A stretch of DNA of 64,000 bases. It comes from Polaromonas sp. GTDB taxonomy: Bacteria > Pseudomonadota > Gammaproteobacteria > Burkholderiales > Burkholderiaceae_C. A model generated the notes under the pieces. It was not told the origin of the DNA. It ran no database searches and was given only the letters and a program-made list of their open reading frames with translations. The stretch spans positions 62,001-126,000 of the forward strand of contig NZ_JAUXUP010000042.1 of the NCBI RefSeq assembly GCF_030680935.1, in the 5' to 3' direction. How positions within the stretch are numbered: position 1 is the first letter of the stretch; every line of letters begins with the position of its first letter. Made by a program: the position numbers and the translations under genes. Of the stretch, positions 1 to 64,000 are shown in pieces.

Positions 1-482
1 ACGCCGATCACGGCGTCCCAGGGCGGCAGGCGCAGTGCGTCAGCGGCGATCTCCAGCTGGTGCTCGGAATCGGAGCCGGAGGTCGCAATGATGGCTTCGA
101 GGCGCGCCTGCTCGGCGGCCAGCGCGTCGAAGTCCGCATCAGGCTCGGCATAGGCGGTGTACACCGCTTCGAGTTGCGCCTTGGCGGCAAACACCGCACC
201 CATGCCGGCTTCGACACTTTCGCGCACGGTGTGCATGGGGTCGAGTTTGGGTTCCTGCGGCAGGTAGCCGATGTTCAGGTTCGGCATGGGAGTCGCTTCA
301 CCCTCGATCTCGGTGTCCAGACCCGCCATGATCTTGAGCAGGGTGGACTTGCCCGAGCCGTTGGTGCCCAGCACGCCGATCTTGGCGCCGGGGAAAAAGC
401 TGAGAGAAACGTCCTTGAGAATTTGACGCTTGGGCGGCACAATTTTGCCGACCTTGTTCATGGTAAATACGTACTGGGCCAT
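1..482 (-). CDS. ettA: Energy-dependent translational throttle protein EttA, N-terminal part (runs off the window)
   Basis: ABC-F ATPase that binds the ribosomal E site and gates entry into elongation according to the ATP/ADP ratio. Only the first 160 codons lie here. The translation begins MAQYVFTMNKVGKIVPPKRQ and continues through the first P-loop GTNGSGKST (near residue 40) and the EttA-typical stretch GYLPQEP, matching the start of E. coli EttA closely. ABC-F proteins are soluble and lack membrane segments, and none is seen. The start is the ATG at 480-482, preceded by a weak AGAAG. It is transcribed away from rhlE, so the region between them must carry both promoters. The signature motif and second ATPase domain lie outside the window. 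Confidence 0.93.
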   Translation of the reverse strand, partial: MAQYVFTMNKVGKIVPPKRQILKDVSLSFFPGAKIGVLGTNGSGKSTLLKIMAGLDTEIEGEATPMPNLNIGYLPQEPKLDPMHTVRESVEAGMGAVFAAKAQLEAVYTAYAEPDADFDALAAEQARLEAIIATSGSDSEHQLEIAADALRLPPWDAVIG

Positions 483-768
483 CAGGGTTCAACTTCTAAA
501 AAGGGGAAACAAAAAAGGGGAGGCGTGAGCGCAAGTCAGCCGTTGATTTTCGGCGATTTTTTGCGGGCATCCCTTGATTATCGTTCCGTGCGACAATACT
601 CGGGTTGCTGGCTCCAGTTGCCTGCAACATTCGGGCACACCTCAGTGACAGTTTCGGCAACGATGCGCGGTGTTTTTAGCCCAACCCCCTGACCCCATCT
701 GCCTTTGACTGGCGGGATGCCCACAAGCTCCCACAGGCCGATCCTGAGCACTCCTGCAGTGCAAAAAA
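483..768. other. Divergent intergenic region between ettA and rhlE
   Basis: 286 bases separate the two divergent starts, so promoters for both genes are expected here. It has A/T-richer patches around 500-515 and 545-600, unlike the surrounding coding DNA, and a GATAAT-like box is readable on the minus strand near 578-586. I could not find a convincing -35/-10 pair on either strand and see no ORF with a credible protein. rhlE has no clear Shine-Dalgarno before its ATG. Confidence 0.5.
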
Positions 769-2460
769 ATGACTTTTGAAAATCTGAACCTGGCTCCGGC
801 CATTCTTAAAGCCGTGCTTGAGCAAGGCTATGACACCCCCACTCCGATCCAGGCCCAGGCGATTCCTGCCGTCCTTGCCGGCGTCGACCTGCTGGGCGGC
901 GCCCAGACCGGTACCGGCAAAACGGCAGCCTTCGTGCTGCCCATGCTGCAGCGCCTGTCCAGTGAGCCAGCCCTGAAAAACAAGCGCGGCGTCAACGCCG
1001 TGCGCTGCCTGATCATGACCCCGACGCGCGAACTCGCCGCCCAGGTGGAAGAAAGTGTGCGCGTTTACGGCAAGTATCTGGAGCTCAGCTCCATGGTCAT
1101 GTTCGGCGGCGTTGGCATGGGCGCGCAGGTTGACAAACTGCGCCGCGGCGTCGATATCCTGGTGGCTACCCCCGGTCGCCTGCTGGACCACGCCGGCCAG
1201 GGCACGCTGGACTTGAGCCAGGTGCAAATCCTGGTGCTCGACGAAGCCGACCGCATGCTGGACATGGGTTTTATCCATGACATCAAGAAGGTACTGGCCC
1301 TGGTGCCCAAACAAAAGCAGTCGCTGCTGTTTTCCGCCACCTTCAGCGACGAGATCCGCGAACTGGCCAACGGCCTGCTGAAGAACCCGCAAAGCATCCA
1401 GGTCACACCGCGCAACACAACCGTGCAGCGCATCACGCAGACCATTCACCCGGTCGGTCGCGGCAAGAAAAAAGCCCTGTTGACACACATCATCAACGAG
1501 CACAACTGGAGCCAGGTGCTGGTGTTCACACGCACCAAGTTCGGCGCCAACAATGTGGCCGAACACCTGACGAAAAACGGCATCCCTGCGATGGCCTTGC
1601 ACGGCAACAAGAGCCAGACCGCCCGCACCCAGGCGCTGGCCGATTTCAAGAGCGGCAGCATCCGCGCGCTGGTGGCTACCGACATTGCCGCCCGCGGCAT
1701 TGACATCGACGAGCTGCCACACGTTGTGAATTATGAAATCCCCAACGTCAGCGAAGACTATGTGCACCGCATTGGCCGCACCGGCCGTGCCGGCAACAGC
1801 GGCGAGGCTGTGAGCCTGGTCTGCCTGGACGAAGAAGGCTTCATGCAGGACATCGAGCGTTTCACCAAACAAAATATTGAGAAGGTGACAGTTCCCGGTT
1901 TTGAAGCCGAGCCTGGCGAAAAAGCCGAGCCGCTGGCCATGGGCCGCCAGACCATCTGGGGTGGCATCGGCAAGCCGCCAAGCCGCGACGTGATGCAGGC
2001 AGCCGCCAAGGCCGCTCGCAGCGAAATGATGACGCGTATCCGCGAGACCAAGCCGCAAGGTGGCCGTGGTGCCGGCAATGCAGGCGGTGGCAACGGTGGC
2101 GGCAATGGCGGCGGCCGTGGCCGCAGCGGCGGTGGCGGCAATGGTGGCCGCAGCCAGCCGCAGGGCGCCCAGCCACGTCAGAACTCGGGTTACGCCCAAG
2201 GCAACCAGCAGGCGCGCAATCCGAACGCCCAGCCACCGCGTCAGCACAACCAGGAGCGCGACGATGATGCCCAACCCACCAGCCATGTCTCCTCCGGCTT
2301 CCCCTCTTCCGGCCAGCCCACTGGCGGCAATCGCGGCAACTACCGGGGCGGCGGACGCCCCGCAGGCGGCGGTGGTGGCGGCGGACGCTCGGGTGGCGCT
2401 GGTGGCCGGGGCAACGGGTCTGGTCGGTCGGGAAATTCTGGCCCGTTTACTGGCCGATAA
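769..2460 (+). CDS. rhlE: DEAD-box ATP-dependent RNA helicase, RhlE type
   Basis: Unwinds short RNA duplexes; RhlE proteins act in ribosome assembly, RNA decay and cold adaptation. The 563-residue protein has the full DEAD-box set: Q motif ([11 protein letters not shown], about residue 25), motif I AQTGTGKT (about 45), [12 protein letters not shown] (about 158), SAT, and [10 protein letters not shown] (about 333). From about residue 423 the core gives way to a low-complexity Gly/Arg/Asn/Gln tail of roughly 140 residues, an RNA-binding, probably disordered extension common in betaproteobacterial RhlE. The DNA for that tail is a run of GGC-rich imperfect repeats. The last 197 bases are shared with the following gene in another frame. 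Confidence 0.95.
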
Positions 2461-3031
2461 AAGGTATGTGGCGGTTCACTGTGTGGGCCGCCGCGCACCG
2501 TTTCAGGTACACCCCAAACTGGTGGTGCACCTGACGGACGCACTTTCTGCATTCACGGCCCCGCCGGTGGACGATGTGTTCATCGCCCTGGGCACCACGA
2601 TCAAGGGCGCGGGGAGCCAGCAGGCTTTCCGTGCCGTCGACTTTGACGCCGTGCTGGCCGTGGCCCGCTCCGCGCGTGCCGCTGGTGCGCGCAGGCTGGG
2701 CATCGTCAGCGCCATGGGTGCCAACGCCAAATCGACTGTCTTTTACAACCGCGTCAAGGGCGAGATGGAAAACGCCGTCGGCCGTCTGGCTTATGACCGC
2801 GTGGTGCTGGCCCGCCCTTCGCTGCTCAGCGGCGACCGCAGTGCCCTGGGCCAGCCCGGACGTGGCGCAGAAAAACTGGCGGCGACAGCCATGCGCCTGC
2901 TCAGGCCTGTGACCCCCGCCAACTACCGCGCGATTGCCGCTGCAGATGTGGCCGCTGCGCTGGTAGGCGCCGTGCAGGCAAGCCCCTCAGGCCACACCGT
3001 GCTGCTCTCGGGCGACATGCAGCCCCGCTGA
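2264..3031 (+). CDS. NAD(P)-binding oxidoreductase of the HTATIP2/atypical SDR type, overlapping rhlE
   Basis: A 255-residue Rossmann-fold protein. The cofactor motif [13 protein letters not shown] begins about 45 residues in (codon near 2402). It is followed by [16 protein letters not shown], a VSAMGA segment, and [13 protein letters not shown], which supplies the Tyr and Lys of the YxxxK-like site seen in HTATIP2-type proteins. The start is placed at ATG 2264 because AGGAG lies 7 bases upstream; ATG 2267 and 2285 are alternatives. All candidates lie inside rhlE. The Rossmann core itself begins near 2393, still before the rhlE stop at 2458-2460, so the overlap is real wherever translation starts. 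Substrate unknown. Translational coupling to rhlE is likely. Confidence 0.8.
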
Positions 3032-3047
3032 AAACATCAGGTCTTTT

Positions 3048-3098
3048 GGCTCTCCAGCCCTTACCCGGCGGGCGAAAGCAGCTATCACTTCGATAGCA
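3048..3098 (-). repeat. Dispersed repeat copy 1 (reverse orientation)
   Basis: Read on the minus strand: GCTATCGAAGTGATAGC, then TGCTTTCGCCC, then TAAGGGCTGGAGAGCC. It is one of nine copies in this window sharing the plan GCTAT-N5-7-ATAGCT, GCTTGCGC, short variable stretch, AAGGGCT(G)GAGGCC. The first block is itself an inverted repeat. This copy lies between convergent genes and could serve in transcript termination or 3' end protection, which is inference. Confidence 0.8.
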
Positions 3099-3109
3099 CA
3101 CTGGGGCAT

Positions 3110-3493
3110 TCATCCCTGCAAAAACAGCGTGACCAGCGAGTCCGGCCCGACCTGCCGGCTCCAGTGGCCGTGCACCGCTGCGTTAAATGTGGCGCCAGCC
3201 GGAAGCAGGTCAGCGGAATAAAAATGATCGCCGGGACTGAACACCCGCGACACCCCGCCCTGCAGGCCAATTTCCATCTGCCCACCCAGAATGAACACCC
3301 ATTGCGGCTTGGGCGTGCAGTGGAACTGGCTGCGAAAACCCACCGGGCTGTGGCGCAATTGGTAGCCGCTGGACGGTGCCAGCGGCGACAGCATGGCCTG
3401 CGGCGACCCTTCGCTGAGTGCGACCGGTTCCTCGCGGAATCTGGCGCGGCCATCGGTATCGGTGAAGAGAATGACTTTGGTGAAATTGGTCAT
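3110..3493 (-). CDS. Cupin-domain protein, small
   Basis: A 127-residue single-domain cupin. The recognisable core is FHCTPKPQWVFILGGQMEIG, followed by FSPGDHFYSAD, the two short conserved cupin motifs of the beta-barrel, with His positions suited to metal binding. No signal peptide. ATG 3493 is preferred over an in-frame TTG at 3511; neither has a strong Shine-Dalgarno. It is the last gene of the leftward sugar-acid operon, 57 bases after gluconokinase, suggesting a role with sugar-acid substrates (isomerase or sensor-like), but the function is not determinable. Confidence 0.75.
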   Translation of the reverse strand: MTNFTKVILFTDTDGRARFREEPVALSEGSPQAMLSPLAPSSGYQLRHSPVGFRSQFHCTPKPQWVFILGGQMEIGLQGGVSRVFSPGDHFYSADLLPAGATFNAAVHGHWSRQVGPDSLVTLFLQG

Positions 3494-3550
3494 GGCAAGA
3501 ACTGGTCCCAAGTCCGGAAAAGAAACGATTCAAAAGTTTGGCAAAAAAAC

Positions 3551-4078
3551 TCAGGGGGCGATGCCGGTCTCACGCCGGCTGGCCACAATGGCGGCGACGA
3601 TGTCTTCAGGCCGCTCCGCCACATCAAAGCCCTGAACATTTTCTCCCGCGCCGGGCGGCTCCAGCGTGGCGAGCTGGCTGTCGAGCAGCGACGGCGGCAT
3701 GTAGTGTCCGGTGCGCGCGGCCATACGCGCCGCCAGCAACGCGTGCTCACCATGCAGGTAGACTAAATACAAATCTGGCGCGCCGCTACGCAGGATGTCG
3801 CGGTAAGCGCGTTTCAGGGCAGAACACGACAGCACCAGCCCCTGCCCTGCGACATGCGCTTGCCGCAAGTGTTCGGCCAGCACCTGCAACCAACCCTCGC
3901 GGTCTTCATCGCCGAGTGCAAAACCGGCCGCCATGCGTGCCACGTTGCGCGCCGGATGCAGCGTATCGCCCTCGAGAAACGCCAGTCCCAGGGCGGCAGC
4001 CAGCTGGGCTCCGACGGTGCTTTTGCCGCAACCGCTGACACCCATGACGACAAAAATATCGGAACACATCACGGTCAT
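3551..4078 (-). CDS. gntK: Gluconokinase (thermoresistant GntK family)
   Basis: Phosphorylates D-gluconate to 6-phosphogluconate in the cytosol, feeding the Entner-Doudoroff or pentose phosphate pathway. The 175-residue protein has the P-loop GVSGCGKST near the N-terminus, LEGDTLHPARNVARMAAG (substrate-binding DxxH region), DREGWL, and SCSALKRAYRDILR, all GntK hallmarks, and the length fits the family. ATG 4078 is chosen because the next gene upstream stops at 4101; ATG 4069 is possible. Its product would be consumed by edd-eda at 39.2-41.7 kb. In this operon it may act on a related aldonate. Confidence 0.9.
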   Translation of the reverse strand: MTVMCSDIFVVMGVSGCGKSTVGAQLAAALGLAFLEGDTLHPARNVARMAAGFALGDEDREGWLQVLAEHLRQAHVAGQGLVLSCSALKRAYRDILRSGAPDLYLVYLHGEHALLAARMAARTGHYMPPSLLDSQLATLEPPGAGENVQGFDVAERPEDIVAAIVASRRETGIAP

Positions 4079-4100
4079 ATTCTGCCGTAGCCCATTTACT

Positions 4101-5306
4101 TCATTTGGACCAGCGCACCGTGGCATCAGCCCGAAGGTGCAGGTCGGGCAGCAGCTCCAGCCCCAGGCCCGGCTTGCCGTTCAGGCTCAGCATGCCCAGG
4201 GTCACCGTGGGTAACTCGGTCACCAGTTCCTTGTACCAGCCGGTGTAGAAAGCGCGCACACTTTCCTGTATCAGCGCATTCGGCGCATGCAGCGACAGGT
4301 GACTGGACGCCGCCCAGACCACCGGCCCGGTACAGTCGTGCGGCGCCACCGGCAACTGCCAGGCATCGGCCATGGCGGCAATCTTGCGCGCCTCGGTCAA
4401 GCCGCCGCACCAGCTCAGGTCCAGCATGGCCACACCGGCGACGCCGGTTTGCAGGTAATCCTTGAAGCCCCATTTGTAACTCAGGGTCTCGCTGGCGCAG
4501 ATCAGCGCATCGCAATCTTTCGAGTACTGTTTGAGCAGGTCCAGCGAGTCCATGCGGATCGCGTCCTCGTGCCAGAAGGTGTTGAAGGGTTTGAGTGCCC
4601 GCGCGATCTTCTGCGCCATGGGCAGTCGCCACAGGCTGTGAAACTCAACCATGATGTCCATCTGCTCACCCACGGCATCGCGGATTTTGCGGAAGGGCTC
4701 CAGTGCCAGATCGAGATCGGCGTTGCTGATGTACTGGCCGTCGCTTTTTTCGGCAGCGGGATCGAAAGGCCAGATCTTCATCGCTGTCACACCCTCGGAC
4801 AGCAGGGATTCGGCCAGTTCATCGGCCCGGTGCAAAAAGCCTTCCAGATCTTCGTAAGGCCCGGCATTGGTTTTCTTCGCCGCACCTATGCCCCAATTGG
4901 CGCTGCTCTGGTTCACGGTGCTGCGCACGTACTGGTAACCGGCGCAGGTGTTGTAAATGCGTATGCTGTCACGGCTCTTGCCGCCCAGCGCCGTATACAG
5001 CGGCATGTTGGCAGCCTTGCCAAAAATGTCCCACAAGGCAATGTCGACGGCAGAGTTGCCGCGCGTTTCCACACCCGAGCCACGCCAGCCCAGGTAACCG
5101 GTGATGTCCTTGTTGCGCGCCTCTATGGCCAGCGGGTCTTTGCCCAGCAGCTTGGGACCGGCCCATTCATGAATGTAGGCTTCGACGGCCGCAGCGCCCA
5201 TGAAGGTCTCGCCGAGCCCAGTCAGGCCCTCGTCCGTATGGATGCGAACCCAGATGATGTTGGGAAACTCGCCGAGTCTCAGGGTTTCAACTTTGGTGAT
5301 CTTCAA
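4101..5306 (-). CDS. Mandelate racemase/muconate lactonizing enzyme family sugar-acid dehydratase
   Basis: Enolase-superfamily protein of 401 residues. It has the N-terminal capping domain (MKITKVETLRLGEFPN) and a barrel domain with candidate metal ligands in MVEFHSLWR, FWHEDAIR and ICASETL, then WCGGLTEARKIAAMAD and the catalytic-type His in VAPHDCTGP. This is the pattern of acid-sugar dehydratases and cycloisomerases; the exact substrate (galactonate, another aldonate or aldarate) cannot be assigned. Translation starts at TTG 5306, supported by GGAG six bases upstream; no ATG fits. It is separated from dctP by a strong hairpin with a T-run, which should lower its expression relative to the binding protein. 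Confidence 0.85.
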   Translation of the reverse strand: MKITKVETLRLGEFPNIIWVRIHTDEGLTGLGETFMGAAAVEAYIHEWAGPKLLGKDPLAIEARNKDITGYLGWRGSGVETRGNSAVDIALWDIFGKAANMPLYTALGGKSRDSIRIYNTCAGYQYVRSTVNQSSANWGIGAAKKTNAGPYEDLEGFLHRADELAESLLSEGVTAMKIWPFDPAAEKSDGQYISNADLDLALEPFRKIRDAVGEQMDIMVEFHSLWRLPMAQKIARALKPFNTFWHEDAIRMDSLDLLKQYSKDCDALICASETLSYKWGFKDYLQTGVAGVAMLDLSWCGGLTEARKIAAMADAWQLPVAPHDCTGPVVWAASSHLSLHAPNALIQESVRAFYTGWYKELVTELPTVTLGMLSLNGKPGLGLELLPDLHLRADATVRWSK

Positions 5307-5317
5307 GGGTATCTCCG

Positions 5318-5352
5318 AAAAAAAGGCCGCAGGAGCTCTACCTCCTGCGGCC
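5318..5352 (-). terminator. Intrinsic terminator-like hairpin between dctP and the dehydratase gene
   Basis: On the minus strand a perfect 11-bp stem (GGCCGCAGGAG pairing with CTCCTGCGGCC, loop of six) is followed directly by seven T residues. The dehydratase gene starts only 12 bases further on and uses the sequence just after the T-run as its ribosome-binding site. A partial terminator here would let the solute-binding protein be made in excess over downstream enzymes, as in many binding-protein operons. Confidence 0.8.
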
Positions 5353-5369
5353 CCGGTTGATCATGACAA

Positions 5370-6374
5370 TCAGCCGCCGCGTGCTTTCTTCAGGGCATCG
5401 AGCACGGTGGTCACTGCTTCACTGCCAATGGTCGGCACGTTGCGCTCATACACCGGCTTGACCTTTTCAAACATGCGGCGCTGCTCGGCTGCGCTCACCT
5501 CGTTGACCTGCATGCCCTTGGTCTTCAGACTGGTCAGCGATTTTTCGTTGAGTGTGCGGTTGGCAGCGCGCTGGACCTTCTGTCCTTCCATCGCCGCTTC
5601 GCGCAACACAGCCTGCTCCTGCGGGTTCAGCTGGTCCCACAGCTTTTTGCTGTACAGCACCAGGAAAGGGGTGTAAGCGTGGCGGGTGACGCTGAGGTAC
5701 TTCTGCACTTCATTGAACTTGGAGGTTTCAATCGTCACAAAAGGATTTTCCTGACCGTCAATGGTTTTGGTCTCTAACGCGGTGAACACTTCGCCAAAAG
5801 CCATGGGCACGGCATTGGTGCCCAGGGTCTTGAAGGTATCGAGGAAAATATTGTTCTGCATCACCCGGACCTTGACGCCGTCAAAGTCTTCAGCTTTGGC
5901 AACCGGCCGCTTGCTGTTGGTCAGATTGCGGAACCCGTTTTCCCAGTAAGCCAGGTTGATCAGGCCAGCTTCTTCAAGCTTCTTGTTGAAGTAGGCTCCG
6001 GCAGGGCCGTCAAGCACCGCATCAGCTTCTTTTTCATTGGCAAACAGAAAGGGCAGATCGAAGGCGCCGAGCTCCTTGACGATGCCTACCAGTGGGGATG
6101 ACGAGGTACACACCATCTCCTGGGTGCCGGCGCGCAATGCCTGCGTGGCCGGAAGGTCACCGCCCGCCGCGCCGCCCCAGAAAGCGTTGATTTTCATTTT
6201 GCCGCCGGTTTTTGCCGCCAGCACTTCCTGCATTTTCTTGACGCCGACGCCGACCGGATGGTCCTCGTTGACCCCATTGGTGAACTTGATCGTGCGATCG
6301 GCAAACTGCGCGAACGACGAGGTGGCGACTAGCAAGGCGGCGGCCGCTAGGGCCAGGGTTCTGCGTTTGAACAT
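5370..6374 (-). CDS. dctP: TRAP transporter solute-binding protein (DctP family)
   Basis: Periplasmic ligand-binding subunit of a tripartite ATP-independent transporter. The 334-residue protein has a Sec signal peptide (MFKRRTLALAAAALLVATSSFA, cleavage after the AxA-type SFA), then the DctP fold with HPVGVGVKKMQEVLAAKTGGK and the conserved central segment KAEDFDGVKVRVMQNN, which carries the Arg that contacts carboxylate ligands. ATG 6374 has AGGAG five bases upstream. It is third of three transporter genes. The context with sugar-acid dehydratases and kinases suggests an aldonate or similar acid as ligand. Confidence 0.93.
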   Translation of the reverse strand: MFKRRTLALAAAALLVATSSFAQFADRTIKFTNGVNEDHPVGVGVKKMQEVLAAKTGGKMKINAFWGGAAGGDLPATQALRAGTQEMVCTSSSPLVGIVKELGAFDLPFLFANEKEADAVLDGPAGAYFNKKLEEAGLINLAYWENGFRNLTNSKRPVAKAEDFDGVKVRVMQNNIFLDTFKTLGTNAVPMAFGEVFTALETKTIDGQENPFVTIETSKFNEVQKYLSVTRHAYTPFLVLYSKKLWDQLNPQEQAVLREAAMEGQKVQRAANRTLNEKSLTSLKTKGMQVNEVSAAEQRRMFEKVKPVYERNVPTIGSEAVTTVLDALKKARGG

Positions 6375-6416
6375 GGTTGTCTCCTTTATATAAACGACAG
6401 GGTTGGGAAAAAGTGA

Positions 6417-7715
6417 TTACCGCATCCACCACTGCAGGGGAACGGTAACAATCGCGGGGAAAAGCACCAGCAGGAAAAGCACGGCCAGCTGCGCCATCAG
6501 GAAAGGCAGCACCCCCTTGAAGGCGTCGTCCATGCTGATTTTGGCGACGCCACACACCACGTTGAGCACGGTGCCCACTGGTGGCGTGATCAGACCGATG
6601 GCGTTGTTCATGATGAACATGATGCCGAAGTAGACGGGATCGATGCCGGCCTTGAGTACCACCGGCATGAGAACCGGCGTGAGAATCAATACCGTGGGCG
6701 TGAAATCCAGTGCCGTGCCGACAACAATGATGAGCACCATCATCACCAGCATCAGCAGCATCTTGTTGTCCATGAAGGGCGACATCAGTTCGGCAACCTC
6801 CGTGGGGATGTTGGCCACCGTGATCAACCAGGCGCTGACCATGGCGGCAGCCACCAGGAACATCACGACCGCAGTCGTCTTGCCAGCTGCCAGTATCAGC
6901 CCGTAGAGCTGCGACCACTTCAACTCCCGGTAGATGAACATGCCGACAACAAAGCTGTAGACCGCGGCCACGACGGCAGCTTCGGTCGGCGTGAAGATGC
7001 CGAACTTCATGCCACCGATGATGACGATGGGCAGGGTCAGGGCAAAGCCGCCCTGGGCCGTGATGTGCAGGCGGCCAGCCATGGACAGCTTGGGCGCGGG
7101 CTGCACATTTTCCTTTCTGGCAATCCACCACCAGGTCAGGCCGATGGCTACACCCATGAGCAGGCCGGGAACAATGCCCGCCAGGAACAGCTTGGTGATG
7201 GAGACATTGCCGGCCACGCCGAAAATGATCAGCCCGATGGACGGTGGAATCACCGGCGCAATGATGCCGCCCGACGCTATCAGGCCGGAGGCGCGCCCGA
7301 CGTTGTAGCCGGCTGCACGCATCATCGGGATCAGCAATGCGGCCAGGGCGGCGGTATCGGCAATGGCCGAGCCCGACAGCGAGGCCATGATGACTGCGGC
7401 AATCACCGTGACATAACCCAGCCCGCCGCGATAGTGCCCGACCCAGGCCATCGCCAGATTGACAATACGCCGGCTGATGCCGCCCGCATTCATGAACTCC
7501 CCGGCCAGCAGGAAGAAGGGCACGGCCAGCAGCGGGAAGTTATCGGCCCCTTCGACAAAGCGTTGTGCCAGGATCTGGCTGTCAAAGGTCACCAGCCCAC
7601 TGGTTGCAGCCAGAAAAGCCATCAGTGTCACGCCGCAAACCAGCAGCGCATAAGCGATCGGCATGCCAATCGCCATGGCGGCCAGCAGGCTGAGGATGAA
7701 AACGCTAACAGTCAT
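6417..7715 (-). CDS. dctM: TRAP transporter large permease (DctM family)
   Basis: Inner-membrane ion-coupled permease of 432 residues and about a dozen hydrophobic segments, from MTVSVFILSLLAAMAIGMPI onward. Family landmarks include FFLLAGEFMNAGGISRRIVNLA, SGSAIADTAALAALLIPMM and NAIGLITPPVGTVLNVVCGVA. ATG 7715 overlaps the dctQ stop by four bases (ATGA), implying translational coupling; a longer in-frame reading upstream is just dctQ sequence. It works with the DctQ and DctP proteins encoded beside it. Confidence 0.93.
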   Translation of the reverse strand: MTVSVFILSLLAAMAIGMPIAYALLVCGVTLMAFLAATSGLVTFDSQILAQRFVEGADNFPLLAVPFFLLAGEFMNAGGISRRIVNLAMAWVGHYRGGLGYVTVIAAVIMASLSGSAIADTAALAALLIPMMRAAGYNVGRASGLIASGGIIAPVIPPSIGLIIFGVAGNVSITKLFLAGIVPGLLMGVAIGLTWWWIARKENVQPAPKLSMAGRLHITAQGGFALTLPIVIIGGMKFGIFTPTEAAVVAAVYSFVVGMFIYRELKWSQLYGLILAAGKTTAVVMFLVAAAMVSAWLITVANIPTEVAELMSPFMDNKMLLMLVMMVLIIVVGTALDFTPTVLILTPVLMPVVLKAGIDPVYFGIMFIMNNAIGLITPPVGTVLNVVCGVAKISMDDAFKGVLPFLMAQLAVLFLLVLFPAIVTVPLQWWMR

Positions 7716-8269
7716 GCCTTGGCCTCTTTGAATTGTTTCTCGACGTCGGCCAGACCTTCGGTTTCGATCACCTGCACCAGTTCCTGTTCGCTGATCTGAC
7801 CGGTGCACAAGCGGTACAGCACATTGAGATTGATGATGGCCATCACCACCGCCACCACGTAGCCGATGCCATACACCCAGATCATGGAAATACCCACCAC
7901 CGGTGAGACATTGGTCACCTGCAAGTCGTGCATTTTCCAGGTTCCCAGCAGGAACAAGCCGTTGCAGAACAGCATCAATGCTTCACTGAGAAAAAGGCAG
8001 ACTTTCTTGCCCATCACCGGCAAATGTTTGATCAGGGTGTCCACGCCGAGGTGCCCACCTTCATGCATGGCCACCATCGCACCTATGTACGTCAGCCAGA
8101 TAAAGAAGTAGCGCGACATTTCATCCGAAACGGAAATGCCGGAGTTGAAGGCATAACGCAGCACCACGTTGCCGAAAACCATGACGACCATGGCGACCAT
8201 GCAGACAACCACCAGAAGTTCAAGCAACTTGAAGAACCAGTAAATCGATTGATCGATTGCTTTTTGCAT
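7712..8269 (-). CDS. dctQ: TRAP transporter small permease (DctQ family)
   Basis: A 185-residue membrane protein with four predicted hydrophobic helices, the usual DctQ topology. The segment VVLRYAFNSGISVSDEMSRYFFIWLTYIGA is the DctQ signature (RY.F......DE..R..F.W....G). Its start lies 26 bases after the upstream regulator gene, in the same operon. The C-terminal tail (ISEQELVQVIETEGLADVEK) is soluble and somewhat longer than the minimal family core. Confidence 0.9.
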   Translation of the reverse strand: MQKAIDQSIYWFFKLLELLVVVCMVAMVVMVFGNVVLRYAFNSGISVSDEMSRYFFIWLTYIGAMVAMHEGGHLGVDTLIKHLPVMGKKVCLFLSEALMLFCNGLFLLGTWKMHDLQVTNVSPVVGISMIWVYGIGYVVAVVMAIINLNVLYRLCTGQISEQELVQVIETEGLADVEKQFKEAKA

Positions 8270-8295
8270 GACTGTTTTGCGTCTCTCTTTGATGC

Positions 8296-9039
8296 TCAGG
8301 CGGCCTTGAGCTGCCGTGCAGGAACACTCAGGACGGGCAGGCGCCGGCGCGAAGCCAGCACTTCCTCGATGTCTTCTTTCGCGCCGTCAATCAGTACCCG
8401 TATTGCCCGTTCGGCTTCGTCGGGCTGGTGCGCTATGACTGCGTCGAGCACGGCACGGTGCAGCGGCAGTGAGTGGGCCGGACCGTCCTTGCGCCGCGTG
8501 GAAATTTCAAAGCTGGTGCGCAACAGTGCGCCCAGCGCCTTGCTCATCTGCACCAACATGCGATTGCGGCTGGCGCGCAGCAGACCCTGGTGAAACCGCA
8601 GGTCATACGTCACGTAATCGCCACCGTCTTCCACCGCGCGTTTCATGCCGGCGTAGGCTGCCTCGACCTCGGCGATGTCCTGCGCCGTGGCGCGTTCGGC
8701 CGCCAGCCGCATTGCCGCAGGCTCCACCACGCGGCGCAAATCCTGCAAGTCGCGCAAAAAATCGGCGGTCAGGCCGGCTTTGGACTGCCAGATGATCACA
8801 TCGGGATCAAACCAGTTCCAGTGGTCTTCGGACAGTACCCGCGTGCCGACCTTGGGACCGGTCGTCATCAAACCCTTGGCAATCAGCGACTTCACCGCTT
8901 CCCGAACCACGGTGCGGCTGACACCAAGTTCCTGGCACAGCACCGGCTCCGGCGGGATCGACGCACCCACGGCATAACGCCCCGCGACGATGGCTTCGCC
9001 GAGGTGGTCAACCGTGTTTCCGTGGACGTTTTTGATCAT
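8296..9039 (-). CDS. GntR-family transcriptional regulator, FadR/FCD subfamily
   Basis: A 247-residue regulator with an N-terminal winged helix (VHGNTVDHLGEAIVAGRY, IPPEPVLCQELGVSRTVVREAVKSL) and a C-terminal helical FCD ligand domain with the conserved DLRRVVEPAAMRLAAER and FHQGLLRASRN stretches. The metal/ligand Asp and His residues of FCD proteins are visible (DLRFH). ATG 9039 lies four bases past the stop of the hydroxyacid dehydrogenase gene. Such regulators usually repress sugar-acid operons and respond to pathway intermediates. A matching half-palindrome lies in the divergent promoter at 10040-10050. Confidence 0.9.
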   Translation of the reverse strand: MIKNVHGNTVDHLGEAIVAGRYAVGASIPPEPVLCQELGVSRTVVREAVKSLIAKGLMTTGPKVGTRVLSEDHWNWFDPDVIIWQSKAGLTADFLRDLQDLRRVVEPAAMRLAAERATAQDIAEVEAAYAGMKRAVEDGGDYVTYDLRFHQGLLRASRNRMLVQMSKALGALLRTSFEISTRRKDGPAHSLPLHRAVLDAVIAHQPDEAERAIRVLIDGAKEDIEEVLASRRRLPVLSVPARQLKAA

Positions 9040-9043
9040 GAAG

Positions 9044-9994
9044 TCACTGCCACTCAGGCACCGGACTGACAAGCGGCTGACCCGCAAAGTGCGCATGCAG
9101 GTTGGCCGCTGCCAGCTCAGCCATGGCCTGCCGTGTTTGTCGGGTGGCGCTGGCGATGTGCGGGGTCAGCACCACGTTGTCCATGCCCCACAAGGCCTCG
9201 GAAGGATGTGGCTCTTTCGCAAACACGTCAAGGGCCGCTCCAGCAATCACGCGCTTGCGCAGCGCATCAACCAGCGCGTCTTCATCCACCACCGAGCCAC
9301 GCGCGACATTGATGAGGTAGCCCTCCGGGCCCAGCGCTTTGAGCACGTCCGAATTGATCAGGTGGTGCGTGCCAGCGCCGCCAGGCGTGATCACGATCAG
9401 AAAATCCACCTGCTCGGCCAGCGCCGTTGCCGTTGGGTAATACGCATAGGCCACGCCGGGCTGGGCCTTGCGACCGGTATAGGCAATCGACATTGAAAAG
9501 GCTTCAGCCCGCCGCGCGATGGCCTGGCCGATGCGCCCAAGCCCGACGATACCGAGGCGCGCGCCCGACACCTTGCGCGTCAGCGGCATGGGGCCTTCCT
9601 TGCCCCAGCGACCGGCACGCACATATTGATCGGCCTGGGGGATGCGCCGGGCGATCGACAGCATCAGGCCGATGGCCAGATCGGCCACCTCATCATTGAG
9701 CACGCCGGGCGTGTGCGTGACAGGAATACTGCGCTCAACTGCAACGGACACATCTACGCCGTCGTACCCTACACCCATGATGGACACCACTTCAAGCGCA
9801 GGCAACTGGTCCATCAGTGCACGCGGGACTTTCGATTCACCACTGCCAGCGATGCCGCGTATCAGTGGCGCAACTTTCGCGAAGGCGACCGGATCAGTTT
9901 CGTGCAGGCGGTCGTGTACCTCGTAAGCAGCATGAAGCTGCTCTGCAAACAGCGGCGCAAGCTTGGCAACGGTCAAAATATGGGGACGGGACAA
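9044..9994 (-). CDS. D-isomer-specific 2-hydroxyacid dehydrogenase (GhrB/hydroxypyruvate reductase-like)
   Basis: NAD(P)H-dependent 2-ketoacid reductase of 316 residues, acting on glyoxylate-, hydroxypyruvate- or keto-sugar-acid-type substrates. It carries the nucleotide motif GLGRIGQAIARRAEAF and the catalytic triad typical of the family: Arg in NVARGSVVDE, Glu in AKEPHPSE and His in LTPHIASATRQTRQAM. The start is TTG 9994 with AGGAG seven bases upstream; the nearby ATG is out of frame. It is the first gene of the leftward operon, immediately downstream of the divergent promoter region. Confidence 0.9.
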   Translation of the reverse strand: MSRPHILTVAKLAPLFAEQLHAAYEVHDRLHETDPVAFAKVAPLIRGIAGSGESKVPRALMDQLPALEVVSIMGVGYDGVDVSVAVERSIPVTHTPGVLNDEVADLAIGLMLSIARRIPQADQYVRAGRWGKEGPMPLTRKVSGARLGIVGLGRIGQAIARRAEAFSMSIAYTGRKAQPGVAYAYYPTATALAEQVDFLIVITPGGAGTHHLINSDVLKALGPEGYLINVARGSVVDEDALVDALRKRVIAGAALDVFAKEPHPSEALWGMDNVVLTPHIASATRQTRQAMAELAAANLHAHFAGQPLVSPVPEWQ

Positions 9995-10039
9995 GGATCA
10001 CTCCTGCGCTCATGGTTATTACTAGGATTTGCGGCGCAA

Positions 10040-10050
10040 TGGTATGACGA
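10040..10050 (+). promoter_or_regulatory. Putative FadR-subfamily operator in the divergent sugar-acid promoter
   Basis: TGGTATGACGA matches the FadR-subfamily GntR operator consensus TNGTNNNACNA exactly. It sits in the 86-base region between the hydroxyacid dehydrogenase and arabinonate-dehydratase-like genes and overlaps a GATAAT box at 10049-10054, so binding would be expected to repress the rightward operon. A TTTACCA just downstream gives a looser TGGTA...TACCA symmetry. The -35 region is weak. Confidence 0.45.
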
Positions 10051-10080
10051 TAATACGTTTACCAATTAAGGATTTTCCCT

Positions 10081-11823
10081 ATGACCGAACAGAAGACGCC
10101 GAAAAAGAAGCCCGAAGAGTTGCGCAGCCAGCAATGGTTTGGCCGCCAGGACCGTGACGGATTTGCCTACCGCAGCTGGGTAAAAGGCAAGGGCGTGCCA
10201 CACGACCAGTTTGACGGCCGACCGGTGATTGGCATCTGCAACACCTTCAGCGAGCTGACGCCGTGCAACAGCCATTTCCGCACGCTGGCCGAGCAGGTCA
10301 AGATCGGCGTGTACGAGGCCGGCGGCTTTCCGCTGGAGTTTCCGGTGATGTCGCTCGGCGAAACCCTGCTGCGCCCGACCGCCATGTTGTACCGCAACCT
10401 GGCCAGCATGGACGTGGAAGAAAGCATTCGCGGCAACCCGATCGACGGTGTGGTGCTGCTGATGGGCTGCGACAAGACCACACCCTCGCTGGTCATGGGT
10501 GCGGCCAGTGTGGACCTGCCCACGGTCGGCGTCAGCGGCGGCCCCATGCTCAGCGGCAAATGGCGCGGCCAGGAACTGGGCTCGGGCACCGGCGTCTGGA
10601 GCATGAGCGAACAGGTCCGCGCTGGCACCCTCAAACTCGCCGATTTTTTTGAGGCCGAGAGTTGCATGCACCGCAGCCACGGTCACTGCATGACCATGGG
10701 TACCGCCAGCACCATGGCCAGCATGGTCGAGGCGCTCGGTATCGGCCTGCCGGGCAACGCCGCCTACCCTGCTGTCGACGGCCGGCGCAACGTGCTGGCG
10801 CGCATGGCGGGCCGCCGCGCCGTGGAGATGGTGCACGAAGACCTCACGCTCTCAAAAATCCTCACGCGTGAAGCATTTGAAAACGCCATCAAGACTTTGG
10901 CTGCCATAGGAGGCTCGACCAACGCGGTGATCCATTTGATCGCCATGGCCGGGCGTATCGGCATCAAGCTCACGGTCGACGACTTCGACCGCCTGGCCAG
11001 CGAACTGCCCTGCCTGGTCAACTTGCAGCCTTCGGGCAAATTCCTGATGGAAGACTTCTGCTACGCCGGTGGTCTGCCGGTGGTCATGAAGGAAATCGCG
11101 CAGCATCTGCACACGGGCGCCATCACTGCGAACGGAAAAACCATAGGCGAAAACATTGCCGATGCGCAGAACTACAACACCGAGGTGATCCAGCCACTGG
11201 CCACGCCCTTCAAGGACAAGGCCGGCATTGCGGTGCTGCGTGGCAACCTCTCGCCGCGCGGCGCGGTCATCAAGCCAAGTGCCGCGACCCCGGCGCTGAT
11301 GGTGCACACCGGCCGTGCCGTGGTGTTTGAAAACATCGAGGACTTCCATGCCCGCATCGACGACGAAGACCTCGACATCGACGAAACCTGCGTCATGGTG
11401 CTGAAGAACTGCGGGCCCAAAGGTTACCCGGGCATGGCGGAAGTGGGCAACATGCCGCTGCCGCCCAAGGTGCTGCGCAAAGGCATCACCGACATGGTAC
11501 GCATCAGCGACGCGCGCATGAGCGGAACCGCCTACGGCACCGTGGTGCTGCACACCGCGCCGGAAGCTGCTGCTGGCGGCCCGCTGGCGGTGGTGCAGAA
11601 CGGCGACATGATTGAGCTCAACGTACCTGAGCGCAAGCTGCAGTTGCTGATCAGCGACGAAGAGATGGTGCGGCGCCTGAGCCTGTGGAAAGCGCCGCCA
11701 CCCCCTTTGTCGTCGGGCTACTGGAAGCTGTATGTCGACCACGTGTTGCAGGCCGACGAAGGTGTGGACCTGGACTTTCTGGTCGGCAAGCGCGGCGCGT
11801 TTGTGCCGCGCGACAATCACTGA
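10081..11823 (+). CDS. IlvD/Edd-family sugar-acid dehydratase (L-arabinonate/D-xylonate/galactonate type)
   Basis: Iron-sulfur dehydratase that converts an aldonate to its 2-keto-3-deoxy acid. The 580-residue length and N-terminus (LRSQQWFGRQDRDGFAYRSW) are those of the pentonate/hexonate branch rather than IlvD itself. Family motifs include GVVLLMGCDKTTPSLVMGA and MHRSHGHCMTMGTASTMA, holding cluster-ligand cysteines, and IGGSTNAVIHLIA and DARMSGTAYGTVVLH. It is the first gene of the rightward operon and provides a substrate for the KDGal kinase downstream. The exact sugar acid cannot be assigned: L-arabinonate, D-xylonate, D-galactonate and L-fuconate enzymes all share these features. Confidence 0.88.
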   Translation: MTEQKTPKKKPEELRSQQWFGRQDRDGFAYRSWVKGKGVPHDQFDGRPVIGICNTFSELTPCNSHFRTLAEQVKIGVYEAGGFPLEFPVMSLGETLLRPTAMLYRNLASMDVEESIRGNPIDGVVLLMGCDKTTPSLVMGAASVDLPTVGVSGGPMLSGKWRGQELGSGTGVWSMSEQVRAGTLKLADFFEAESCMHRSHGHCMTMGTASTMASMVEALGIGLPGNAAYPAVDGRRNVLARMAGRRAVEMVHEDLTLSKILTREAFENAIKTLAAIGGSTNAVIHLIAMAGRIGIKLTVDDFDRLASELPCLVNLQPSGKFLMEDFCYAGGLPVVMKEIAQHLHTGAITANGKTIGENIADAQNYNTEVIQPLATPFKDKAGIAVLRGNLSPRGAVIKPSAATPALMVHTGRAVVFENIEDFHARIDDEDLDIDETCVMVLKNCGPKGYPGMAEVGNMPLPPKVLRKGITDMVRISDARMSGTAYGTVVLHTAPEAAAGGPLAVVQNGDMIELNVPERKLQLLISDEEMVRRLSLWKAPPPPLSSGYWKLYVDHVLQADEGVDLDFLVGKRGAFVPRDNH

Positions 11824-11838
11824 TCATCAAGGACTGAT

Positions 11839-12843
11839 ATGAAATTACTCGTTACCGGCGGCGGCGGTTTTGTGGGCGCACGACTCTCCCGCGAGTTGCT
11901 CAAAACCGGCCAGCTCAATGGCCAGACCATCGCCGAACTTCACATTGCTGATCTGTTTGCGCCCCCAGCCGATCTGGCCGCAGACCCCCGGGTGAAAGCG
12001 CACACCGGCCCCCTGCTGAACCAGTCCGAGTTGTTTGCCAGCGGATTCGACGCAGTGTTTCACCTCGCCTCCGCAGTCTCGGGGGAGTGCGAGCTGGATT
12101 TCGAACTCGGCTTGCGCTCCAATCTTGACAGCACCCGGCTCCTGCTGGACGGGCTGCGGGCGGCAGGCAACAGCCCTCGCCTCGTGTTTGCCAGCTCGGT
12201 GGCGGTGTTCGGACCCGACAAGGCCAACCCGTTGCCCGATCTGGTGACCGATAACACCCTGCCTTCACCGCAAACATCCTACGGTACGCACAAGTTGATG
12301 TGTGAGTACCTGATCGCCGACTACACACGCAAGGGTTTCATCGACGGCCGGTCCGCCCGCCTGATGACGGTCACCGTGCGCCCCGGCAAACCCAATGGTG
12401 CCGCTTCGTCGTTTTTCAGTGGCATCATCCGCGAGCCGCTGTCCGGTGTCGAAACCACTTGCCCGGTCGATGAGGATGTCACGCACCCGATGTCATCGCC
12501 GTCGAATACCGTGCGTGGCCTGATCACCGTGTTCGAAGCGACCAGCGAAGCCATGGGCGGGCGCCTTGCGTTGAACCTGCCCGGCCTGAATGTTCGCGTG
12601 GGCGACATGTTGCAGGCGCTTGAGGACGTGGCCGGGCCAGCCGTACGCAAGCGGGTGCGTTTTGAACGGGATGAACGTATCGCCGCCATAGTGGCCAACT
12701 GGTCCCGTGGCGCCACCGCAGAGCGGGCGCAAAAACTCGGCTTGCGCCCTGACGCGTCTTTCAGGGCCATCATCGAGCAATACATCGCGGACTGCCAGCA
12801 ACCGGGTTATCCGGCCGACGCGCTGCAAGGCCTGCAACGCTGA
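11839..12843 (+). CDS. NAD-dependent epimerase/dehydratase, DenD-like (D-erythronate dehydrogenase type)
   Basis: An extended-SDR protein of 334 residues with the Rossmann motif LLVTGGGGFVGARLS, VFHLASAVSGECELDF, FASSVAVFGPD and the active-site SYGTHKLMCEYLI (Tyr and Lys of YxxxK). The segment RLMTVTVRPGKPNGAASSFFSGIIREPL is characteristic of the DenD group, which oxidises D-erythronate or related four-carbon acids with NAD. It lies 15 bases after the dehydratase gene. A C4-acid enzyme inside a galactonate-type operon suggests either wider substrate range or two converging pathways. Confidence 0.8.
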   Translation: MKLLVTGGGGFVGARLSRELLKTGQLNGQTIAELHIADLFAPPADLAADPRVKAHTGPLLNQSELFASGFDAVFHLASAVSGECELDFELGLRSNLDSTRLLLDGLRAAGNSPRLVFASSVAVFGPDKANPLPDLVTDNTLPSPQTSYGTHKLMCEYLIADYTRKGFIDGRSARLMTVTVRPGKPNGAASSFFSGIIREPLSGVETTCPVDEDVTHPMSSPSNTVRGLITVFEATSEAMGGRLALNLPGLNVRVGDMLQALEDVAGPAVRKRVRFERDERIAAIVANWSRGATAERAQKLGLRPDASFRAIIEQYIADCQQPGYPADALQGLQR

Positions 12844-12848
12844 ACCGC

Positions 12849-13745
12849 ATGAGTGCCCGCACTTTGCTGGCAGTGGACTGGGGCACCTCGTCCCTGCGAG
12901 GCGCATGGCTGGACCCGCAGGGTCAAGTGATCGAGGAGCGCGCTTTTGCACGCGGCATCCTGACGGTTTCACCCGGCGGATTTGCTGCGGTTTTTGACAC
13001 CTGTTTTGGCGACTGGCTGCGTGACAAAAACACCTTGTGCCTGATCGCCGGCATGGCGGGCAGCAAACAGGGTTGGCAGGAGGCGCCCTACTGCGCCTGT
13101 CCGGCAGGCTTTGACGAAGTAGCGTCGCATCTGGCCTGGGTTCAGGCCGGACGCATGGCCATCGTGCCGGGTCTGTGCTGCGAAAACGCCGGCGTGCCAG
13201 ACGTCATGCGCGGCGAAGAAACCCAGGTCCTGGGTGCCCTGCAACTGCTGGACATCCAGGACGCCCTGCTGGTGCTGCCCGGCACCCACAGCAAGTGGGT
13301 GACTGTGCAGGCCGGAAAAATACGCAGCTTCAGCACCTTTATGACCGGCGAGTTCTACGCGCTGCTGCGTCAACATTCGATTCTGGCGCGTACGCTGCCA
13401 CAGAACGACGGCGACCTGGATCAGGACGCCTTTGACCAGGGCGTTGGGCTGGCCCTGCAGGGTGGCAGCTTGCTGCAAACTGCCTTCAGCGTGCGCACGC
13501 TGTCGCTGTTTGAACGCATGACCGGCCCGGCGTTGGCAAGCTACCTGTCCGGTCTGGTCATTGGCGAGGAAACACGTTCGCAATCCGTGGCTCCCGGCAC
13601 GCGTGTCGTCCTCATCGGCTCGGACGCGCTGACCCAGCGTTACGAGCGCGCGCTGATGCAGCGCAAAGTGTCTGTGCAGCGTGTCGGGGCCGAGGCGGCC
13701 TGGCAAGGGCTGTGGGCGCTGGCGCAAACCATTCAAGCTGATTGA
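12849..13745 (+). CDS. dgoK: 2-dehydro-3-deoxygalactonokinase
   Basis: Phosphorylates 2-keto-3-deoxygalactonate with ATP at O-6, the second step of D-galactonate breakdown (De Ley-Doudoroff route). The 298-residue protein begins with the sugar-kinase phosphate loop LLAVDWGTSSLRGAWL and has IAGMAGSKQGWQEAPY, the family segment MRGEETQVLGAL, and LPGTHSKWVTVQAGKI. ATG 12849 lies five bases after the previous stop and 19 bases before the aldolase, in one operon. Confidence 0.93.
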   Translation: MSARTLLAVDWGTSSLRGAWLDPQGQVIEERAFARGILTVSPGGFAAVFDTCFGDWLRDKNTLCLIAGMAGSKQGWQEAPYCACPAGFDEVASHLAWVQAGRMAIVPGLCCENAGVPDVMRGEETQVLGALQLLDIQDALLVLPGTHSKWVTVQAGKIRSFSTFMTGEFYALLRQHSILARTLPQNDGDLDQDAFDQGVGLALQGGSLLQTAFSVRTLSLFERMTGPALASYLSGLVIGEETRSQSVAPGTRVVLIGSDALTQRYERALMQRKVSVQRVGAEAAWQGLWALAQTIQAD

Positions 13746-13763
13746 ACAATCCATCCTCAAGCC

Positions 13764-14402
13764 ATGACACCCCACGAAAAATTTGAAGCCGCACTGGCAC
13801 AGCTTCCCCTGATCGCCATCCTGCGCGGCCTACAACCGCAAGAAGCTCTGCCCATCGGCCAGGCACTGGCAGGACTGGGCTGGACCCTGCTGGAAGTGCC
13901 TCTTAATTCGCCCGACCCGATGAAAAGCATCCATACGCTGGCGGCGGCCTTGCCCCAGGCGCTTGTCGGAGCCGGCACGGTGTTGACCGTGCAGGACGTA
14001 CAGCAGGTGCACGCAGCTGGGGGCCAATTGATCGTCTCACCCAATTTCAACCCGGCAGTGGTACGCGAGGCGGTGCGCCTGGGCCTGGTCTGCTTGCCGG
14101 GCGTGATCACGGCCAGCGAGGCGTTTGCGGCGCTCGATGCAGGAGCCACGGGTTTAAAGATTTTCCCGGCCGAAATGATCACTCCAGCGGTGCTGAAGGC
14201 CTTGCGCGCAGTGTTGCCGACCGACACCCGGGTCCTGCCAGTGGGCGGCATCACACCGGACAACATGGCACCCTACTTCGCCGCAGGGGCAAACGGCTTC
14301 GGCATTGGATCGGCGCTCTACAAACCCGGTATCACGGCGGCTGAGGTGCACGCAATCGCTATAAAATTCATAGCTTCTTGCGCAGGTAACATAAGGGCAT
14401 GA
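13764..14402 (+). CDS. dgoA: 2-dehydro-3-deoxy-6-phosphogalactonate aldolase
   Basis: Class I aldolase splitting KDPGal to pyruvate and glyceraldehyde 3-phosphate. The 212-residue KDPG-aldolase-family barrel has PLIAILRGLQPQEALPIG, VPLNSPDPMKSI, GAGTVLTVQDV and the Schiff-base Lys in GLKIFPAEM, then PVGGITPDN and GSALYKPG. The final residues (AIKFIASCAGNIRA and the stop) are encoded by a copy of the dispersed repeat, so the native C-terminus has apparently been replaced. The stop overlaps the next start (ATGA). Confidence 0.93.
   Translation: MTPHEKFEAALAQLPLIAILRGLQPQEALPIGQALAGLGWTLLEVPLNSPDPMKSIHTLAAALPQALVGAGTVLTVQDVQQVHAAGGQLIVSPNFNPAVVREAVRLGLVCLPGVITASEAFAALDAGATGLKIFPAEMITPAVLKALRAVLPTDTRVLPVGGITPDNMAPYFAAGANGFGIGSALYKPGITAAEVHAIAIKFIASCAGNIRA
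14357..14400 (+). repeat. Dispersed repeat copy 2, inside the 3' end of dgoA
   Basis: CGCTATAAAATTCATAGCT, then TCTTGCGC and ATAAGGGC, fit the family plan. It encodes the last 14 residues and stop codon of the aldolase and ends at the ATG of the following SDR gene, so it also supplies part of that gene's translation start region. Confidence 0.75.
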
Positions 14403-15214
14403 ACCCAGAAACACCCTCAAAAATATCGTTTGGCCTGGCCGGTCGCGTTTGTATCGTCACAGGCGGCGCGCAAGGCATCGGAGAGGCTTGCATACGGCGC
14501 TTCGCCCGCGAAGGCGCCAGGCCAGTGATTGCCGATATCGACGACGCGCGCGGTCAGGCGCTGGCCGGCGAATTGGGCGCGCTGTATGTGCATTGCGATG
14601 TGGGTGACAAGGCGCAGGTGGATGCGCTGGTGGCACAGACCATGGCGGCGTATGGCCGCGTCGATGTGTTGGTAAACAACGCAGGCATCTTTCGCGCAGC
14701 GGATTTTCTGGAAGTGACCGAGGCCGACTTCGACATCGTGCTGCGCATCAACCTCAAGGGTTCCTTCCTGGTCGGCCAGGCGGTGGCGCGCGTGATGGCC
14801 AGGGCCGAAGCAAGGCCAGGCATCGACGGCTCCACCGCGCGGGGCAGCATCATCAACATGAGTTCGGTCAACGGCATGCTGGCCATTCCCACGATTGCCA
14901 GCTACAACGTCAGCAAGGGCGGCATCAACCAGCTCACGCGTGTGATGGCACTGGCGCTGGCCGACAAGGGCATCCGCGTCAACGCGGTCGCGCCTGGGAC
15001 CATCGCCACCGAGCTGGCCGCCAAAGCCGTGCTGACCAGCGACGAGGCCAAGGCAAAAATCATGAGCCGCACCCCGATGAAGCGCCTGGGCACCCCTTCG
15101 GAGATTGCCGACACCGTAGCCTACCTCGCCAGCGATGCTGCCAGCTACATCACCGGTGAAATTGTGGTGGTTGATGGCGGGCGCATGACGCTGAACTACA
15201 CGGTTACGGTCTGA
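14399..15214 (+). CDS. SDR-family dehydrogenase (sugar or sugar-acid dehydrogenase-like)
   Basis: A classical short-chain dehydrogenase of 271 residues with cofactor motif VTGGAQGIGEACIRRF, NNAG (VDVLVNNAGIF), Ser in INMSSVNGM and the catalytic YNVSK, then the C-terminal ASYITGEIVVVDGG. Asp at the end of beta-2 (VIADIDD) favours NAD over NADP. It is the fifth gene of the rightward operon and overlaps dgoA by four bases. A likely job is oxidation of a free sugar (galactose or arabinose type) to the lactone that enters the pathway, by context only. Confidence 0.88.
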   Translation: MNPETPSKISFGLAGRVCIVTGGAQGIGEACIRRFAREGARPVIADIDDARGQALAGELGALYVHCDVGDKAQVDALVAQTMAAYGRVDVLVNNAGIFRAADFLEVTEADFDIVLRINLKGSFLVGQAVARVMARAEARPGIDGSTARGSIINMSSVNGMLAIPTIASYNVSKGGINQLTRVMALALADKGIRVNAVAPGTIATELAAKAVLTSDEAKAKIMSRTPMKRLGTPSEIADTVAYLASDAASYITGEIVVVDGGRMTLNYTVTV

Positions 15215-15347
15215 CGGATGGGTGGCGGCGGGTGCCGCGCCTCCGGTTTTCAGTCGCCAGTTGACCTGGATCATGCGTGCGAGGGGATGGCGTCGCCTGA
15301 ACCGTGGCAACTTCCCTAGACTGGGACATTCACTACCGGAGTTCACC

Positions 15348-15643
15348 ATGACGCCCGTTCGTCTGCTTTCAGTTCTCGCAACCACAGCCGCGCCCGGATT
15401 GTCCGGCTGCCCCCCCCGAGACCACCCCGGCGCCTCAGCACCCTCCCAAGGGTCTGGCATGCCGTTGTCGCACATGGATGAGCACATCAAAGCCATCCGA
15501 GGCATACATGAGCGCATGATGGCGGCAAGACACCAGAGAACCGCAACCCGTTGATCGCAGAACACCCAAAGCCGAGGCAGGACAGCATGGCCATGATGCC
15601 GATGATGATGGACCGCATGCCACCGGCCGCCGCCAAACCCTGA
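15348..15643 (+). pseudogene. Small lipoprotein of the metal-resistance block, interrupted by a frameshift
   Basis: The reading frame from ATG 15348 (GGAG upstream) encodes a lipoprotein-like signal with lipobox LSGC, then [18 protein letters not shown], and stops early at 15552. Shifting frame near 15526-15530 restores [12 protein letters not shown] and a Met-rich tail ending in [10 protein letters not shown] with a stop at 15641, the pattern I associate with small Met-rich proteins near copper genes. One missing A in GGCAAGACACC (expected GCAAAGACACC) explains it. It is either a true pseudogene or a sequencing error. The Met-rich tail would suit copper binding in the periplasm. Confidence 0.6.
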
Positions 15644-15651
15644 AAGACACC

Positions 15652-16101
15652 ATGAACACCCACCACAAGTCCCCCGCCGGAGCAGCCTACGGCTTTTACT
15701 GCAAACCAGGCGACAGCAGCTTTGCCAATCTCGTGCTTCGCACCACCGAAGCCCTCAAGGCTGAAGGCTTCGGCGTGTTGACCGACATCGATGTGCAGGC
15801 GACCATGAAAACCAAGCTGGGAGTCGATGTGCAGCCCTACCGCATCCTGGGCGCCTGCAACCCGCCGCTGGCGCACCGAGCCCTGATCGCCCAGCCCGAT
15901 ATCGGCCTGCTGCTTCCCTGCAATGTCATCGTGCGTGAAGATACCGATGGCAGCTTCACCGTGGGGTTCATGGACCCCGTGGCCGTGATGCAGATGACCG
16001 ACGACCCCGAGGTAGCCCAGGTGGCCGGCGAGGTGCGCAGCCGTCTTGAGCGGGTGCGCTCGGCGCTGATGGCCACCCCCGGCGCTACAACGATAACTTG
16101 A
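15652..16101 (+). CDS. DUF302 domain protein
   Basis: A 149-residue protein with one DUF302 domain: [34 protein letters not shown], then [17 protein letters not shown] and [10 protein letters not shown], the conserved G.CNP motif and Leu-Pro-Cys strand. The family is a small alpha-beta fold of unknown biochemical role that often accompanies metal or sulfur stress genes. There is no signal peptide. It lies nine bases after the frameshifted lipoprotein gene and 11 bases before the SHOCT protein, so the three probably form one transcript. Confidence 0.88.
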
Positions 16102-16112
16102 GGAAAGTCGCT

Positions 16113-16358
16113 ATGCACGGATGGTTTTACGACGGCGGCTACATGATGGGCATACACGGCGTATGGTGGCTGGCACTGCTGGTGGTTACCGGCGGGATAT
16201 TGCTTTCCGGTTGGGGCCGCTTCACAGACCGCACAGATACCGGGCGGGAAGCGCCGCACGAGGTACTGCGCAGACGACTGGCCAATGGAGACATCACGGC
16301 GGCGGAATATGAGGAGCGCAAGGCGTTGCTGGATCGAGACGGCGGCCGGTCTACCTGA
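16113..16358 (+). CDS. Small SHOCT-domain membrane protein
   Basis: 81 residues: a short N-terminus (MHGWFYDGGYMMG), one transmembrane helix (VWWLALLVVTGGILLSG) and a C-terminal SHOCT motif (LRRRLANGDITAAEYEERKALL). SHOCT is a short oligomerisation module common in small inner-membrane proteins next to copper genes. ATG 16113 is preferred because GAGGAAAG lies just upstream; a TTG 15 bases earlier coincides with that ribosome-binding site. Confidence 0.85.
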   Translation: MHGWFYDGGYMMGIHGVWWLALLVVTGGILLSGWGRFTDRTDTGREAPHEVLRRRLANGDITAAEYEERKALLDRDGGRST

Positions 16359-16408
16359 ATCGCGGTCCGGATGGCCCTCTGCGGCGTAAGGCCAATACCC
16401 CGGGGGGT

Positions 16409-16439
16409 TTGACCTTTCCACCATGGGAAGGCTTATTCT
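16409..16439 (+). promoter_or_regulatory. MerR/CueR-type promoter of the copper ATPase gene
   Basis: TTGACC (-35) and TATTCT (-10) are separated by 19 bp, the over-long spacer diagnostic of promoters opened by MerR-family activators. The spacer holds the dyad ACCTTTCC-N5-GGGAAGG, close to the CueR operator ACCTTCC-N7-GGAAGG. The ATPase gene begins about 40 bases downstream. Copper- (or silver/gold-) dependent activation is expected. No MerR-family gene is seen in the window. Confidence 0.82.
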
Positions 16440-16478
16440 TTTTGTGACGTCGTATCCCGAACAGAAAGGATGTTTTCC

Positions 16479-18881
16479 ATGAAACACGCACCTCATTCCC
16501 ATGGCGTGGCCGCTGGCCCTGCACATGAGCCTGGACATGACAACTGTCATGCGCACACTGAGGTCACGACGGGTCTCAAGGACCCCGTCTGCGGCATGGC
16601 CGTGACGACGGCATCGGAGCACCAGCTCGAGCACGAAGGCAAACCCTGGTATTTCTGCAGCGCCCGTTGCCGCGAAAAATTTGCAGCCGATCCGCCGGCC
16701 TATTTGGGCAAGCCGATGGCCGGACCCGGTCGTGAAGCGAAAGGTGCAGTTGCCGATGGGCAGGCTGCAGGCACCATCTACACCTGCCCCATGCACCCGG
16801 AGATCCGGCAGGACCACCCCGGCAATTGTCCGATCTGCGGCATGACACTCGAGCCCGTCATGCCCAGCCTGGAGGAGGAGGACAACCCGGAACTGGCCTC
16901 CTTCACACGTCGCTTCTGGTGGACCCTGCCGTTTACCGTGGTGGTCACTGTGCTGGCGATGTTTGGTCACCAGCTCGGCTGGTTCGGCATGGCGACACAG
17001 AGCTGGATCGAACTCGTGCTGACTTTGCCCGTGGTCTTGTGGGCAGGCTGGCCTTTCTTTGTGCGGGGCGCACAGTCGGTCATCCACCGCAGCCCGAACA
17101 TGTGGACCCTCATCGGACTGGGTACCGGCGCCGCCTTTGTCTACAGTGTGGTTGCCACAGTGGCGCCGGGCGTCTTCCCGGACTCGTTTGTTTCCATGGG
17201 CCGCGTCGCCGTCTATTTTGAGGCGGCGGCCGTCATCATTTCGCTGACGCTGCTCGGCCAGGTGCTGGAATTGAAGGCGCGTTCGCAAACCTCGGCCGCC
17301 ATCAAGTCCCTGCTGGGCCTGGCACCCAAGACCGCCCGCCGGATCAAGACCGACGGCACGGAAGAAGACGTGCCGCTGACGCATGTGCATGTGGGCGACA
17401 GCCTGCGCGTGCGCCCCGGCGAGAAGGTGCCGGTCGATGGTGTCGTCACCGAAGGCAGCAGCGCGGTCGACGAATCGATGCTGACCGGCGAACCCTTGCC
17501 CGTGAGCAAGCGGGCGGGCGACAAACTCATTGGGGCTACGCTCAATACCAGCGGGGCTCTGGTCATGCGTTCCGAACGCGTCGGCGCGCAGACCATGTTG
17601 TCGCAGATTGTGCAGATGGTGGCACAAGCCCAGCGCTCGAAAGCGCCCATGCAGCGCATGGCCGACCAGGTCGCCGGCTGGTTTGTGATGGCAGTGGTCG
17701 CCGTCGCGCTGCTGACTTTTTTCAGTTGGGGATTTTTCGGGCCGCAGCCTAGCTGGGTCTATGGCCTGATCAATGCAGTGGCGGTGCTGATCATCGCCTG
17801 TCCCTGCGCACTGGGCCTGGCCACGCCGATGTCCATCATGGTTGCCACCGGCAAGGCGGCCGGCCAGGGCATTCTTTTCCGCGACGCAGCAGCCATCGAA
17901 CACCTGCGCAAGGTCGATGTGCTGATTGTCGACAAGACCGGCACGCTGACGGCCGGCAAGCCGGCGTTTGACCAGGCCGTCCCGGCCGACGGTTTCAGCG
18001 CCGACGAGGTGCTGCGGCTGGCCGCCAGCCTGGACCAGGGCAGCGAACACCCGTTGGCAGATGCCATCGTGAACGCGGCGCGTGAGCGCGGTCTGGTGCT
18101 GGACAAACCCGAAAGTTTCGAGTCGGCCAGCGGTATCGGCGTCAGCGGGCGGGTGGCCGGCCGTGCCCTCGCCCTCGGCAACACGGCGCTGATGGAGCAG
18201 GCTGGCGTGGCCGTGGGCGCATTGCTGGACCAGGCAGAAGCCTTGCGCGCCGAGGGCGCCAGCGTGATGCACCTGGCCGTGGACGGCCAGCTTGCCGGCC
18301 TGCTGGCTGTGGCCGACCCGGTCAAGGCCAGCACGCCGGAGGCGCTGGCAACGCTGAAAGCCGCTGGCCTGCGTGTGATCATGGCCACGGGGGACGGCCT
18401 GACCACCGCCAAAGCAGTGGCGGCCCGCCTCGGCATAGACGAGGTCCACGGCGGCGTCCAGCCCGCCGACAAGCTGGCGCTGGTCAAGCGCCTGCAGGAC
18501 GAAGGTCGCATCGTCGCCATGGCGGGCGACGGCATCAATGACGCGCCGGCCCTGGCCCAGGCCAATGTAGGCATCGCGATGGGCACCGGCACCGACGTGG
18601 CCATGAACAGCGCCCAGATCACGCTGGTCAAGGGTGATCTGCGCGGCATCGCACAGGCCCGCATCATCTCGCAAGCCACCATCGCCAACATGAAGCAGAA
18701 CCTTGGCTTCGCCTTTATTTACAACGCGCTGGGTGTGCCGCTTGCGGCTGGTCTTCTCTATCCCTTCACGGGCTGGTTGCTGTCGCCCATGATTGCGGCG
18801 CTCGCCATGAGCCTGAGCTCTGTATCAGTGATCAGCAACGCACTGCGGTTGCGCGCAGAGCGCCTGCGCCCCAACGTCTGA
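16479..18881 (+). CDS. copA: Copper-exporting P1B-type ATPase
   Basis: Inner-membrane ATPase that pumps Cu(I) out of the cytoplasm. The 800-residue protein lacks a GMxCxxC ferredoxin-like domain. Instead it has a His-rich start, a YHS-type domain (DPVCGMAV ... [12 protein letters not shown]) and a heavy-metal-binding domain ([22 protein letters not shown]), the CopB/SilP-like layout. Core motifs: TGEP, CPC in [11 protein letters not shown] (about residue 441), phosphorylated DKTGT (about 485), SEHPLA and [10 protein letters not shown] (about 683), with eight hydrophobic segments. ATG 16479 has AAAGGA eight bases upstream; ATG 16470 overlaps that site. Confidence 0.95.
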
Positions 18882-18905
18882 TCACCTGTTCCCGAAACTG
18901 CTGCC

Positions 18906-20168
18906 GTGCCGATTCAGCTTGACTCTTCCACGCTGCTGGGTCTGAGCGTTGCGTTGGGCATCGGCCTCCTGATTGGCGCGGAGCGCGAACGGCGCAAAGG
19001 CAGCGGCCCGACGCGCGGCGCAGCCGGCATACGAACTTTCGCCATCATCGCCCTGCTCGGCGCCGTCGCGGTACTGCTGGGTGGTACGGCAGTGCTGGTG
19101 GCCGTGACATTGGTTGTGGGTGCACTGGCCCTGGCTTCCTACGTCCGCACGCGCGAGAACGATCCCGGGATGACCACCGAGGTCGCCCTGCTGCTGACCT
19201 GCCTGCTCGGCGGGTTGGCCATGCGTCATGCCGTGCTGGCGGCCGGCATTGGGGCGGCACTGGCCGCGTTGCTGGCAGCAAAAACCCGCCTTCACCATTT
19301 TGTGTCGCGTGTACTGACCGAGCGCGAGTTGCACGACGCCTTGTTGTTCTCGGCCGCGGCACTGATCGTGCTGCCGCTGGCCCCGGACCGGTTCATGGGC
19401 CCTTTCGATGCCGTCAATCCCTACGACGTCACGCGTCTGGTGGTGTTGGTGATGGCCATCAGCGCACTCGGTTATGTGGCAACGCGCGCCCTGGGGCCGC
19501 GCTACGGACTGCCGCTGGCCGGGTTTGCGGCCGGCTTCATCTCGAGCACCGCCACCATTCATGCCATGGGCACGCGTGCCGCCGGGTCAAGCACACAGGC
19601 AGACGGGGCGATCGCCGGTGCAGCGCTCTCCAGCGTGGCCACCATCGTCCAGTTGGCCGTCGTGGTGGCGGCGGTGCAACCGGCACTGCTTGATGCGTTG
19701 CTGTGGCCGCTGGTGTTCGGCGGCGTTGCGGCCTGCGCCTACAGCCTGCTCTTCTTTCCGCGCGGTACTGCAGCGGCAGACAAACCGCACGGCCCGCCGG
19801 AAAACCAGGACATGGGCCGCGCCTTTAACCTGAAAACCGCGGTGTCCTTTGCAGCCGTGGTCAGCGTCGTGCTGGTGGTGTCATCGGCCCTCAGCGATTG
19901 GCTGGGCGCGCGTGGCACCCTGCTGGCCGCTGGCGTGACCGGCCTGGCCGACGCCCATGCGACCGCCGCCTCGGTGGCCTCGCTGGTGCAGGCCGGTAAG
20001 CTGCCGCTGAACGCGGCTCTCTGGCCCATCGTCGCAGGCCTGAGCACCAACTCGCTGATGAAAGCTGCCGTGGCGTTCCACGCGGGCGGCAATGCCTACG
20101 CGGCGCGCATTGTCCCGGGGTTGGTGCTGGTCATCGCCGCGGTCTGGCTCGGCGTGTGGATGGGATGA
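18906..20168 (+). CDS. MgtC/SapB and DUF4010 membrane protein
   Basis: A polytopic membrane protein of 420 residues with about eleven hydrophobic segments. The N-terminal part is MgtC/SapB-like (LGLSVALGIGLLIGAERERRK ... GIRTFAIIALLGAVA), and the C-terminal part fits DUF4010 (RYGLPLAGFAAGFISSTATIHAMG, and ALWPIVAGLSTNSLMKAAVAF). GTG 18906 is the start, 24 bases after copA. Function unknown; the MgtC family is linked to magnesium stress and ATPase regulation, so a role in metal or ion homeostasis is plausible from its position. Confidence 0.85.
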   Translation: MPIQLDSSTLLGLSVALGIGLLIGAERERRKGSGPTRGAAGIRTFAIIALLGAVAVLLGGTAVLVAVTLVVGALALASYVRTRENDPGMTTEVALLLTCLLGGLAMRHAVLAAGIGAALAALLAAKTRLHHFVSRVLTERELHDALLFSAAALIVLPLAPDRFMGPFDAVNPYDVTRLVVLVMAISALGYVATRALGPRYGLPLAGFAAGFISSTATIHAMGTRAAGSSTQADGAIAGAALSSVATIVQLAVVVAAVQPALLDALLWPLVFGGVAACAYSLLFFPRGTAAADKPHGPPENQDMGRAFNLKTAVSFAAVVSVVLVVSSALSDWLGARGTLLAAGVTGLADAHATAASVASLVQAGKLPLNAALWPIVAGLSTNSLMKAAVAFHAGGNAYAARIVPGLVLVIAAVWLGVWMG

Positions 20169-20183
20169 AAACTAGAATCTGGC

Positions 20184-20828
20184 ATGCCTGCTGATGCCAC
20201 ACCTTCCGGCCTTTATACCGACGAACCCGGCAGCACGCGCTGCGCCTGGTGCCAGGCCACGCCGACCTACCGCCACTACCACGACACGGAGTGGGGCTTT
20301 CCGGTGGCCGACGAGCGCAGGCTCTTCGAGAAGATCTGTCTGGAAGGTTTTCAGGCCGGCCTGAGCTGGCTGACCATCCTGAACAAGCGCGAAGCCTTTC
20401 GCAGCGCGTTCGCCAACTTCGATGCCGAGCAGGTGGCGCGTTTTGATGCTGTCGACGTGCAGCGCCTGCTCGGCGATGCCGGCATCGTGCGTCACGCCGG
20501 CAAGATTGCATCAACCATCAACAATGCCCAGCGCGTGCTGGACCTGCGCCATGAGTTTGGTTCGCTCGGGGCCTATGTCTGGCGGCTTGAACCGGATGCT
20601 GCGGGCCGGCCCGAACACATCACGCTGGAAGCCGTACGCGCCCTGCCCCATTCGCCCGCCTCGGCGGCACTGTCCAAAGACCTGAAGAAGCGCGGCTGGA
20701 CCTTTGTCGGGCCAACCACGATGTACGCTTTCATGCAGGCCATGGGCCTGGTCAACGACCATCTGGAAGGCTGTGCCAGCCGCGAGCTGGCGCTGGCGGC
20801 GCGCGCCGCCTTCATGCCACCGGCTTGA
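20184..20828 (+). CDS. tag: DNA-3-methyladenine glycosylase I
   Basis: Excises 3-methyladenine from alkylated DNA in base-excision repair. The 214-residue helix-hairpin-helix enzyme has RCAWCQATPTYRHYHDTEWG (zinc Cys and the Tyr/Trp pocket), FEKICLEGFQAGLSWLTILNKR (with catalytic Glu), LSKDLKKRGWTFVGPTTMYAFMQAMG, and the C-terminal VNDHLEGC carrying the last zinc ligands (His, Cys). It begins 15 bases after the preceding gene. It is followed by a dispersed repeat ending in a T-run that may terminate it. Confidence 0.95.
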   Translation: MPADATPSGLYTDEPGSTRCAWCQATPTYRHYHDTEWGFPVADERRLFEKICLEGFQAGLSWLTILNKREAFRSAFANFDAEQVARFDAVDVQRLLGDAGIVRHAGKIASTINNAQRVLDLRHEFGSLGAYVWRLEPDAAGRPEHITLEAVRALPHSPASAALSKDLKKRGWTFVGPTTMYAFMQAMGLVNDHLEGCASRELALAARAAFMPPA

Positions 20829-20840
20829 AGGCGGCATTCA

Positions 20841-20891
20841 TTGCTATGAAATGAATAGCTGCTTGTGCCCGTCGCCAAAGGGCTGCAGGCC
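20841..20891 (+). repeat. Dispersed repeat copy 3
   Basis: TTGCTATGAAATGAATAGCT, GCTTGTGCCC, then AAAGGGCTGCAGGCC, one of the best-preserved copies. It is followed by TTTTTT and lies between the convergent tag and MATE genes, where it could act as a terminator. Confidence 0.85.
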
Positions 20892-20899
20892 TTTTTTAT

Positions 20900-22312
20900 T
20901 CAAATTTCGGCAGGCCGCATTCTTTTCAGCAAACCTGCCGTGCTGCGCGGCCAACCAACGCCGCCAAACCACGCACCGCCAGCCACCGCCCACGCATTGA
21001 GCACGCCGTAGATCACCAGCGCCACGGCCTGCGCCAGAAAAACGCCGGCCAGACCGCCGCCCCAGCGCAGGGCCAGCCAGCCACCCGTGATGGCCACCGC
21101 CAGCCGCGCCAGGTTGCCTAACACTGGCCAAAGCAACCGGCCGGCACCTTGCGATGCAAAGTACAGCGCCAGGCCGATGCCGAAGAAACCATAGGCCGGC
21201 CCCACCACCCGCAGGTAAACACTTCCGGCTTCGATCATGGCCGGGTCGCTGTTGAACAGCGAGAGCCACGCACCGGGAAACGCGGCCGCCCACAGCCCAA
21301 TAGCCTCCGTCATCGCAAACGCCATGACCGCGCCTGTCCAGGTGGCGCGCAGCGCCCGCTCATGCTGGCCCGCGCCCATGCAGGTGCCGACCATGGCGAC
21401 CAGCGGGGCGCCAAAGCCGAACACCAGCGGCACCAGCAAATACTCGAGCCGCGAGGCCGTGCCGTAACCGGCAATCGCCGCCGTACCAAACCCACCGACC
21501 AGCGCGGTGGTGACGACTATGGCCAGATTGGTGGCCACCGTGGACACCGTGCCGACCAGGCCGACACGCAGGATGTCCTTGAACAGCACCCAGCGGAAGC
21601 GGATGTTGGCCAGCGACGGACGCAGCAGGCTTTTCGGCGACCACAGGTAGGCTGCCAGCACCAGGCTGCCCACCAGGTAATAGGCCAGCAGCGCAATGGC
21701 GCCGCCGGCGATACCCAGGCCGGGAATCGGCCCCCAGCCAAAAATCAGCAGCGGCGACAGCGGCAGCAGCACCAGCGCACCCAGCACTGTGACCTTGGCC
21801 GGCACCGCCATATTGCCGGTGCCGCGGATCACCGCCGAAAGCGTGTTGAAAATCCAGACCAGCACCGCGCCTGCGAACACCCAGTTGGAATACACCAGGG
21901 CCGCTTCCAGCGCCCCGCCGGTGCCGCCCATCTGGACGTACAACCAGCGCCCGCCGCCCAGCACCACCACCGTGAAGAGCAGCGCAAAAACTGCGGCGAT
22001 CACCAGGGCGTGTATCACCAACGCATCGGCGTCGCCGCGGCGCCGCGCGCCCAGTGCGCGTGCAATGGCCGAAGCAATGCCACCGCCCATGGCGCCGGCC
22101 GAGGTCATCTGCATCAGCATCACGACCGGAAACACCAGCGCCATGCCAGCCAGCGCGTCGGTACCCAGTTTGCCAACAAAGTAGGTTTCGATCAGGCCAA
22201 CACCGGCCTGCGCCAGCATCACCAGCACATTGGGTGCAGACAGGCGCAGCAGCGTCGGGGCAATCGGCGCCTCCAGAAGAAGGCGGGTACGCTCATCCAT
22301 CTCGCCGCTCAT
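20900..22312 (-). CDS. MATE-family multidrug efflux transporter
   Basis: Sodium- or proton-coupled efflux protein of 470 residues and about twelve hydrophobic segments. Matching halves are visible around APTLLRLSAPNVLVMLAQAGVGLIETYFVGKLGTDALAGMALVFP and the second-half equivalent GFGAPLVAMVGTCMGAGQHERALRATW. ATG 22312 overlaps the stop of the MFS gene by one base (TGATG), so the two are coupled; a GTG one codon earlier is possible. It is the third gene of the MarR-MFS-MATE operon, an unusual pairing of two unrelated exporters under one regulator. Confidence 0.9.
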   Translation of the reverse strand: MSGEMDERTRLLLEAPIAPTLLRLSAPNVLVMLAQAGVGLIETYFVGKLGTDALAGMALVFPVVMLMQMTSAGAMGGGIASAIARALGARRRGDADALVIHALVIAAVFALLFTVVVLGGGRWLYVQMGGTGGALEAALVYSNWVFAGAVLVWIFNTLSAVIRGTGNMAVPAKVTVLGALVLLPLSPLLIFGWGPIPGLGIAGGAIALLAYYLVGSLVLAAYLWSPKSLLRPSLANIRFRWVLFKDILRVGLVGTVSTVATNLAIVVTTALVGGFGTAAIAGYGTASRLEYLLVPLVFGFGAPLVAMVGTCMGAGQHERALRATWTGAVMAFAMTEAIGLWAAAFPGAWLSLFNSDPAMIEAGSVYLRVVGPAYGFFGIGLALYFASQGAGRLLWPVLGNLARLAVAITGGWLALRWGGGLAGVFLAQAVALVIYGVLNAWAVAGGAWFGGVGWPRSTAGLLKRMRPAEI

Positions 22313-23562
22313 CACGCAGCCAGTCGGACAATGCGGGCCTCACGGATCGGCAGATGCACCAGTGCCGCGCCGGCAGCCAGCACGATGTCGATGTACCAGA
22401 CCCAGTCGTAGCTGCCGGTCGCCTCGAACACATAACCACCGAGGTAGGCCCCAAAGAACCCTCCGATCTGGTGAGTCAGCATCACGATGCCGAACAGCAT
22501 GGCCATGTTGGCGGTACCGAACATCTTGGCGACCAGGCCCGCCGTCGGCGGCACTGTCGACAGAAAGGTCACGCCCATGACAGCGGCAAAAATCAACATG
22601 ACGGCTGGCGTTTTGGGCGCCAGCAAAAAGACCAGCACCGCGATGCCGCGCGTCGCATACAACAGCGCCAGCAATGACTTCATGCGCCAGCGGCCCACAG
22701 CCCAGCCCATGGCCAGGCTGCCCACGATGTTGAACAGGCCGATCATGGCCAGTGCCCAGCCACCGATCTCAGGCGGCAGACCACACGCGGCAACCACACC
22801 CGGCAGATGGGTTGCCAGGAAGGCGACGTGAAAACCACACACCAGAAAGCCAAGGCTCAGGTAGCGGTAACTGGGCGTCGCCAGCGCCTGGCTGATGGCC
22901 TCGCGTGCGCTCAGGGCCTTTGTTCCGGAGGCCGCTGCAGCCTGCGCTGCGAGCGCCTGCGAATTGCCCTTGAGCACCCACACCGCAGGCAAGGCCAGCA
23001 GCAAAAAGACACCGAGCCACTGCATCGCACTGGCCCAGCCAAGCGAGGCGGTCAGGCCAATGGCAATCGGCGCCATCGCAAACTGGCCGAAGGAGCCGCC
23101 CGCGTTGACGATGCCACTGGCAAAACCGCGTTTTTCCATCGGCACCAGCCGTGCGGTGGCGGCCATCAGCACCGAAGGGCCAGCCATGCCCGCACCGCCC
23201 GCGGCCAGCACGCCGATGGCAAGGATCAGGCCCGCGGTGCTGGTCATCAGCGGCGTGATGATGGTGCCAATGGCCACCAGCACCACACCCACAAAAATCA
23301 CGCGGCCAGTGCCAATGCGATCAGCCACAGCGCCGGCAAAGGGCTGGGTCAGGCCCCACCAGAGCTGGCCAAAGGCAAACGCCAGGCTGATGCTGCCTAT
23401 GCCCAGCGCGGTCGAAGTGTTGAGCGCCGACAGGAAAAGACCCATGGTCTGCCGCACGCCCATGGTCAAGGCAAAGGTACCGCCCGCTGCAAGCAGGACC
23501 AGCCACAGCACCGTGTTGTTCCTGCTTGCGGCAGGCGCTGCGGCGATGGTCGTGTCACTCAT
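22312..23562 (-). CDS. Major facilitator superfamily transporter
   Basis: A 416-residue, twelve-helix MFS protein, with TMGVRQTMGLFLSALNTSTALGIGSISLAFAFGQLWWGLTQP, the loop 2-3 motif GAVADRIGTGRVI, and the second-half AWAVGRWRMKSLLAL. It resembles the CynX/NimT and oxalate/formate-antiporter-like groups more than drug exporters, but substrate is uncertain. ATG 23562 overlaps the end of the MarR gene by eight bases, so they are co-translated. Confidence 0.88.
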   Translation of the reverse strand: MSDTTIAAAPAASRNNTVLWLVLLAAGGTFALTMGVRQTMGLFLSALNTSTALGIGSISLAFAFGQLWWGLTQPFAGAVADRIGTGRVIFVGVVLVAIGTIITPLMTSTAGLILAIGVLAAGGAGMAGPSVLMAATARLVPMEKRGFASGIVNAGGSFGQFAMAPIAIGLTASLGWASAMQWLGVFLLLALPAVWVLKGNSQALAAQAAAASGTKALSAREAISQALATPSYRYLSLGFLVCGFHVAFLATHLPGVVAACGLPPEIGGWALAMIGLFNIVGSLAMGWAVGRWRMKSLLALLYATRGIAVLVFLLAPKTPAVMLIFAAVMGVTFLSTVPPTAGLVAKMFGTANMAMLFGIVMLTHQIGGFFGAYLGGYVFEATGSYDWVWYIDIVLAAGAALVHLPIREARIVRLAA

Positions 23563-24040
23563 CGTCGGCTCCAGGCAACGGGGAAAGGCGTTCCAGCGAC
23601 GCATCAATCAGCGCGTGCAGGGCCAGTACCTGCTCCACGCCCAGGAGCTGGTTGATGCCCTCCTGCGCCACGCGCCAGCGGCGCTGCGCCTCGCTGCGTT
23701 TTTCACGGCCGCTGTCGGTGATGCTGACCAGCCGGCTGCGGCCGTCACTGCCCGCCTCCAGCGTCAGCCAACCCGCGTTTACCAAGGGCTTGAGATTGCG
23801 CGTCAGGGTAGAGGCATCTACTTTCATGGCGCGGGCCAGGTCGCCGGGGCGCAGCGGCCCGAGCTTGAATACATGCGACAGCAGTGAATACTGCGTGGTC
23901 TTGAGCCCGGTCTTTCCCACTTCTACATCGTAGTGCTGGGCAACGCGGCGCAACAGCTGGCGCAGCTTGAAGTTGGTGCAGCCCTGCGGCCGGAGGTCGA
24001 GCGGCGCCGGCCTGGATGTTGCGGATGTGACAGTGTTCAT
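23555..24040 (-). CDS. MarR-family transcriptional regulator
   Basis: A 161-residue winged-helix repressor: LRQLLRRVAQHYDVEVGKTGLKTTQYSLLSHV (dimer and first helices), LRPGDLARAMKVDASTLTRNLKPLVNAGWL (recognition helix), and EAGSDGRSRLVSITDSGREK (wing, with the DxR motif). ATG 24040 faces the thioesterase gene only 50 bases away. A perfect palindrome in that gap is the likely operator, giving autoregulation and joint control of the exporters and the thioesterase. Confidence 0.93.
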   Translation of the reverse strand: MNTVTSATSRPAPLDLRPQGCTNFKLRQLLRRVAQHYDVEVGKTGLKTTQYSLLSHVFKLGPLRPGDLARAMKVDASTLTRNLKPLVNAGWLTLEAGSDGRSRLVSITDSGREKRSEAQRRWRVAQEGINQLLGVEQVLALHALIDASLERLSPLPGADDE

Positions 24041-24046
24041 TATTTG

Positions 24047-24060
24047 ATTGTAGCTACAAT
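24047..24060. promoter_or_regulatory. MarR operator in the divergent promoter
   Basis: ATTGTAGCTACAAT is a perfect 14-bp palindrome midway between the MarR and thioesterase starts. A second, imperfect copy (TTGTATATGCAA) follows six bases later. Size and position suit a MarR dimer site controlling both directions. Confidence 0.65.
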
Positions 24061-24090
24061 TGTTGTATATGCAATCAAAGGAACTGAACA

Positions 24091-24654
24091 ATGACCCCGG
24101 AAGAAACACTGGCTTTGTGGACTGAGGAGCGCGAAGCTGTTGTCGCCCGCATGTTGGCCGGCGGCGGCAAGCCGGGCCAGGCCCGCCCCGAGATGGTAGC
24201 CGGCAAAACCGGGTTGGAGGTGCTGCAGGCCATGCTGGCGGGCGAGCTGCCCTTTCCCCACATCGCCGACACGCTGGACTTTTCGCTGGTCGAGGTGGCG
24301 CCTGGCAAAGCGGTCTTTCAGGGCACGCCACAACTCAAGCACTACAACCCGCTGGGCACGGTACACGGCGGCTGGTATGCCACGCTGCTGGACTCCGCGT
24401 TGGGCTGCGCAGTGCACACCATGATGCCCGCAGGCCGTGGCTACACAACAGCCGAGCTGGGCCTCAACATTGTGCGGGCGGCCTCACACCAAACGGGTCC
24501 GTTGCGTGCAATTGGTACGGTGATCCATTGCGGCCGCCAACTGGCGACAGCCGAGGCTCGCCTCGTCGGGCCCGACGGCAAGCTGTACGCGCATGCCACG
24601 ACCACCTGTCTGGTGTTTGCCATGCCCACCGACAAGGCCGGTGGCAGCAACTAG
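24091..24654 (+). CDS. PaaI-family thioesterase
   Basis: A hotdog-fold acyl-CoA thioesterase of 187 residues. The conserved stretch HYNPLGTVHGGWYATLLDSALGCAVHT carries the PaaI HGG.....D motif, followed by TAELGLNIVRAA and the Cys/Gly-containing VIHCGRQLATAEARLV. The N-terminal 60 residues form a helical extension. It is divergent from the MarR gene and shares its operator. The stop codon TAG is formed at the very edge of the 269-bp element that follows, so the C-terminus may have been altered by insertion. Confidence 0.88.
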   Translation: MTPEETLALWTEEREAVVARMLAGGGKPGQARPEMVAGKTGLEVLQAMLAGELPFPHIADTLDFSLVEVAPGKAVFQGTPQLKHYNPLGTVHGGWYATLLDSALGCAVHTMMPAGRGYTTAELGLNIVRAASHQTGPLRAIGTVIHCGRQLATAEARLVGPDGKLYAHATTTCLVFAMPTDKAGGSN

Positions 24655-24920
24655 GGCCTGTTCACACTATTTATGCAAGATGCGTTGCGAGTCAAAAAGG
24701 CCATGCGCGAGGCGCAAAACGCAGCCGGGCTGACGCCCGGCAAGGCTTTGCAACGCTGCGCATGGCCTTTTTGGCCGCAACCCGGAGGGAATATGGTTAA
24801 AACAACGCCACTCGTTGTTGCACTCCTAGCCCAGCCGCCCAGGCTGGGCGTCGTCGCGCGCCTGGATTGGCGCTGTTTTAATCATATTCGCACTTGCATA
24901 AATAGTGTGAACAGGCCCTA
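24652..24920. mobile_element. 269-bp non-coding element with perfect 27-bp terminal inverted repeats (MITE-like)
   Basis: The ends (24652-24678 and 24894-24920) are a perfect 27-bp inverted repeat beginning TAGGGCCTGTTCACAC. Two further inverted repeats lie inside. Arm one (24685-24780) pairs CAAAAAGGCCATGCGC with its complement and is capped by GCCGGGC-TGAC-GCCCGGC. Arm two pairs 24789-24810 with 24868-24889 (20 of 22). Together they would fold as a three-way junction. A terminal TA at each end may be a target duplication. There is no transposase and no credible protein. It lies between convergent genes. Confidence 0.82.
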
Positions 24921-24927
24921 AGCTGCG

Positions 24928-25677
24928 TTAAACCGCCTGGCCAGCCAATGGCGTCGACTGCGTTCTGACCTGCTCGACGCGGCGGTTCACCAGGGCGGCA
25001 GCCAGCATCCACTTGGCGCGGCTCAGCCAGCCCAGGGCCAGGTCTGCGTGCTCTTTGTGGCTGTAAAAATGCTCAGGGTCATGGGCCACACCCCAGTCGT
25101 GCACCGGCATGCTGGTGGGGTCGGAATCGTGGTACTGCGCATGGGCGGCATGGCGGCCGTCCCAGAAATGCTGTCCGCGCACATGAACGCCGTAACCCAG
25201 AAGACTGCCCTGCTGCACCAGCAAGTCCGCCGCCCGGGTCTCCAGCAGGCTGTCGGCCACATAGGTATCGGTCTGAACCCAGCCGCCGTCCAGATACACC
25301 TCGCCCACCGCATGGGTGGTGGTGCTGTGGGGAGCATCAATGATTCCCTTGAGAAAAGTGCTGGGCAGACTGACAAAACGCAAGCGCGCCGGCACCCCGA
25401 CCGAACGCAGCATGGCTACAAGCAGCGTGCCTTTGGTATGGCAGTCCCCTCGACCCGCCCTCAGCACCGAAGCCGCAGTGACATGGTCAAAGCCCGCCAC
25501 GCAGCCAAAAGGCATCGCCTTGATGAAGTCATGCACACACACGGCCTTCTGCACATCGGTGGTCGCCAGTTGCGTGATACGTATGGCCTGGATTCTGAGC
25601 TTGGGATCGTCAAGGTCCAGCAGGCGGGTCGGTCGCAGCCATTCTTGCGGCTGGTCGTTTGGAAAAGGCAGGGTCAT
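24928..25677 (-). CDS. Transglutaminase-like cysteine protease-fold protein
   Basis: A 249-residue protein with a transglutaminase-like core: Cys in [30 protein letters not shown], His in [20 protein letters not shown] and Asp in the same block, forming the Cys-His-Asp triad. The C-terminal third has [25 protein letters not shown] and is not part of the core. No signal peptide, so cytoplasmic. ATG 25677 is preferred over TTG 25692. The role is unknown; bacterial members are usually peptidases or amidases rather than crosslinking enzymes. Confidence 0.82.
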
Positions 25678-25834
25678 GAAGGGCCGGGGCAATTTGGATT
25701 CAGCGCATTATGCAGGTCACGCGAAGCCAGCCCTGGTACACAGTTGTATACATGACACAGACTCAAGTTGCTGCGCGGAGTTGCCGGATTACCGCACAAT
25801 GTGGCGCTGGTCAACCAGGACAAGGACATCCACC

Positions 25835-26245
25835 ATGAGGCTTTTGCACACCATGCTGCGCGTTGGCAATCTGCAACGTGCGATTGATTTTTACACCCAG
25901 GTCCTCGGCATGAAACTGCTGCGCACCTCGGAAAATCCGGACTATAAATACAGCCTGGCCTTTGTCGGCTATGGCAACAACCCTGAGCATGCAGAGATCG
26001 AGCTGACCTGGAACTGGGACACCGACCACTACGACATGGGCACCGCCTACGGACACATTGCCCTCGGTGTGCCCGACGCCTATGCCGCCTGTGAAAAGAT
26101 CAAGGCAGCAGGCGGCAACGTCACGCGCGAGGCCGGGCCGGTCAAGGGCGGCAAAACCGTCATTGCGTTTGTCACCGACCCCGATGGATACAAGATAGAG
26201 CTGATCGAACGTGCCGAAGGCACGGTCGGCGCCGGGTTGCGCTAG
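25835..26245 (+). CDS. gloA: Lactoylglutathione lyase (glyoxalase I)
   Basis: Converts the methylglyoxal-glutathione hemithioacetal to S-lactoylglutathione. The 136-residue protein contains the four metal ligands expected for the nickel-type enzyme: His in [19 protein letters not shown], Glu in HAEIELTWN, His in [11 protein letters not shown] and Glu in GYKIELIER. The length matches bacterial GloA. ATG 25835 fits the alignment exactly. The TetR gene follows 13 bases after the stop, so they may be co-transcribed. Confidence 0.95.
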
Positions 26246-26258
26246 GAGCCTTCGTCGC

Positions 26259-26939
26259 ATGACACGGGCACATCCCAAAGCCGTCAAGGCGCCAGTCGGC
26301 CCTGCCGACAAAGTCCCGCGCAATACACGGCGTAGCCGGGAGCAGATGATGGCCGCCATCCACGCCGCAGCCATCGCCGAGTTCAGTGAAAACGGCCTCA
26401 AGGGCACCTCTACCCAGGCGATTGCCGCGCGCGCGGGATTGACCAAACCGCAACTGCATTACTACATCCAGGGCAAGGAGGAGCTTTACGGCGAGCTACT
26501 GATGTCGGTGGTGTCCGACTGGAAGGGCATGTTTGCCGCCGACTCCAGCGATCCGGCCAAAGTGCTGGGCGACTATATCCGCTCCAAAATCCATGTCGCC
26601 TTCGACAAGCCAGAGGTCTCACGCATCTTCACACGCGAAGTGCTGGATGGCGGCCACAACCTCGAAAAATTCTGGCCCGACTCGCGCCGCCGCACGCGCC
26701 AGAAGGTAGCCGTGATCAATGAATGGATCGCTCGCGGCCTGATGAAACCGGTAGATCCCCACACCCTGCTGATGAGCATCTGGGCCATGACACAGTTTTA
26801 TGCCGACTCAGCCGTCCAGGTGCAACAACTGCTGGAGCCACGCCAGCCTGCCTGGACGCCCGACCGGGACCGCCTGGTCAAGGAACTGACCACCCTGATC
26901 CTGCGCGGCTGCGGTATCAAGCTTCCACGCGAGACCTGA
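26259..26939 (+). CDS. TetR-family regulator, RutR-like
   Basis: A 226-residue repressor. The N-terminal HTH reads RSREQMMAAIHAAAIAEFSENGLKGTSTQAIAARAGLTKPQLHYYIQGKEELYGELL, with the recognition helix typical of the RutR/YcdC group. The C-terminal domain (FDKPEVSRIFTREVLDGGHNLE ... MSIWAMTQFYADSA) also matches that group, whose E. coli member controls pyrimidine use. ATG 26259 has AGGAG nearby. The catabolic cluster starts 214 bases downstream, with a RutR-like operator in the gap, so it is probably the cluster's regulator. Confidence 0.88.
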   Translation: MTRAHPKAVKAPVGPADKVPRNTRRSREQMMAAIHAAAIAEFSENGLKGTSTQAIAARAGLTKPQLHYYIQGKEELYGELLMSVVSDWKGMFAADSSDPAKVLGDYIRSKIHVAFDKPEVSRIFTREVLDGGHNLEKFWPDSRRRTRQKVAVINEWIARGLMKPVDPHTLLMSIWAMTQFYADSAVQVQQLLEPRQPAWTPDRDRLVKELTTLILRGCGIKLPRET

Positions 26940-26986
26940 CCCGACGCCCTTCCGGGGGTGCCCCTCTGGCATAACTTTTGCTAGAT

Positions 26987-27015
26987 TTGACCAATCGATC
27001 AGATTGATTGGTCAA
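26987..27015. promoter_or_regulatory. RutR-like operator upstream of the catabolic cluster
   Basis: A 29-bp palindrome, TTGACCAATC at the left and GATTGGTCAA at the right, with 13 of 14 base pairs symmetric about 27001. The arms equal the RutR half-sites TTGACCA and TGGTCAA, but the E. coli site has a 2-bp spacer whereas here 15 bp (including inner symmetric bases) separate them. It lies between the RutR-like gene and the first catabolic gene. Promoter boxes are not clear. Confidence 0.72.
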
Positions 27016-27153
27016 CATTGAAAAACCATTCCGCCACACCCTTGTCGATTCCCTGCAGCCGCTGCCCAAATCGGGGCGTGACTGTAACAATCCGCCGCCC
27101 GATGATCCAGCGTGGTGCATGGCAGCACCGCGTTGACCTGAGCTAGAACGGCA

Positions 27154-27741
27154 ATGCACGTTCTGGTCGTCTATTGCCACCCGGTTGAAACCAGCTTTCA
27201 TGCCGCGCTGCACCAGGAAGTGGTGAAAAACCTGTTGGCTGCCGGGCACACCGTCGATGACTGCGACCTGTACGCAGAAGGCTTCAACCCGGTGCTCTCG
27301 CGCGAGGAGCGCCTGGGTTACCACGAGGTGCCTTCCAACCAGTTGCCGCTGGCCGGGCATGTTGAGCGGCTGGCGCGCGCCGAAGCTATCGTGTTCTGCT
27401 TTCCCACCTGGTGTTTTGGCCTGCCGGCCATGCTCAAGGGTTATTTCGACCGACTCTTCATGCCGGGCGTGGCATTTGACATCAGTGACCCGGCCAATGT
27501 GAAGCCCATGCTGACCCACATCAAGCGCATCTCGGCGGTGGTGACCTATGGTCGTCCGCGCTGGGTGGCCTGGTACATGGGCGATCCGCCGCGCAAGATC
27601 ATCACGCGCTACATGCGGCGCCTGACCGGCAATGTGGCGCGGGTGGACTTTCATGCGCACTACCACATGAATGTGGCGACCGAACCCCAGCTCAAACGTT
27701 TCATGCAGCGGGTCAGCGCAGCCATGGCAAGGTTTGCATGA
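27154..27741 (+). CDS. Flavodoxin-like NAD(P)H oxidoreductase
   Basis: A 195-residue member of the NQO/KefF/MdaB flavodoxin-fold family that reduces quinones or other acceptors through FMN or FAD. It starts with MHVLVVYCHPVETSFHAAL (the phosphate-binding loop of the family), has VFCFPTWCFGLPAMLKGYFDRLFMPGVAF, the family signature, and VVTYGRPRW. It is the first gene of the cluster after the operator, and its stop overlaps the next start (ATGA). In this setting it might supply electrons to, or process products of, the Rieske oxygenases, but this is inference. Confidence 0.87.
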   Translation: MHVLVVYCHPVETSFHAALHQEVVKNLLAAGHTVDDCDLYAEGFNPVLSREERLGYHEVPSNQLPLAGHVERLARAEAIVFCFPTWCFGLPAMLKGYFDRLFMPGVAFDISDPANVKPMLTHIKRISAVVTYGRPRWVAWYMGDPPRKIITRYMRRLTGNVARVDFHAHYHMNVATEPQLKRFMQRVSAAMARFA

Positions 27742-29003
27742 ACGCGTCAACTGCGCTGCGCAATACGCGCTTGCCGCGCTGGCTGTTGCCCGCCCTTTGG
27801 CCGACCCATGCGGGTGAGCCGGTGCTGGCCGACCTCACGCTGGACGCCGGTCGCATCAGCGCTGTCCGGCCCGCTGCGCCTGGCCCGGCGCTGGTCGGTC
27901 ACTGGGACCTGCAAGGGGCCCCGGTGCTGCCGGGTCTGGTGGATGCACACACCCACATCGACAAAACCTTCACGCTGCCGCGTATCGGCGAAGTCCAGCC
28001 CGGCTTGCTGGGCGCCATCGACGCCATGATGGCCGACCGCCTGCACTGGACCCCCGCCGACGTGCACGCCCGCGCCAGCCGCGCGCTGGAGTGGGCCTGG
28101 GCCGCGGGCTGCGTGCACTTGCGCACCCATGTGGACTGGTGGGAGCCCGACACCACACCGGTGGCCTGGAGCGTGATGGCCGCCCTGGCCGCTGAATGGC
28201 AGGGCCGCATCCAGCTCGAGCAGGTCAGCCTGATCAAACTCACGCTGTTTCAGGACTTGGCGCAGGCGCGCAGGCTGGCCCGGCAGGTGGCTGCCACCGG
28301 CCCGCATGCGCTGCTGGGCGCGTTCGTACACACCAGCAACTGGGACGGGCAGGCCCTGCGCCATGTGTTCATCGCGGCCGGGGAAGCCGGGCTGGATGTC
28401 GATATACATGTGGACGAAGAGCTCAACCCCAAGGCTCAGGGGTTGGCAACGACTGCGACCATCCTGCGCGAAACCGGCTTCAAAGGCCGTGTGGTCTGCG
28501 GCCACAGCTGCGCGCTGGCGGCCCAGCCCGAAAGTCAGGCCCTGGCCACGCTGGATGCAGTGGCGCAGGTGCCCATCACCCTGGTCTCATTGCCCATCAC
28601 CAACCTGTTGCTGCAGGACGCTGTCACCGGCCGCACGCCACGCCAGCGCGGCATCACGCTGGTGAAAGAAGCGCGTGCACGCGGCATACCGGTGCTGCTG
28701 GCCAGCGACAACGTACAAGACCCGTTTTGCCGGGTGGGCAGCTACGACCCGGTGGAAGCGCTGGGGGCTGCGGTTCTGGCGGCGCAGCTGGATCACCCCT
28801 TCGACGTCTGGTCGGAAAGCCTGTGCCGCCGAGACTGGTTGCAGCGCGGCCCCGCAGCAGCCGCGTCCTTGGTGGGCGCTGCGGCAGACCTGGTCATTTT
28901 TACCGGTACCGACGCCTGGGGCTGGCCTTCCCGCAGCAGTCAGCGGGTGGTGCTGCGCAGCGGCGTTCCGATTCCCTCCTTGCCAGAAAGGCAGTTTGCA
29001 TGA
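27738..29003 (+). CDS. Amidohydrolase, cytosine/isoguanine deaminase-like
   Basis: A 421-residue metal-dependent hydrolase of the amidohydrolase superfamily, CodA branch. Metal ligands appear at HxH in LVDAHTHIDKTFTL, His in VDIHVDEELNP (followed by the acid Glu), His in VCGHSCALA and Asp in LLASDNVQDPF. CodA has the same order and spacing. Such enzymes deaminate cytosine, isoguanine or related N-heterocycles, or open cyclic amides. The start overlaps the preceding gene by four bases and the stop overlaps the next, giving tight coupling. Confidence 0.88.
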   Translation: MNASTALRNTRLPRWLLPALWPTHAGEPVLADLTLDAGRISAVRPAAPGPALVGHWDLQGAPVLPGLVDAHTHIDKTFTLPRIGEVQPGLLGAIDAMMADRLHWTPADVHARASRALEWAWAAGCVHLRTHVDWWEPDTTPVAWSVMAALAAEWQGRIQLEQVSLIKLTLFQDLAQARRLARQVAATGPHALLGAFVHTSNWDGQALRHVFIAAGEAGLDVDIHVDEELNPKAQGLATTATILRETGFKGRVVCGHSCALAAQPESQALATLDAVAQVPITLVSLPITNLLLQDAVTGRTPRQRGITLVKEARARGIPVLLASDNVQDPFCRVGSYDPVEALGAAVLAAQLDHPFDVWSESLCRRDWLQRGPAAAASLVGAAADLVIFTGTDAWGWPSRSSQRVVLRSGVPIPSLPERQFA

Positions 29004-29854
29004 TCCACGGTTACATCCCGCCCCACCGCTTCCTTCCCTACCTGAGCTGGACCGACATTGCCGCCCTGCCCGACCGCGAAAACACGGTGATTGTGTTGCC
29101 GGTAGGCGCCATCGAGCAGCACGGCCCGCACCTGCCCTGCTCGGTGGACAGCGTGATCTCGTCCGGTGTGCTGGGCAAGGCGCTGGAGCGCCTGCCGGCC
29201 GACATCCGCGCCTTCGGCCTGCCACCCATCACCTACGGCAAGTCTGACGAACACCTGCACTTCCCCGGCACACTCACGCTGACCGGTCCGACCCTGCTGG
29301 CCACCATCACCGAAATTGGCGAGTCGGTGTACCGCGCCGGTTTTCGCAAGCTGCTGCTGGCCAATGGCCACGGCGGCCAGCCCCAGGTGCTGGAGATGGC
29401 GGCGCGCGAATTGCGCCTGCGACATGGCGACTTTGTGATCGTGCCCTACCACGTCTCGCGCCTGGCCAACTCGTCCGGCAAATACATCTCTGAGCAGGAG
29501 CGCCGCCTCGCCATGCACGCCGGCCATTCAGAGACGGCGCTGATGCTGGCGCTGGCGCCCGATACGGTGCACATGGAGCGCGCGGTTGCCAATTTTCCGC
29601 CGGTGTTTCCAAGCAAGGTGTTGTCGGCCGACGGCCGCCCGGCCTGCGCCTGGACGGCGCGCGACTTTGGCCCCAGCGGCGTGATTGGCGATCCGTTTGG
29701 CGCCACCACCGAGCAAGGCCACGACATCCTCGACACGCTGGCCGACAGCTGGGTCCAGGCCCTGACCGATCTGTTTCATATGCAGTGGGTCACGCGTGAG
29801 GTCGAGTCCTGGGGTTATGGCCACCAGCAGGGCCATATCCAGCAGGCACTTTGA
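29000..29854 (+). CDS. Creatininase-family amidohydrolase
   Basis: A 284-residue creatininase/FapyPase-family protein. Zinc-site motifs: LPVGAIEQHGPHLPCSVDSV (Glu, His, Asp), LLLANGHGGQPQVLEMA and HAGHSETALMLAL (His, Glu). Known members open cyclic amides (creatinine) or remove formyl or amide groups from pyrimidine-type intermediates (for example ArfB in flavin synthesis). ATG 29000 overlaps the preceding stop. Position between a cytosine-deaminase-like enzyme and an importer suggests ring opening of a deaminated heterocycle. Confidence 0.9.
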   Translation: MIHGYIPPHRFLPYLSWTDIAALPDRENTVIVLPVGAIEQHGPHLPCSVDSVISSGVLGKALERLPADIRAFGLPPITYGKSDEHLHFPGTLTLTGPTLLATITEIGESVYRAGFRKLLLANGHGGQPQVLEMAARELRLRHGDFVIVPYHVSRLANSSGKYISEQERRLAMHAGHSETALMLALAPDTVHMERAVANFPPVFPSKVLSADGRPACAWTARDFGPSGVIGDPFGATTEQGHDILDTLADSWVQALTDLFHMQWVTREVESWGYGHQQGHIQQAL

Positions 29855-29931
29855 CGAGTTGCAGGCGCGCAACTTGCATCAGCTCCTTTGATTTTTTACC
29901 TGTGTTCAACCCTTCTATCCATGAGGTCACC

Positions 29932-30915
29932 ATGAAGAAACTTACCGCACGCACTTTTGTCGCCGCTACGCTCGGCCTGGCCCTGGCCGCCGGTGCCCAG
30001 GCACAGGAAAAGCTCACCTACATGACCAACTGGTACGCCCAGGCCGAACACGGGGGCTTCTACCAGGCGGTGGCCACCGGCATCTACAAGAAGTACGGGC
30101 TGGACGTGACCATCAAGATGGGCGGGCCGCAAGTCAACATCCTGCAGCTGATGGCCGCCGGCCAGACCGACTGCATCATGGGCTCCAGCGATCTGCAGAT
30201 GATGGTGGCGCGCAGCGGCGGGTTGCCGGTGGTGACGCTGGCAGCCGTGTTCCAGAAAGACCCGCAGGTCTTGATTGCCCATGAAGAAATCAAAAGCTTC
30301 GAAGACATGAAGGGCAAAACCATACTGATCGCGCCGTCCGCGCGGCAGGGCTACTGGCTCTGGCTGAAAAGCAAATACGGTTTTCAGGACGCCCAGACAC
30401 GGCCCTACACCTTCAACATCCAGCCCTTTGTGGCCGATAAAAACACAGTGCAGCAGGGTTACCTGACCTCCGAGCCCTTCGCCGTGCAGAAGGCTGGCGT
30501 CAAGGCCAACACCTTCCTGTTTGCCGACCACGGCTGGCCCACCTACGCGACCACCATCTCCTGCATGGAAGACACGGTCAAGAACCGCAGCAAGGCCATG
30601 GCAGCTTTTGTCAGGGGCACGATGGAAGGCTGGAAGAGCTACCTGGCCGACCCGGCGCCAGCCAACGTGCTGATCAAGAAGGACAACCCCAACATGAGTG
30701 ATGAGCAGCTGGCCTACAGCGTCGCCAAACTCAAGGAGATGGGCATTGTGACCGGCGGCGGCGCCAGCAAAAACGGCATCGGCAGCATGGACATTGACCG
30801 CGTCCGCAAGAACCACGCCTTTTTGCTGGACAACAAGCTGGTGGACGCCGGCAAGCTGGGGCCAACCACGGCCTACAACTTTGACTACATCAAGGACCTC
30901 AAGGTGATGCCTTGA
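29932..30915 (+). CDS. ABC transporter substrate-binding protein, NMT1/THI5 type (copy 1)
   Basis: A 327-residue periplasmic binding protein. Signal peptide MKKLTARTFVAATLGLALAAGAQA is followed by the NMT1/THI5 fold, whose known ligands include hydroxymethylpyrimidine precursors, sulfonates and other small organics. The segment YAQAEHGGFYQAVATGIYKK and GLDVT.KMGGPQVN recur in the second binding protein at 34626. The stop overlaps the ATPase start by one base. It is the binding subunit of the adjacent importer. Confidence 0.92.
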   Translation: MKKLTARTFVAATLGLALAAGAQAQEKLTYMTNWYAQAEHGGFYQAVATGIYKKYGLDVTIKMGGPQVNILQLMAAGQTDCIMGSSDLQMMVARSGGLPVVTLAAVFQKDPQVLIAHEEIKSFEDMKGKTILIAPSARQGYWLWLKSKYGFQDAQTRPYTFNIQPFVADKNTVQQGYLTSEPFAVQKAGVKANTFLFADHGWPTYATTISCMEDTVKNRSKAMAAFVRGTMEGWKSYLADPAPANVLIKKDNPNMSDEQLAYSVAKLKEMGIVTGGGASKNGIGSMDIDRVRKNHAFLLDNKLVDAGKLGPTTAYNFDYIKDLKVMP

Positions 30916-31730
30916 TGCGAGAGCTGTCAGCGGCCGTCTCTGCGGGCACGCCCGCCGTCGAGGTGCTGTCGGCGCACAAGACCTATCCCAACGGCACGGT
31001 CGCGCTGCAGCCGGTGGACCTGACCGTGCAGGAGGGCGAATTTGTCACCCTGCTCGGCCCCTCGGGCTGCGGCAAAAGCACGCTGCTGAAAATGGTCGCG
31101 GGCCTGCTCGCGCCTACCGATGGCCGCTTGCTGCTCTGGCGCAAGCCGGTCGAGCAGTTGCAGGAGGCCGGTCGCAAGCTGGCGTTTGTATTTCAGTCGG
31201 CCACACTCATGCCCTGGGCCAGCGTGTCGGCCAATGTCCGGCTGCCACTGGAGCTGGCCGGCGTGCCACGTGCCGAGGCTGACGGCCGGGTGGCCGAAGC
31301 GCTGGCCCTGGTCGGCTTGAGCAAATTTGCCGGCGCCCTGCCGCGCGCGCTGTCTGGCGGCATGCAGATGCGGGTGTCGATTGCGCGCAGCCTGGTGGTA
31401 CAGCCCAATCTGCTGCTGATGGACGAGCCTTTTGGCGCGCTCGACGAAATCACCCGCCACAAGCTCGACGCCGACCTGCTGGCCCTGTGGCAGGACAAAA
31501 AACTCACCGTGGTGTTTGTCACTCACTCGATCCACGAGGCGGTGTTTCTCTCCACCCGCGTGGTGATGATGGCCGCGCGCCCCGGCCGGATTGTGGAAGA
31601 AGTGCTGATCGACGAGCCTTATCCGCGCACACCCGACTTCATGGTCACGCCGCGGTTTGCCGCCTATGCCAAGCGCCTGCAGGACAGCCTGCTGCGCGCC
31701 AGCCTGGACGGCGACGAACCCGGTCATTGA
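30915..31730 (+). CDS. ABC transporter ATP-binding protein (SsuB/TauB/ThiZ-like)
   Basis: A 271-residue ATPase with Walker A LGPSGCGKSTLL, Q-loop VFQSATLMPW, signature LSGGMQMRVSIARSL, Walker B LLLMDEPFGALDEITR and the switch His in VFVTHSIHEAVFLS. It belongs to the nitrate/sulfonate/taurine/pyrimidine-precursor importer group. ATG 30915 is within one base of the binding-protein stop. The permease follows ten bases later. Confidence 0.95.
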   Translation: MRELSAAVSAGTPAVEVLSAHKTYPNGTVALQPVDLTVQEGEFVTLLGPSGCGKSTLLKMVAGLLAPTDGRLLLWRKPVEQLQEAGRKLAFVFQSATLMPWASVSANVRLPLELAGVPRAEADGRVAEALALVGLSKFAGALPRALSGGMQMRVSIARSLVVQPNLLLMDEPFGALDEITRHKLDADLLALWQDKKLTVVFVTHSIHEAVFLSTRVVMMAARPGRIVEEVLIDEPYPRTPDFMVTPRFAAYAKRLQDSLLRASLDGDEPGH

Positions 31731-31740
31731 GGAGAACCGC

Positions 31741-32547
31741 ATGCAACAAGCCCCCTTCTCGCTGACCTCCCCGCGTGTCCAGCGCATCCTCTACCCCGCC
31801 CTGGTGGCGCTGGTGCTGCTGGGCAGCTGGCAAGCGCTGGTCACAGGCTTCAAGCTGCCGCCCTATTTGGTGCCCTCGCCGCTGCTGATGTTCCAGACCC
31901 TGGTGACCGACTGGCAATCGCTGGGCGGCTCCTTGCTGGTCACGCTGAAAATCACCCTGCTGTCGTTTGCACTGGCCACCCTTATCGGTGTGTTGATCTC
32001 CTTCCTGTTTGTGCAAAGCCGCAAGATAGAAACCGCGCTGTTTCCCTATGCGGTTTTGTTGCAGGTCACACCCATCGTGGCAGTGGCGCCGCTCATCATC
32101 ATCTGGGTAAAAGACCCCACCGCTTCGCTGGTGTTATGCGCCGCGCTGGTCGCGCTGTTTCCCATCATCTCCAACACCACGCTGGGGCTGCGCAGCATAG
32201 ACCCCGACCTGCAGAGTTATTTTGTGATGAACCGCGCCAGCCGGTTGCAAACCCTGTGGCGCCTGCGCATACCGAGCGCCCTGCCCTATTTTTTTGGCGG
32301 TTTGCGCATCTCCAGCGGGCTGGCCCTGATAGGCGCGGTGGTGGCGGAATTTGTGGCTGGTACCGGCGGCGCAGCCACTGGCCTGGCCTACCAGATCCTG
32401 ATGGCGGGCTACCAGCTCAACATACCGCGCATGTTTGCGGCCCTGCTGCTGATCTCGCTGGCCGGTGTTGGGCTGTTTGCACTGATGGCCTGGCTGACAA
32501 AAATGGCGCTCGGCTCCTGGCATGCCAGCGAGCTGACCCGTGATTGA
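31741..32547 (+). CDS. ABC transporter permease (SsuC/TauC/ThiX-like)
   Basis: A 268-residue inner-membrane protein with about six hydrophobic segments and the coupling-helix region NRASRLQTLWRLRIPSALPYFFGGLRISSGLALIGAVVAEF, the EAA-type motif of this importer group. ATG 31741 has GAGGAGA a few bases upstream. It ends shortly before a dispersed repeat, after which the enzyme genes resume. Confidence 0.94.
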   Translation: MQQAPFSLTSPRVQRILYPALVALVLLGSWQALVTGFKLPPYLVPSPLLMFQTLVTDWQSLGGSLLVTLKITLLSFALATLIGVLISFLFVQSRKIETALFPYAVLLQVTPIVAVAPLIIIWVKDPTASLVLCAALVALFPIISNTTLGLRSIDPDLQSYFVMNRASRLQTLWRLRIPSALPYFFGGLRISSGLALIGAVVAEFVAGTGGAATGLAYQILMAGYQLNIPRMFAALLLISLAGVGLFALMAWLTKMALGSWHASELTRD

Positions 32548-32555
32548 CACCAAAT

Positions 32556-32606
32556 TTGCTATGTTATTGGTAGCTGCTTGCGCCCGAAGAATAAGGGCTG
32601 GAAGCC
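32556..32606 (+). repeat. Dispersed repeat copy 4
   Basis: TTGCTATGTTATTGGTAGCT, GCTTGCGCCC and ATAAGGGCTGGAAGCC. It separates the importer genes from the oxidase and Rieske genes inside the catabolic cluster, and ends 22 bases before the proposed GTG start of the oxidase gene. Confidence 0.82.
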
Positions 32607-32628
32607 AAAACTACATGAAAGATATCCG

Positions 32629-33999
32629 GTGAACGCCCCTGCCCACCCCATTGAACAACTACACGCCGCCCTGCCCGACCTGGACTGGGTCACCGACGAG
32701 GGCCGCATCGCGCGCCTGTCCCAGGACTTCTCCTGGTTCAGCCCGGTACTCAAGCGCCAACTCGCCGATAAACGCGCCGATGCGGTGGTACGGCCGCGCA
32801 GCGAGGACGAAATCCGCCGCCTCATCAGCCTGTGCGCCAAACTGCGCGTGCCTGTCACCCTGCGCGGCAGCGGCACCGGCAACTACGGCCAGGTGGTGCC
32901 GCTGCACGGTGGCGTCGTGCTCGACATGAGCGGCTACAACAGTTTTTTGTGGGCGCGCAATGGTGCGGGCCGGGCCCAGGCTGGCATGCGCCTGTCGGAC
33001 TTTGAAAAGGCCACCCGCCCCTTGGGCATGGAGCTGCGCTGCGTGCCGTCCACCTTCCGCAGCGCGACGCTGGGCGGGCTCTACGGTGGCGGGTTTGGCG
33101 GTGTCGGCTCGATCAACTATGGGCCGCTGGCTGCGCCCGGCAATGTGCTGGGCCTGAAAGCCATGACCTTTGAAGAAGAGCCGCAGATCATCGAACTGCG
33201 CGGCCCCGAGGCCCTGGCCATGCACCATATGTGGGGCAGCAACGGCCTGGTGCTTGAGCTCGAGATGGGCATGGCCCCCGTGCACGACTGGTCAGAACAC
33301 ATCGCCACCTTCACTACCTTTGACGAAGCGCTGGAGTTTGGCGACGCGGTCGCACGCGCGCCCGGCATCGTCAAAAAAGAGATCTGCCTGCTGGCCCAAC
33401 CCATCCCCGACTACATGAAGCAGCTGGCCGACTACCTGCCCGCCGGTTGCCATGCGGTGATTGTGCTGGTGGCCTCAAGCAGCGAGGCGGCCATGCTGGA
33501 ACTGGTGGCCCAGTACGGCGGCACAGTGACCTACCGCAAGACCGCAGAAGAGGTTGCTGCCAGCAACCGCACGCTGGTCGAATTCACCTGGAACCACACC
33601 ACGCTCAATGCCCTGAAGGTGGACAAGTCCATCACCTACCTGCAAAGCGCGTTTATTCCCGGCCAACACGTGGAGCAGGTCAAACGCATGGAAAAGTTGT
33701 TGGGCGGCGAGGTACTGATGCACTGCGAATACATACGCGGCATGGACGGCCTGGTCACCTGCACCGCGCTGCAGCTGGTGCGTTTCAGCACCGAAGAGCG
33801 CCTGCAGGAGATCATGAAGATTTACCGCGACAACGACGTGCGTATCAACGACCCGCATGTCTTCATCGTCGAAGACGGCAAGGCTGGCGGCAGCTTGTCG
33901 CAAGCCGTGCTGGACACCAAACACCGCTTCGACCCGCTGGGACTGCTCAACCCCGGCAAGGTGCGTGCCTGGCTCAAGCAACCGGCAGAGAATGTATGA
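32629..33999 (+). CDS. FAD-linked oxidase (GlcD/D-lactate dehydrogenase-like)
   Basis: A 456-residue protein of the vanillyl-alcohol-oxidase/FAD_binding_4 family. The FAD-binding part includes AVVRPRSEDEIRRLISLCAKLRVPVTLRGSGTGNYGQVVPLHGGVVLDMS and the later GGLYGGGFGGVGSINYG; the C-terminal substrate-cap domain ends in FDPLGLLNPGKVRAWL, the usual closing motif. It would oxidise an alcohol, hydroxyacid or amine. GTG 32629 is the best start; there is no ATG in frame before the domain. Its stop overlaps the RidA-like start. Confidence 0.86.
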   Translation: MNAPAHPIEQLHAALPDLDWVTDEGRIARLSQDFSWFSPVLKRQLADKRADAVVRPRSEDEIRRLISLCAKLRVPVTLRGSGTGNYGQVVPLHGGVVLDMSGYNSFLWARNGAGRAQAGMRLSDFEKATRPLGMELRCVPSTFRSATLGGLYGGGFGGVGSINYGPLAAPGNVLGLKAMTFEEEPQIIELRGPEALAMHHMWGSNGLVLELEMGMAPVHDWSEHIATFTTFDEALEFGDAVARAPGIVKKEICLLAQPIPDYMKQLADYLPAGCHAVIVLVASSSEAAMLELVAQYGGTVTYRKTAEEVAASNRTLVEFTWNHTTLNALKVDKSITYLQSAFIPGQHVEQVKRMEKLLGGEVLMHCEYIRGMDGLVTCTALQLVRFSTEERLQEIMKIYRDNDVRINDPHVFIVEDGKAGGSLSQAVLDTKHRFDPLGLLNPGKVRAWLKQPAENV

Positions 34000-34451
34000 C
34001 TGCGGGCCAGCCCATGGCCAGTTACGCAGCCGCGCGGCGCGCCGGCGACTTCGTCTTTGTCAGCGGCGTGGTCGCTGTTGATCCTGCGCGCAAGGTCATC
34101 CTGCAAAGCTACGAAGAGCTGCCCGGGCCCGCGCTGCTAGCCCTGCGCGGCCTCGGTTATGTCACTGGCCAGATGACCGTCGATATTTACGAGGCCCCAG
34201 CGGTGGCGCAAAGCTGGTTTGTGCTGGAGCGGATTCGCCAGATCGCGCAGGAGCATGGCGGCGACATGGCCGATGTCGTCAAGCTGGTGCAGTATTTCCG
34301 CGATCTGCGGCACTACCCGTTTTACAACCGCGTGCGCGGGCTTTTCTATCCGGGCGGCGCCCCCGTCAGCACGGTGGTGGAAGTGTCGCGTTTCATGCCC
34401 GGCGACGGGGCCTTGATTGAAGTGGAGGCGACGATTTATCTGCCGCAATAA
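33996..34451 (+). CDS. RidA/YjgF-family protein lacking the usual catalytic arginine
   Basis: A 151-residue RidA-fold protein: GDFVFVSGVVAVDP, VTGQMTVDIYEAP, MADVVKLVQYFRDLRHYPFYNRVRGLFYPGGAPVSTVVEVSRFMPGDGALIEVEATIYLP. In imine-hydrolysing RidA the motif is ARSCVQV with Arg105; here the equivalent is VSTVVEV, so that Arg is Ser. This places it in a divergent Rid subfamily, many of which sit beside amidohydrolases in heterocycle degradation operons. ATG 33996 overlaps the oxidase stop. Confidence 0.85.
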   Translation: MTAGQPMASYAAARRAGDFVFVSGVVAVDPARKVILQSYEELPGPALLALRGLGYVTGQMTVDIYEAPAVAQSWFVLERIRQIAQEHGGDMADVVKLVQYFRDLRHYPFYNRVRGLFYPGGAPVSTVVEVSRFMPGDGALIEVEATIYLPQ

Positions 34452-34625
34452 GACCCGGCAGACCGCCCTGCAAGGCATGAAATTTGCATCTTGTTTTTCA
34501 GAGTAGAAGCTGGCAGTGACTCCCAAGGTCACGGGTCATTGCTCTGGCAGCGTCATGAGGCATCCCCTCCGCGCTGTGCGCCGTTTTGGTGCTTTGTGTT
34601 CAACCAACATAACCGGAGAATCTGC
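34452..34625. other. 174-base gap before the second binding protein
   Basis: No ORF or repeat. It is A/T-richer near 34480-34510 and has a TTGCAT and a TAGAAG box, though their 14-bp spacing is short for a promoter. A secondary promoter for the binding-protein and Rieske genes is possible but not shown. Confidence 0.4.
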
Positions 34626-35573
34626 ATGAAAACTCTTTTCGCGACCCTGTGTTTTGCCGCCGCCGCGAGCCTGGCTCAGGCGCAAGACAAAGTCACCTTC
34701 CTCACCTCCTGGTACGCGCAGGCCGAGCATGGGGGCTACTACCAGGCCATCGCCACCGGCATCTACAAGAAACACGGCCTGGACGTCACCGTCAAGATGG
34801 GCGGCCCGCAGGTCAACGCGATCCAGATCATCGCCGCCGGCCAGGCCGACTTCATCATGGGCAAGGACTTTCAAACCCTGTCGGCCATCGAGAACGGCGT
34901 GCCCCTGACCACGGTTGCGGCCGTGTTCCAGATGGAGCCGCAGGGCATGGTCACACATCCCGACGTGAACAGCCTGGCCGACCTCAAGGGCAAAACCATC
35001 CTGATGGCCACCAGTGGCCGCACCAGCTGGTGGCCCTGGCTGAAGATCAAGCACGGCCTGAAGGACGACCAGACCCGTCCCTACAGCTTCAGCATGGCGC
35101 CCTTCTTCGCAGACAAAAATGTGGCGCAGCAAGGTTACCCCGGCTCCGAGCCTTTCATCGCCGAAAAAGCCGGCCAGAAAATCAAGTTTTTCCTGTTTGC
35201 CAATGAGGGTTACCCGCCGTACGGCAACACCATCGTCACGACGCGGCAGATGATCAAGGACAAGCCCGACGTCGTGCAACGTTTCGTCAAGGCCACCCTG
35301 GAAGGCTGGAAAAGTTATCTCGAAAATCCCGCGCCGGGCAATGCCCTGATCAAGCAGGACAACCCCAAGATGGAGGACGAGCTGATCGCCTACTCGGTCA
35401 AGACCATGAAGGAGATGAAGTTCCTCGACAGCGGCGATGCAGCCAAGGCGGGCGCCGGCGTGATGACAGACGCGCGCTGGAAACAGACCTACGACCTGAT
35501 GGTCACCAGCGGGCAGCTCAAGCCGAACCCGAACTGGCAACAGGCCTACACGCTGCAGTTCCTGAAGAAGTAG
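34626..35573 (+). CDS. ABC transporter substrate-binding protein, NMT1/THI5 type (copy 2)
   Basis: A 315-residue periplasmic binding protein with signal peptide MKTLFATLCFAAAASLAQAQ. It is clearly paralogous to copy 1: WYAQAEHGGYYQAIATGIYKK, GLDVTVKMGGPQVN and WKSYL.NPAP.N.LIK.DNP recur. No second ATPase or permease is nearby, so both binding proteins may feed the one importer. Differences in the likely pocket (for example MGKDFQTLSAIENG here against MGSSDLQMMVARSG) suggest different ligands. ATG 34626 has GGAGA upstream. Confidence 0.91.
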   Translation: MKTLFATLCFAAAASLAQAQDKVTFLTSWYAQAEHGGYYQAIATGIYKKHGLDVTVKMGGPQVNAIQIIAAGQADFIMGKDFQTLSAIENGVPLTTVAAVFQMEPQGMVTHPDVNSLADLKGKTILMATSGRTSWWPWLKIKHGLKDDQTRPYSFSMAPFFADKNVAQQGYPGSEPFIAEKAGQKIKFFLFANEGYPPYGNTIVTTRQMIKDKPDVVQRFVKATLEGWKSYLENPAPGNALIKQDNPKMEDELIAYSVKTMKEMKFLDSGDAAKAGAGVMTDARWKQTYDLMVTSGQLKPNPNWQQAYTLQFLKK

Positions 35574-35585
35574 GGGAAGGCAAGC

Positions 35586-36638
35586 ATGCTCGTCACCCAA
35601 CAACCCGTGCTGCGGCGCTTCTGGTATGCCGTGATGGCTATGGACAAACTGGCAGCCGGACCGCAACCCTTCACCCTGCTGGGCGAAAACATCGTGATTT
35701 TCAAACGCGCCGACGGCAGCCCCGCTGCGCTGCGCGACCGGTGTTGCCACCGTACCGCCAAACTTTCCAAGGGCACGGTGCAAGGAGACTACATCGTGTG
35801 TGGCTACCACGGCTGGACTTACGATGGCAGCGGTGCCTGCGTGAAGATTCCACAAAACCCGGACATGCAAATTCCGGCGGGTGCGCGCGTGCCGGCTTTT
35901 TATTGCCAGGAAAAATTTGGCTACGCGTGGGTCGCGCTCGATGAGCCCTTGGTACCGCTGATGGACACGCCCGAAGACAGCGACCCGGCCTACCGGCGTA
36001 TTCACCAGTTTGACGAGGCCTGGAACACCAGCGCGCTGCGCATGATGGAAAACTCCTTCGACACAGCGCATTTTGCGTTTGTGCACAAGGGCACTTTCGG
36101 TCAGGGCAACCAGCCCAAGCCGACATTTTTTGAACTGCGTGAAACCGGCTACGGTTTTGAGGCCGAAGCCATCGTGCCGATCAACAACCCGCCCGAGTCG
36201 CACCGCATCACCGGCAGCACAGCACCCACCACCACGCGGCACTTCTTCAACCAGTGGCACATGCCGTTTTTGCGCCGGCTCGGCCTGGCCTATCCGAACG
36301 GGCTCAAACACACCATCTTCACCTGCGCCACACCGATTGACGATGAGCGCATCCAGCTTATCCAGTGGCTGTACCGCAATGACACCGAGGCCGATTGCCC
36401 TGCGGCCGAGCTCAATGCCTGGGATACACGTGTGGTGATGGAAGACAAGGAGATTCTGGAATCGGTCAACGCTGATGCGCCAGTTGACGTGACGCGCCGG
36501 GACGAACAGAGCATGCTGAGCGACCGGCCCGGCATGATCATGCGCAAACGCCTGCTGGACCTGCTGAAGGAACACGGCGAGACCGAAGTCCATGGCTGGG
36601 GCCGCGTCATACCGATCCGGGAGGCCGCCACATGCTGA
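35586..36638 (+). CDS. Rieske non-haem iron oxygenase, VanA/NdmA-like (copy 1)
   Basis: A 350-residue aromatic-ring-hydroxylating or O-/N-demethylating oxygenase alpha subunit. The Rieske centre is RDRCCHRTAKLSKG and CGYHGWTYD (C-x-H near residue 53 and C-x2-H near 72). The mononuclear iron site begins in MMENSFDTAHFAFVHKGTFG (bridging Asp and His ligands, about residues 156-168). Length and layout match monocomponent VanA, dicamba- and caffeine-demethylase subunits. ATG 35586 lies 12 bases after the binding-protein stop. No reductase gene is nearby. Confidence 0.92.
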   Translation: MLVTQQPVLRRFWYAVMAMDKLAAGPQPFTLLGENIVIFKRADGSPAALRDRCCHRTAKLSKGTVQGDYIVCGYHGWTYDGSGACVKIPQNPDMQIPAGARVPAFYCQEKFGYAWVALDEPLVPLMDTPEDSDPAYRRIHQFDEAWNTSALRMMENSFDTAHFAFVHKGTFGQGNQPKPTFFELRETGYGFEAEAIVPINNPPESHRITGSTAPTTTRHFFNQWHMPFLRRLGLAYPNGLKHTIFTCATPIDDERIQLIQWLYRNDTEADCPAAELNAWDTRVVMEDKEILESVNADAPVDVTRRDEQSMLSDRPGMIMRKRLLDLLKEHGETEVHGWGRVIPIREAATC

Positions 36639-37708
36639 CCACCCAACAGGCGGTGCTACGCCGCTTCTGGTACGCGCTGATGCCGATCTCGCGGCTTGAC
36701 GCCGGTCCCCAGCCCTTCACCCTGATGGGCGAAGAGCTGGTGCTCTGGAAGCAGGCCGACGGCACACCGGCCGCACTGCGCGACCGCTGCTGCCACCGCA
36801 CCGCCAAACTGTCCAAAGGCACGGTTCAAGGCGACCACATTGTGTGCGGCTACCACGGCTGGACATACGACTGCACCGGCAGCTGCGTGAAAATTCCGCA
36901 AAACCCGGACATGCAGATTCCGGCCGGTGCGCGCGTGCCGTCTTTTCGCTGCCAGGAGAAATACGGCTATGTCTGGGTGGCGCTGGAAGACCCATTGCGA
37001 CCGATTCCGCACTTTCCGGAAGACGGCGCGCCCGGTTACCGCCGCATTTTCCAGTTTTACGAAGAGTGGAAAACCAGCCCGCTGCGCATGATGGAAAACT
37101 CCTTCGACAACTCGCACTTCTCGTTTGTGCACAAGGCCAACTTCGGCATTCTGGAGCAGCCCAAGCCCGCGCCTTATGAGTTTCGCGAGACCGACTACGG
37201 TTTTGAGGCAGAAACCACCGTGCCGATACGCAACCCCGCGCAGGGACACCGCGTGACGGGTAGCACCGAAGACATCACCCACCGGCACCTGATCAACCGT
37301 TATTACCTGCCGTTTGCGCGGCGGTTTGGCTGTACCTACCCGGCCAGCGGCGTGCACCACATCATCTACAACTGCGCCACGCCGATCGACGACGAACGCA
37401 TGATGCTGGTGCAGTGGCTGTACCGCAATGACAGCGAAGAAGCGTGCAGCACGCAGGAGCTGATTGACTGGGACGCTGCCATCACCGCCGAAGACCGCGA
37501 CATTTTGGAGGCGACCGACGCCGACGCCTGCGTGGACACCACACGCCGCGTCGAGTTTCACATGCCGTCGGACAAGCCCGGCCTGGTCATTCGCAAACAA
37601 TTGCTGGACCTGCTGCACGCGCATGGTGAAGAAGAAATCCACCGGGGCTCGCCGTCCATGCAGAAAAAGCGCATCGCTATTGAGGTGGACACAGGGCCGG
37701 CAGCATGA
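36632..37708 (+). CDS. Rieske non-haem iron oxygenase, VanA/NdmA-like (copy 2)
   Basis: A 358-residue paralogue of the preceding oxygenase, overlapping it by seven bases. The N-terminal 110 residues are almost the same (RDRCCHRTAKLSKGTVQGD, CGYHGWTYDC, KIPQNPDMQIPAGARVP), while the catalytic half differs (MMENSFDNSHFSFVHKANFG), suggesting a tandem duplication with changed substrate choice. Both metal sites look intact. The stop overlaps the next start (ATGA). The pair recalls the adjacent NdmA/NdmB N-demethylases of caffeine breakdown, which use one shared reductase. Confidence 0.92.
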   Translation: MLTTQQAVLRRFWYALMPISRLDAGPQPFTLMGEELVLWKQADGTPAALRDRCCHRTAKLSKGTVQGDHIVCGYHGWTYDCTGSCVKIPQNPDMQIPAGARVPSFRCQEKYGYVWVALEDPLRPIPHFPEDGAPGYRRIFQFYEEWKTSPLRMMENSFDNSHFSFVHKANFGILEQPKPAPYEFRETDYGFEAETTVPIRNPAQGHRVTGSTEDITHRHLINRYYLPFARRFGCTYPASGVHHIIYNCATPIDDERMMLVQWLYRNDSEEACSTQELIDWDAAITAEDRDILEATDADACVDTTRRVEFHMPSDKPGLVIRKQLLDLLHAHGEEEIHRGSPSMQKKRIAIEVDTGPAA

Positions 37709-39126
37709 AGCTGCTGATCCGCAACGCCGCGGCGATTCTGACCGGGCTGTCCGGCAGCGCCGCGCGCCATGCCGGCCCGGACATCCGGGTACGCGATGGA
37801 AAAATTACAGCGATGGGCCAGCTCAGTACCGAGCCCGGCGAGCGCCAGATCGATGCCAGCGGCTGCGTGGTCTACCCGGCCTGGGTCAACACCCACCATC
37901 ACCTGTTCCAGTCGCTGCTCAAGGGCGACCCGCTGGGCATCAACGCCACGCTGACGCCCTGGCTCAGCGCCACGCCCTTCCGGCTGCGGCCCGCCATGGA
38001 CGAGGACATGTTCCGGCTGGCCGCACGAATTGGCCTGGTTGAGCTGGCGCTTTCTGGCTGCGCCACGGTGGCCGATCACAATTACCACTACTGGCCCGGC
38101 ATGCCTTTCGACAGCTCGGCGATTTTGTTTGAAGAAGCCGAAGCGCTGGGCCTGCGTTTTGTGTTGTGCCGGGGTGGAGGCACGCTCTCGCGCATTGCGT
38201 CCGACAACCTGCCCCCCAGCCTGCGGCCCGAGACACTGGACGGCTACCTGGCTGACATCGAACGGGTGGCGGCGCGGTTTCACGACAGCGCACCTGACAG
38301 CATGCGGCGCGTGGTAGTAGCGCCAACCACACCGCCGCATTCGATGCGGCCCGAAGAACTGCGCGAGTGTGCCGCCTTTGCGCGCAGCCATGGTCTGCGG
38401 CTGCATTCCCACCTGTCAGAGACCGTGCATTACCACGACACGGTGCAGGCGCAGCACGGCATCACGCCGGTGCGTTTTGCAGAGAGTGTTGGCTGGCTCG
38501 GGCCTGATGTCTGGTTTGCCCACCTGGTCAAGCTCGATGCCGACGAGATTGCGCTGCTGGGCGCGACGGGTACCGGCATTGCCCACTGCCCGCAAAGCAA
38601 TGGCCGGCTAGGCAGCGGGATTGCACCGGTGCGCGCGCTGGAAGATGCGGGCGCCCCGGTGTCCATCGGCGTAGACGGCGCCGCCTCCAACGAAGCGGCC
38701 GACATGTTGTCTGAAACCCATGCCGCCTGGCTGATGCAGCGCGCCCGCGCGGGCGAGGCCACGCTGGCCCAGCACCGCGGTGGCCAGGGCGAGGCGCAGG
38801 CGGCGCAGGCCGCCACGGTGGAAGACGTGGTGCGCTGGGGCACGGCGGGCGGCGCGAAGGTACTGGGCCTGCCCGCCGTTGGCACGCTGGCAGAAGGACA
38901 GGCGGCCGACATCGCGATCTACGCGCTGGACCGGGATCCGCGCTACTTCGGCCTGCACGACCCGGCCATTGGCCCGGTGGCCAGCGGCGGCAGCGCACAC
39001 CTCAAGGCCCTGCTCATCGGCGGGCGGGAGATTGTGCGTGATGGCGCCCTGCCTGGGCTGGACCTGCAGGAGCTGGGCCGACAGGCCAGGGCGGCGGTGG
39101 CACGGTTGGTGACCACGCCGTATTGA
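37705..39126 (+). CDS. Amidohydrolase, 8-oxoguanine deaminase/AtzB-like
   Basis: A 473-residue amidohydrolase of the TrzN/AtzB/8-oxoguanine-deaminase group. Metal-site residues are visible in YPAWVNTHHHLFQSLLKGD (HxH), LHSHLSETVHYHD (His and Glu), WFAHLVKLD (His) and GVDGAASNEAADML (Asp), the last being a signature of 8-oxoguanine deaminase. It should deaminate or hydrolyse a purine-like or triazine-like ring. It is the last gene of the cluster, coupled by a four-base overlap to the second oxygenase. Confidence 0.9.
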   Translation: MKLLIRNAAAILTGLSGSAARHAGPDIRVRDGKITAMGQLSTEPGERQIDASGCVVYPAWVNTHHHLFQSLLKGDPLGINATLTPWLSATPFRLRPAMDEDMFRLAARIGLVELALSGCATVADHNYHYWPGMPFDSSAILFEEAEALGLRFVLCRGGGTLSRIASDNLPPSLRPETLDGYLADIERVAARFHDSAPDSMRRVVVAPTTPPHSMRPEELRECAAFARSHGLRLHSHLSETVHYHDTVQAQHGITPVRFAESVGWLGPDVWFAHLVKLDADEIALLGATGTGIAHCPQSNGRLGSGIAPVRALEDAGAPVSIGVDGAASNEAADMLSETHAAWLMQRARAGEATLAQHRGGQGEAQAAQAATVEDVVRWGTAGGAKVLGLPAVGTLAEGQAADIAIYALDRDPRYFGLHDPAIGPVASGGSAHLKALLIGGREIVRDGALPGLDLQELGRQARAAVARLVTTPY

Positions 39127-39134
39127 CTGCGAAT

Positions 39135-39184
39135 TTGCTATATTTTTAGTAGCTATTCGCGCACACTCCATAAGGGCTGGAGCC
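39135..39184 (+). repeat. Dispersed repeat copy 5
   Basis: TTGCTATATTTTTAGTAGCT, ATTCGCGC and ATAAGGGCTGGAGCC. It lies between the convergent amidohydrolase and eda genes and closes the catabolic cluster on its right side. Confidence 0.8.
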
Positions 39185-39216
39185 CATTCTGACTATCGAA
39201 AAGTAGCGTGGCATGC

Positions 39217-39879
39217 CTAGGAGCCCGGGCGGGGCAGCCCACAGGCCTGCCGCGCCAGATCACTGACCCGCGCCCAGTCGCCCCGCGCCAGTGCGTCGGC
39301 GGGTACCAGCCACGAGCCCCCCACACAGGCCACATTGGGCAGCGCCAAAAACTCGGCCGCGTTGGCAGCCGTGATGCCGCCGGTGGGGCAAAACACCACA
39401 TCACCAAAAGGCCCGTTCCAGGCCTTGAGCAGCGCCAGCCCGCCGGCCTGCAGGGCGGGGAAGAACTTCAGCTCGGTAAAGCCGTCTTCCTGCGCCGCCA
39501 TGATCTCGCTGCCGGTGGCCACACCGGGCAGCAGCGGCAGGTGGGCGTCGCGGCAAGCGGTGCCTACCGCGTGGGTGTAACCGGGGCTGACGATAAAACG
39601 GGCCCCGGCCATGGCACAGGCCTGCACGTCGGCAGCGCTGCGCGCAGTGCCCGCGCCTATCACCGCCTCGGGTACATCGCGCGCAATCGCCTCAATACAG
39701 GCCAGCGCCTGCGGCGTACGCAAAGTCACTTCCAGCATGCGGATGCCGCCGGCCACCAAAGCCCGGGCCAGCGGCACGGCGTGCGCCACATCGGTCAGCA
39801 CAATCACCGGAATAACCGGCGCATCGCGCATGACCTGCAGCGCCGTGAGCGCCGAATCGACATCAACTTTCACATCCAT
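39217..39879 (-). CDS. eda: 2-dehydro-3-deoxy-6-phosphogluconate aldolase
   Basis: Second Entner-Doudoroff enzyme: splits KDPG to pyruvate and glyceraldehyde 3-phosphate. The 220-residue barrel has [32 protein letters not shown] (Glu), [11 protein letters not shown] and the Schiff-base Lys in [13 protein letters not shown], then [17 protein letters not shown] 39879 has AAGGAG upstream and overlaps the edd stop by ten bases. It is not closely similar to the dgoA aldolase at 13.8 kb. Confidence 0.95.
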
Positions 39880-41690
39880 GAAGGTGCTCCTTCTTCAGCC
39901 GTCAAGGCATGCCTGCGCATGCCGGCAAACAACTCGCGCCCCAGGCCCAGACCATTGGCCTGGCGCAAGGCCTCGGGCATCTGCGCGCTCTCGCGCGCAG
40001 CCCACTCCTCGTCGGCTACGCGCACCTGCAACACTCCGGTGATGGAGTCGACCAGGATCACATCGCCGTCACGCACCTTGGCCAGCGGCCCGCCAACGGC
40101 CGCTTCGGGCGACACATGAATCGCCGCCGGCACCTTGCCCGAGGCGCCGCTCATGCGCCCGTCGGTGACCAGCGCCACGCGAAAACCTTTGCCCTGCAAC
40201 ACGGCCAGCGGCGGCGTGAGTTTGTGCAGCTCGGGCATGCCATTGGCCTGCGGCCCCTGCCAGCGCACCACACAGACCACGTCACAATCCAGCTCGCCGG
40301 CATTGAAGGCCAGATGCAGGGCCTCCTGCGAATCAAATACCCGAGCCGGCGCCTCGATCACATGGCGGTCATCGGGCACGGCCGACACCTTGATCACGCT
40401 GCGCCCCAGGTTGCCTTGCAGCAGCTTGAGGCCGCCACTGGCATTGAAAGGCTGGCTGACAGGCCGCACGATGGCCTCGTCTTTTGACGCGCCCATCTCA
40501 TGCCAGGCCAGCTTGCCGCCCACCATGGCCGGCTCGCGCGTGTACTCGCGGATACCGCCTTCGCGCACCGTCAGCACATCCTCGTGCATGAAGCCGCCAT
40601 CGAGCAACTCGCGGATCACAAAACCAGTACCACCCGCCGCCTGGAACTGGTTCACATCGGCACTGCCGTTGGGATACACATGGGTGAGCAAAGGCACCAC
40701 ATCCGACAGGTCTGAAAAATCATTCCAGTCAATCAGGATGCCGGCCGAACGCGCAACCGCCACCCAGTGGATCAGGTGGTTGGTGGAACCGCCGGTGGCC
40801 AGCAGCGCGACCATCGCGTTGACGATGGCTTTCTCGTCCACGATTTTTCCAATCGGTGAAAAGCGCTTCGACGACTTGACGATGCCCAGCACGGTGCGGG
40901 CCGCCTCGCGGGTGAGCTCATCACGCAGGTCCCCGCCGGGCTGCACAAAGGCGGTACCTGGCACATGCAGACCCATGGCCTCCAGCAGCATCTGGTTGCT
41001 GTTGGCCGTGCCGTAAAACGTGCAGGTGCCGGGGCTGTGGTAACTCTTGAGCTCGGCGTCCAGCAGTTCGTCACGCCCGACCAGCCCCTGCGCCGCCAGC
41101 TCGCGCACGCGGGCTTTTTCCTTGTTGGGCAAGCCCGAGGGCATGGGCCCTGCGGGCACAAACACCGTCGGCAAATGGCCAAAATGCAGGGCGCCTATCA
41201 GCAGGCCCGGCACTATCTTGTCGCACACGCCCAGCATCAGCGCGGCGTCAAACATGTCGTGGCTCAGGGACACGGCGGTGGCCATCGCAATCACGTCGCG
41301 GCTGAACAGGCTGAGCTCCATGCCGGCGGTGCCCTGCGTGACGCCGTCGCACATCGCGGGCACGCCACCGGCCACCTGGGCGGTGGCACCCTGCAGCCGT
41401 GCCTCCCACTTGATCAGGTCAGGGTAAGGCTGCATCGGTGTGTGCGCCGACAACATGTCGTTGTAAGCGGTGACGATGCCGATGTTGGGCGCGCGCTGCG
41501 TGACGACCTTGAAGCGGTCGTCCAGCGGCATGCCGGCCACCGCATGTGCAATGTTGCCGCAACCCATGCGGTCCACGCTGATAGCCCGGGTGGCGGCGCC
41601 GTCCAGCCGCTGAAGATAGGCCTGGCGGTTGTCGCGGCTGCGCGCGCGTATGCGCTCGGTCACAGCGGAAATGTTGGGGTGTAGGGTCAT
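39870..41690 (-). CDS. edd: Phosphogluconate dehydratase
   Basis: First Entner-Doudoroff enzyme, an iron-sulfur dehydratase making KDPG from 6-phosphogluconate. The 606-residue length, N-terminus and motifs fit Edd and not Ilv[78 protein letters not shown] and [21 protein letters not shown]. It is co-translated with eda. Its substrate would come from the gluconokinase at 3.6-4.1 kb or from glucose 6-phosphate. Confidence 0.96.
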
Positions 41691-41858
41691 GGGTGTCGGT
41701 TGCAGTCAAGTGCGACCGGATCACCGGAGTGATCCAGAATCGAGTCGGGTTGGTAACTTTATTACGTCGTTCATGGTACTGGGTTACCGCGCTTTTGCAA
41801 AGGCGCGGGTTACAAACCGGTTACTTGGCAGGGGCAAGAAAACCGTGTCGGGGGCAGC
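41691..41858. promoter_or_regulatory. Control region upstream of edd-eda
   Basis: The region contains a perfect hairpin GGATCAC-CGGA-GTGATCC (41718-41735), a 20-bp near-palindrome CGCGCTTTTGCAAAGGCGCG (41788-41807), and GGTTAC at 41782, 41808 and 41819 with an inverted GGTAAC near 41752. The first two GGTTAC copies flank the near-palindrome exactly. No HexR-type TGTAAT...ATTACA site is seen. It probably carries the edd promoter and an operator for an unknown regulator; part may act as a terminator of the OmpA-like gene's leader strand. Confidence 0.4.
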
Positions 41859-42413
41859 CTACTGCAGCGTGATCTCGACGCGGCGCGCCTCGGCATCAGC
41901 ACCGGAGCCGGTCATTTGCTGCGGCTTTTGCAGGCTGACCTGGCGATCAGGCACACCCGCTGCCAGCAACGCCTCGTGCACCGCCAGCGCCCTGCGGTGC
42001 GCAAGCTCGGCATTGGCAGCCGCATTGCCTTTTGAATCGTGAAAGCCCGCAATCAGCACTTTTTTTCCGCCTCTGGCCGCCTTCACCACGTCAACCAGTG
42101 CATCGGCCGCGCCGTCGGCCAGGTCGGCACTGCCAGACGCGAAATAAAATTTCACGACGCCGTACTCCACCGTGACGCTGGCCGCGTCGGAAGTGGCTTG
42201 CGCTGAAGTCGCGGTGGGGGGAGTGGCCACTGCTGCAGGTACCGGCGTGGGCACGCGCGTTGCGGCGGGTGGCGCCGCCGCAAGATCCAGCGCGGCATCA
42301 ACCACCGGACGATAAAGCGCAACACCCATGACCAGAGCGACCACCGCGATCACGATGACCAGCACCAGGCCCAGTACCAGCCCCTGCTGCGCATCATCCG
42401 ATTGCAAAAACAT
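41859..42413 (-). CDS. OmpA-family C-terminal-domain membrane protein
   Basis: A 184-residue protein with a single N-terminal transmembrane anchor (GLVLGLVLVIVIAVVALVMGVALY), a Pro/Ala/Thr-rich linker, and an OmpA-like peptidoglycan-binding domain: VKFYFASGSADLADGAADALVDVV, IAGFHDSKGNAAANAELAHRRALAVHEALLAAGV. The canonical binding Asp-x10-Arg pair is present in modified form (HDSKGN ... HRRAL). ATG 42413 has GGAG eight bases upstream; ATG 42422 overlaps that site and ATG 42497 would add an unlikely extension. Confidence 0.82.
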   Translation of the reverse strand: MFLQSDDAQQGLVLGLVLVIVIAVVALVMGVALYRPVVDAALDLAAAPPAATRVPTPVPAAVATPPTATSAQATSDAASVTVEYGVVKFYFASGSADLADGAADALVDVVKAARGGKKVLIAGFHDSKGNAAANAELAHRRALAVHEALLAAGVPDRQVSLQKPQQMTGSGADAEARRVEITLQ

Positions 42414-42510
42414 GCAGAACATCTCCGTAAAACCGGGCCACTCTTTGACACTTGCCAACGCCGGAAAATCAGGCGAAGGCGCTGACAGCCCAAGCATGTC
42501 ATTGTAAAGT

Positions 42511-43152
42511 GTGGCTGTGCACACGCCCCCGCATTCCCCCCTGCTACCGGTCCGCGATCCGGCCCCCATGCTGGCGCGTTTTCTGCATCAATGGGGTGGG
42601 CACGACGACCTCTGGATTTTTGGCTACGCCTCACTGATCTGGCGCCCCGATTTTGACTTTGCCGAGCTGCGCCGCGCCAAGGTGCACGGCTGGCACCGGG
42701 CGCTGAAGATGTGGAGCCGCATCAACCGCGGCACGCCCGAATGCCCCGGCCTGGTGTTTGCCTTGCTGTCGGGCGGCAGTTGCCACGGTGTGGTCTACCG
42801 CGTGCCCCGGCATGATGTGCCCGAGGTCATGGCGACTTTGTGGAAGCGCGAGATGGTCACTGGCGTTTATGACCCGCGCTGGTTGCGCTGTAGCACGGCC
42901 AAGGGTAACGTGCAGGCGCTGGCGTTCACGCTGTCAAGGCGCAGCCCGAATTTCACCGGGGACCTCAGCGCGGCCCGCTACCAGCAGATCTTTGCCGACT
43001 CGTGCGGGCGTTATGGCACCACCCACGACTACGCCCGCCAGACGCTGGAGAGCCTGCACAGCCACGGCATTTCCGATGCGGCGCTGGCGCGACTGCTCCA
43101 GCTGGCCCAGCAAGAGCAGGCCGAGCTTGCCAGCGCAAGGCCGCCCGACTAA
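42511..43152 (+). CDS. Gamma-glutamylcyclotransferase, ChaC family
   Basis: Degrades glutathione to 5-oxoproline and Cys-Gly in the cytosol. The 213-residue reading has LWIFGYASLIWRPDFDF (the substrate-binding YxSL loop, here Tyr-Ala-Ser-Leu), KVHGWHRALKMWSRINRGTPECPGL, VYRVPRHDV and KREM (containing the catalytic Glu). The start is uncertain: GTG 42511 or ATG 42568 (MLARFLHQWGGHDDLW); neither has a Shine-Dalgarno. It is divergent from the OmpA-like gene. Confidence 0.85.
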   Translation: MAVHTPPHSPLLPVRDPAPMLARFLHQWGGHDDLWIFGYASLIWRPDFDFAELRRAKVHGWHRALKMWSRINRGTPECPGLVFALLSGGSCHGVVYRVPRHDVPEVMATLWKREMVTGVYDPRWLRCSTAKGNVQALAFTLSRRSPNFTGDLSAARYQQIFADSCGRYGTTHDYARQTLESLHSHGISDAALARLLQLAQQEQAELASARPPD

Positions 43153-43200
43153 AGTGCTGACAGGACATTCTTCCTGTTTCAATCCCGTCCGGAGACGCTC

Positions 43201-43716
43201 ATGAAAACCCCCCTGATTCTTCTGGCTTCCATCGCCTTGCTGGGCGCCTGCGCCAGCACACCGCCCGGCCCACGCGCCAGCGCGCAATTGCAATCGACCA
43301 CTGGCAACGCCGCCAGCGGCAGCGTCACTTTTGTGCAGGCTGGCAGCAAGGTGCTGGTCAGCGGCGAAGTGCGCGGCCTCAAACCCAATGCCGAGCACGG
43401 GTTTCATGTGCATGAAAAAGGCGACTGCTCCAGCGGCGACGGCATGAGCACAGGCGGACACTTCAACCCCACTGGCGCACCACATGGCAGCCACGGCGCG
43501 GGCATGCACCACGCGGGCGACCTGCAATCCTTGAAGGCCGATGCCGCCGGCGTCGCCAAATTCAGCTTTGAGTCCAGCATGATTGCTGTCGGCAGCGGCG
43601 TGACCGACGTGGTCGGCAAAGGCCTGATCGTGCACCGCGACCCCGACGACTACAAAACCCAGCCCACCGGCAATTCCGGCCCGCGTCTGGCCTGCGCGAT
43701 CATCAATCGCAGCTGA
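43201..43716 (+). CDS. sodC: Superoxide dismutase [Cu-Zn], lipoprotein
   Basis: Periplasm-facing dismutase of 171 residues, anchored as a lipoprotein (MKTPLILLASIALLGACAS, lipobox LGAC). Copper ligands occur in EHGFHVHEKGDC and the zinc/copper His residues in GGHFNPTGAPHGSHG and HHAGDL. The first disulfide Cys is in GDC and the second in GPRLACAII. Arg in GPRLAC is the electrostatic-guidance residue. It ends two bases before the convergent neighbour's stop. Confidence 0.95.
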   Translation: MKTPLILLASIALLGACASTPPGPRASAQLQSTTGNAASGSVTFVQAGSKVLVSGEVRGLKPNAEHGFHVHEKGDCSSGDGMSTGGHFNPTGAPHGSHGAGMHHAGDLQSLKADAAGVAKFSFESSMIAVGSGVTDVVGKGLIVHRDPDDYKTQPTGNSGPRLACAIINRS

Positions 43717-43718
43717 AC

Positions 43719-44312
43719 CTAGGCCTGGCGCGCCGCCAGCAAAGCCTCGGCGCGCGCCAGATCGTCCAGCGTATCGACATCGGTCACCACGCCGACATCA
43801 TCGAGCTCCAGACTTGCTACTGAATTGATAGCTGCATACGCGCGAACGACAGGGGCTGCGCCCTGATTTCCCTCTAAAACCAGAAGCTGATCGCGGCACG
43901 CCGCAGAAAACCCGACGGGGTGGCCACGCACGCCCTTGTGCGTAGGAATCACCACCGCATGTTGTTGCATCAACGCCTGGGCCACGGCCCGCAGCGACGC
44001 GCCCTGCACCAGCGGCAAATCACCCGGCAGGATCAGCCAGCCAGCCGCATCCGGTGTGGCCCGCACGCCGTCAGCAATCGAATCGCCCATGCCGGGCCGC
44101 GAGACATCGGCCTGCACCACATGGTGCCGCAGCCCGCTGGCCTGAACCGCATCCAGCACATGCTGCAGCACCGGCTTGCCGGCCAGCAACGCTGCCAGCT
44201 TGTGTGTGCTGCCGCCGCTGGCAGTAAAACGTTCACCTCGCCCGGCGGCCAGCACAATGACCGTGGGCAGCGCATGAGGTGGGGCGGATACGGGCGATGA
44301 GGACAGGGACAT
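43719..44312 (-). CDS. MobA/MocA-like molybdopterin nucleotidyltransferase family protein, carrying an in-frame repeat
   Basis: A 197-residue NTP transferase with the nucleotide loop [12 protein letters not shown], the acceptor Lys in [20 protein letters not shown], the metal motif [10 protein letters not shown] and [17 protein letters not shown], which places it in the MocA (molybdenum cofactor cytidylyl/guanylyltransferase) group. Residues around [18 protein letters not shown] are encoded by a copy of the dispersed repeat lying antisense to the gene. The insertion keeps the frame and falls in a loop before [13 protein letters not shown], so the enzyme may still be active. Confidence 0.85.
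43814..43863 (+). repeat. Dispersed repeat copy 6, inside the MocA-like gene
   Basis: TTGCTACTGAATTGATAGCT, GCATACGCGC and AGGGGCTGCGCC fit the family with a few changes. It is read in the opposite direction by the host gene with no stop or frame change. Confidence 0.75.
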
Positions 44313-44329
44313 GGTGGACTACCTATACT
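44300..44329 (+). promoter_or_regulatory. Predicted pdxH promoter giving a leaderless transcript
   Basis: AGGACA (44300-44305) and TATACT (44324-44329) are separated by 18 bp. With usual spacing, transcription would begin at 44336, the A of the pdxH ATG. No Shine-Dalgarno precedes that ATG. The box overlaps the start codon of the divergent MocA-like gene. Confidence 0.4.
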
Positions 44330-44335
44330 GCCAGT

Positions 44336-44986
44336 ATGTCAGAGCCCGCCCAAAACATCGCCGACCTGCGCAAAAGTTACGAACGCGCCGAACTCAATGA
44401 AGAAGCGTCGCACGCCGATCCCCTGAAGCAGTTTGATCAATGGCTGAACGAAGCCATTGCGGCGAAGGTGCCCGAACCCAACGCGATGACGCTGGCCACC
44501 GTGGCTGGCAATGGTCGCCCCTCCACCCGCGTGGTGCTGGTCAAGGGGTATGACGAGCGCGGCATGGTCTGGTACACCAACTACGACAGCCGCAAGGGCA
44601 CCGAGATCGCAGCCAATCCTTTTGCCGCCCTGCAGTTTCACTGGGTGGAGCTCGAGCGCGTGGTCCGTATCGAGGGCCGGGTGGAAAAAGTGTCGGCTGA
44701 AGAAAGCGACGCTTACTTTCACAGCCGGCCACTGGATTCACGCATAGGCGCCTGGGCCAGCCCGCAAAGCGAGGTGATCTCAGGCCGCGGTGTGCTGGTG
44801 GCCAATGCCGCCAAATATGGCGCGAAATTTTTGCTGCAGCCACCACGGCCGCCGCACTGGGGTGGCTACCGGCTGGTGCCGGACAACTGGCAGTTCTGGC
44901 AGGGACGCAGGAGCCGACTGCATGACCGGCTGCGTTATACGCAGCAGGCTGAAGGCGGCTGGTTGCGCGAGCGGCTGGCGCCCTGA
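44336..44986 (+). CDS. pdxH: Pyridoxamine/pyridoxine 5'-phosphate oxidase
   Basis: FMN enzyme making pyridoxal 5'-phosphate, the last step of vitamin B6 synthesis and salvage. The 216-residue protein has [41 protein letters not shown] (FMN-binding RxVLxK and TNxxSxKG motifs), [36 protein letters not shown] and the C-terminal [24 protein letters not shown] and WLRERLAP. The length matches E. coli PdxH. The gap to the divergent gene is only 23 bases. Confidence 0.96.
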
Positions 44987-44993
44987 TGACTTT

Positions 44994-45536
44994 TCAGGAC
45001 GCGTCGGTATTGAGCCACTCAATGAGCTGACCAGCCACCGCATCCAATTGGACGGAACGCACCAGCCCCGGCGCAATCTCCGCCAGCGGCACCAGCACAA
45101 AAGCGCGTTGCCACATGCGCGGATGCGGCACCGTCAACTGGGGCAAATCAATGCGGCTTTGGCCGTACAACAGCAAGTCCAGGTCCAGCGTGCGGGGTGC
45201 ATCGCGGTAGGGTCGCTCGCGGCCGGCGGCTTGCTCCAGCGCCTGCAATTGCGCCAGCAGCTCAAGTGCGGGCAAGCTCGTATCCAGCCCCACCACGGCG
45301 TTGATGTAGTCGGGCCCTGCGGCCTGCCCGGCCTGCCCGGCCTGGCCGGCCTGGCCGCTGACCACAGGCGCGGTGCGGTACAGGCTGGAGCGTTGTGCCA
45401 CGCGGGTCTGTGCAAGTTGGTCCAGCGCGTGTATGGCTTGTTGCACCGATGCTCTTGCGTCGCCCAGGTTGGCGCCTATACCGACATAAGCCCTGACCTG
45501 CTGCACGGGATCACTCCGCGGTTGAGGGGCCGGCAT
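44994..45536 (-). CDS. folK: 6-hydroxymethyl-7,8-dihydropterin pyrophosphokinase
   Basis: Folate synthesis enzyme transferring pyrophosphate from ATP to the pterin. The 180-residue protein has AYVGIGANLGDARASV, SLYRTAPV and the signature RPYRDAPRTLDLDLLLYG, then VPHPRMWQRAFVLVPLAEIAP. Between the first two blocks and YINAVVGLDT is an extra GQAGQAGQAGQA stretch made by a 9-bp tandem repeat (45319-45357), an apparent loop expansion. ATG 45536 lies eight bases after pcnB; it is the last gene of the leftward run from the AI-2E permease gene. Confidence 0.95.
   Translation of the reverse strand: MPAPQPRSDPVQQVRAYVGIGANLGDARASVQQAIHALDQLAQTRVAQRSSLYRTAPVVSGQAGQAGQAGQAAGPDYINAVVGLDTSLPALELLAQLQALEQAAGRERPYRDAPRTLDLDLLLYGQSRIDLPQLTVPHPRMWQRAFVLVPLAEIAPGLVRSVQLDAVAGQLIEWLNTDAS
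45319..45357. repeat. 9-bp tandem repeat inside folK
   Basis: Four consecutive copies of GGCCTGNCC (two GGCCTGCCC, then two GGCCTGGCC) code for Gly-Gln-Ala repeats in FolK. The unit is a multiple of three, so copy-number change would lengthen or shorten the loop without a frameshift. Confidence 0.8.
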
Positions 45537-45544
45537 GCGTGGGC

Positions 45545-47146
45545 TCAGTAGTCGCCGGGCGCGTCAGACGGTGGGCTGGCCGACATGGCACCGCCTTCGC
45601 GGTTGGCCGGCTTGCGGCGGCGCCTGCGCTTTTTGGCGGGCGCGGCATCGCCGCCCTCACCGCTGGCTGACGCTGGCGCCGTGGCCTCGCCGGCGTCAGG
45701 ATTGCGCGTAACGTCCGGCTCTGCCCGCTTCACGCGGGTCCGCGGCTGGTGCGGCTTTTGGGATTGCGCCAGCCGGATCTGCTCGATCATTTCGTGGCGC
45801 TCGTCGTCGTAAGCGGTGCTGAACTTTTCCCACCACTCTGACAGCTCCAGATCAATCTCGCCGGTCTGTGCGCGCAGCCGCAAGAAGTCAAAGCCGGCAC
45901 GAAAACGCGGCTGGTCCAGCAGCGAGTACGGCGAGCTGCCGGTGCGTTTTTCAAAACGTGGCTGCATGGTCCAGATCTCGCGCATGTCGGTGCCCAGTTT
46001 GCCGCGCCCCGATACATCGCCGATCTTGGCGTTGAAGGCGTCGTCGATCGCGTCCTGCAGCGCGGGCATGACGTGTTCGCCGCGCTGCAGGCGTTGCTCC
46101 CAGCCGTTGCGTACATCGGCCCACAACACGCAGGACAGCAAGAAGCTGGGCGCGACAGGTTTGCCCTCGCCCACGCGGCGGTCGGTATCCAGCAGGGCCA
46201 GCTGCAAAAACGGCTCTTCAGCGGTATCGACCACCACATCGAGCAGCGGGTAGATGCCGGTGTTGAGCCCCAGAAACTTCAGCTGCTCGATGCTGGCCAG
46301 CGCGTGGCCGGTTTGCAGCAGCTTGAGCATTTCGTCGAACAGGCGCGACTGCGGCACGTCGGCCAGCAGGGTTTTCATCTTGCGCAGGGGCTCGACGGTC
46401 TTGTCTTCAAACTTGAAACCGAGAGCGCTGAGCTTGGCGGCAAAACGCACGGCGCGGATGATGCGCACCGGGTCTTCGCGGTAGCGCGTAGCCGGGTCAC
46501 CGATCATGCGGATGATTTTTTTCTTGGCGTCGCGGATGCCGTGGTGGTAATCGACCACGATCTGCGTTTGCGGGTCGTAATACATCGCGTTGATGGTGAA
46601 GTCGCGGCGGGCAGCGTCTTCTTCCATCGGGCCCCAGACGTTGTCGCGCAACACGCGGCCAGAGGCATCGACGGCGTGTTTCATGCCGGCCAGCTCGCTT
46701 TTGCTGGTGCGCTCGTTGCCGCCCACCTGCTCGGCCAGGCTGCTGTCCAGATGCGCACGGAAGGTCGACACCTCAATCACCTCGTGCTCGCGGCCACGGC
46801 CATACACCACGTGCACGATGCGAAAGCGCCGGCCAATGATGAAGGCGCGGCGAAACAGGCCCTTGACCTGCTCGGGCGTGGCGTCGGTGGCCACGTCGAA
46901 GTCTTTGGGGCGCAAACCAACCAGCAGGTCGCGCACCGCGCCGCCAACGATGTAGGCTTCGTAGCCGGCCTGCTTGAGGGTGTGCACCACATCCATCGCG
47001 CGGTCATCGACCAGCTTGGGATTGATCGCGTGGTCCTGGGGGCCGACTTCGCGGCGCTCGCCGAAAACTGATTTTCTGGAACTTTTGGCGGGGCTGGCGG
47101 GGCTGGCAGACTTGCCAAACAGCTTGTCGATAAATTTTTTGATCAT
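45545..47146 (-). CDS. pcnB: Poly(A) polymerase I
   Basis: Adds 3' poly(A) tails that mark RNA for decay. The 533-residue protein has the class II nucleotidyltransferase core: YIVGGAVRDLLVGLRPKDFDVATDATPEQVKGLFRRAFIIGRRFRIVHV with the GG and DxD motifs, then RRDFTINAMYYDP and DPATRYREDPVRIIRAVRFAAKL. The C-terminal tail is basic (AKKRRRRRKPANR), an RNA-binding extension that distinguishes PcnB from CCA-adding enzymes. ATG 47146. It sits in the usual Burkholderiales block hda-HAD-pcnB-folK. Confidence 0.95.
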   Translation of the reverse strand: MIKKFIDKLFGKSASPASPAKSSRKSVFGERREVGPQDHAINPKLVDDRAMDVVHTLKQAGYEAYIVGGAVRDLLVGLRPKDFDVATDATPEQVKGLFRRAFIIGRRFRIVHVVYGRGREHEVIEVSTFRAHLDSSLAEQVGGNERTSKSELAGMKHAVDASGRVLRDNVWGPMEEDAARRDFTINAMYYDPQTQIVVDYHHGIRDAKKKIIRMIGDPATRYREDPVRIIRAVRFAAKLSALGFKFEDKTVEPLRKMKTLLADVPQSRLFDEMLKLLQTGHALASIEQLKFLGLNTGIYPLLDVVVDTAEEPFLQLALLDTDRRVGEGKPVAPSFLLSCVLWADVRNGWEQRLQRGEHVMPALQDAIDDAFNAKIGDVSGRGKLGTDMREIWTMQPRFEKRTGSSPYSLLDQPRFRAGFDFLRLRAQTGEIDLELSEWWEKFSTAYDDERHEMIEQIRLAQSQKPHQPRTRVKRAEPDVTRNPDAGEATAPASASGEGGDAAPAKKRRRRRKPANREGGAMSASPPSDAPGDY

Positions 47147-47208
47147 TGAATCAGGAGATTTTGCCGGGCCGGCCGCGCTTGCAGGGCAAGGGCCGCAGTC
47201 CCCGGCAG

Positions 47209-47898
47209 TTAGAACAGCTCAAGTATGCGCCATCCGCGCTCGGTGGCGAGCGCCCGCAGGCGCGCGTCGGGGTTGGTGGCCACGGGGTGGGTGACTTTTT
47301 CCAGCAAAGGCAGGTCGTTCATGGAATCGCTGTAAAACGTGCTTTCCACGCTGTCCCAATCCAGTTTGCGCTCGGCCAGCCATTGCTGGACCCGGGCCAC
47401 CTTGCCTTCCCGGAAAGACGGTATGCCGCGGATTTGGCCGGTGGGCTCGCCACTGGCATCGCGCTCCAGCTCGACGGCGATCAGCTCGTCAACACCGAAG
47501 ACATCGGCGATGGGGCGGGTCACAAAGTCGTTGGTGGCGGTGACGATAGCCACCGCATCCCCCGCCGCCTGATGCTGCCGAACCAGCGCCAGCGCTGCGG
47601 GATGTATGCCTTTTTGCACGATTTCCCGCATGAAACTTGCGCGAGCAGCTATTGATTTTATAGCGCCCTGGTCACGAATGGCCTGCGTCGCAAAACGCAC
47701 ATAGGCATGGATGTCGAGTGTGCCGGCCTGGTAGTCGGCAAAAAATTCGGTATTGCGGCGCTTGAAGTCACTGGCGTCACACCAGCCCAAGGCAATCGTG
47801 AACTCACCCCACTCGTAGTCGGAGTCAAAAGGAATCAGCGTGTGATCGAGGTCAAACAAGGCTACGCGCTGTTTTTTGGCGCCGGGGGTCAAGGTCAC
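47209..47898 (-). CDS. HAD-superfamily IB hydrolase (SerB-like phosphatase), containing a partial repeat
   Basis: A 229-residue phosphatase with catalytic FDLDHTLIPFDS (nucleophile and acid Asp), the Ser/Thr motif AIVTATNDFVTRPIAD, Lys in FREGKVARVQQWL, and STFYSDSMNDLPLLEKV. Related enzymes dephosphorylate phosphoserine, histidinol phosphate or lipid head groups. GTG 47898 overlaps the hda stop (GTGA). The peptide GAIKSIAARA, near residues 80-89, is encoded by part of the dispersed repeat in its forward sense. Confidence 0.88.
   Translation of the reverse strand: MTLTPGAKKQRVALFDLDHTLIPFDSDYEWGEFTIALGWCDASDFKRRNTEFFADYQAGTLDIHAYVRFATQAIRDQGAIKSIAARASFMREIVQKGIHPAALALVRQHQAAGDAVAIVTATNDFVTRPIADVFGVDELIAVELERDASGEPTGQIRGIPSFREGKVARVQQWLAERKLDWDSVESTFYSDSMNDLPLLEKVTHPVATNPDARLRALATERGWRILELF
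47639..47665 (-). repeat. Dispersed repeat copy 7 (partial), inside the HAD gene
   Basis: On the minus strand it reads CGCTATAAAATCAATAGCT followed by GCTCGCGC, the left half of the family. The AAGGGCT half is absent. It is in frame with the host gene. Confidence 0.65.
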
Positions 47899-48581
47899 AG
47901 GTTCTCCAGCATGGATTTGATCAGCGGGATGGTGATGGCGCGCTGGGTCTGCAGGGCATAGGCATCCAGCTGGTCGAGCAGTTGCATGAGGTTGCCCAGA
48001 TCGCGCGAGAAGCGGTTCAGGATGAAATCCATCGCCTCGTCGCTTAAAAACACGCCGCGCGCATCGGCCTCTTGCCGCAACACGGCGCGCTGGTCGGTCT
48101 CGCTGAGCGCCTGCAAGGCAAACACATGGCCCCAACCCAGGCGCGTTCGCAGGTCTTCGCGCAGGCTCAGATCGGCGGGCGGTGCCACGCCGGCAGCCAA
48201 CACCCAGCGCGGGTGGCCATCGGTCGCGTTGAGGGCATTGACAAACCAGTTGAAGGCAGCCTGCTGCTGCACGGCGGTGTAGAGGTGGCAGTCGTCCAGA
48301 ATGACGGCGGCCCAGCTTTCACTGAATTCGGGCGGCTCCAGCACCGAGGCATCCAGCCACCCAACCGTTGCCCCCTGCTCGCGCAGCGACTCGCTGACAG
48401 CCTTGAGCAAATGCGTCTTGCCGCTGCCAGATTCGCCCCAAAGGTAAGTCGGCACTGGCGAGCGCAGGCTGTTGCCGGCCCACAACTCCAGGTGTTTAAG
48501 CGCCGCCTCGTTAGCTCCAGCAAAAAAATTTGCAAACGACGGAGGGGATGCCAAGCCGATATCCAGGGCGATTTGCTTCAT
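47895..48581 (-). CDS. hda: DnaA regulatory inactivator Hda
   Basis: AAA+ protein homologous to DnaA domain III that, with the sliding clamp, promotes hydrolysis of DnaA-ATP and prevents re-initiation of replication. The 228-residue protein starts MKQIALDIGLASPPSFANFF (the N-terminal clamp-binding region of Hda), has a Walker A WGESGSGKTHLLKAV, a Walker B VILDDCH, and LREDLRTRLGWGHVFALQALSE with the sensor/arginine-finger region. It lacks the DnaA DNA-binding domain, as expected. Confidence 0.94.
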   Translation of the reverse strand: MKQIALDIGLASPPSFANFFAGANEAALKHLELWAGNSLRSPVPTYLWGESGSGKTHLLKAVSESLREQGATVGWLDASVLEPPEFSESWAAVILDDCHLYTAVQQQAAFNWFVNALNATDGHPRWVLAAGVAPPADLSLREDLRTRLGWGHVFALQALSETDQRAVLRQEADARGVFLSDEAMDFILNRFSRDLGNLMQLLDQLDAYALQTQRAITIPLIKSMLENL

Positions 48582-48587
48582 CGTGCC

Positions 48588-49658
48588 TTAGCCTTGATAA
48601 AGCTTGCTCAGCATGTAGCTGGCGCGCAGCCGGCGGATCGCCACCAGCAGCACCGCGCTGGCCGGAAGTGCAATCAGCACGCCCAGAAAGCCAAACAACT
48701 GGCCAAAAGCCAGCAGCGCAAAGATGACCGCCAGCGGGTGCAGCCCGATACGCTCACCGACCAGACGCGGCGTCAGGTAAAAACTCTCGACCAATTGCCC
48801 TGCCCCATACACGCCGGCCACCACCAGCACGCCGTAAAGGCTGCCAAATTGCAGAATTCCGGCCAGAAGCGCCAGCAGCATGCCCAGGCCAAAGCCCAGG
48901 TAGGGAATAAAAAAGGCGAGCCCGGTGAACACGCCGACAGGCACGGCCAGGTCGAAGCCGAACAGCGCCAGCGCCACACTGAAGTAGACCGCCAGCACCC
49001 CCATCACCAGCAGCTGCCCGCGCAGGTACTGGCCCAGCACCGTGTCGGCCTCATCCATGAAATTGTCAAACGACGGACGCAGTTTGGGTGGCACCAGCTC
49101 GATCAGCAGCGCCACAAAGCGGTCCCAGTCCTTGAGCAGGAAAAACAGCGCCACAGGAATCAGCACGCCATTGCCGATGATGGCCAGCGCCACGCTGCCG
49201 CCCAGCTTGAGGGACGACAACACAGAGCCAAAGGTGTCCTCAAAGTTGGCGCTGAGGTACTTGACTACAAAGGCCTTGATGCTCGCCACGTCCAGCGACA
49301 GCTGGATGCCGAACTGCGCCAGCCACGGGCCCAGACTGGTGTTGATACGCTCGGCCAGCACCGGCAACTGCTCGCGCAGCAGCGGCAGTTCTTTGGCAAA
49401 AACAGGCACCACCAGCAGCATGACCGACAGCAGCGCCAGGATGAACACCGTCTCGACAATCAGCACCGCCAGCACCCGGGGCATGCGGCCGGCCCCGAGC
49501 CGGTCCAGCCGGTTCACAAGGGGTGTCAGCACGTAGGCCAGCACCGCAGCCACTACAAAGGGCGTCAGCACCGGGCCCAGCAACCACAGCGCCAGCAGCA
49601 GCAGGGCGGCAATCAGGCCCCATGCAGCCGCGCGTTTTTGGGTGGAAGTAAATTGCAT
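48588..49658 (-). CDS. AI-2E family transporter/PerM-like permease
   Basis: A 356-residue membrane protein with about eight hydrophobic segments in the pattern of the AI-2E exporter/PerM family: FVVAAVLAYVLTPLVNRLDRLG, a long periplasmic region, and GVFTGLAFFIPYLGFGLGMLLALLAGI and LVGERIGLHPLAVIFALLAFGQLFGFLGVLIALPASAV. ATG 49658 (with AGGTG close upstream) is chosen over TTG 49676. Whether it carries AI-2 or another solute is unknown. It is the first gene of the run that contains hda and divergent from purM. Confidence 0.88.
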   Translation of the reverse strand: MQFTSTQKRAAAWGLIAALLLLALWLLGPVLTPFVVAAVLAYVLTPLVNRLDRLGAGRMPRVLAVLIVETVFILALLSVMLLVVPVFAKELPLLREQLPVLAERINTSLGPWLAQFGIQLSLDVASIKAFVVKYLSANFEDTFGSVLSSLKLGGSVALAIIGNGVLIPVALFFLLKDWDRFVALLIELVPPKLRPSFDNFMDEADTVLGQYLRGQLLVMGVLAVYFSVALALFGFDLAVPVGVFTGLAFFIPYLGFGLGMLLALLAGILQFGSLYGVLVVAGVYGAGQLVESFYLTPRLVGERIGLHPLAVIFALLAFGQLFGFLGVLIALPASAVLLVAIRRLRASYMLSKLYQG

Positions 49659-49681
49659 GTCACCTGACTGGGGCAAGCCCT

Positions 49682-49716
49682 TAGAATCTTGACTTGGATT
49701 CTATCGGGCTTGTATT
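49682..49716. promoter_or_regulatory. Divergent promoter region, permease gene and purM
   Basis: TTGACT (49689-49694) and TGTATT (49711-49716) with a 16-bp spacer form a plausible sigma-70 promoter for purM. The -35 box lies inside a perfect inverted repeat, TAGAATC-N8-GATTCTA (49682-49703), whose outer arms read TAGAAT on each strand and could provide a -10 for the leftward gene. Confidence 0.45.
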
Positions 49717-49752
49717 TCCTTGACGCCCGCCCGCCCCACCCCTCCAAGCAGC

Positions 49753-50787
49753 ATGACCACCACCTCCCCCCTGAGCTACAAAGACGCCGGCGTTGACATT
49801 GACGCCGGCGACGCCCTGATTGAGCGCATCAAGCCGCTGGCCAAAAAAACCATGCGCGAGGGGGTGCTGGCCGGCATAGGCGGTTTTGGCGCCCTGTTTG
49901 AAGTGCCCAAGCGTTACAAAGAGCCGGTTCTGGTCAGCGGCACCGACGGCGTGGGCACCAAGCTCAAGCTGGCGTTTGAGTGGAATATGCACGACACCGT
50001 GGGCATTGACCTGGTGGCCATGAGTGTCAACGACGTGCTGGTGCAAGGTGCAGAACCGCTGTTTTTTCTCGATTATTTCGCCTGCGGCAAGCTCGATATC
50101 GACACCGCAGCGGCGGTGATAGGCGGCATTGCCCGGGGCTGCGAGCTCAGCGGCTGCGCCCTGATAGGCGGCGAAACCGCCGAAATGCCTGGCATGTACC
50201 CGCCTGGCGAATACGATCTGGCCGGTTTTGCTGTCGGCGCGGTGGAAAAGTCCAAAATCCTGACCGGCAAAGACGTGAGCCCCGGCGACGTGGTACTGGG
50301 CCTGGCCAGCAGCGGCGTGCATTCCAATGGCTTCAGCCTGGTGCGTAAATGTATTGAGCGCGCTGGCGCCGATAGCCCTGCGATGCTGGACGGCAAGCCC
50401 TTCAGGCAGGCCCTGATGGAGCCGACACGCCTGTACGTCAAAAATGTGCTCGCTGCCCTGGCCGCTCACCCCATCAAGGCCTTGGCCCACATCACCGGCG
50501 GTGGTCTGCTGGAGAATATTCCCCGCGTGTTGCCCGAAGGCACCGCCGCCCACCTCAAAAAGGGCAGCTGGCCGCAGACCGAGCTGTTTGCCTGGCTGCA
50601 AACCACCGCGGCGATTTCCGACTTCGAGATGAACCGCACCTTCAACAACGGCATCGGCATGGTGGTGGTGGTGGATGCGGCCCACGCCGCTGCAACCGCA
50701 ACCACCCTGCGCAAAGCCGGTGAGCAGGTGTATGAAATTGGCGTGATTGCGGCAATAGGTGACGGCGCTGCCGTCACCGTGGTCTAG
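49753..50787 (+). CDS. purM: Phosphoribosylformylglycinamidine cyclo-ligase
   Basis: Fifth step of purine synthesis, closing the imidazole ring to AIR with ATP. The 344-residue protein has [53 protein letters not shown] (ATP loop), [39 protein letters not shown] and [15 protein letters not shown], all PurM hallmarks. ATG 49753 matches the conserved N-terminus. The stop is 36 bases before the MFS gene. Confidence 0.97.
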
Positions 50788-50823
50788 GGCCTGCGGCGCG
50801 TTCGGCACCTGACCCGACCGCGC

Positions 50824-52017
50824 ATGCCCAACACGCCTTCCCCCGTTCCCGCGCGCCTGCCCGGCGCCATCTGGGCGCTGGGCTTTGTCAGCCTGCTGAT
50901 GGACATTTCTTCCGAGATGATCCACAGCCTGTTGCCGGTCTTCATGGTGACGGTGCTCGGCACCAGCATGTGGGCGGTTGGACTGATTGAAGGAGTTGCA
51001 GAGGCCACCGCGCTGATCGTCAAGGTGTTTTCCGGCGTACTCAGCGACTACTGGCGCAAGCGCAAACTGCTGGCGCTGCTGGGCTACGGCTTGGGTGCGG
51101 CCTCCAAACCCTTGTTTGCACTGGCGAGCACCACCGGGATGGTGCTGACTGCGCGCCTGATTGACCGCGTGGGCAAAGGCATACGCGGCGCACCGCGTGA
51201 TGCGCTGGTGGCTGACCTGGCCCCGCCCGGCATGCGCGGTGCGGCTTTCGGCCTGCGCCAGTCGCTGGACACAGTGGGCGCCTTCGTCGGGCCGCTGCTG
51301 GCCGTGGGGCTGATGCTGCTTTGGGCGAATGACTTCCGGGCGATTTTCTGGGTAGCCGTAATTCCGGCTTTTCTGGCTGTGGCGCTGCTGCTGGTGGGCG
51401 TGAAAGAGCCGGTGCCACATGCGGACACTGCAAAACGGCGTAACCCGATCAGCAAAGTCGAGCTGCGCCGTCTGAGTGCGCCCTACTGGCGGGTGGTACT
51501 GATAGGCGCAATCTTCACGCTGGCGCGATTCAGCGAGGCGTTTTTGGTGCTGCGTGCCATGCAGACCGGCCTGCCGATTGCCTACGCACCGCTGGTGCTG
51601 GTCGGCATGAACATCGTTTATGCCCTCGGCGCCTACCCCTTCGGCAAACTGTCCGACACGGTCAGCCACAACGTCCTGCTGGCTGGGGGCCTGGGGGTGC
51701 TTATCGCTGCGGATGTACTGCTGGCGGTGAGCGGGCACTGGGCCCTGGTGGCTGCCGGTATTGCCTTGTGGGGCTTGCACATGGCCATGACCCAGGGGCT
51801 GCTGGCCACCATGGTGGCCGAGGTCGCACCGGCTGACCTGCGCGGCACCGCCTTTGGTTTTTTCAATCTGGTCAGCGGCCTGGCACTGCTGGTGGCCAGT
51901 ACGGTGGCAGGAGTCTTGTGGGATCAGCTGGGCGCCTCAGCGGCCTTTGTGGCGGGCGCTGTCTTCAGCGTGGTGGCGCTGGCCGTGTTGTGGGGCTGGC
52001 GGCAACGGCCAGGCTGA
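50824..52017 (+). CDS. Major facilitator superfamily transporter
   Basis: A 397-residue, twelve-helix MFS protein beginning LGFVSLLMDISSEMIHSLLPVFMV. The segment SDYWRKRKLLALLGYGLGAASKPLFALA carries the loop 2-3 motif, and RLIDRVGKGIRGAPRDALVADL with RGAAFGLRQSLDTVGAFVGPLLAV is highly characteristic of one uncharacterised MFS group found in many proteobacteria. Substrate unknown. It is followed by a diverged repeat and the ParA gene. Confidence 0.9.
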   Translation: MPNTPSPVPARLPGAIWALGFVSLLMDISSEMIHSLLPVFMVTVLGTSMWAVGLIEGVAEATALIVKVFSGVLSDYWRKRKLLALLGYGLGAASKPLFALASTTGMVLTARLIDRVGKGIRGAPRDALVADLAPPGMRGAAFGLRQSLDTVGAFVGPLLAVGLMLLWANDFRAIFWVAVIPAFLAVALLLVGVKEPVPHADTAKRRNPISKVELRRLSAPYWRVVLIGAIFTLARFSEAFLVLRAMQTGLPIAYAPLVLVGMNIVYALGAYPFGKLSDTVSHNVLLAGGLGVLIAADVLLAVSGHWALVAAGIALWGLHMAMTQGLLATMVAEVAPADLRGTAFGFFNLVSGLALLVASTVAGVLWDQLGASAAFVAGAVFSVVALAVLWGWRQRPG

Positions 52018-52039
52018 AACCCGGCCTGTCTTCACTCTT

Positions 52040-52090
52040 TTGCTACAAAAATACTAGCTGGTTGCGCATATCCCGATTGGGCGCACTGGA
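52040..52090 (+). repeat. Dispersed repeat copy 8 (diverged)
   Basis: TTGCTACAAAAATACTAGCT and GGTTGCGC match the left half. The right half is degraded (GATTGGGCGCACTGGAC). It lies between the MFS and ParA genes. Confidence 0.6.
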
Positions 52091-52143
52091 CTTTCCGCCG
52101 TATTTGTATCAAACTGTACGACTGGTTCGTTTCTGGAGCTTTC

Positions 52144-53073
52144 ATGCCGGTCATCGCAGTCGTCAACCGCAAAGGGGGTAGTGGCAAAAGCACGCTGGCC
52201 GCTCATATTGCGGCATGGTGCGCACGCAACGGCAGTTCAGTCATGCTGGGGGACGTGGACCGCCAGCAATCGGCACGCGCCTGGTTGAAGCGGCGTGATG
52301 CCGCGCTGCCTGCCATCGCGCCCTGGGCGGTAGACCAGAAAAACATGCTGCGTGTGCCCACCGGCATAACCCACGTGGTACTTGATACACCGGGCGGCAT
52401 GCACGGCTTTGAACTGGCCCGGGTGGTGATGTTTGCCGACGCCATCGTGATGCCGGTCTGCAACTCGATGTTTGACCGCGAGTCTGCCGAGGCCTGCCAT
52501 GCCGAGCTGATGACCATGCCACGTGTGGCCAGCGGCCGCTGTCGGCTGGCCATTGTGGGCATGCGGATCGATGCACGTACCAATTCAGCGCAAACCCTGG
52601 ACGCCTGGGCCGAAACGCTGCGTGTGCCGTTTCTGGGGCCGTTGCGCGAAACCCAGCTGTATGTGCGCAGCCTGGAGCGCGGCCTGACCATTTTTGATTT
52701 GCAGCCGCACCTGGCCGCAGCCGATCTGGCCCAGTGGGCGCCCATTTTGCAGTGGCTCAAGCCCCAGCTTTACCCACCACAAGCGGCCAATGACGGCACG
52801 TCGGTCATACGCCCGCCAGCGCAAAGCCTGGCACCTAAAAAAGCGGTCTCGCGACCGACCGTGCCCGAAGAAGTGGTGTCCAGGCGTCTGGGCACACTGC
52901 CCGGCAGCCTGATGCCGGCGCAGGAGTCCATGGTGCAAGGTGGCCGGATGTCGACCCTGAGCGCGGGCCGCACACCTGCCGCTCCTTTGCGACCAGCAGC
53001 GGCACCGACGCTGGCGCGCCCCACCCGACTGAGCGATGGGCCGCAGATTCCGCAGTTTTTAAAGCGCAAATAG
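52144..53073 (+). CDS. ParA-family ATPase, orphan, with long C-terminal extension
   Basis: A 309-residue MinD/ParA-type ATPase. The deviant Walker A is VVNRKGGSGKSTLAAHIA, the A' motif is LGDVDRQQSARAWLKRRD and the Walker B-like region is VVLDTPGGMHGFELARVV. The last 100 residues are a Pro/Ala/Arg-rich low-complexity tail ending in IPQFLKRK. No ParB gene or parS-like site is nearby, so it is more likely to position a cellular cargo than to segregate DNA. ATG 52144 has GGAG at short distance upstream (TTCTGGAGCTTTC). Confidence 0.88.
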   Translation: MPVIAVVNRKGGSGKSTLAAHIAAWCARNGSSVMLGDVDRQQSARAWLKRRDAALPAIAPWAVDQKNMLRVPTGITHVVLDTPGGMHGFELARVVMFADAIVMPVCNSMFDRESAEACHAELMTMPRVASGRCRLAIVGMRIDARTNSAQTLDAWAETLRVPFLGPLRETQLYVRSLERGLTIFDLQPHLAAADLAQWAPILQWLKPQLYPPQAANDGTSVIRPPAQSLAPKKAVSRPTVPEEVVSRRLGTLPGSLMPAQESMVQGGRMSTLSAGRTPAAPLRPAAAPTLARPTRLSDGPQIPQFLKRK

Positions 53074-53126
53074 GGCCCCCGCGTTCGTCCTGAACCCGTC
53101 GACGGAGGCCCCTGACCTTTGAGGAC

Positions 53127-53978
53127 TCAGCTTTTCTGGCGCCGCAGCTGATCCAGTCGGTCGGCGATGGCGTCCAGATCCAGCGCCTCTTCGGCGTGGT
53201 CCAGATACAGCTCCAGATCGGGCACAGCGCGGCTGGTCTGGCCGTGCTCAGCCAGGGCCAGGCCGCGGTCACGGTACTCGGTCCAGGCTTCGGGGTGCAG
53301 CACAATCAAGCGGTCCTGCACTGCAATCAGACGCTGCCAATCCTGCTGGGTCTTGTGGATTTCCTTGAGGTTGCGCAGCATGCGGGCAATGATGTCGCGT
53401 GAAGGCACCGACTGCAGATACAGGCCAATCGGCACCTCGAAGTCATCCACCAACCCGCTGCGCTGACGAAACGGCTCCAGCCGCTCGGACAGTTCTTCCC
53501 GGCTCAGCGACTGGCCGGTAAAGGGGTCTATCACCACCTGGCCTTTGGGCAAATTGACCTTGACCATGAAGTGGCCCGGAAACGCCACGCCGCGCGCGTT
53601 CAGGCCCATGCCCGCCGCCAGTTCCAGCCACAACACAGCCAGCGAGATGGGAATACCCCTGCGGGTTTTCAGCACCGCATTCAGGTAGCTGTTGTCGGGG
53701 TCGTAATAGTCATTGATGTTGCCGCCGAAGTTCAGATCGCGAAAAAAGAACTGGTTCAGGGACCGCAGGCGCTGCAGAGGCGACGCATCGGCAGGCAGGC
53801 GGCGTTTCACCCGGGCAAGCAACTGATCCACGTCGCCGAGGACCTGTTGCACATCCAGGTCCGGGTATTCGTCCTGGGCCACACAGACCGCCGCCTCCAG
53901 CAGGGGAAACTGATCGTCGCTCTGCACCAGGCTGGCAAAGTACTGCAGGGGTGAAGGAAGTTCCAGATTCACAAACAT
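53127..53978 (-). CDS. SirB1-family protein (transglutaminase-like domain with TPR)
   Basis: A 283-residue protein matching the SirB1/TPR family: FPLLEAAVCVAQDEYPDLDVQQVLGDVDQL, LRSLNQFFFRDLNFGGNINDYYDPDNSYLNAVLKTRRGIPISLAVLWLELAAGMGL, and VAFPGHFMVKV. The second half has a tetratricopeptide-like stretch (WQRLIAVQDRLIVLHPEAWTEYRDRGLALAEHG). The family is widespread in proteobacteria with no settled function. ATG 53978 is preferred to a TTG-type start six codons upstream. Confidence 0.9.
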   Translation of the reverse strand: MFVNLELPSPLQYFASLVQSDDQFPLLEAAVCVAQDEYPDLDVQQVLGDVDQLLARVKRRLPADASPLQRLRSLNQFFFRDLNFGGNINDYYDPDNSYLNAVLKTRRGIPISLAVLWLELAAGMGLNARGVAFPGHFMVKVNLPKGQVVIDPFTGQSLSREELSERLEPFRQRSGLVDDFEVPIGLYLQSVPSRDIIARMLRNLKEIHKTQQDWQRLIAVQDRLIVLHPEAWTEYRDRGLALAEHGQTSRAVPDLELYLDHAEEALDLDAIADRLDQLRRQKS

Positions 53979-54033
53979 GCCGCTACTTTCGCACAAACCG
54001 CGTTCCGATGCGAGCCAGCACCGCCAAAAACCG

Positions 54034-55599
54034 TCACCCGCGCAGCAACTTTCGCAGCTTCAGCCCGGTGGCCCAGAGCGCTCCGAAATAAATAGCACCT
54101 GAAGCAATCAGCACAAGGGCTAACAGCCCAATCCGCTTGAAATATTCAGCGCGCAGGCCGGTCCAGCTCACGGCTTGGGCGGACCACATCAAAAACACCG
54201 CCAGCAGCGCACTGGCCGCCAGCACCTGCAGTGCAAACCGGCCCCAGCCGGCAGAGGGCCGGTAACTTCCGCGCCGACGCAGCCCGATCAGCAGCCACAG
54301 CGCATTGATCAAGGCGCCAATACCAATGGCCAGCGCCAGCCCGGCATGCTGCAGCAGCGGCACCAGCGCAAGATTGAGCAACTGCGTGATCACCAGCACC
54401 ACCAGGGCAATACGCACCGGCGTCTTGATGTCCTGGCTGGCGTAAAAACCCGGCGCCAGCACCTTGATGGCCACCAGCCCGACCAGCCCGGCGCCGTAAC
54501 CCATCAGGGCGGTGGTGGTCTGCTGAACATCGCGATCGGTGAAGGCGCCATAGTGGTAAAGCGTGGCCACCAGGGGTTGGGCAAAAGTCAGCAGCGCCAC
54601 CGCACTGGGCACAGCCAGCAGGACGACAATTCGCAGCCCCCAGTCCAGCATGGCTGAATAGGCATCGCTATCGTCGGCAGCACGGGCGGCGGCCAGTTGC
54701 GGCATCAGGACCACACCAATCGCCACACCCAGCATGGCGGTGGGGAACTCCATCAGCCGGTCGGCATAGGTCAGCCAGCTGACGCTGCCGGGCGTCAGGT
54801 GCGAGGCAATCTGCGTGTTGATGATGGTCGACACATGCGCCACGCTGACGCCCAGCAAGGCCGGCAACATCAGTTTGCCGATGTTGCGGGTGCCGGGGTC
54901 GGCCCAGGCCGCACGAATCGATTGCCAACCCAGCCCGACGCGCGGCAACATGCCAATTCTCAAGAGGGCTGGCACCTGCACCGCCAGTTGCAACGCGCCG
55001 CCCATCATCACGCCCGCACCCATGGCGTAAATCGGCTCAATCCCCTTCGACTGAAACCATGGCGCCCCCAGCCAGGCCGCCCCAATCATGGACACATTCA
55101 GCAGCACGGGGGTGGCCGCCGGTACCGCAAAACGCTTCCAGGTGTTCAGAATGCCGGCCGACAGCGCCACCAGCGACATGAAGCCGATGTAGGGAAACAT
55201 CCAGCGTGTCATGAAAACCGCCGCCTCAAAACCACGCGGCTCCTGCTTCAGGCCGCTGGCCATCACCCATACCAGCACCGGTGCGGCCGCCACGCCGATC
55301 ACGCAGGTCAAGAGCAAGGCCCAGGTCAGCAAGGTGGCGACCCGGTTGACCAGCACTTGTGTGGCGGCCTCGCCGTGCTGCGCCTTGTTGGCGGCCAGCA
55401 CCGGCACAAAGGCCTGGCTGAAAGCGCCCTCGGCAAACAGGCGCCGGAACAGGTTGGGAATGCGAAATGCCACGTTGAAGGCGTCTGTCAGCGCGCTGGC
55501 GCCAAAGGTGGAAGCCATCAACAGCTCACGCGCCAGACCGGTGATGCGTGAAACCAGCGTGAACAGGGAGACGGTGGACGCGGATTTGAAAAGTGACAC
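54034..55599 (-). CDS. murJ: Lipid II flippase MurJ
   Basis: Essential inner-membrane flippase that moves the peptidoglycan precursor lipid II to the periplasmic face. The 521-residue protein has fourteen hydrophobic segments and begins MSLFKSASTVSLFTLVSRITGLARELLMASTFGASALTDAFNVAFRIPNLFRRLFAEGAFSQAFVPVL, the strongly conserved MurJ start with the catalytic-type Arg (SRITGLARE) and Arg in RIPNLFRR. Later motifs VAIKVLAPGFYASQDIKTPVRIA and LMEFPTAMLGVAIGVVLMPQLA also fit. Confidence 0.95.
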   Translation of the reverse strand: MSLFKSASTVSLFTLVSRITGLARELLMASTFGASALTDAFNVAFRIPNLFRRLFAEGAFSQAFVPVLAANKAQHGEAATQVLVNRVATLLTWALLLTCVIGVAAAPVLVWVMASGLKQEPRGFEAAVFMTRWMFPYIGFMSLVALSAGILNTWKRFAVPAATPVLLNVSMIGAAWLGAPWFQSKGIEPIYAMGAGVMMGGALQLAVQVPALLRIGMLPRVGLGWQSIRAAWADPGTRNIGKLMLPALLGVSVAHVSTIINTQIASHLTPGSVSWLTYADRLMEFPTAMLGVAIGVVLMPQLAAARAADDSDAYSAMLDWGLRIVVLLAVPSAVALLTFAQPLVATLYHYGAFTDRDVQQTTTALMGYGAGLVGLVAIKVLAPGFYASQDIKTPVRIALVVLVITQLLNLALVPLLQHAGLALAIGIGALINALWLLIGLRRRGSYRPSAGWGRFALQVLAASALLAVFLMWSAQAVSWTGLRAEYFKRIGLLALVLIASGAIYFGALWATGLKLRKLLRG

Positions 55600-55636
55600 A
55601 GCAGGAGTTTAATGGCCCTCGCTCCGGGTTCCAGGC

Positions 55637-56581
55637 CTAACGTTGCCCGGAAAGGTCGGCCAGAAAATTGGCGTACAGCTGTGCCGTTCGCTTCGGCGCC
55701 TCCATCATCGGCAAGTGTCCTACCCCTTGCACCACCTCGATGCGGGGGTTTTTCAGGCGCGTGCGCAACACCTCCGCGCCTGAAACATCAAACACACGCT
55801 CGTCGCCACCCCATAAGGTGAGGCTGGGCTGTTGCAATGCGCCAATTGGCGCATCCAGAAGGTAGCGGTCTTTCAATTGCGCATTCCATAGGCGAACATT
55901 CGACGGTGCATTGCGCAGTGCATCGGCCTGCGTCGCCTGAAGGATGGGATACGGCAGGAAAGGACGTTGGGTGAACAGCAAGGACATCATCTGGTCAAAC
56001 TCAGCCGCGGTGTGTGCAATCAGTGGCGTCTTGCCGGTATCGATCAGTCCGTCCATCGCACTGGGCCTGGGCGTCTTGATGCCGTGCGGGGCACCGATAA
56101 AGGCAATACTTGCCGCGCGCTCTGGATACCGGATGGCAAACAGCGCCGCAATGGTGCCACCCATCGAATTGCCCGCCAGATGCGCCCGCTGGATACCCAG
56201 CGCATCAAGCAGGGCCTTCAGGCGCTCTGTTTGCGAGGCGTAGTCATAGCTCTGATCACGCAGCCTGCCGCTTTCCCCGAAGCCAGGCAGGTCGGGGGCA
56301 ATCACCTGATAGCGACGGGTCAGGCCCCGTGCAAAGTCCACCCAATGGTCTTTCTCGGCAAAAATACCATGCAGCAAAACCACCGGCTCACCGGTTCCGC
56401 CCACCAGATAATGGACTTCATGCGCGCCCGCTGAGACCGTTTTCTCCGACAGGCCGGACAATGCGCGGTTAAGACTCAGCAGCGGTTGCACAAACAAGCC
56501 CGGCAAGCTGTAGTACATCAACACCGTAGCGGTCAGCAACAAAAGCAGAAATACACACAATGCAAGGGCTATACGTTTCAA
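55637..56581 (-). CDS. Alpha/beta hydrolase with N-terminal membrane anchor
   Basis: A 314-residue hydrolase with an N-terminal hydrophobic anchor (RIALALCVFLLLLLTATVLMYY). The fold is clear: oxyanion HG in VVLLHGIFAEKDHW, GFGESG, nucleophile Ser in HLAGNSMGGTIAALFA, acid Asp in LWGGDERVFD and His in VQGVGHLPMMEAPKRTA. It resembles lipases and aromatic-ring-fission hydrolases. The start is TTG 56581 with GGAG seven bases upstream. Substrate unknown. Confidence 0.9.
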   Translation of the reverse strand: MKRIALALCVFLLLLLTATVLMYYSLPGLFVQPLLSLNRALSGLSEKTVSAGAHEVHYLVGGTGEPVVLLHGIFAEKDHWVDFARGLTRRYQVIAPDLPGFGESGRLRDQSYDYASQTERLKALLDALGIQRAHLAGNSMGGTIAALFAIRYPERAASIAFIGAPHGIKTPRPSAMDGLIDTGKTPLIAHTAAEFDQMMSLLFTQRPFLPYPILQATQADALRNAPSNVRLWNAQLKDRYLLDAPIGALQQPSLTLWGGDERVFDVSGAEVLRTRLKNPRIEVVQGVGHLPMMEAPKRTAQLYANFLADLSGQR

Positions 56582-56688
56582 GAAAGTCTCCGTGTAAATG
56601 GGATGTGAGTCGACGCCGCTGGCCGGGGGAACGAGCCGCGTTCGGGAGAATACAAAAAAGCATGACGAAAAACTTGTACGTTTAGGCT

Positions 56689-57423
56689 ATGCGCGCAGCC
56701 AATACCCTCACGCTAGGCACCAACCGGGCGCTGTATGTAGGCGACTTGCCGGCCACGGGCTGGCACCGCCACGCGTCCCCGGTGCTGCTGATGGGGCTAT
56801 CGGGCCGCTTCTCGGTGCAGTTGCCCAGCGAGCGCCCCCAGACATGTAGCAGCGCCCTGATAGACACCGGTGTGGAGCATGTATTCGACCCCTGCGGCGA
56901 ACATGTTGCACTGATGTACCTTGAGCCGGACTCTCTGGAGGCACGGGGTTTACGCACCCACTTTCAGTCGCAAGGCGGGGTGATTTTCGAGCCCGCTGTG
57001 CGGGTAGCCTCGCGCAGCCGCATGGATGCGCATTTGCGCACCTTCGATATGCATTCGCTGCTGCAATTGACCTGTTCGCAGGTTGCGCCCATCGATGAGC
57101 GGGTCGCCCGCAGCCTGCTGGCCTTGCGCACGCAGCGCGAGGGACCACTCGGCCGTGACTGCGCAGGGGCAACCGCACACTTGTCTGCCTCGCGCTTTAA
57201 CCACTTGTTCCGCGCTGAAATGGGCGTGAGTTTTCGCAGCTACCGCGTGTGGTCCCAGGTGCGCTCCGCCATGGTCGGGTTAACCACCAACGTCAACCTG
57301 ACCCATGCCGCATTGCATGGCGGCTTTGTGGATTCGTCGCACTTCAGCCGTATGTTCCGCCAAACCTTCGGCATGACACCGTCCAGCGTGCTCAAGCCGT
57401 TGAAGGATGTCACCCTGATTTAG
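56689..57423 (+). CDS. AraC-family transcriptional regulator
   Basis: A 244-residue regulator with an N-terminal cupin-like sensor (GWHRHASPVLLMGLSGRFSVQL) and a C-terminal AraC/XylS DNA-binding domain: LSASRFNHLFRAEMGVSFRSYRVWSQVRSAMV and NLTHAALHGGFVDSSHFSRMFRQTFGMTPSSVLK. It is divergent from the alpha/beta hydrolase gene and may control it. ATG 56689 has no strong Shine-Dalgarno. Confidence 0.9.
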   Translation: MRAANTLTLGTNRALYVGDLPATGWHRHASPVLLMGLSGRFSVQLPSERPQTCSSALIDTGVEHVFDPCGEHVALMYLEPDSLEARGLRTHFQSQGGVIFEPAVRVASRSRMDAHLRTFDMHSLLQLTCSQVAPIDERVARSLLALRTQREGPLGRDCAGATAHLSASRFNHLFRAEMGVSFRSYRVWSQVRSAMVGLTTNVNLTHAALHGGFVDSSHFSRMFRQTFGMTPSSVLKPLKDVTLI

Positions 57424-57500
57424 ACTGGTTGCGGGCGCACCCGTGCCCCCAGGAATTGCAGGCCCAGACGGGCGTTGGCGCGGCACATATCGGGAAGTTA

Positions 57501-57506
57501 TATAAT
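57501..57506 (+). promoter_or_regulatory. -10 box of the rpsT promoter
   Basis: A perfect TATAAT, 50 bases before the rpsT ATG. The nearest -35-like box, TTGGCG at 57475-57480, is at a long 20-bp spacing, so the -35 assignment is open. Confidence 0.6.
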
Positions 57507-57561
57507 GGTGGGCTTTGCTAGCATCATCCGCAGACCCTTCCTCTTTTAAAGGAACCCTTAT

Positions 57562-57870
57562 ATGGCTACCGCCAAACCCAAGAAAAAGAACCCGCGCCTG
57601 GCATCAGGCCGCAAACGCGTCCGCCAGGACACCAAACTCAATGCCGCCAACACCTCGCTGCGCTCCAAGTACCGCACCGCTGTGAAAAACGTCGAAAAAG
57701 CGGTCGCCGCCGGCGACAAGACCAAAGCCACCGAGCTCTTCGCCAAGGCGCAGAGCATTGTGGACACGATTGCCGACAAGGGCATCTTCCACAAAAACAA
57801 GGCAGCTCGCGACAAGAGCCGCCTGTCCACCAAGGTCAAGGCACTCGCCCTGGCCACTCCCGCCGCGTAA
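57562..57870 (+). CDS. rpsT: 30S ribosomal protein S20
   Basis: Primary-binding small-subunit protein. The 102-residue, Lys-rich helical protein begins [20 protein letters not shown] and continues with [22 protein letters not shown] and [22 protein letters not shown], diagnostic for S20. It is somewhat longer than E. coli S20 through its C-terminal ATPAA end and N-terminal basic stretch. AAAGGAA lies upstream of the ATG. Confidence 0.97.
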
Positions 57871-57949
57871 AACCCACCGCCTGAGCAATCAGGCAACCGC
57901 CCGGACTGGCGACAGTCCGCCGTTCTGCAGGGTGCGCTGCCAGCAAAGC

Positions 57950-57977
57950 AAAAAAGCCGTCTTTCGACGGCTTTTTT
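57950..57977 (+). terminator. Intrinsic terminator of rpsT
   Basis: A perfect 12-bp stem, AAAAAAGCCGTC pairing with GACGGCTTTTTT, with a TTTC loop. Its A-run and T-run also allow it to work in the reverse direction, for the convergent DUF3579 gene. Confidence 0.9.
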
Positions 57978-58160
57978 GTTTTCCGATTACTGCCGCCTCC
58001 CCCGGATAAGTCGGAAAGCGTGGCGAGCGGGTGCGAGGCAAGGCGCACGGAGCGCAGCAACCGGAATGTACTTCAGGTATTCGAGGATTGCGACTAAAAA
58101 GGAGATGGGGCCCTTTCGTTCCCATCCGGCGCAACGCCGAATCGAGCCCGCGCAGTAGCT
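57978..58160. other. Non-coding stretch between the rpsT terminator and the DUF3579 gene
   Basis: 183 bases without a credible protein. The part 58010-58100 is purine-rich and has an ordered look (repeated GCGAG, GCGCACGGAGCGCAG, GAGGATTGCGAC), which resembles neither neighbouring gene nor the window's dispersed repeat. It could be the remnant of a gene or a second repeat family; only one copy is in the window. Confidence 0.35.
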
Positions 58161-58472
58161 TTATGGCTTGTCCGGCAGCAGGCAGGCTTCGGCAATTTGT
58201 AGATCGTTGTCTTTGGCGAAATTGATCGCAAAGTCCCAGGCCATGGGTTCGGCATCGCGCAACTCGCTGTTGACCACCACACATTTGACGCCATTGATCA
58301 CTGTGGGAACACACCAGGGCGAATAGGTCAGATGGCTGCCAGGTTGCGGTCCGCCGGGCCGGAACTGGCTCATCACGCCACACAAACGGTCGGCCCAATC
58401 GCTGGGGCGAAAGGTTTTGCCGTCGCGGGTGAGGCCTTGAATGAAGACTTCTTTGGCGGAGTTGGAGACCAT
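58161..58472 (-). CDS. DUF3579 domain protein
   Basis: A 103-residue protein of the DUF3579 family: VFIQGLTRDGKTFRPSDWADRLCGVMSQF, then YSPWCVPTVINGVKCVVVNSEL and AWDFAINFAKDNDLQIAEAC. The family is small, cytoplasmic, largely betaproteobacterial, and without known function. ATG 58472 gives the usual family length; in-frame upstream starts at 58517 and 58529 would add up to 19 atypical residues. Confidence 0.88.
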   Translation of the reverse strand: MVSNSAKEVFIQGLTRDGKTFRPSDWADRLCGVMSQFRPGGPQPGSHLTYSPWCVPTVINGVKCVVVNSELRDAEPMAWDFAINFAKDNDLQIAEACLLPDKP

Positions 58473-58698
58473 CGGGTGGAAGGTTTTTGCGTGCCCGGGA
58501 CCCGGATTGAGGCCCATGCTGCACCGCACAATGATTCTATCTTATATAAGACTCAGGCCTGACCTGAAGGCCGCGGTCTCCACGCATGGCTGTGATGAGA
58601 GATCGTCACCAAATCACCAAACCTCTGCGCCTAAAATCAACTCAAGCCCGTGAAGTTGATCGCGGGCTACTTTTTTTGCCAAGTACCCGGAGCTTCCC

Positions 58699-59922
58699 AT
58701 GACCGCAGCCCTGCCCCAGCACATAGACGCCGCCTCTCCCCATGTGATGAACACCTATGGTCGCCTCCCCATAGCCTTGTCGCACGGACAGGGTTGCAGG
58801 GTCTGGGATGTCAATGGCAAGCAATACCTGGACGCCCTGGGCGGCATTGCCGTCAATACGCTGGGCCACAACCACCCGCGCCTGGTGCCTGCCCTGCAAG
58901 ACCAGATTGCAAAAATCATCCACAGCTCCAACTATTACCATGTGCCAGGCCAGGAAACACTGGCGGCCAAACTGGTGGAGCTGTCGGGCCTGGAGAACGT
59001 GTTTTTCTGCTCCACCGGACTGGAAGCCAACGAGGCTGCCCTGAAACTGGCGCGCAAGTTCGGCCATGACAAAGGCATCAACCGCCCGGAAATCGTGGTT
59101 TATGAAAAAGCCTTTCACGGCCGCAGCATTGCCACCCTGAGCGCCACCGGCAACCCCAAGGTGCAAGCCGGGTTTGGGCCCTTGGTCGAGGGATTTATCC
59201 GCGTCCCCATGAACGACATGGCGGCGCTGGAAGCCGCCACCGCCGGCAACCCGAATGTGGTCGCGGTGTTTTTTGAAGCGATCCAGGGCGAAGGCGGTGT
59301 CAACCCGATGGATGCGGGTTACATGCAGCAGATACGCAAGTTGTGCGACCAGCGCGACTGGCTGTTGATGATTGACGAAGTGCAATGCGGCATGGGCCGC
59401 ACCGGCAAATGGTTTGCGCACCAGTGGGCCGGTATCAAGCCGGACGTGATGCCACTGGCCAAGGGCCTGGGCTCGGGCGTGCCGATTGGCGCAGTGGTGG
59501 CCGGACCAAAAGCCGCGCATATCTTTGCCCCCGGCAACCACGGCACCACCTTTGGCGGCAACCCGCTGGCCATGCGCGCCGGGGTGGAGACCCTGCGCAT
59601 CATGGAAGAAGACGGCCTGCTGGCCAACGCAGCCAAGGTCGGCGCGCATTTGAAGTCGGCCCTCAGCCGCGAACTCGCTGGCGAGCTGAAGTCTGGCGCC
59701 GTCAAGGAAATTCGCGGCCTGGGACTGATGCTGGGCATAGACCTGGCCCAAGCTTGCGGGGAATTGCTCACGCGCGCTGCTGACAAAGGGCTGCTGATCA
59801 GCGTGACCGCCGACTCGGTGATACGCCTGGTGCCGCCGCTGATACTGAGCGAGGCCGAGGCCGACGAGATCGTGGCCATCCTGTGCCCGCTGATCAAACA
59901 GTTGATCGGGGAAAAGCCATGA
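58699..59922 (+). CDS. argD: Acetylornithine aminotransferase
   Basis: PLP enzyme of arginine synthesis, converting N-acetylglutamate semialdehyde to N-acetylornithine. The 407-residue class III aminotransferase has GCRVWDVNGKQYLDALGGIAVNTLGHNHP, SSNYYHVPGQ, FHGRSIATLSATG, the cofactor Asp in LLMIDEVQCGMGRTGKWFA and the PLP Lys in PLAKGLGSGVPIGA. The stop overlaps argF by four bases. Could also act on succinyldiaminopimelate, as in E. coli. Confidence 0.95.
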   Translation: MTAALPQHIDAASPHVMNTYGRLPIALSHGQGCRVWDVNGKQYLDALGGIAVNTLGHNHPRLVPALQDQIAKIIHSSNYYHVPGQETLAAKLVELSGLENVFFCSTGLEANEAALKLARKFGHDKGINRPEIVVYEKAFHGRSIATLSATGNPKVQAGFGPLVEGFIRVPMNDMAALEAATAGNPNVVAVFFEAIQGEGGVNPMDAGYMQQIRKLCDQRDWLLMIDEVQCGMGRTGKWFAHQWAGIKPDVMPLAKGLGSGVPIGAVVAGPKAAHIFAPGNHGTTFGGNPLAMRAGVETLRIMEEDGLLANAAKVGAHLKSALSRELAGELKSGAVKEIRGLGLMLGIDLAQACGELLTRAADKGLLISVTADSVIRLVPPLILSEAEADEIVAILCPLIKQLIGEKP

Positions 59923-60851
59923 GCGCCGCAACCGCGGCTATCCGCCACTACCTGCAGTTCAGCGACTTCAACGCCGCCGAATATGCCTATATTTTCGGGC
60001 GCGCCGCCCTGATCAAGAAAAAATTCAAGGCCTACGAAAAACACCAGCCGCTGGTGGACCGCACACTGGCCATGATCTTCGAGAAAGCCTCCACCCGCAC
60101 CCGCGTGAGTTTTGAGGCCGGGATGTACCAGATGGGTGGCAGTGTGGTGCACCTGACCACCGGGGACAGCCAGCTTGGCCGGTCTGAACCGGTGGCGGAC
60201 AGCGCCAAAGTCATCAGCCGCATGGTCGATCTGGTGATGATCCGCACTTACGAGCAAACCAAGATCGACGAGTTTGCAGCACATTCCCGCGTGCCGGTGA
60301 TCAACGGCCTGACCAACGAGTTTCACCCCTGCCAGATCATGGCCGACCTCTTCACCTACATCGAGCACCGCGGCAGCATCAAGGGCAAGACGGTGGCCTG
60401 GGTAGGCGACGGCAACAACATGGCCAACACCTGGCTGCAGGCCAGCGAGATCCTGGGCTTCAAGGTGCACCTGAGCACCCCCAGCGGTTACGAGGTGGAC
60501 CAGTCGGTGGCAGGCATTCGTTCTGCCGACAGCTACAAGGTCTTCAAGGACCCGATGCAGGCCTGTGCCGGTGCCGACCTGGTGACGACCGACGTCTGGA
60601 CCAGCATGGGCTACGAAGCCGAAAACGAGGCACGCAAAAAGGCATTTGCCGACTGGTGTGTGGACAGCGACATGATGAAGGCCGCCAGCCCCGACGCGCT
60701 GTTCATGCATTGCCTGCCGGCGCATCGCGGTGAAGAAGTGGAAGCCGACGTCATCGACGGGCCACAGTCCGTTGTCTGGGACGAGGCCGAGAACCGGCTG
60801 CATGTGCAGAAGGCGCTGATGGAGTTTCTGCTTCTGGGACAGATCGGATGA
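59919..60851 (+). CDS. argF: Ornithine carbamoyltransferase
   Basis: Makes citrulline from ornithine and carbamoyl phosphate. The 310-residue protein has the carbamoyl-phosphate loop FEKASTRTRVSFEAG, HPCQIMADLFT, the SMG loop in VWTSMGYEAE and FMHCLPAHRGEEV with the catalytic Cys. ATG 59919 overlaps the argD stop (ATGA). argG is not in the window. Confidence 0.96.
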   Translation: MSAATAAIRHYLQFSDFNAAEYAYIFGRAALIKKKFKAYEKHQPLVDRTLAMIFEKASTRTRVSFEAGMYQMGGSVVHLTTGDSQLGRSEPVADSAKVISRMVDLVMIRTYEQTKIDEFAAHSRVPVINGLTNEFHPCQIMADLFTYIEHRGSIKGKTVAWVGDGNNMANTWLQASEILGFKVHLSTPSGYEVDQSVAGIRSADSYKVFKDPMQACAGADLVTTDVWTSMGYEAENEARKKAFADWCVDSDMMKAASPDALFMHCLPAHRGEEVEADVIDGPQSVVWDEAENRLHVQKALMEFLLLGQIG

Positions 60852-61267
60852 CCGTGCGCGAACGGCGTGTGCTGGCGTCGTTGGTGGCTTGACCGGCTGT
60901 TGCCACCGCTTCGGGCGTCCCGACGCGGGGCTGAACGTCGGCACACCAGCTACCGGGCCCACAAAACGCTACGAAATCAGGAGCTGCTTGCGCCCATCCA
61001 GAAAGGGCTACAGGCCGAAACGACACTTGAAACTGCGTCGAAACCGGCCACCAGCAACACGCAGCGCCAACAGGCCCCGCCCTGGGCCGCGCCCGACGCG
61101 CAAAAATCAGCGGCATCGATGTATCGATGTTTGGTGGGCATGAGCGGGTGGCGCCAAGGTGTATAAACAAGGCCCCCGTCTGGCGACGCGTCATGTGCAA
61201 TGCGCCGGTCCGGCCTCACCAACCAGCCAGGCGCCTATGAGCGCCGCAACACGAAAGAAGATCAAGC
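60852..61267. other. 416-base gap between argF and the YebC-family gene
   Basis: It holds one dispersed repeat copy (60966-61016) and otherwise no convincing gene. Readable details are a small ORF overlapping the argF stop (MTVRERRVLASLVA), a direct repeat ATCGATGTATCGATG near 61116-61131, and TATAAA at 61162-61167 that may be a -10 box for the downstream gene. Reading frames covering up to about 100 codons here are repeat-derived and unlike known proteins. Confidence 0.5.
60966..61016 (+). repeat. Dispersed repeat copy 9
   Basis: CGCTACGAAATCAGGAGCT, GCTTGCGCCC and AAAGGGCTACAGGCC, well preserved on the right half. It stands in the argF-YebC gap. Confidence 0.82.
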
Positions 61268-61981
61268 ATGGGCGCGCAGTGGAAAGCAAAAGGCAAGGAG
61301 CTGGCCGCCAATGCCAAGGGCAAGGTCTTCGGAAAACTGGCCAAAGAGATCATGGTGGCCGCGCGCAGCGGTGCCGACCCGGCGCTGAACGCGCGCCTGC
61401 GGCTGGTGGTGGAGCAGGCCCGCAAGGTTTCCATGCCCAAGGACACGCTGGAGCGCGCGATCAAGAAGGGAGCCGGACTCACGGGTGAATCGGTGCATTT
61501 TGAGCATGTGATTTACGAGGGGTTTGCACCGCACCGCGTGCCCGTCATGGTCGAATGCCTGACCGACAACCTGAACCGCACCGCGCCTGAAATGCGCGTC
61601 TTGTTTCGCAAGGGGCAACTGGGCACCTCCGGCTCGGTCGCCTGGGACTTTGACCACGTGGGCATGATAGAAGCCGAACCCGCGGCCGCGGGCGCAGACC
61701 CTGAACTGGCCGCCATCGAGGCCGGCGCCCAGGACTTCGAACCCGGCGAAGAGGAAGGTAGCACGCTGTTTTTGACCGATGCCGCCGATCTGGACATCGT
61801 CAGCCGCGCCCTGCCGGCCCAGGGCTTTACCGTGTTGTCCGCCAAGCTCGGCTACAAGGCCAAAAATCCCGTCGATCCCGCCAGTCTGAGTGCAGCGGAC
61901 CTGGAGGAAGTGGAGGCTTTCCTGGCCGCCATCGACGCGAACGACGATGTACAGAATATCTTTGCGGGTCTGGCAGGCTGA
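61268..61981 (+). CDS. YebC/PmpR-family protein
   Basis: A 237-residue member of the YebC/PmpR/TACO1 family, whose members act as DNA-binding regulators or help ribosomes through difficult peptide stretches. Features: an N-terminal basic region ([33 protein letters not shown]), [28 protein letters not shown] and [23 protein letters not shown], with the acidic C-terminal domain. The GHSKW start of classic YebC is replaced by GAQWK, as in the YeeN-type subgroup. GAAAGAAGA lies before the ATG. Confidence 0.9.
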
Positions 61982-62230
61982 CTGGGCACGCCGAGGATAT
62001 TTGCTCAAGGGGTGTTGCTTACTTGAGTATCCCGTGCGTTTGCAGCAGTTGCACTGACTGCCGTGCCCGGCGCGGATGCACCGCACTACATCGGCACCTG
62101 AACCCGTCGACGACGCTGGCTCCGCCATCAGGGCTTGCCCTCCTTGCCGCACCATTGACCCGGGATTAGCATCCCATGTGAGCGGGTTGACCACGCAGCC
62201 CGCATCCACGTCACAAAAACAGGAGCCGCT

Positions 62231-63910
62231 TTGTCCACCTCAAAACTTATTCTTGACTATGTTTATGAACATGAGTCTGCGCTGGCTGATCAGATTTACC
62301 TGACGCAACCTGTGGGTAACGGGCAGGTGGTTGACTACACCTGGCGCCAGATGATGGACCAGGCGCGCCGCATGGCAACGCACCTGGCATCGCGCGGGTT
62401 TGAGCCTGGCGCGCGCATCGCCATCCTGTCAAAAAATACCGCGCACTTCATGATGACCGAGCTGGCGATCTGGATGTCTGGCGGTACCACGGTAGCGATC
62501 TTTCCGACCGAATCGGCCGAAACGGTGAAGTACGTGCTGGAGCACAGCGGTGCCAGCCTTTTGTTCGTTGGCAAGCTCGACACCTGGCGCCAGCAAATGC
62601 CAGGCGTGCCCGCCGGTTTGCCATGTATTGCGTTGCCGCTGGCGCCAACAACCACTTTCGACACCTGGGACGCGATTGTCAAAACAAGCCCTCCCATGGC
62701 CGGCAAGCCGCAGCGCAAGCCGGATGATGTGGCGATGCTGATGTACACGTCGGGCTCGACCGGCACGCCAAAGGGTGTGATGCACAGCTTTGAGCGCGCT
62801 ACGCGCGCCAGCGAGGGCATTGTTGCCTATCAAGACAAACAGGTGGGCTCAGACTTTGTCTACCGCGCCTTGTCCTACCTGCCTTTGGCGCATATTTTTG
62901 AGCGCGCCTGGATCGAATGCGCGGGCTTGGTGCGCGGCCGGGGGCATGTTTTTTTTGCCGAGTCGCTGGACACGTTTTTACAAGACCTGCAACGCGCACG
63001 CCCCACCGTATTCATCTCGGTGCCACGCCTGTGGCTGAAGTTTCAGCAAGGCGTGTTCAGCAAAATGCCGGCCAAAAAACTCGACTTTCTGCTGTCCGTT
63101 CCGCTGCTTGGCAAAATCGTCGCGCGCAAAGTGCTGACGCAACTGGGTCTCAATGACGTCCTGCTGGCCGGCAGTGGCTCGGCGCCGATTCCCCCGGCGC
63201 TGATTGCGTGGTACCGCCGGCTGGGCCTGAACCTGATGGAGGGATACGCCATGACCGAAGATTTCGCCTACTCCCACACCACCACCAGCACCTTGAACGC
63301 CGCAGGGCATGTGGGTGTGCCGTTTCCCGGTGTTCAGCGGCGCATCAACGCCGATGGGGAAATCTTGATCAAATCGCCCGGTACGCTGGTGGGCTATTAC
63401 AAGCGGCCCGACCTGGATGCCGAAACCTTCACCGCAGACGGTTTCTTCATGACAGGCGATCTGGGTGAAGAAGGTCCGAACGGGCAACTGAAACTCACCG
63501 GGCGAAAAAAGGAACTGTTCAAAACCGGCAAGGGCAAGTATGTGGCCCCCGCACCGATTGAAAACCTGATCAACGAAAGCCCCATGGTGGAGCTGTCACT
63601 GGTCTCAGGCGTTGGCCAGCAGGCCGCTTATGCGATGGTGGTGCCCGCAGAAAGCCTGCGACCACGCCTGACAGACCCGGCCGTGCGCGCCGAATTCATC
63701 GAAGAAATGACCGCCGTGCTCAGCCGTGTCAACAGCAAAGTTGCCGACTACGAACAGCTGAAAATGATTGTGGTTGCCCGCGACCCCTGGTCCATGGACA
63801 ACGGCTTTTTGACACCCACCATGAAGATCAAACGCAGCCGGATAGAAACGGCGGTCGACCCGGAAGTCGCAAAATGGTTTGCAGCCAAGGGGCCTGTCAT
63901 CTGGCAATGA
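62231..63910 (+). CDS. AMP-binding acyl-CoA synthetase (long-chain type)
   Basis: A 559-residue adenylate-forming enzyme activating a carboxylic acid to its CoA thioester. Motifs: LMYTSGSTGTPKGVMHS (P-loop), YLPLAHIFERAWIEC, LLAGSGSAPIPPALIAWYRRLG, LMEGYAMTEDFAYS, FFMTGDLGE (ATP-binding Asp) and LTGRKKELFKTGKGKYVAPAPIE with the hinge, and Lys in TPTMKIKRSRIE near the end. It resembles FadD15/Fcs-type synthetases. The start is TTG 62231 with AGGAG six bases upstream. In related bacteria such genes precede branched-chain-amino-acid-type ABC transporter genes. Confidence 0.92.
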   Translation: MSTSKLILDYVYEHESALADQIYLTQPVGNGQVVDYTWRQMMDQARRMATHLASRGFEPGARIAILSKNTAHFMMTELAIWMSGGTTVAIFPTESAETVKYVLEHSGASLLFVGKLDTWRQQMPGVPAGLPCIALPLAPTTTFDTWDAIVKTSPPMAGKPQRKPDDVAMLMYTSGSTGTPKGVMHSFERATRASEGIVAYQDKQVGSDFVYRALSYLPLAHIFERAWIECAGLVRGRGHVFFAESLDTFLQDLQRARPTVFISVPRLWLKFQQGVFSKMPAKKLDFLLSVPLLGKIVARKVLTQLGLNDVLLAGSGSAPIPPALIAWYRRLGLNLMEGYAMTEDFAYSHTTTSTLNAAGHVGVPFPGVQRRINADGEILIKSPGTLVGYYKRPDLDAETFTADGFFMTGDLGEEGPNGQLKLTGRKKELFKTGKGKYVAPAPIENLINESPMVELSLVSGVGQQAAYAMVVPAESLRPRLTDPAVRAEFIEEMTAVLSRVNSKVADYEQLKMIVVARDPWSMDNGFLTPTMKIKRSRIETAVDPEVAKWFAAKGPVIWQ

Positions 63911-63931
63911 ATATAGACTGTAGGCGGCGAC

Positions 63932-63958
63932 GGGTTGACTCACAAAGCAACCCCTTTT
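63932..63958 (+). terminator. Weak terminator-like hairpin after the acyl-CoA synthetase gene
   Basis: GGGTTG pairs with CAACCC (six base pairs, ten-base loop), followed by CTTTT. The stem is short, so read-through into the next gene is likely. Confidence 0.35.
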
Positions 63959-63978
63959 GAATCCATGAAAGAAAATTG

Positions 63979-64000
63979 ATGACCGAAGCCGCTGAAAGCC
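63979..64000 (+). CDS. Start of the next gene (runs off the window)
   Basis: ATG 63979 opens a frame reading MTEAAES up to the window edge, preceded by GAAAGAAAA. The product cannot be judged from seven codons. Confidence 0.35.

What the first reader, a model, noticed from the sequence alone, without database searches (positions are those of the whole stretch)
26259..39126. A compact, apparently uncharacterised cluster for breakdown of a nitrogen heterocycle
Thirteen genes, twelve of them consecutive on one strand behind a RutR-like operator, combine an importer of the pyrimidine-precursor type, two Rieske oxygenases, a FAD oxidase, a flavodoxin-like reductase, two amidohydrolases from the cytosine and 8-oxoguanine deaminase branches, a creatininase-family amidase and a Rid protein. 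Most junctions overlap by one to ten bases. The parts are known families, but I do not recognise this combination as a described pathway (not rut, not the classic uric-acid route, not the ndm caffeine set, which lacks these hydrolases). I infer import, oxidative dealkylation or ring hydroxylation, deamination, then ring opening.
Basis: partly seen in the sequence, partly recalled or inferred. Interest (0 to 1): 0.75.

Follow-up and report, generated by a model that had tools for sequence, protein, structure and literature searches.

The report
Pterin-breakdown cluster with xanthine riboswitch
A bacterium carries a 13-gene cluster that most likely imports and breaks down pterins (the ring part of folate vitamins and many pigments) for nitrogen, under nitrogen-starvation-type promoters and an RNA switch known to sense xanthine; this suggests what the genes under that RNA switch actually do.

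Summary
The cluster is real: 13 + strand genes at 26259-39126. The last gene belongs to the clade of PDB 2paj (recalled to be the isoxanthopterin deaminase of Hall et al. 2010), outside 8-oxoguanine deaminase. The FAD enzyme's best PDB relative is titled 'flavin oxygenase ... involved in folate catabolism' (6v42). In 80 related loci, 66 carry the riboswitch and 75 a Rieske or 2OG oxygenase near the deaminase; 66 of 86 riboswitch copies have a strong sigma-54-like element 8-11 nt upstream. A RutR-like dyad overlaps the predicted module-B start site. I conclude: a nitrogen-scavenging pterin (folate-pteridine) catabolic cluster, by import, ring hydroxylation, deamination, flavin-dependent opening and amide hydrolysis. 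Substrate and every step are inferred; no activity was tested. Each part has known relatives. The integrated system, and the link between xanthine riboswitch, isoxanthopterin deaminase and nitrogen control, was not in the papers my searches listed. Chief rivals: oxidised-purine catabolism, or two independent modules.

The parts
26259..26939 (+). TetR-family regulator, RutR-like (226 aa; a GTG start at 26211 is possible)
   Evidence: Pfam TetR_C_3 (YcdC) 113 bits; RutR equivalog TIGR03613 127.5 bits, below its cut-off of 368
26966..26982 (+). sigma-54-type promoter element (CTGGCA-N6-TTGCT)
   Evidence: pattern found in 10 of 11 loci where flav heads module B; not found ahead of module B in L057, L078, L082, L083; read
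26987..27015 (.). dyad TTGACCA-N15-TGGTCAA, probable operator of the TetR regulator over the predicted transcription start
   Evidence: in 7 of 11 loci, 22-23 nt from the start of the sigma-54 element, with matching two-arm changes in L016 and L143
27154..27741 (+). flavodoxin-fold NAD(P)H oxidoreductase (flav)
   Evidence: Flavodoxin_2, 98.5 bits
27738..29003 (+). AH1, amidohydrolase of the cytosine deaminase branch; metal-ligand motifs present
   Evidence: NF005759 329.4 bits, cut-off 403; motifs
29000..29854 (+). creatininase-family amidase
   Evidence: PF02633 240.1 bits; creatininase equivalog TIGR04448 101.2 bits, cut-off 235
29932..30915 (+). SBP1, NMT1/THI5-type binding protein
   Evidence: PF09084
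30915..31730 (+). ABC transporter ATPase
   Evidence: PF00005
31741..32547 (+). ABC transporter permease
   Evidence: PF00528
32629..33999 (+). FAD oxygenase/oxidase, homologue of 6v42 (start GTG 32629 assumed; a TTG at 32578 is possible)
   Evidence: phmmer 351.8 bits over residues 8-448; Foldseek E 6.3e-42, TM 0.86
33996..34451 (+). Rid-family protein, apparently without the Arg105 counterpart of active RidA
   Evidence: PF01042; motif read by eye
34473..34488 (+). sigma-54-type element AGGCATG-N4-TTGCA ahead of the riboswitch
   Evidence: score 10.5 of 12, its GC ending 9 nt before the aptamer
34496..34549 (+). xanthine riboswitch aptamer (NMT1 RNA, RF03054)
   Evidence: 50.7 bits, gathering score 36; covariation in 78 aligned copies
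34626..35573 (+). SBP2, second NMT1/THI5-type binding protein (51% identical to SBP1)
   Evidence: PF09084; blastp
35586..36638 (+). RO1, Rieske oxygenase, Rieske and iron-site motifs present
   Evidence: PF00355 + PF19112; motifs; best PDB match NdmA
36632..37708 (+). RO2, Rieske oxygenase, 66% identical to RO1
37705..39126 (+). AH2, amidohydrolase of the PDB 2paj (isoxanthopterin deaminase) clade
   Evidence: PRK12393 equivalog 742.5 bits, cut-off 543; 2paj 656.3 bits; tree

Best explanation
A nitrogen-scavenging pathway for pterins (isoxanthopterin, pterin-6-carboxylate or other folate-derived pteridines). Under nitrogen limitation, RpoN with an activator (probably NtrC) fires two promoters. 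A RutR-like repressor, released by a ring-type intermediate, frees the first. NMT1-type binding proteins and one ABC transporter import the pteridine. RO1/RO2 hydroxylate the pyrazine ring (C7/C6), with electrons from a VanB-type reductase encoded elsewhere or from flav. AH2 removes the 2-amino group. The FAD oxygenase, creatininase-like amidase and AH1 open and hydrolyse the deaminated ring and release ammonia. The riboswitch, starting almost at the mRNA 5' end, shuts off SBP2-RO1-RO2-AH2 when xanthine, urate or a look-alike product builds up. Shown here by sequence: gene content, families, conservation, riboswitch, promoter-like elements. Inferred: substrate, reaction order, regulator ligands, electron donor, every enzymatic step.
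For: AH2: above the curated cut-off for PRK12393 and below that for 8-oxoguanine deaminase. 2paj matches over residues 3-469. In the tree 2paj nests among Paraburkholderia rows whose own loci carry SBP, Rieske, ABC and riboswitch (L076, L084), while 7ww2 8-oxoguanine deaminase falls outside, SH-aLRT support 100. PMC5270733 says that Sargasso Sea enzymes of this kind deaminate isoxanthopterin and pterin-6-carboxylate (passages). FAD enzyme: best PDB relative 6v42, titled as a flavin oxygenase involved in folate catabolism. AH1: a cytosine-deaminase-branch pterin deaminase whose relatives have an endoribonuclease gene downstream is known in Variovorax F1 (PMC9513972, parts 1-3 of 5 read); AH1-Rid adjacency occurs in L082, L083 and L160, though not in the window. 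Conservation among 80 close AH2 loci (related, not independent): 75 have a Rieske or 2OG oxygenase, 73 an SBP, 72 ABC genes, 66 the riboswitch. Nitrogen control: sigma-54-like elements of score 10 or more of 12 before 72 of 86 riboswitch copies, 66 of them at 8-11 nt, against 0.23% of base shuffles; NtrC-like palindromes upstream in 20 of 67 against 0.96 expected from base shuffles; RpoN and NtrC genes in the genome. Other oxidising enzymes sit beside module-B-like genes elsewhere: PaoABC-type molybdenum hydroxylase in a Rhizobium plasmid, 2OG oxygenase in Klebsiella and Agrobacterium plasmids. The genome also has XdhAB, guanine deaminase, hydroxyisourate hydrolase, allantoinase and an OHCU-decarboxylase fusion, so xanthine made here could be used.
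Against: No activity was tested. That 2paj is the isoxanthopterin deaminase is recalled; the paper was not held. The 6v42 title is all I saw of that work. The riboswitch binds purines, and its authors read the genes as purine oxidation. The best Rieske matches in the PDB are methylxanthine demethylases and SxtT/SxtDIOX, not pterin enzymes. Module B occurs without AH2 or Rieske genes in the stretch held (L143, L157), is seen in only 16 of 80 AH2 loci, and AH2 lies with transporter and FAD genes but no Rieske in L135-L137, so the two modules may serve different substrates. AH1 is missing from several otherwise similar Ramlibacter loci. The Rid protein appears to lack the arginine tied to deaminase activity. 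No NtrC-like site was found ahead of either promoter in the window, and no sigma-54-like element or dyad ahead of module B in L057, L078, L082 and L083. No reductase lies in the cluster; the best genomic match to the reductase of L020 is 36% identical and sits beside another Rieske gene.
Confidence: 0.66

Rival explanations
1. Oxidised-purine catabolism: the cluster imports guanine, 8-oxoguanine or similar purines, the Rieske enzymes oxidise them as HpxD is thought to do, AH2 deaminates them to urate or xanthine, and the riboswitch is simple product feedback.
For: The riboswitch class binds xanthine (3.7 uM) and urate (25 uM) and its authors favour this. Best Rieske matches in the PDB are methylxanthine demethylases NdmA/NdmB. 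A Tsx-type channel family recurs in 16 of 80 loci and an NCS2 permease family in 7 (one representative of each identified); allantoicase and ureidoglycolate lyase lie in L020.
Against: AH2 is outside the 8-oxoguanine deaminase group and below that family's cut-off. The host already has guanine deaminase, XdhAB and urate-path genes elsewhere, so a second purine route would be redundant. 6v42 points to folate.
Confidence: 0.15
2. Two neighbouring, independent pathways: module A (riboswitch, SBP2, RO1, RO2, AH2) for pterins or purines and module B (TetR to Rid) for another heterocycle such as a pyrimidine, hydantoin or lumazine, merely sharing an ABC transporter.
For: Module B occurs alone (L143, L157); the modules have separate promoter elements and regulators; my riboswitch model found no copy in L143, L157, L159 or L161.
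Against: Fused in one order in Ramlibacter/Caenimonas-type loci and L149; divergent neighbours in enteric loci. SBP1 and SBP2 are 51% identical. SBP2 has no ATPase or permease of its own in the window. The FAD gene neighbours AH2 in L135-L137.
Confidence: 0.15
3. Methylxanthine, creatinine or triazine breakdown.
For: NdmA is the best Rieske match in the PDB; creatininase and AtzC-type relatives; an AH1 homologue (58.8% identity) lies near atzD/atzE on pADP-1.
Against: Creatininase equivalog score 101.2 against a cut-off of 235, cytosine deaminase 329.4 against 403; AH2 is far closer to 2paj (656 bits) than to triazine hydrolase (177 bits at best) or atrazine chlorohydrolase (99 bits).
Confidence: 0.04

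Closest known systems
Isoxanthopterin deaminase, PDB 2paj (Hall et al. 2010; recalled, described in PMC5270733)
   Same: AH2 is in the same clade and aligns over residues 3-469
   Different: Recalled as a lone metagenomic enzyme; here it sits in an operon with oxygenases, transporter and riboswitch
Genes under the xanthine riboswitch / NMT1 motif (PMC7373994)
   Same: Same RNA family; the paper lists NMT1 proteins, hcaE-type dioxygenases and PRK12393 amidohydrolases downstream
   Different: The paper reads them as purine oxidation with functions not established; finds in its main text gave no 'pterin', no 'RpoN', and 'isoxanthopterine' only as a purchased chemical; module B is not in the passages I saw
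'Flavin oxygenase ... involved in folate catabolism', PDB 6v42/6v43
   Same: Near full-length homologue of the FAD enzyme, 351.8 bits
   Different: About 39% identity; only the entry title was seen
Folate degradation in Variovorax sp. F1 (PMC9513972)
   Same: Comamonadaceae; cytosine-deaminase-branch pterin deaminase with endoribonuclease genes downstream in V. paradoxus, as AH1 and Rid are neighbours in some loci
   Different: The paper stops at deaminopteroate; no Rieske, flavin enzyme, importer or regulator in the parts read; its deaminase sequence was not compared with AH1
E. coli rut operon (uracil as nitrogen source)
   Same: RutR-like repressor with RutR-type half-sites, flavin oxygenase plus Rid protein (rut control by NtrC/RpoN recalled): similar control and chemical logic
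   Different: FAD enzyme is of the FAD_binding_4 fold, not RutA-type; RutR and RutC equivalog cut-offs not reached
K. pneumoniae hpxDE hypoxanthine system (from PMC7373994)
   Same: Oxygenase used on a purine-like ring, for nitrogen
   Different: Different substrate proposed; hpxDE sequences not compared here

Membership tests
Isoxanthopterin deaminase (PRK12393 / 2paj clade) | Curated HMM cut-off reached | tested here: met
   742.5 bits against 543; the model itself is named only 'amidohydrolase family protein'
Isoxanthopterin deaminase (PRK12393 / 2paj clade) | Groups with 2paj, not with 8-oxoguanine deaminase | tested here: met
   quick tree of 95 rows, split support 100
Isoxanthopterin deaminase (PRK12393 / 2paj clade) | Metal-site motifs present | tested here: met
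   THHH, HSHLSE, FAHLV, GVDG; that these bear the metal ligands is recalled
Isoxanthopterin deaminase (PRK12393 / 2paj clade) | Deaminates isoxanthopterin | not testable with these tools
   needs an assay
Xanthine riboswitch RF03054 | Rfam gathering score and conserved core | tested here: met
   50.7 against 36; invariant columns shared
Xanthine riboswitch RF03054 | Binds xanthine and switches expression off | not testable with these tools
   shown for other members in PMC7373994; folding of 145 nt gave no clear switch
Sigma-54 promoter | GG-N10-GC element at a fixed place before the transcript, conserved | tested here: met
   RpoN gene present; transcript starts not mapped
Sigma-54 promoter | Enhancer site and activator | tested here: inconclusive
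   NtrC gene present; NtrC-like sites in 20 of 67 upstream regions, none in the window
rut operon | RutR and RutC equivalog cut-offs; luciferase-type RutA | tested here: not met
   127.5 against 368, 49.2 against 169.1; FAD enzyme is FAD_binding_4
Creatininase | TIGR04448 cut-off | tested here: not met
   101.2 against 235
Cytosine deaminase NF005759 | curated cut-off | tested here: not met
   329.4 against 403
8-oxoguanine deaminase PRK08203 | curated cut-off | tested here: not met
   404.8 against 532
Active Rid imine deaminase | Arginine at RidA position 105 | tested here: not met
   APVSTVVEV where RidA (recalled) has an Arg-bearing motif; read by eye, not aligned to RidA; rule from PMC8113886
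Caffeine ndm set | NdmD-type reductase and N-demethylase partners | not tested
   only NdmA/NdmB structure similarity seen
Variovorax F1 / Arad3529 pterin deaminase | sequence relation to AH1 | not tested
   sequences not at hand

The most novel reading that the evidence does not exclude
The so-called xanthine riboswitch is, in these bacteria, chiefly a sensor of pterin breakdown: its ligand in the cell is a deaminated pteridine made by this cluster (such as 7-oxolumazine or tetraoxypteridine), or xanthine formed from it by ring contraction as in McNutt's 1960s Alcaligenes work (recalled). The genes it controls would form a hitherto undescribed, RpoN-driven pterin-mineralising pathway in which Rieske, 2OG-iron or molybdenum enzymes replace each other at the ring-hydroxylation step.
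Probability: 0.25. Interest if true: 0.85.

Novelty: new variant of a known kind. Interest (0 to 1): 0.66.

Why it matters
How the pterin ring is mineralised in nature is an old gap: the Variovorax study stops at deaminated pteroate and says that the fate of its products is an open question, and the riboswitch study says that the functions of its dioxygenases are not established. This cluster connects three loose ends (isoxanthopterin deaminase, xanthine riboswitch, 'folate catabolism' flavin enzyme) into one set of genes with nitrogen-type control, conserved in named isolates, and makes each step directly testable.

Tried and rejected
Reading as methylxanthine demethylation: rejected as the main reading because AH2 and the FAD enzyme point to pterins. 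Reading as a rut, creatininase or cytosine deaminase system: cut-offs not reached. Fold of riboswitch plus leader for an expression platform: the minimum-energy fold of 145 nt lacked the aptamer's first helix and gave no clear switch. A strict TTGACC[AT]...[AT]GGTCAA search over L006-L085 and L135-L152 found only the window; reading the regions ahead of flav showed the conserved dyad. Of 19 flav places (window included) I kept the 11 where flav heads module B and dropped 8 (L046, L073, L106, L128, L129, L135-L137 with L106 and L136 the same place); outside these, module-B starts in L057, L078, L082 and L083 were also tested and showed neither element. A dyad search upstream of the riboswitches also gave a GGACGG-N6-CCGTCC palindrome in 11 of 67 regions, not explained. 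The riboswitch is rare at class level (2 of 369 genomes over the cut-off, own included), so no class-wide promoter test was possible. Second and later structure jobs were not used.

Literature: 10 searches: looked for pterin/folate catabolic genes, 2PAJ or 6V42/6V43, for the riboswitch and hpx, for rut/NtrC. None listed a paper describing this gene set, but the library lacks most subscription papers. Papers seen: PMC7373994 (passages plus sections 6 and 8), PMC8266621 (a find only; none of the pterin or dioxygenase terms occurs), PMC5270733 (passages), PMC9513972 (parts 1-3 of 5), PMC8113886 (abstract and opening text). Hall et al. 2010 and McNutt's papers: nothing seen, recalled.

Full report
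What is there. Thirteen + strand genes lie at 26259-39126. In order: TetR (RutR-like), flavodoxin-fold reductase (flav), AH1 amidohydrolase of the cytosine deaminase branch, creatininase-like amidase, NMT1-type binding protein SBP1, ABC ATPase, permease, FAD enzyme, Rid, then SBP2, Rieske RO1, Rieske RO2, AH2 amidohydrolase. Six of 11 junctions overlap by 1-7 bases. The 174-base gap before SBP2 holds an Rfam xanthine riboswitch (RF03054), 34496-34549, 50.7 bits against a gathering score of 36. It divides the set into module B (up to Rid) and module A (SBP2 to AH2).

What AH2 is. It scores 742.5 bits against NCBIfam PRK12393 (cut-off 543) and 404.8 against 8-oxoguanine deaminase (cut-off 532). 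Its best PDB match is 2paj, 656 bits. In a quick maximum-likelihood tree of 95 rows, 2paj falls among Paraburkholderia sequences inside the AH2 family, and the 8-oxoguanine deaminase 7ww2 outside, with SH-aLRT support 100 (the two reference rows were retyped). The loci of the rows nearest to 2paj (L076, L084) carry riboswitch, SBP, Rieske and ABC genes. That 2paj is the isoxanthopterin deaminase of Hall et al. 2010 is my recall; PMC5270733 states that Sargasso Sea enzymes of this kind deaminate isoxanthopterin and pterin-6-carboxylate.

What the FAD enzyme is. Sequence search gives 6v42 at 351.8 bits over nearly the full length; the next entry has 36.4. A predicted model (mean pLDDT 80) finds 6v42 first with TM 0.86 and 39% identity; the entry is titled 'flavin oxygenase with cofactor bound involved in folate catabolism'. 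This is a second pointer to pteridines, independent of AH2.

Conservation. An SBP was found in 73, ABC genes in 72, a Rieske gene of at least 50% identity in 64, a Rieske or 2OG-iron oxygenase in 75 (18 have both), two Rieske genes in 13, a VanB-type reductase match in 28, at least two of four module-B markers in 16, the riboswitch in 66 (riboswitch hits). The five without an oxygenase are L034, L039, L063, L071, L075; the 14 without a riboswitch are listed, some on contigs too short to tell. One genus relative has the whole set in the same order (L149).

Modules can separate. Module B occurs alone in L143 and on a leaf-isolate plasmid in the window's order (L157). In G338, G340 and G366 module B faces a riboswitch and a Rieske gene of 52-55% identity, with no AH2 in the stretch held (L146-L148). 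In L135-L137 SBP1, ATPase, permease, AH2 and the FAD gene form one cluster. In Klebsiella, Raoultella and Rouxiella loci, SBP2, AH2 and 2OG oxygenase face reductase, AH1, Rid, creatininase, SBP1, ATPase, permease and FAD gene. In a Rhizobium leguminosarum plasmid a PaoABC-type molybdenum hydroxylase is next to creatininase, transporter, 'cytosine deaminase', FAD gene, flavodoxin-type oxidoreductase and RidA (37-49% identity to the window's proteins where matched). So at the oxidation step three unrelated enzyme types may replace each other, which would fit hydroxylation of an electron-poor ring carbon (inference).

Regulation. Ahead of 72 of 86 riboswitch copies there is a sigma-54-like element scoring at least 10 of 12 (0.23% of base-shuffled sequences), in 66 of the 86 with its GC ending 8-11 nt before the aptamer, so that transcripts would begin near the base of its first helix (78 copies and eight genus copies; the loci are related, so these are not independent cases). 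Among the 66 of 80 AH2 loci with a riboswitch, 55 have such an element at that distance. NtrC-like palindromes lie upstream in 20 of 67 regions against 0.96 expected from base shuffles, but not in the window. Module B has its own element at 26966-26982, found in 10 of the 11 loci where flav heads the module, with a dyad beginning 22-23 nt after its first base in 7 of 11, and matching changes in both arms in L016 and L143; L157 shows the same by eye. Four other module-B loci (L057, L078, L082, L083), whose first gene differs, showed neither. RpoN and NtrC genes are in the genome. In the riboswitch paper a find for sigma, promoter, nitrogen and RpoN showed no statement on sigma-54. Covariation in 78 aligned riboswitches (73 distinct) is 0.443 against 0.194 in shuffles, on an alignment fitted to the model.

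How it most likely works. See the best explanation. Import and nitrogen-type control are supported by anatomy; deamination of a pterin is supported by kinship; ring hydroxylation by RO1/RO2, opening by the FAD enzyme and hydrolysis by the creatininase-like enzyme and AH1 are inferred. AH1 may be a second, broader pterin deaminase: the Variovorax F1 enzyme is a cytosine-deaminase-branch protein, and endoribonuclease genes lie downstream of its relatives in V. paradoxus, but the sequences were not compared. The Rid protein appears to lack the arginine tied to deaminase activity, so an imine-deaminase role is doubtful. The host has XdhAB, guanine deaminase, adenosine deaminase, hydroxyisourate hydrolase, PuuE allantoinase and an OHCU-decarboxylase/amidohydrolase fusion elsewhere; a PuuD-like protein was guessed by eye and not confirmed.

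Comparison with the known and novelty. The parts are known kinds. PMC7373994 already lists NMT1 proteins, dioxygenases and PRK12393 amidohydrolases after the riboswitch and reads them as purine oxidation of unestablished function. What I did not find in the listed searches is the pterin reading, the joined module B, and the sigma-54/RutR-like control. I therefore rate it a new variant of a known kind, with purine catabolism and two independent modules as the main rivals.

Noticed in passing
L070 (5542-5611 - and 5849-5901 +), also L042, L045, L048, L049, L058, L060, L061, L067, L077, L080: In 11 of 80 loci two xanthine riboswitches face away from each other, 145-237 bases apart, each with a sigma-54-like element of score 9.5 or more. 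The genes on the far side were not examined.
   Followed up: partly
L158 (pADP-1 of Pseudomonas sp. ADP), 9890-11221: A homologue of AH1 (58.8% identity) sits beside a BMP-type ABC transporter and near atzD/atzE on the atrazine plasmid.
   Followed up: no
   Followed up: partly
L157 (Comamonadaceae bacterium OTU4NAUVB1 plasmid), 5524-13859: Module B complete and in the window's order on a plasmid from an Arabidopsis leaf isolate.
   Followed up: yes
L020, 1525-3017: Allantoicase and ureidoglycolate lyase genes lie a few kilobases upstream of module A, which fits a link to the urate path.
   Followed up: no
L063 and L074, around 6.9-12.5 kb: AH2 next to a different SBP-ATPase-permease set and a distant Rieske gene (31%); possibly a variant system.
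   Followed up: no
window 39220-41690 -: KDPG aldolase and a dehydratase of the ILVD/EDD family (Entner-Doudoroff type) follow the cluster on the other strand; a glyoxalase-family ORF (within 25316-26245 +) precedes it. Unrelated by content.
   Followed up: no
upstream of riboswitches in 11 of 67 regions: A GGACGG-N6-CCGTCC palindrome of unknown meaning.
   Followed up: no
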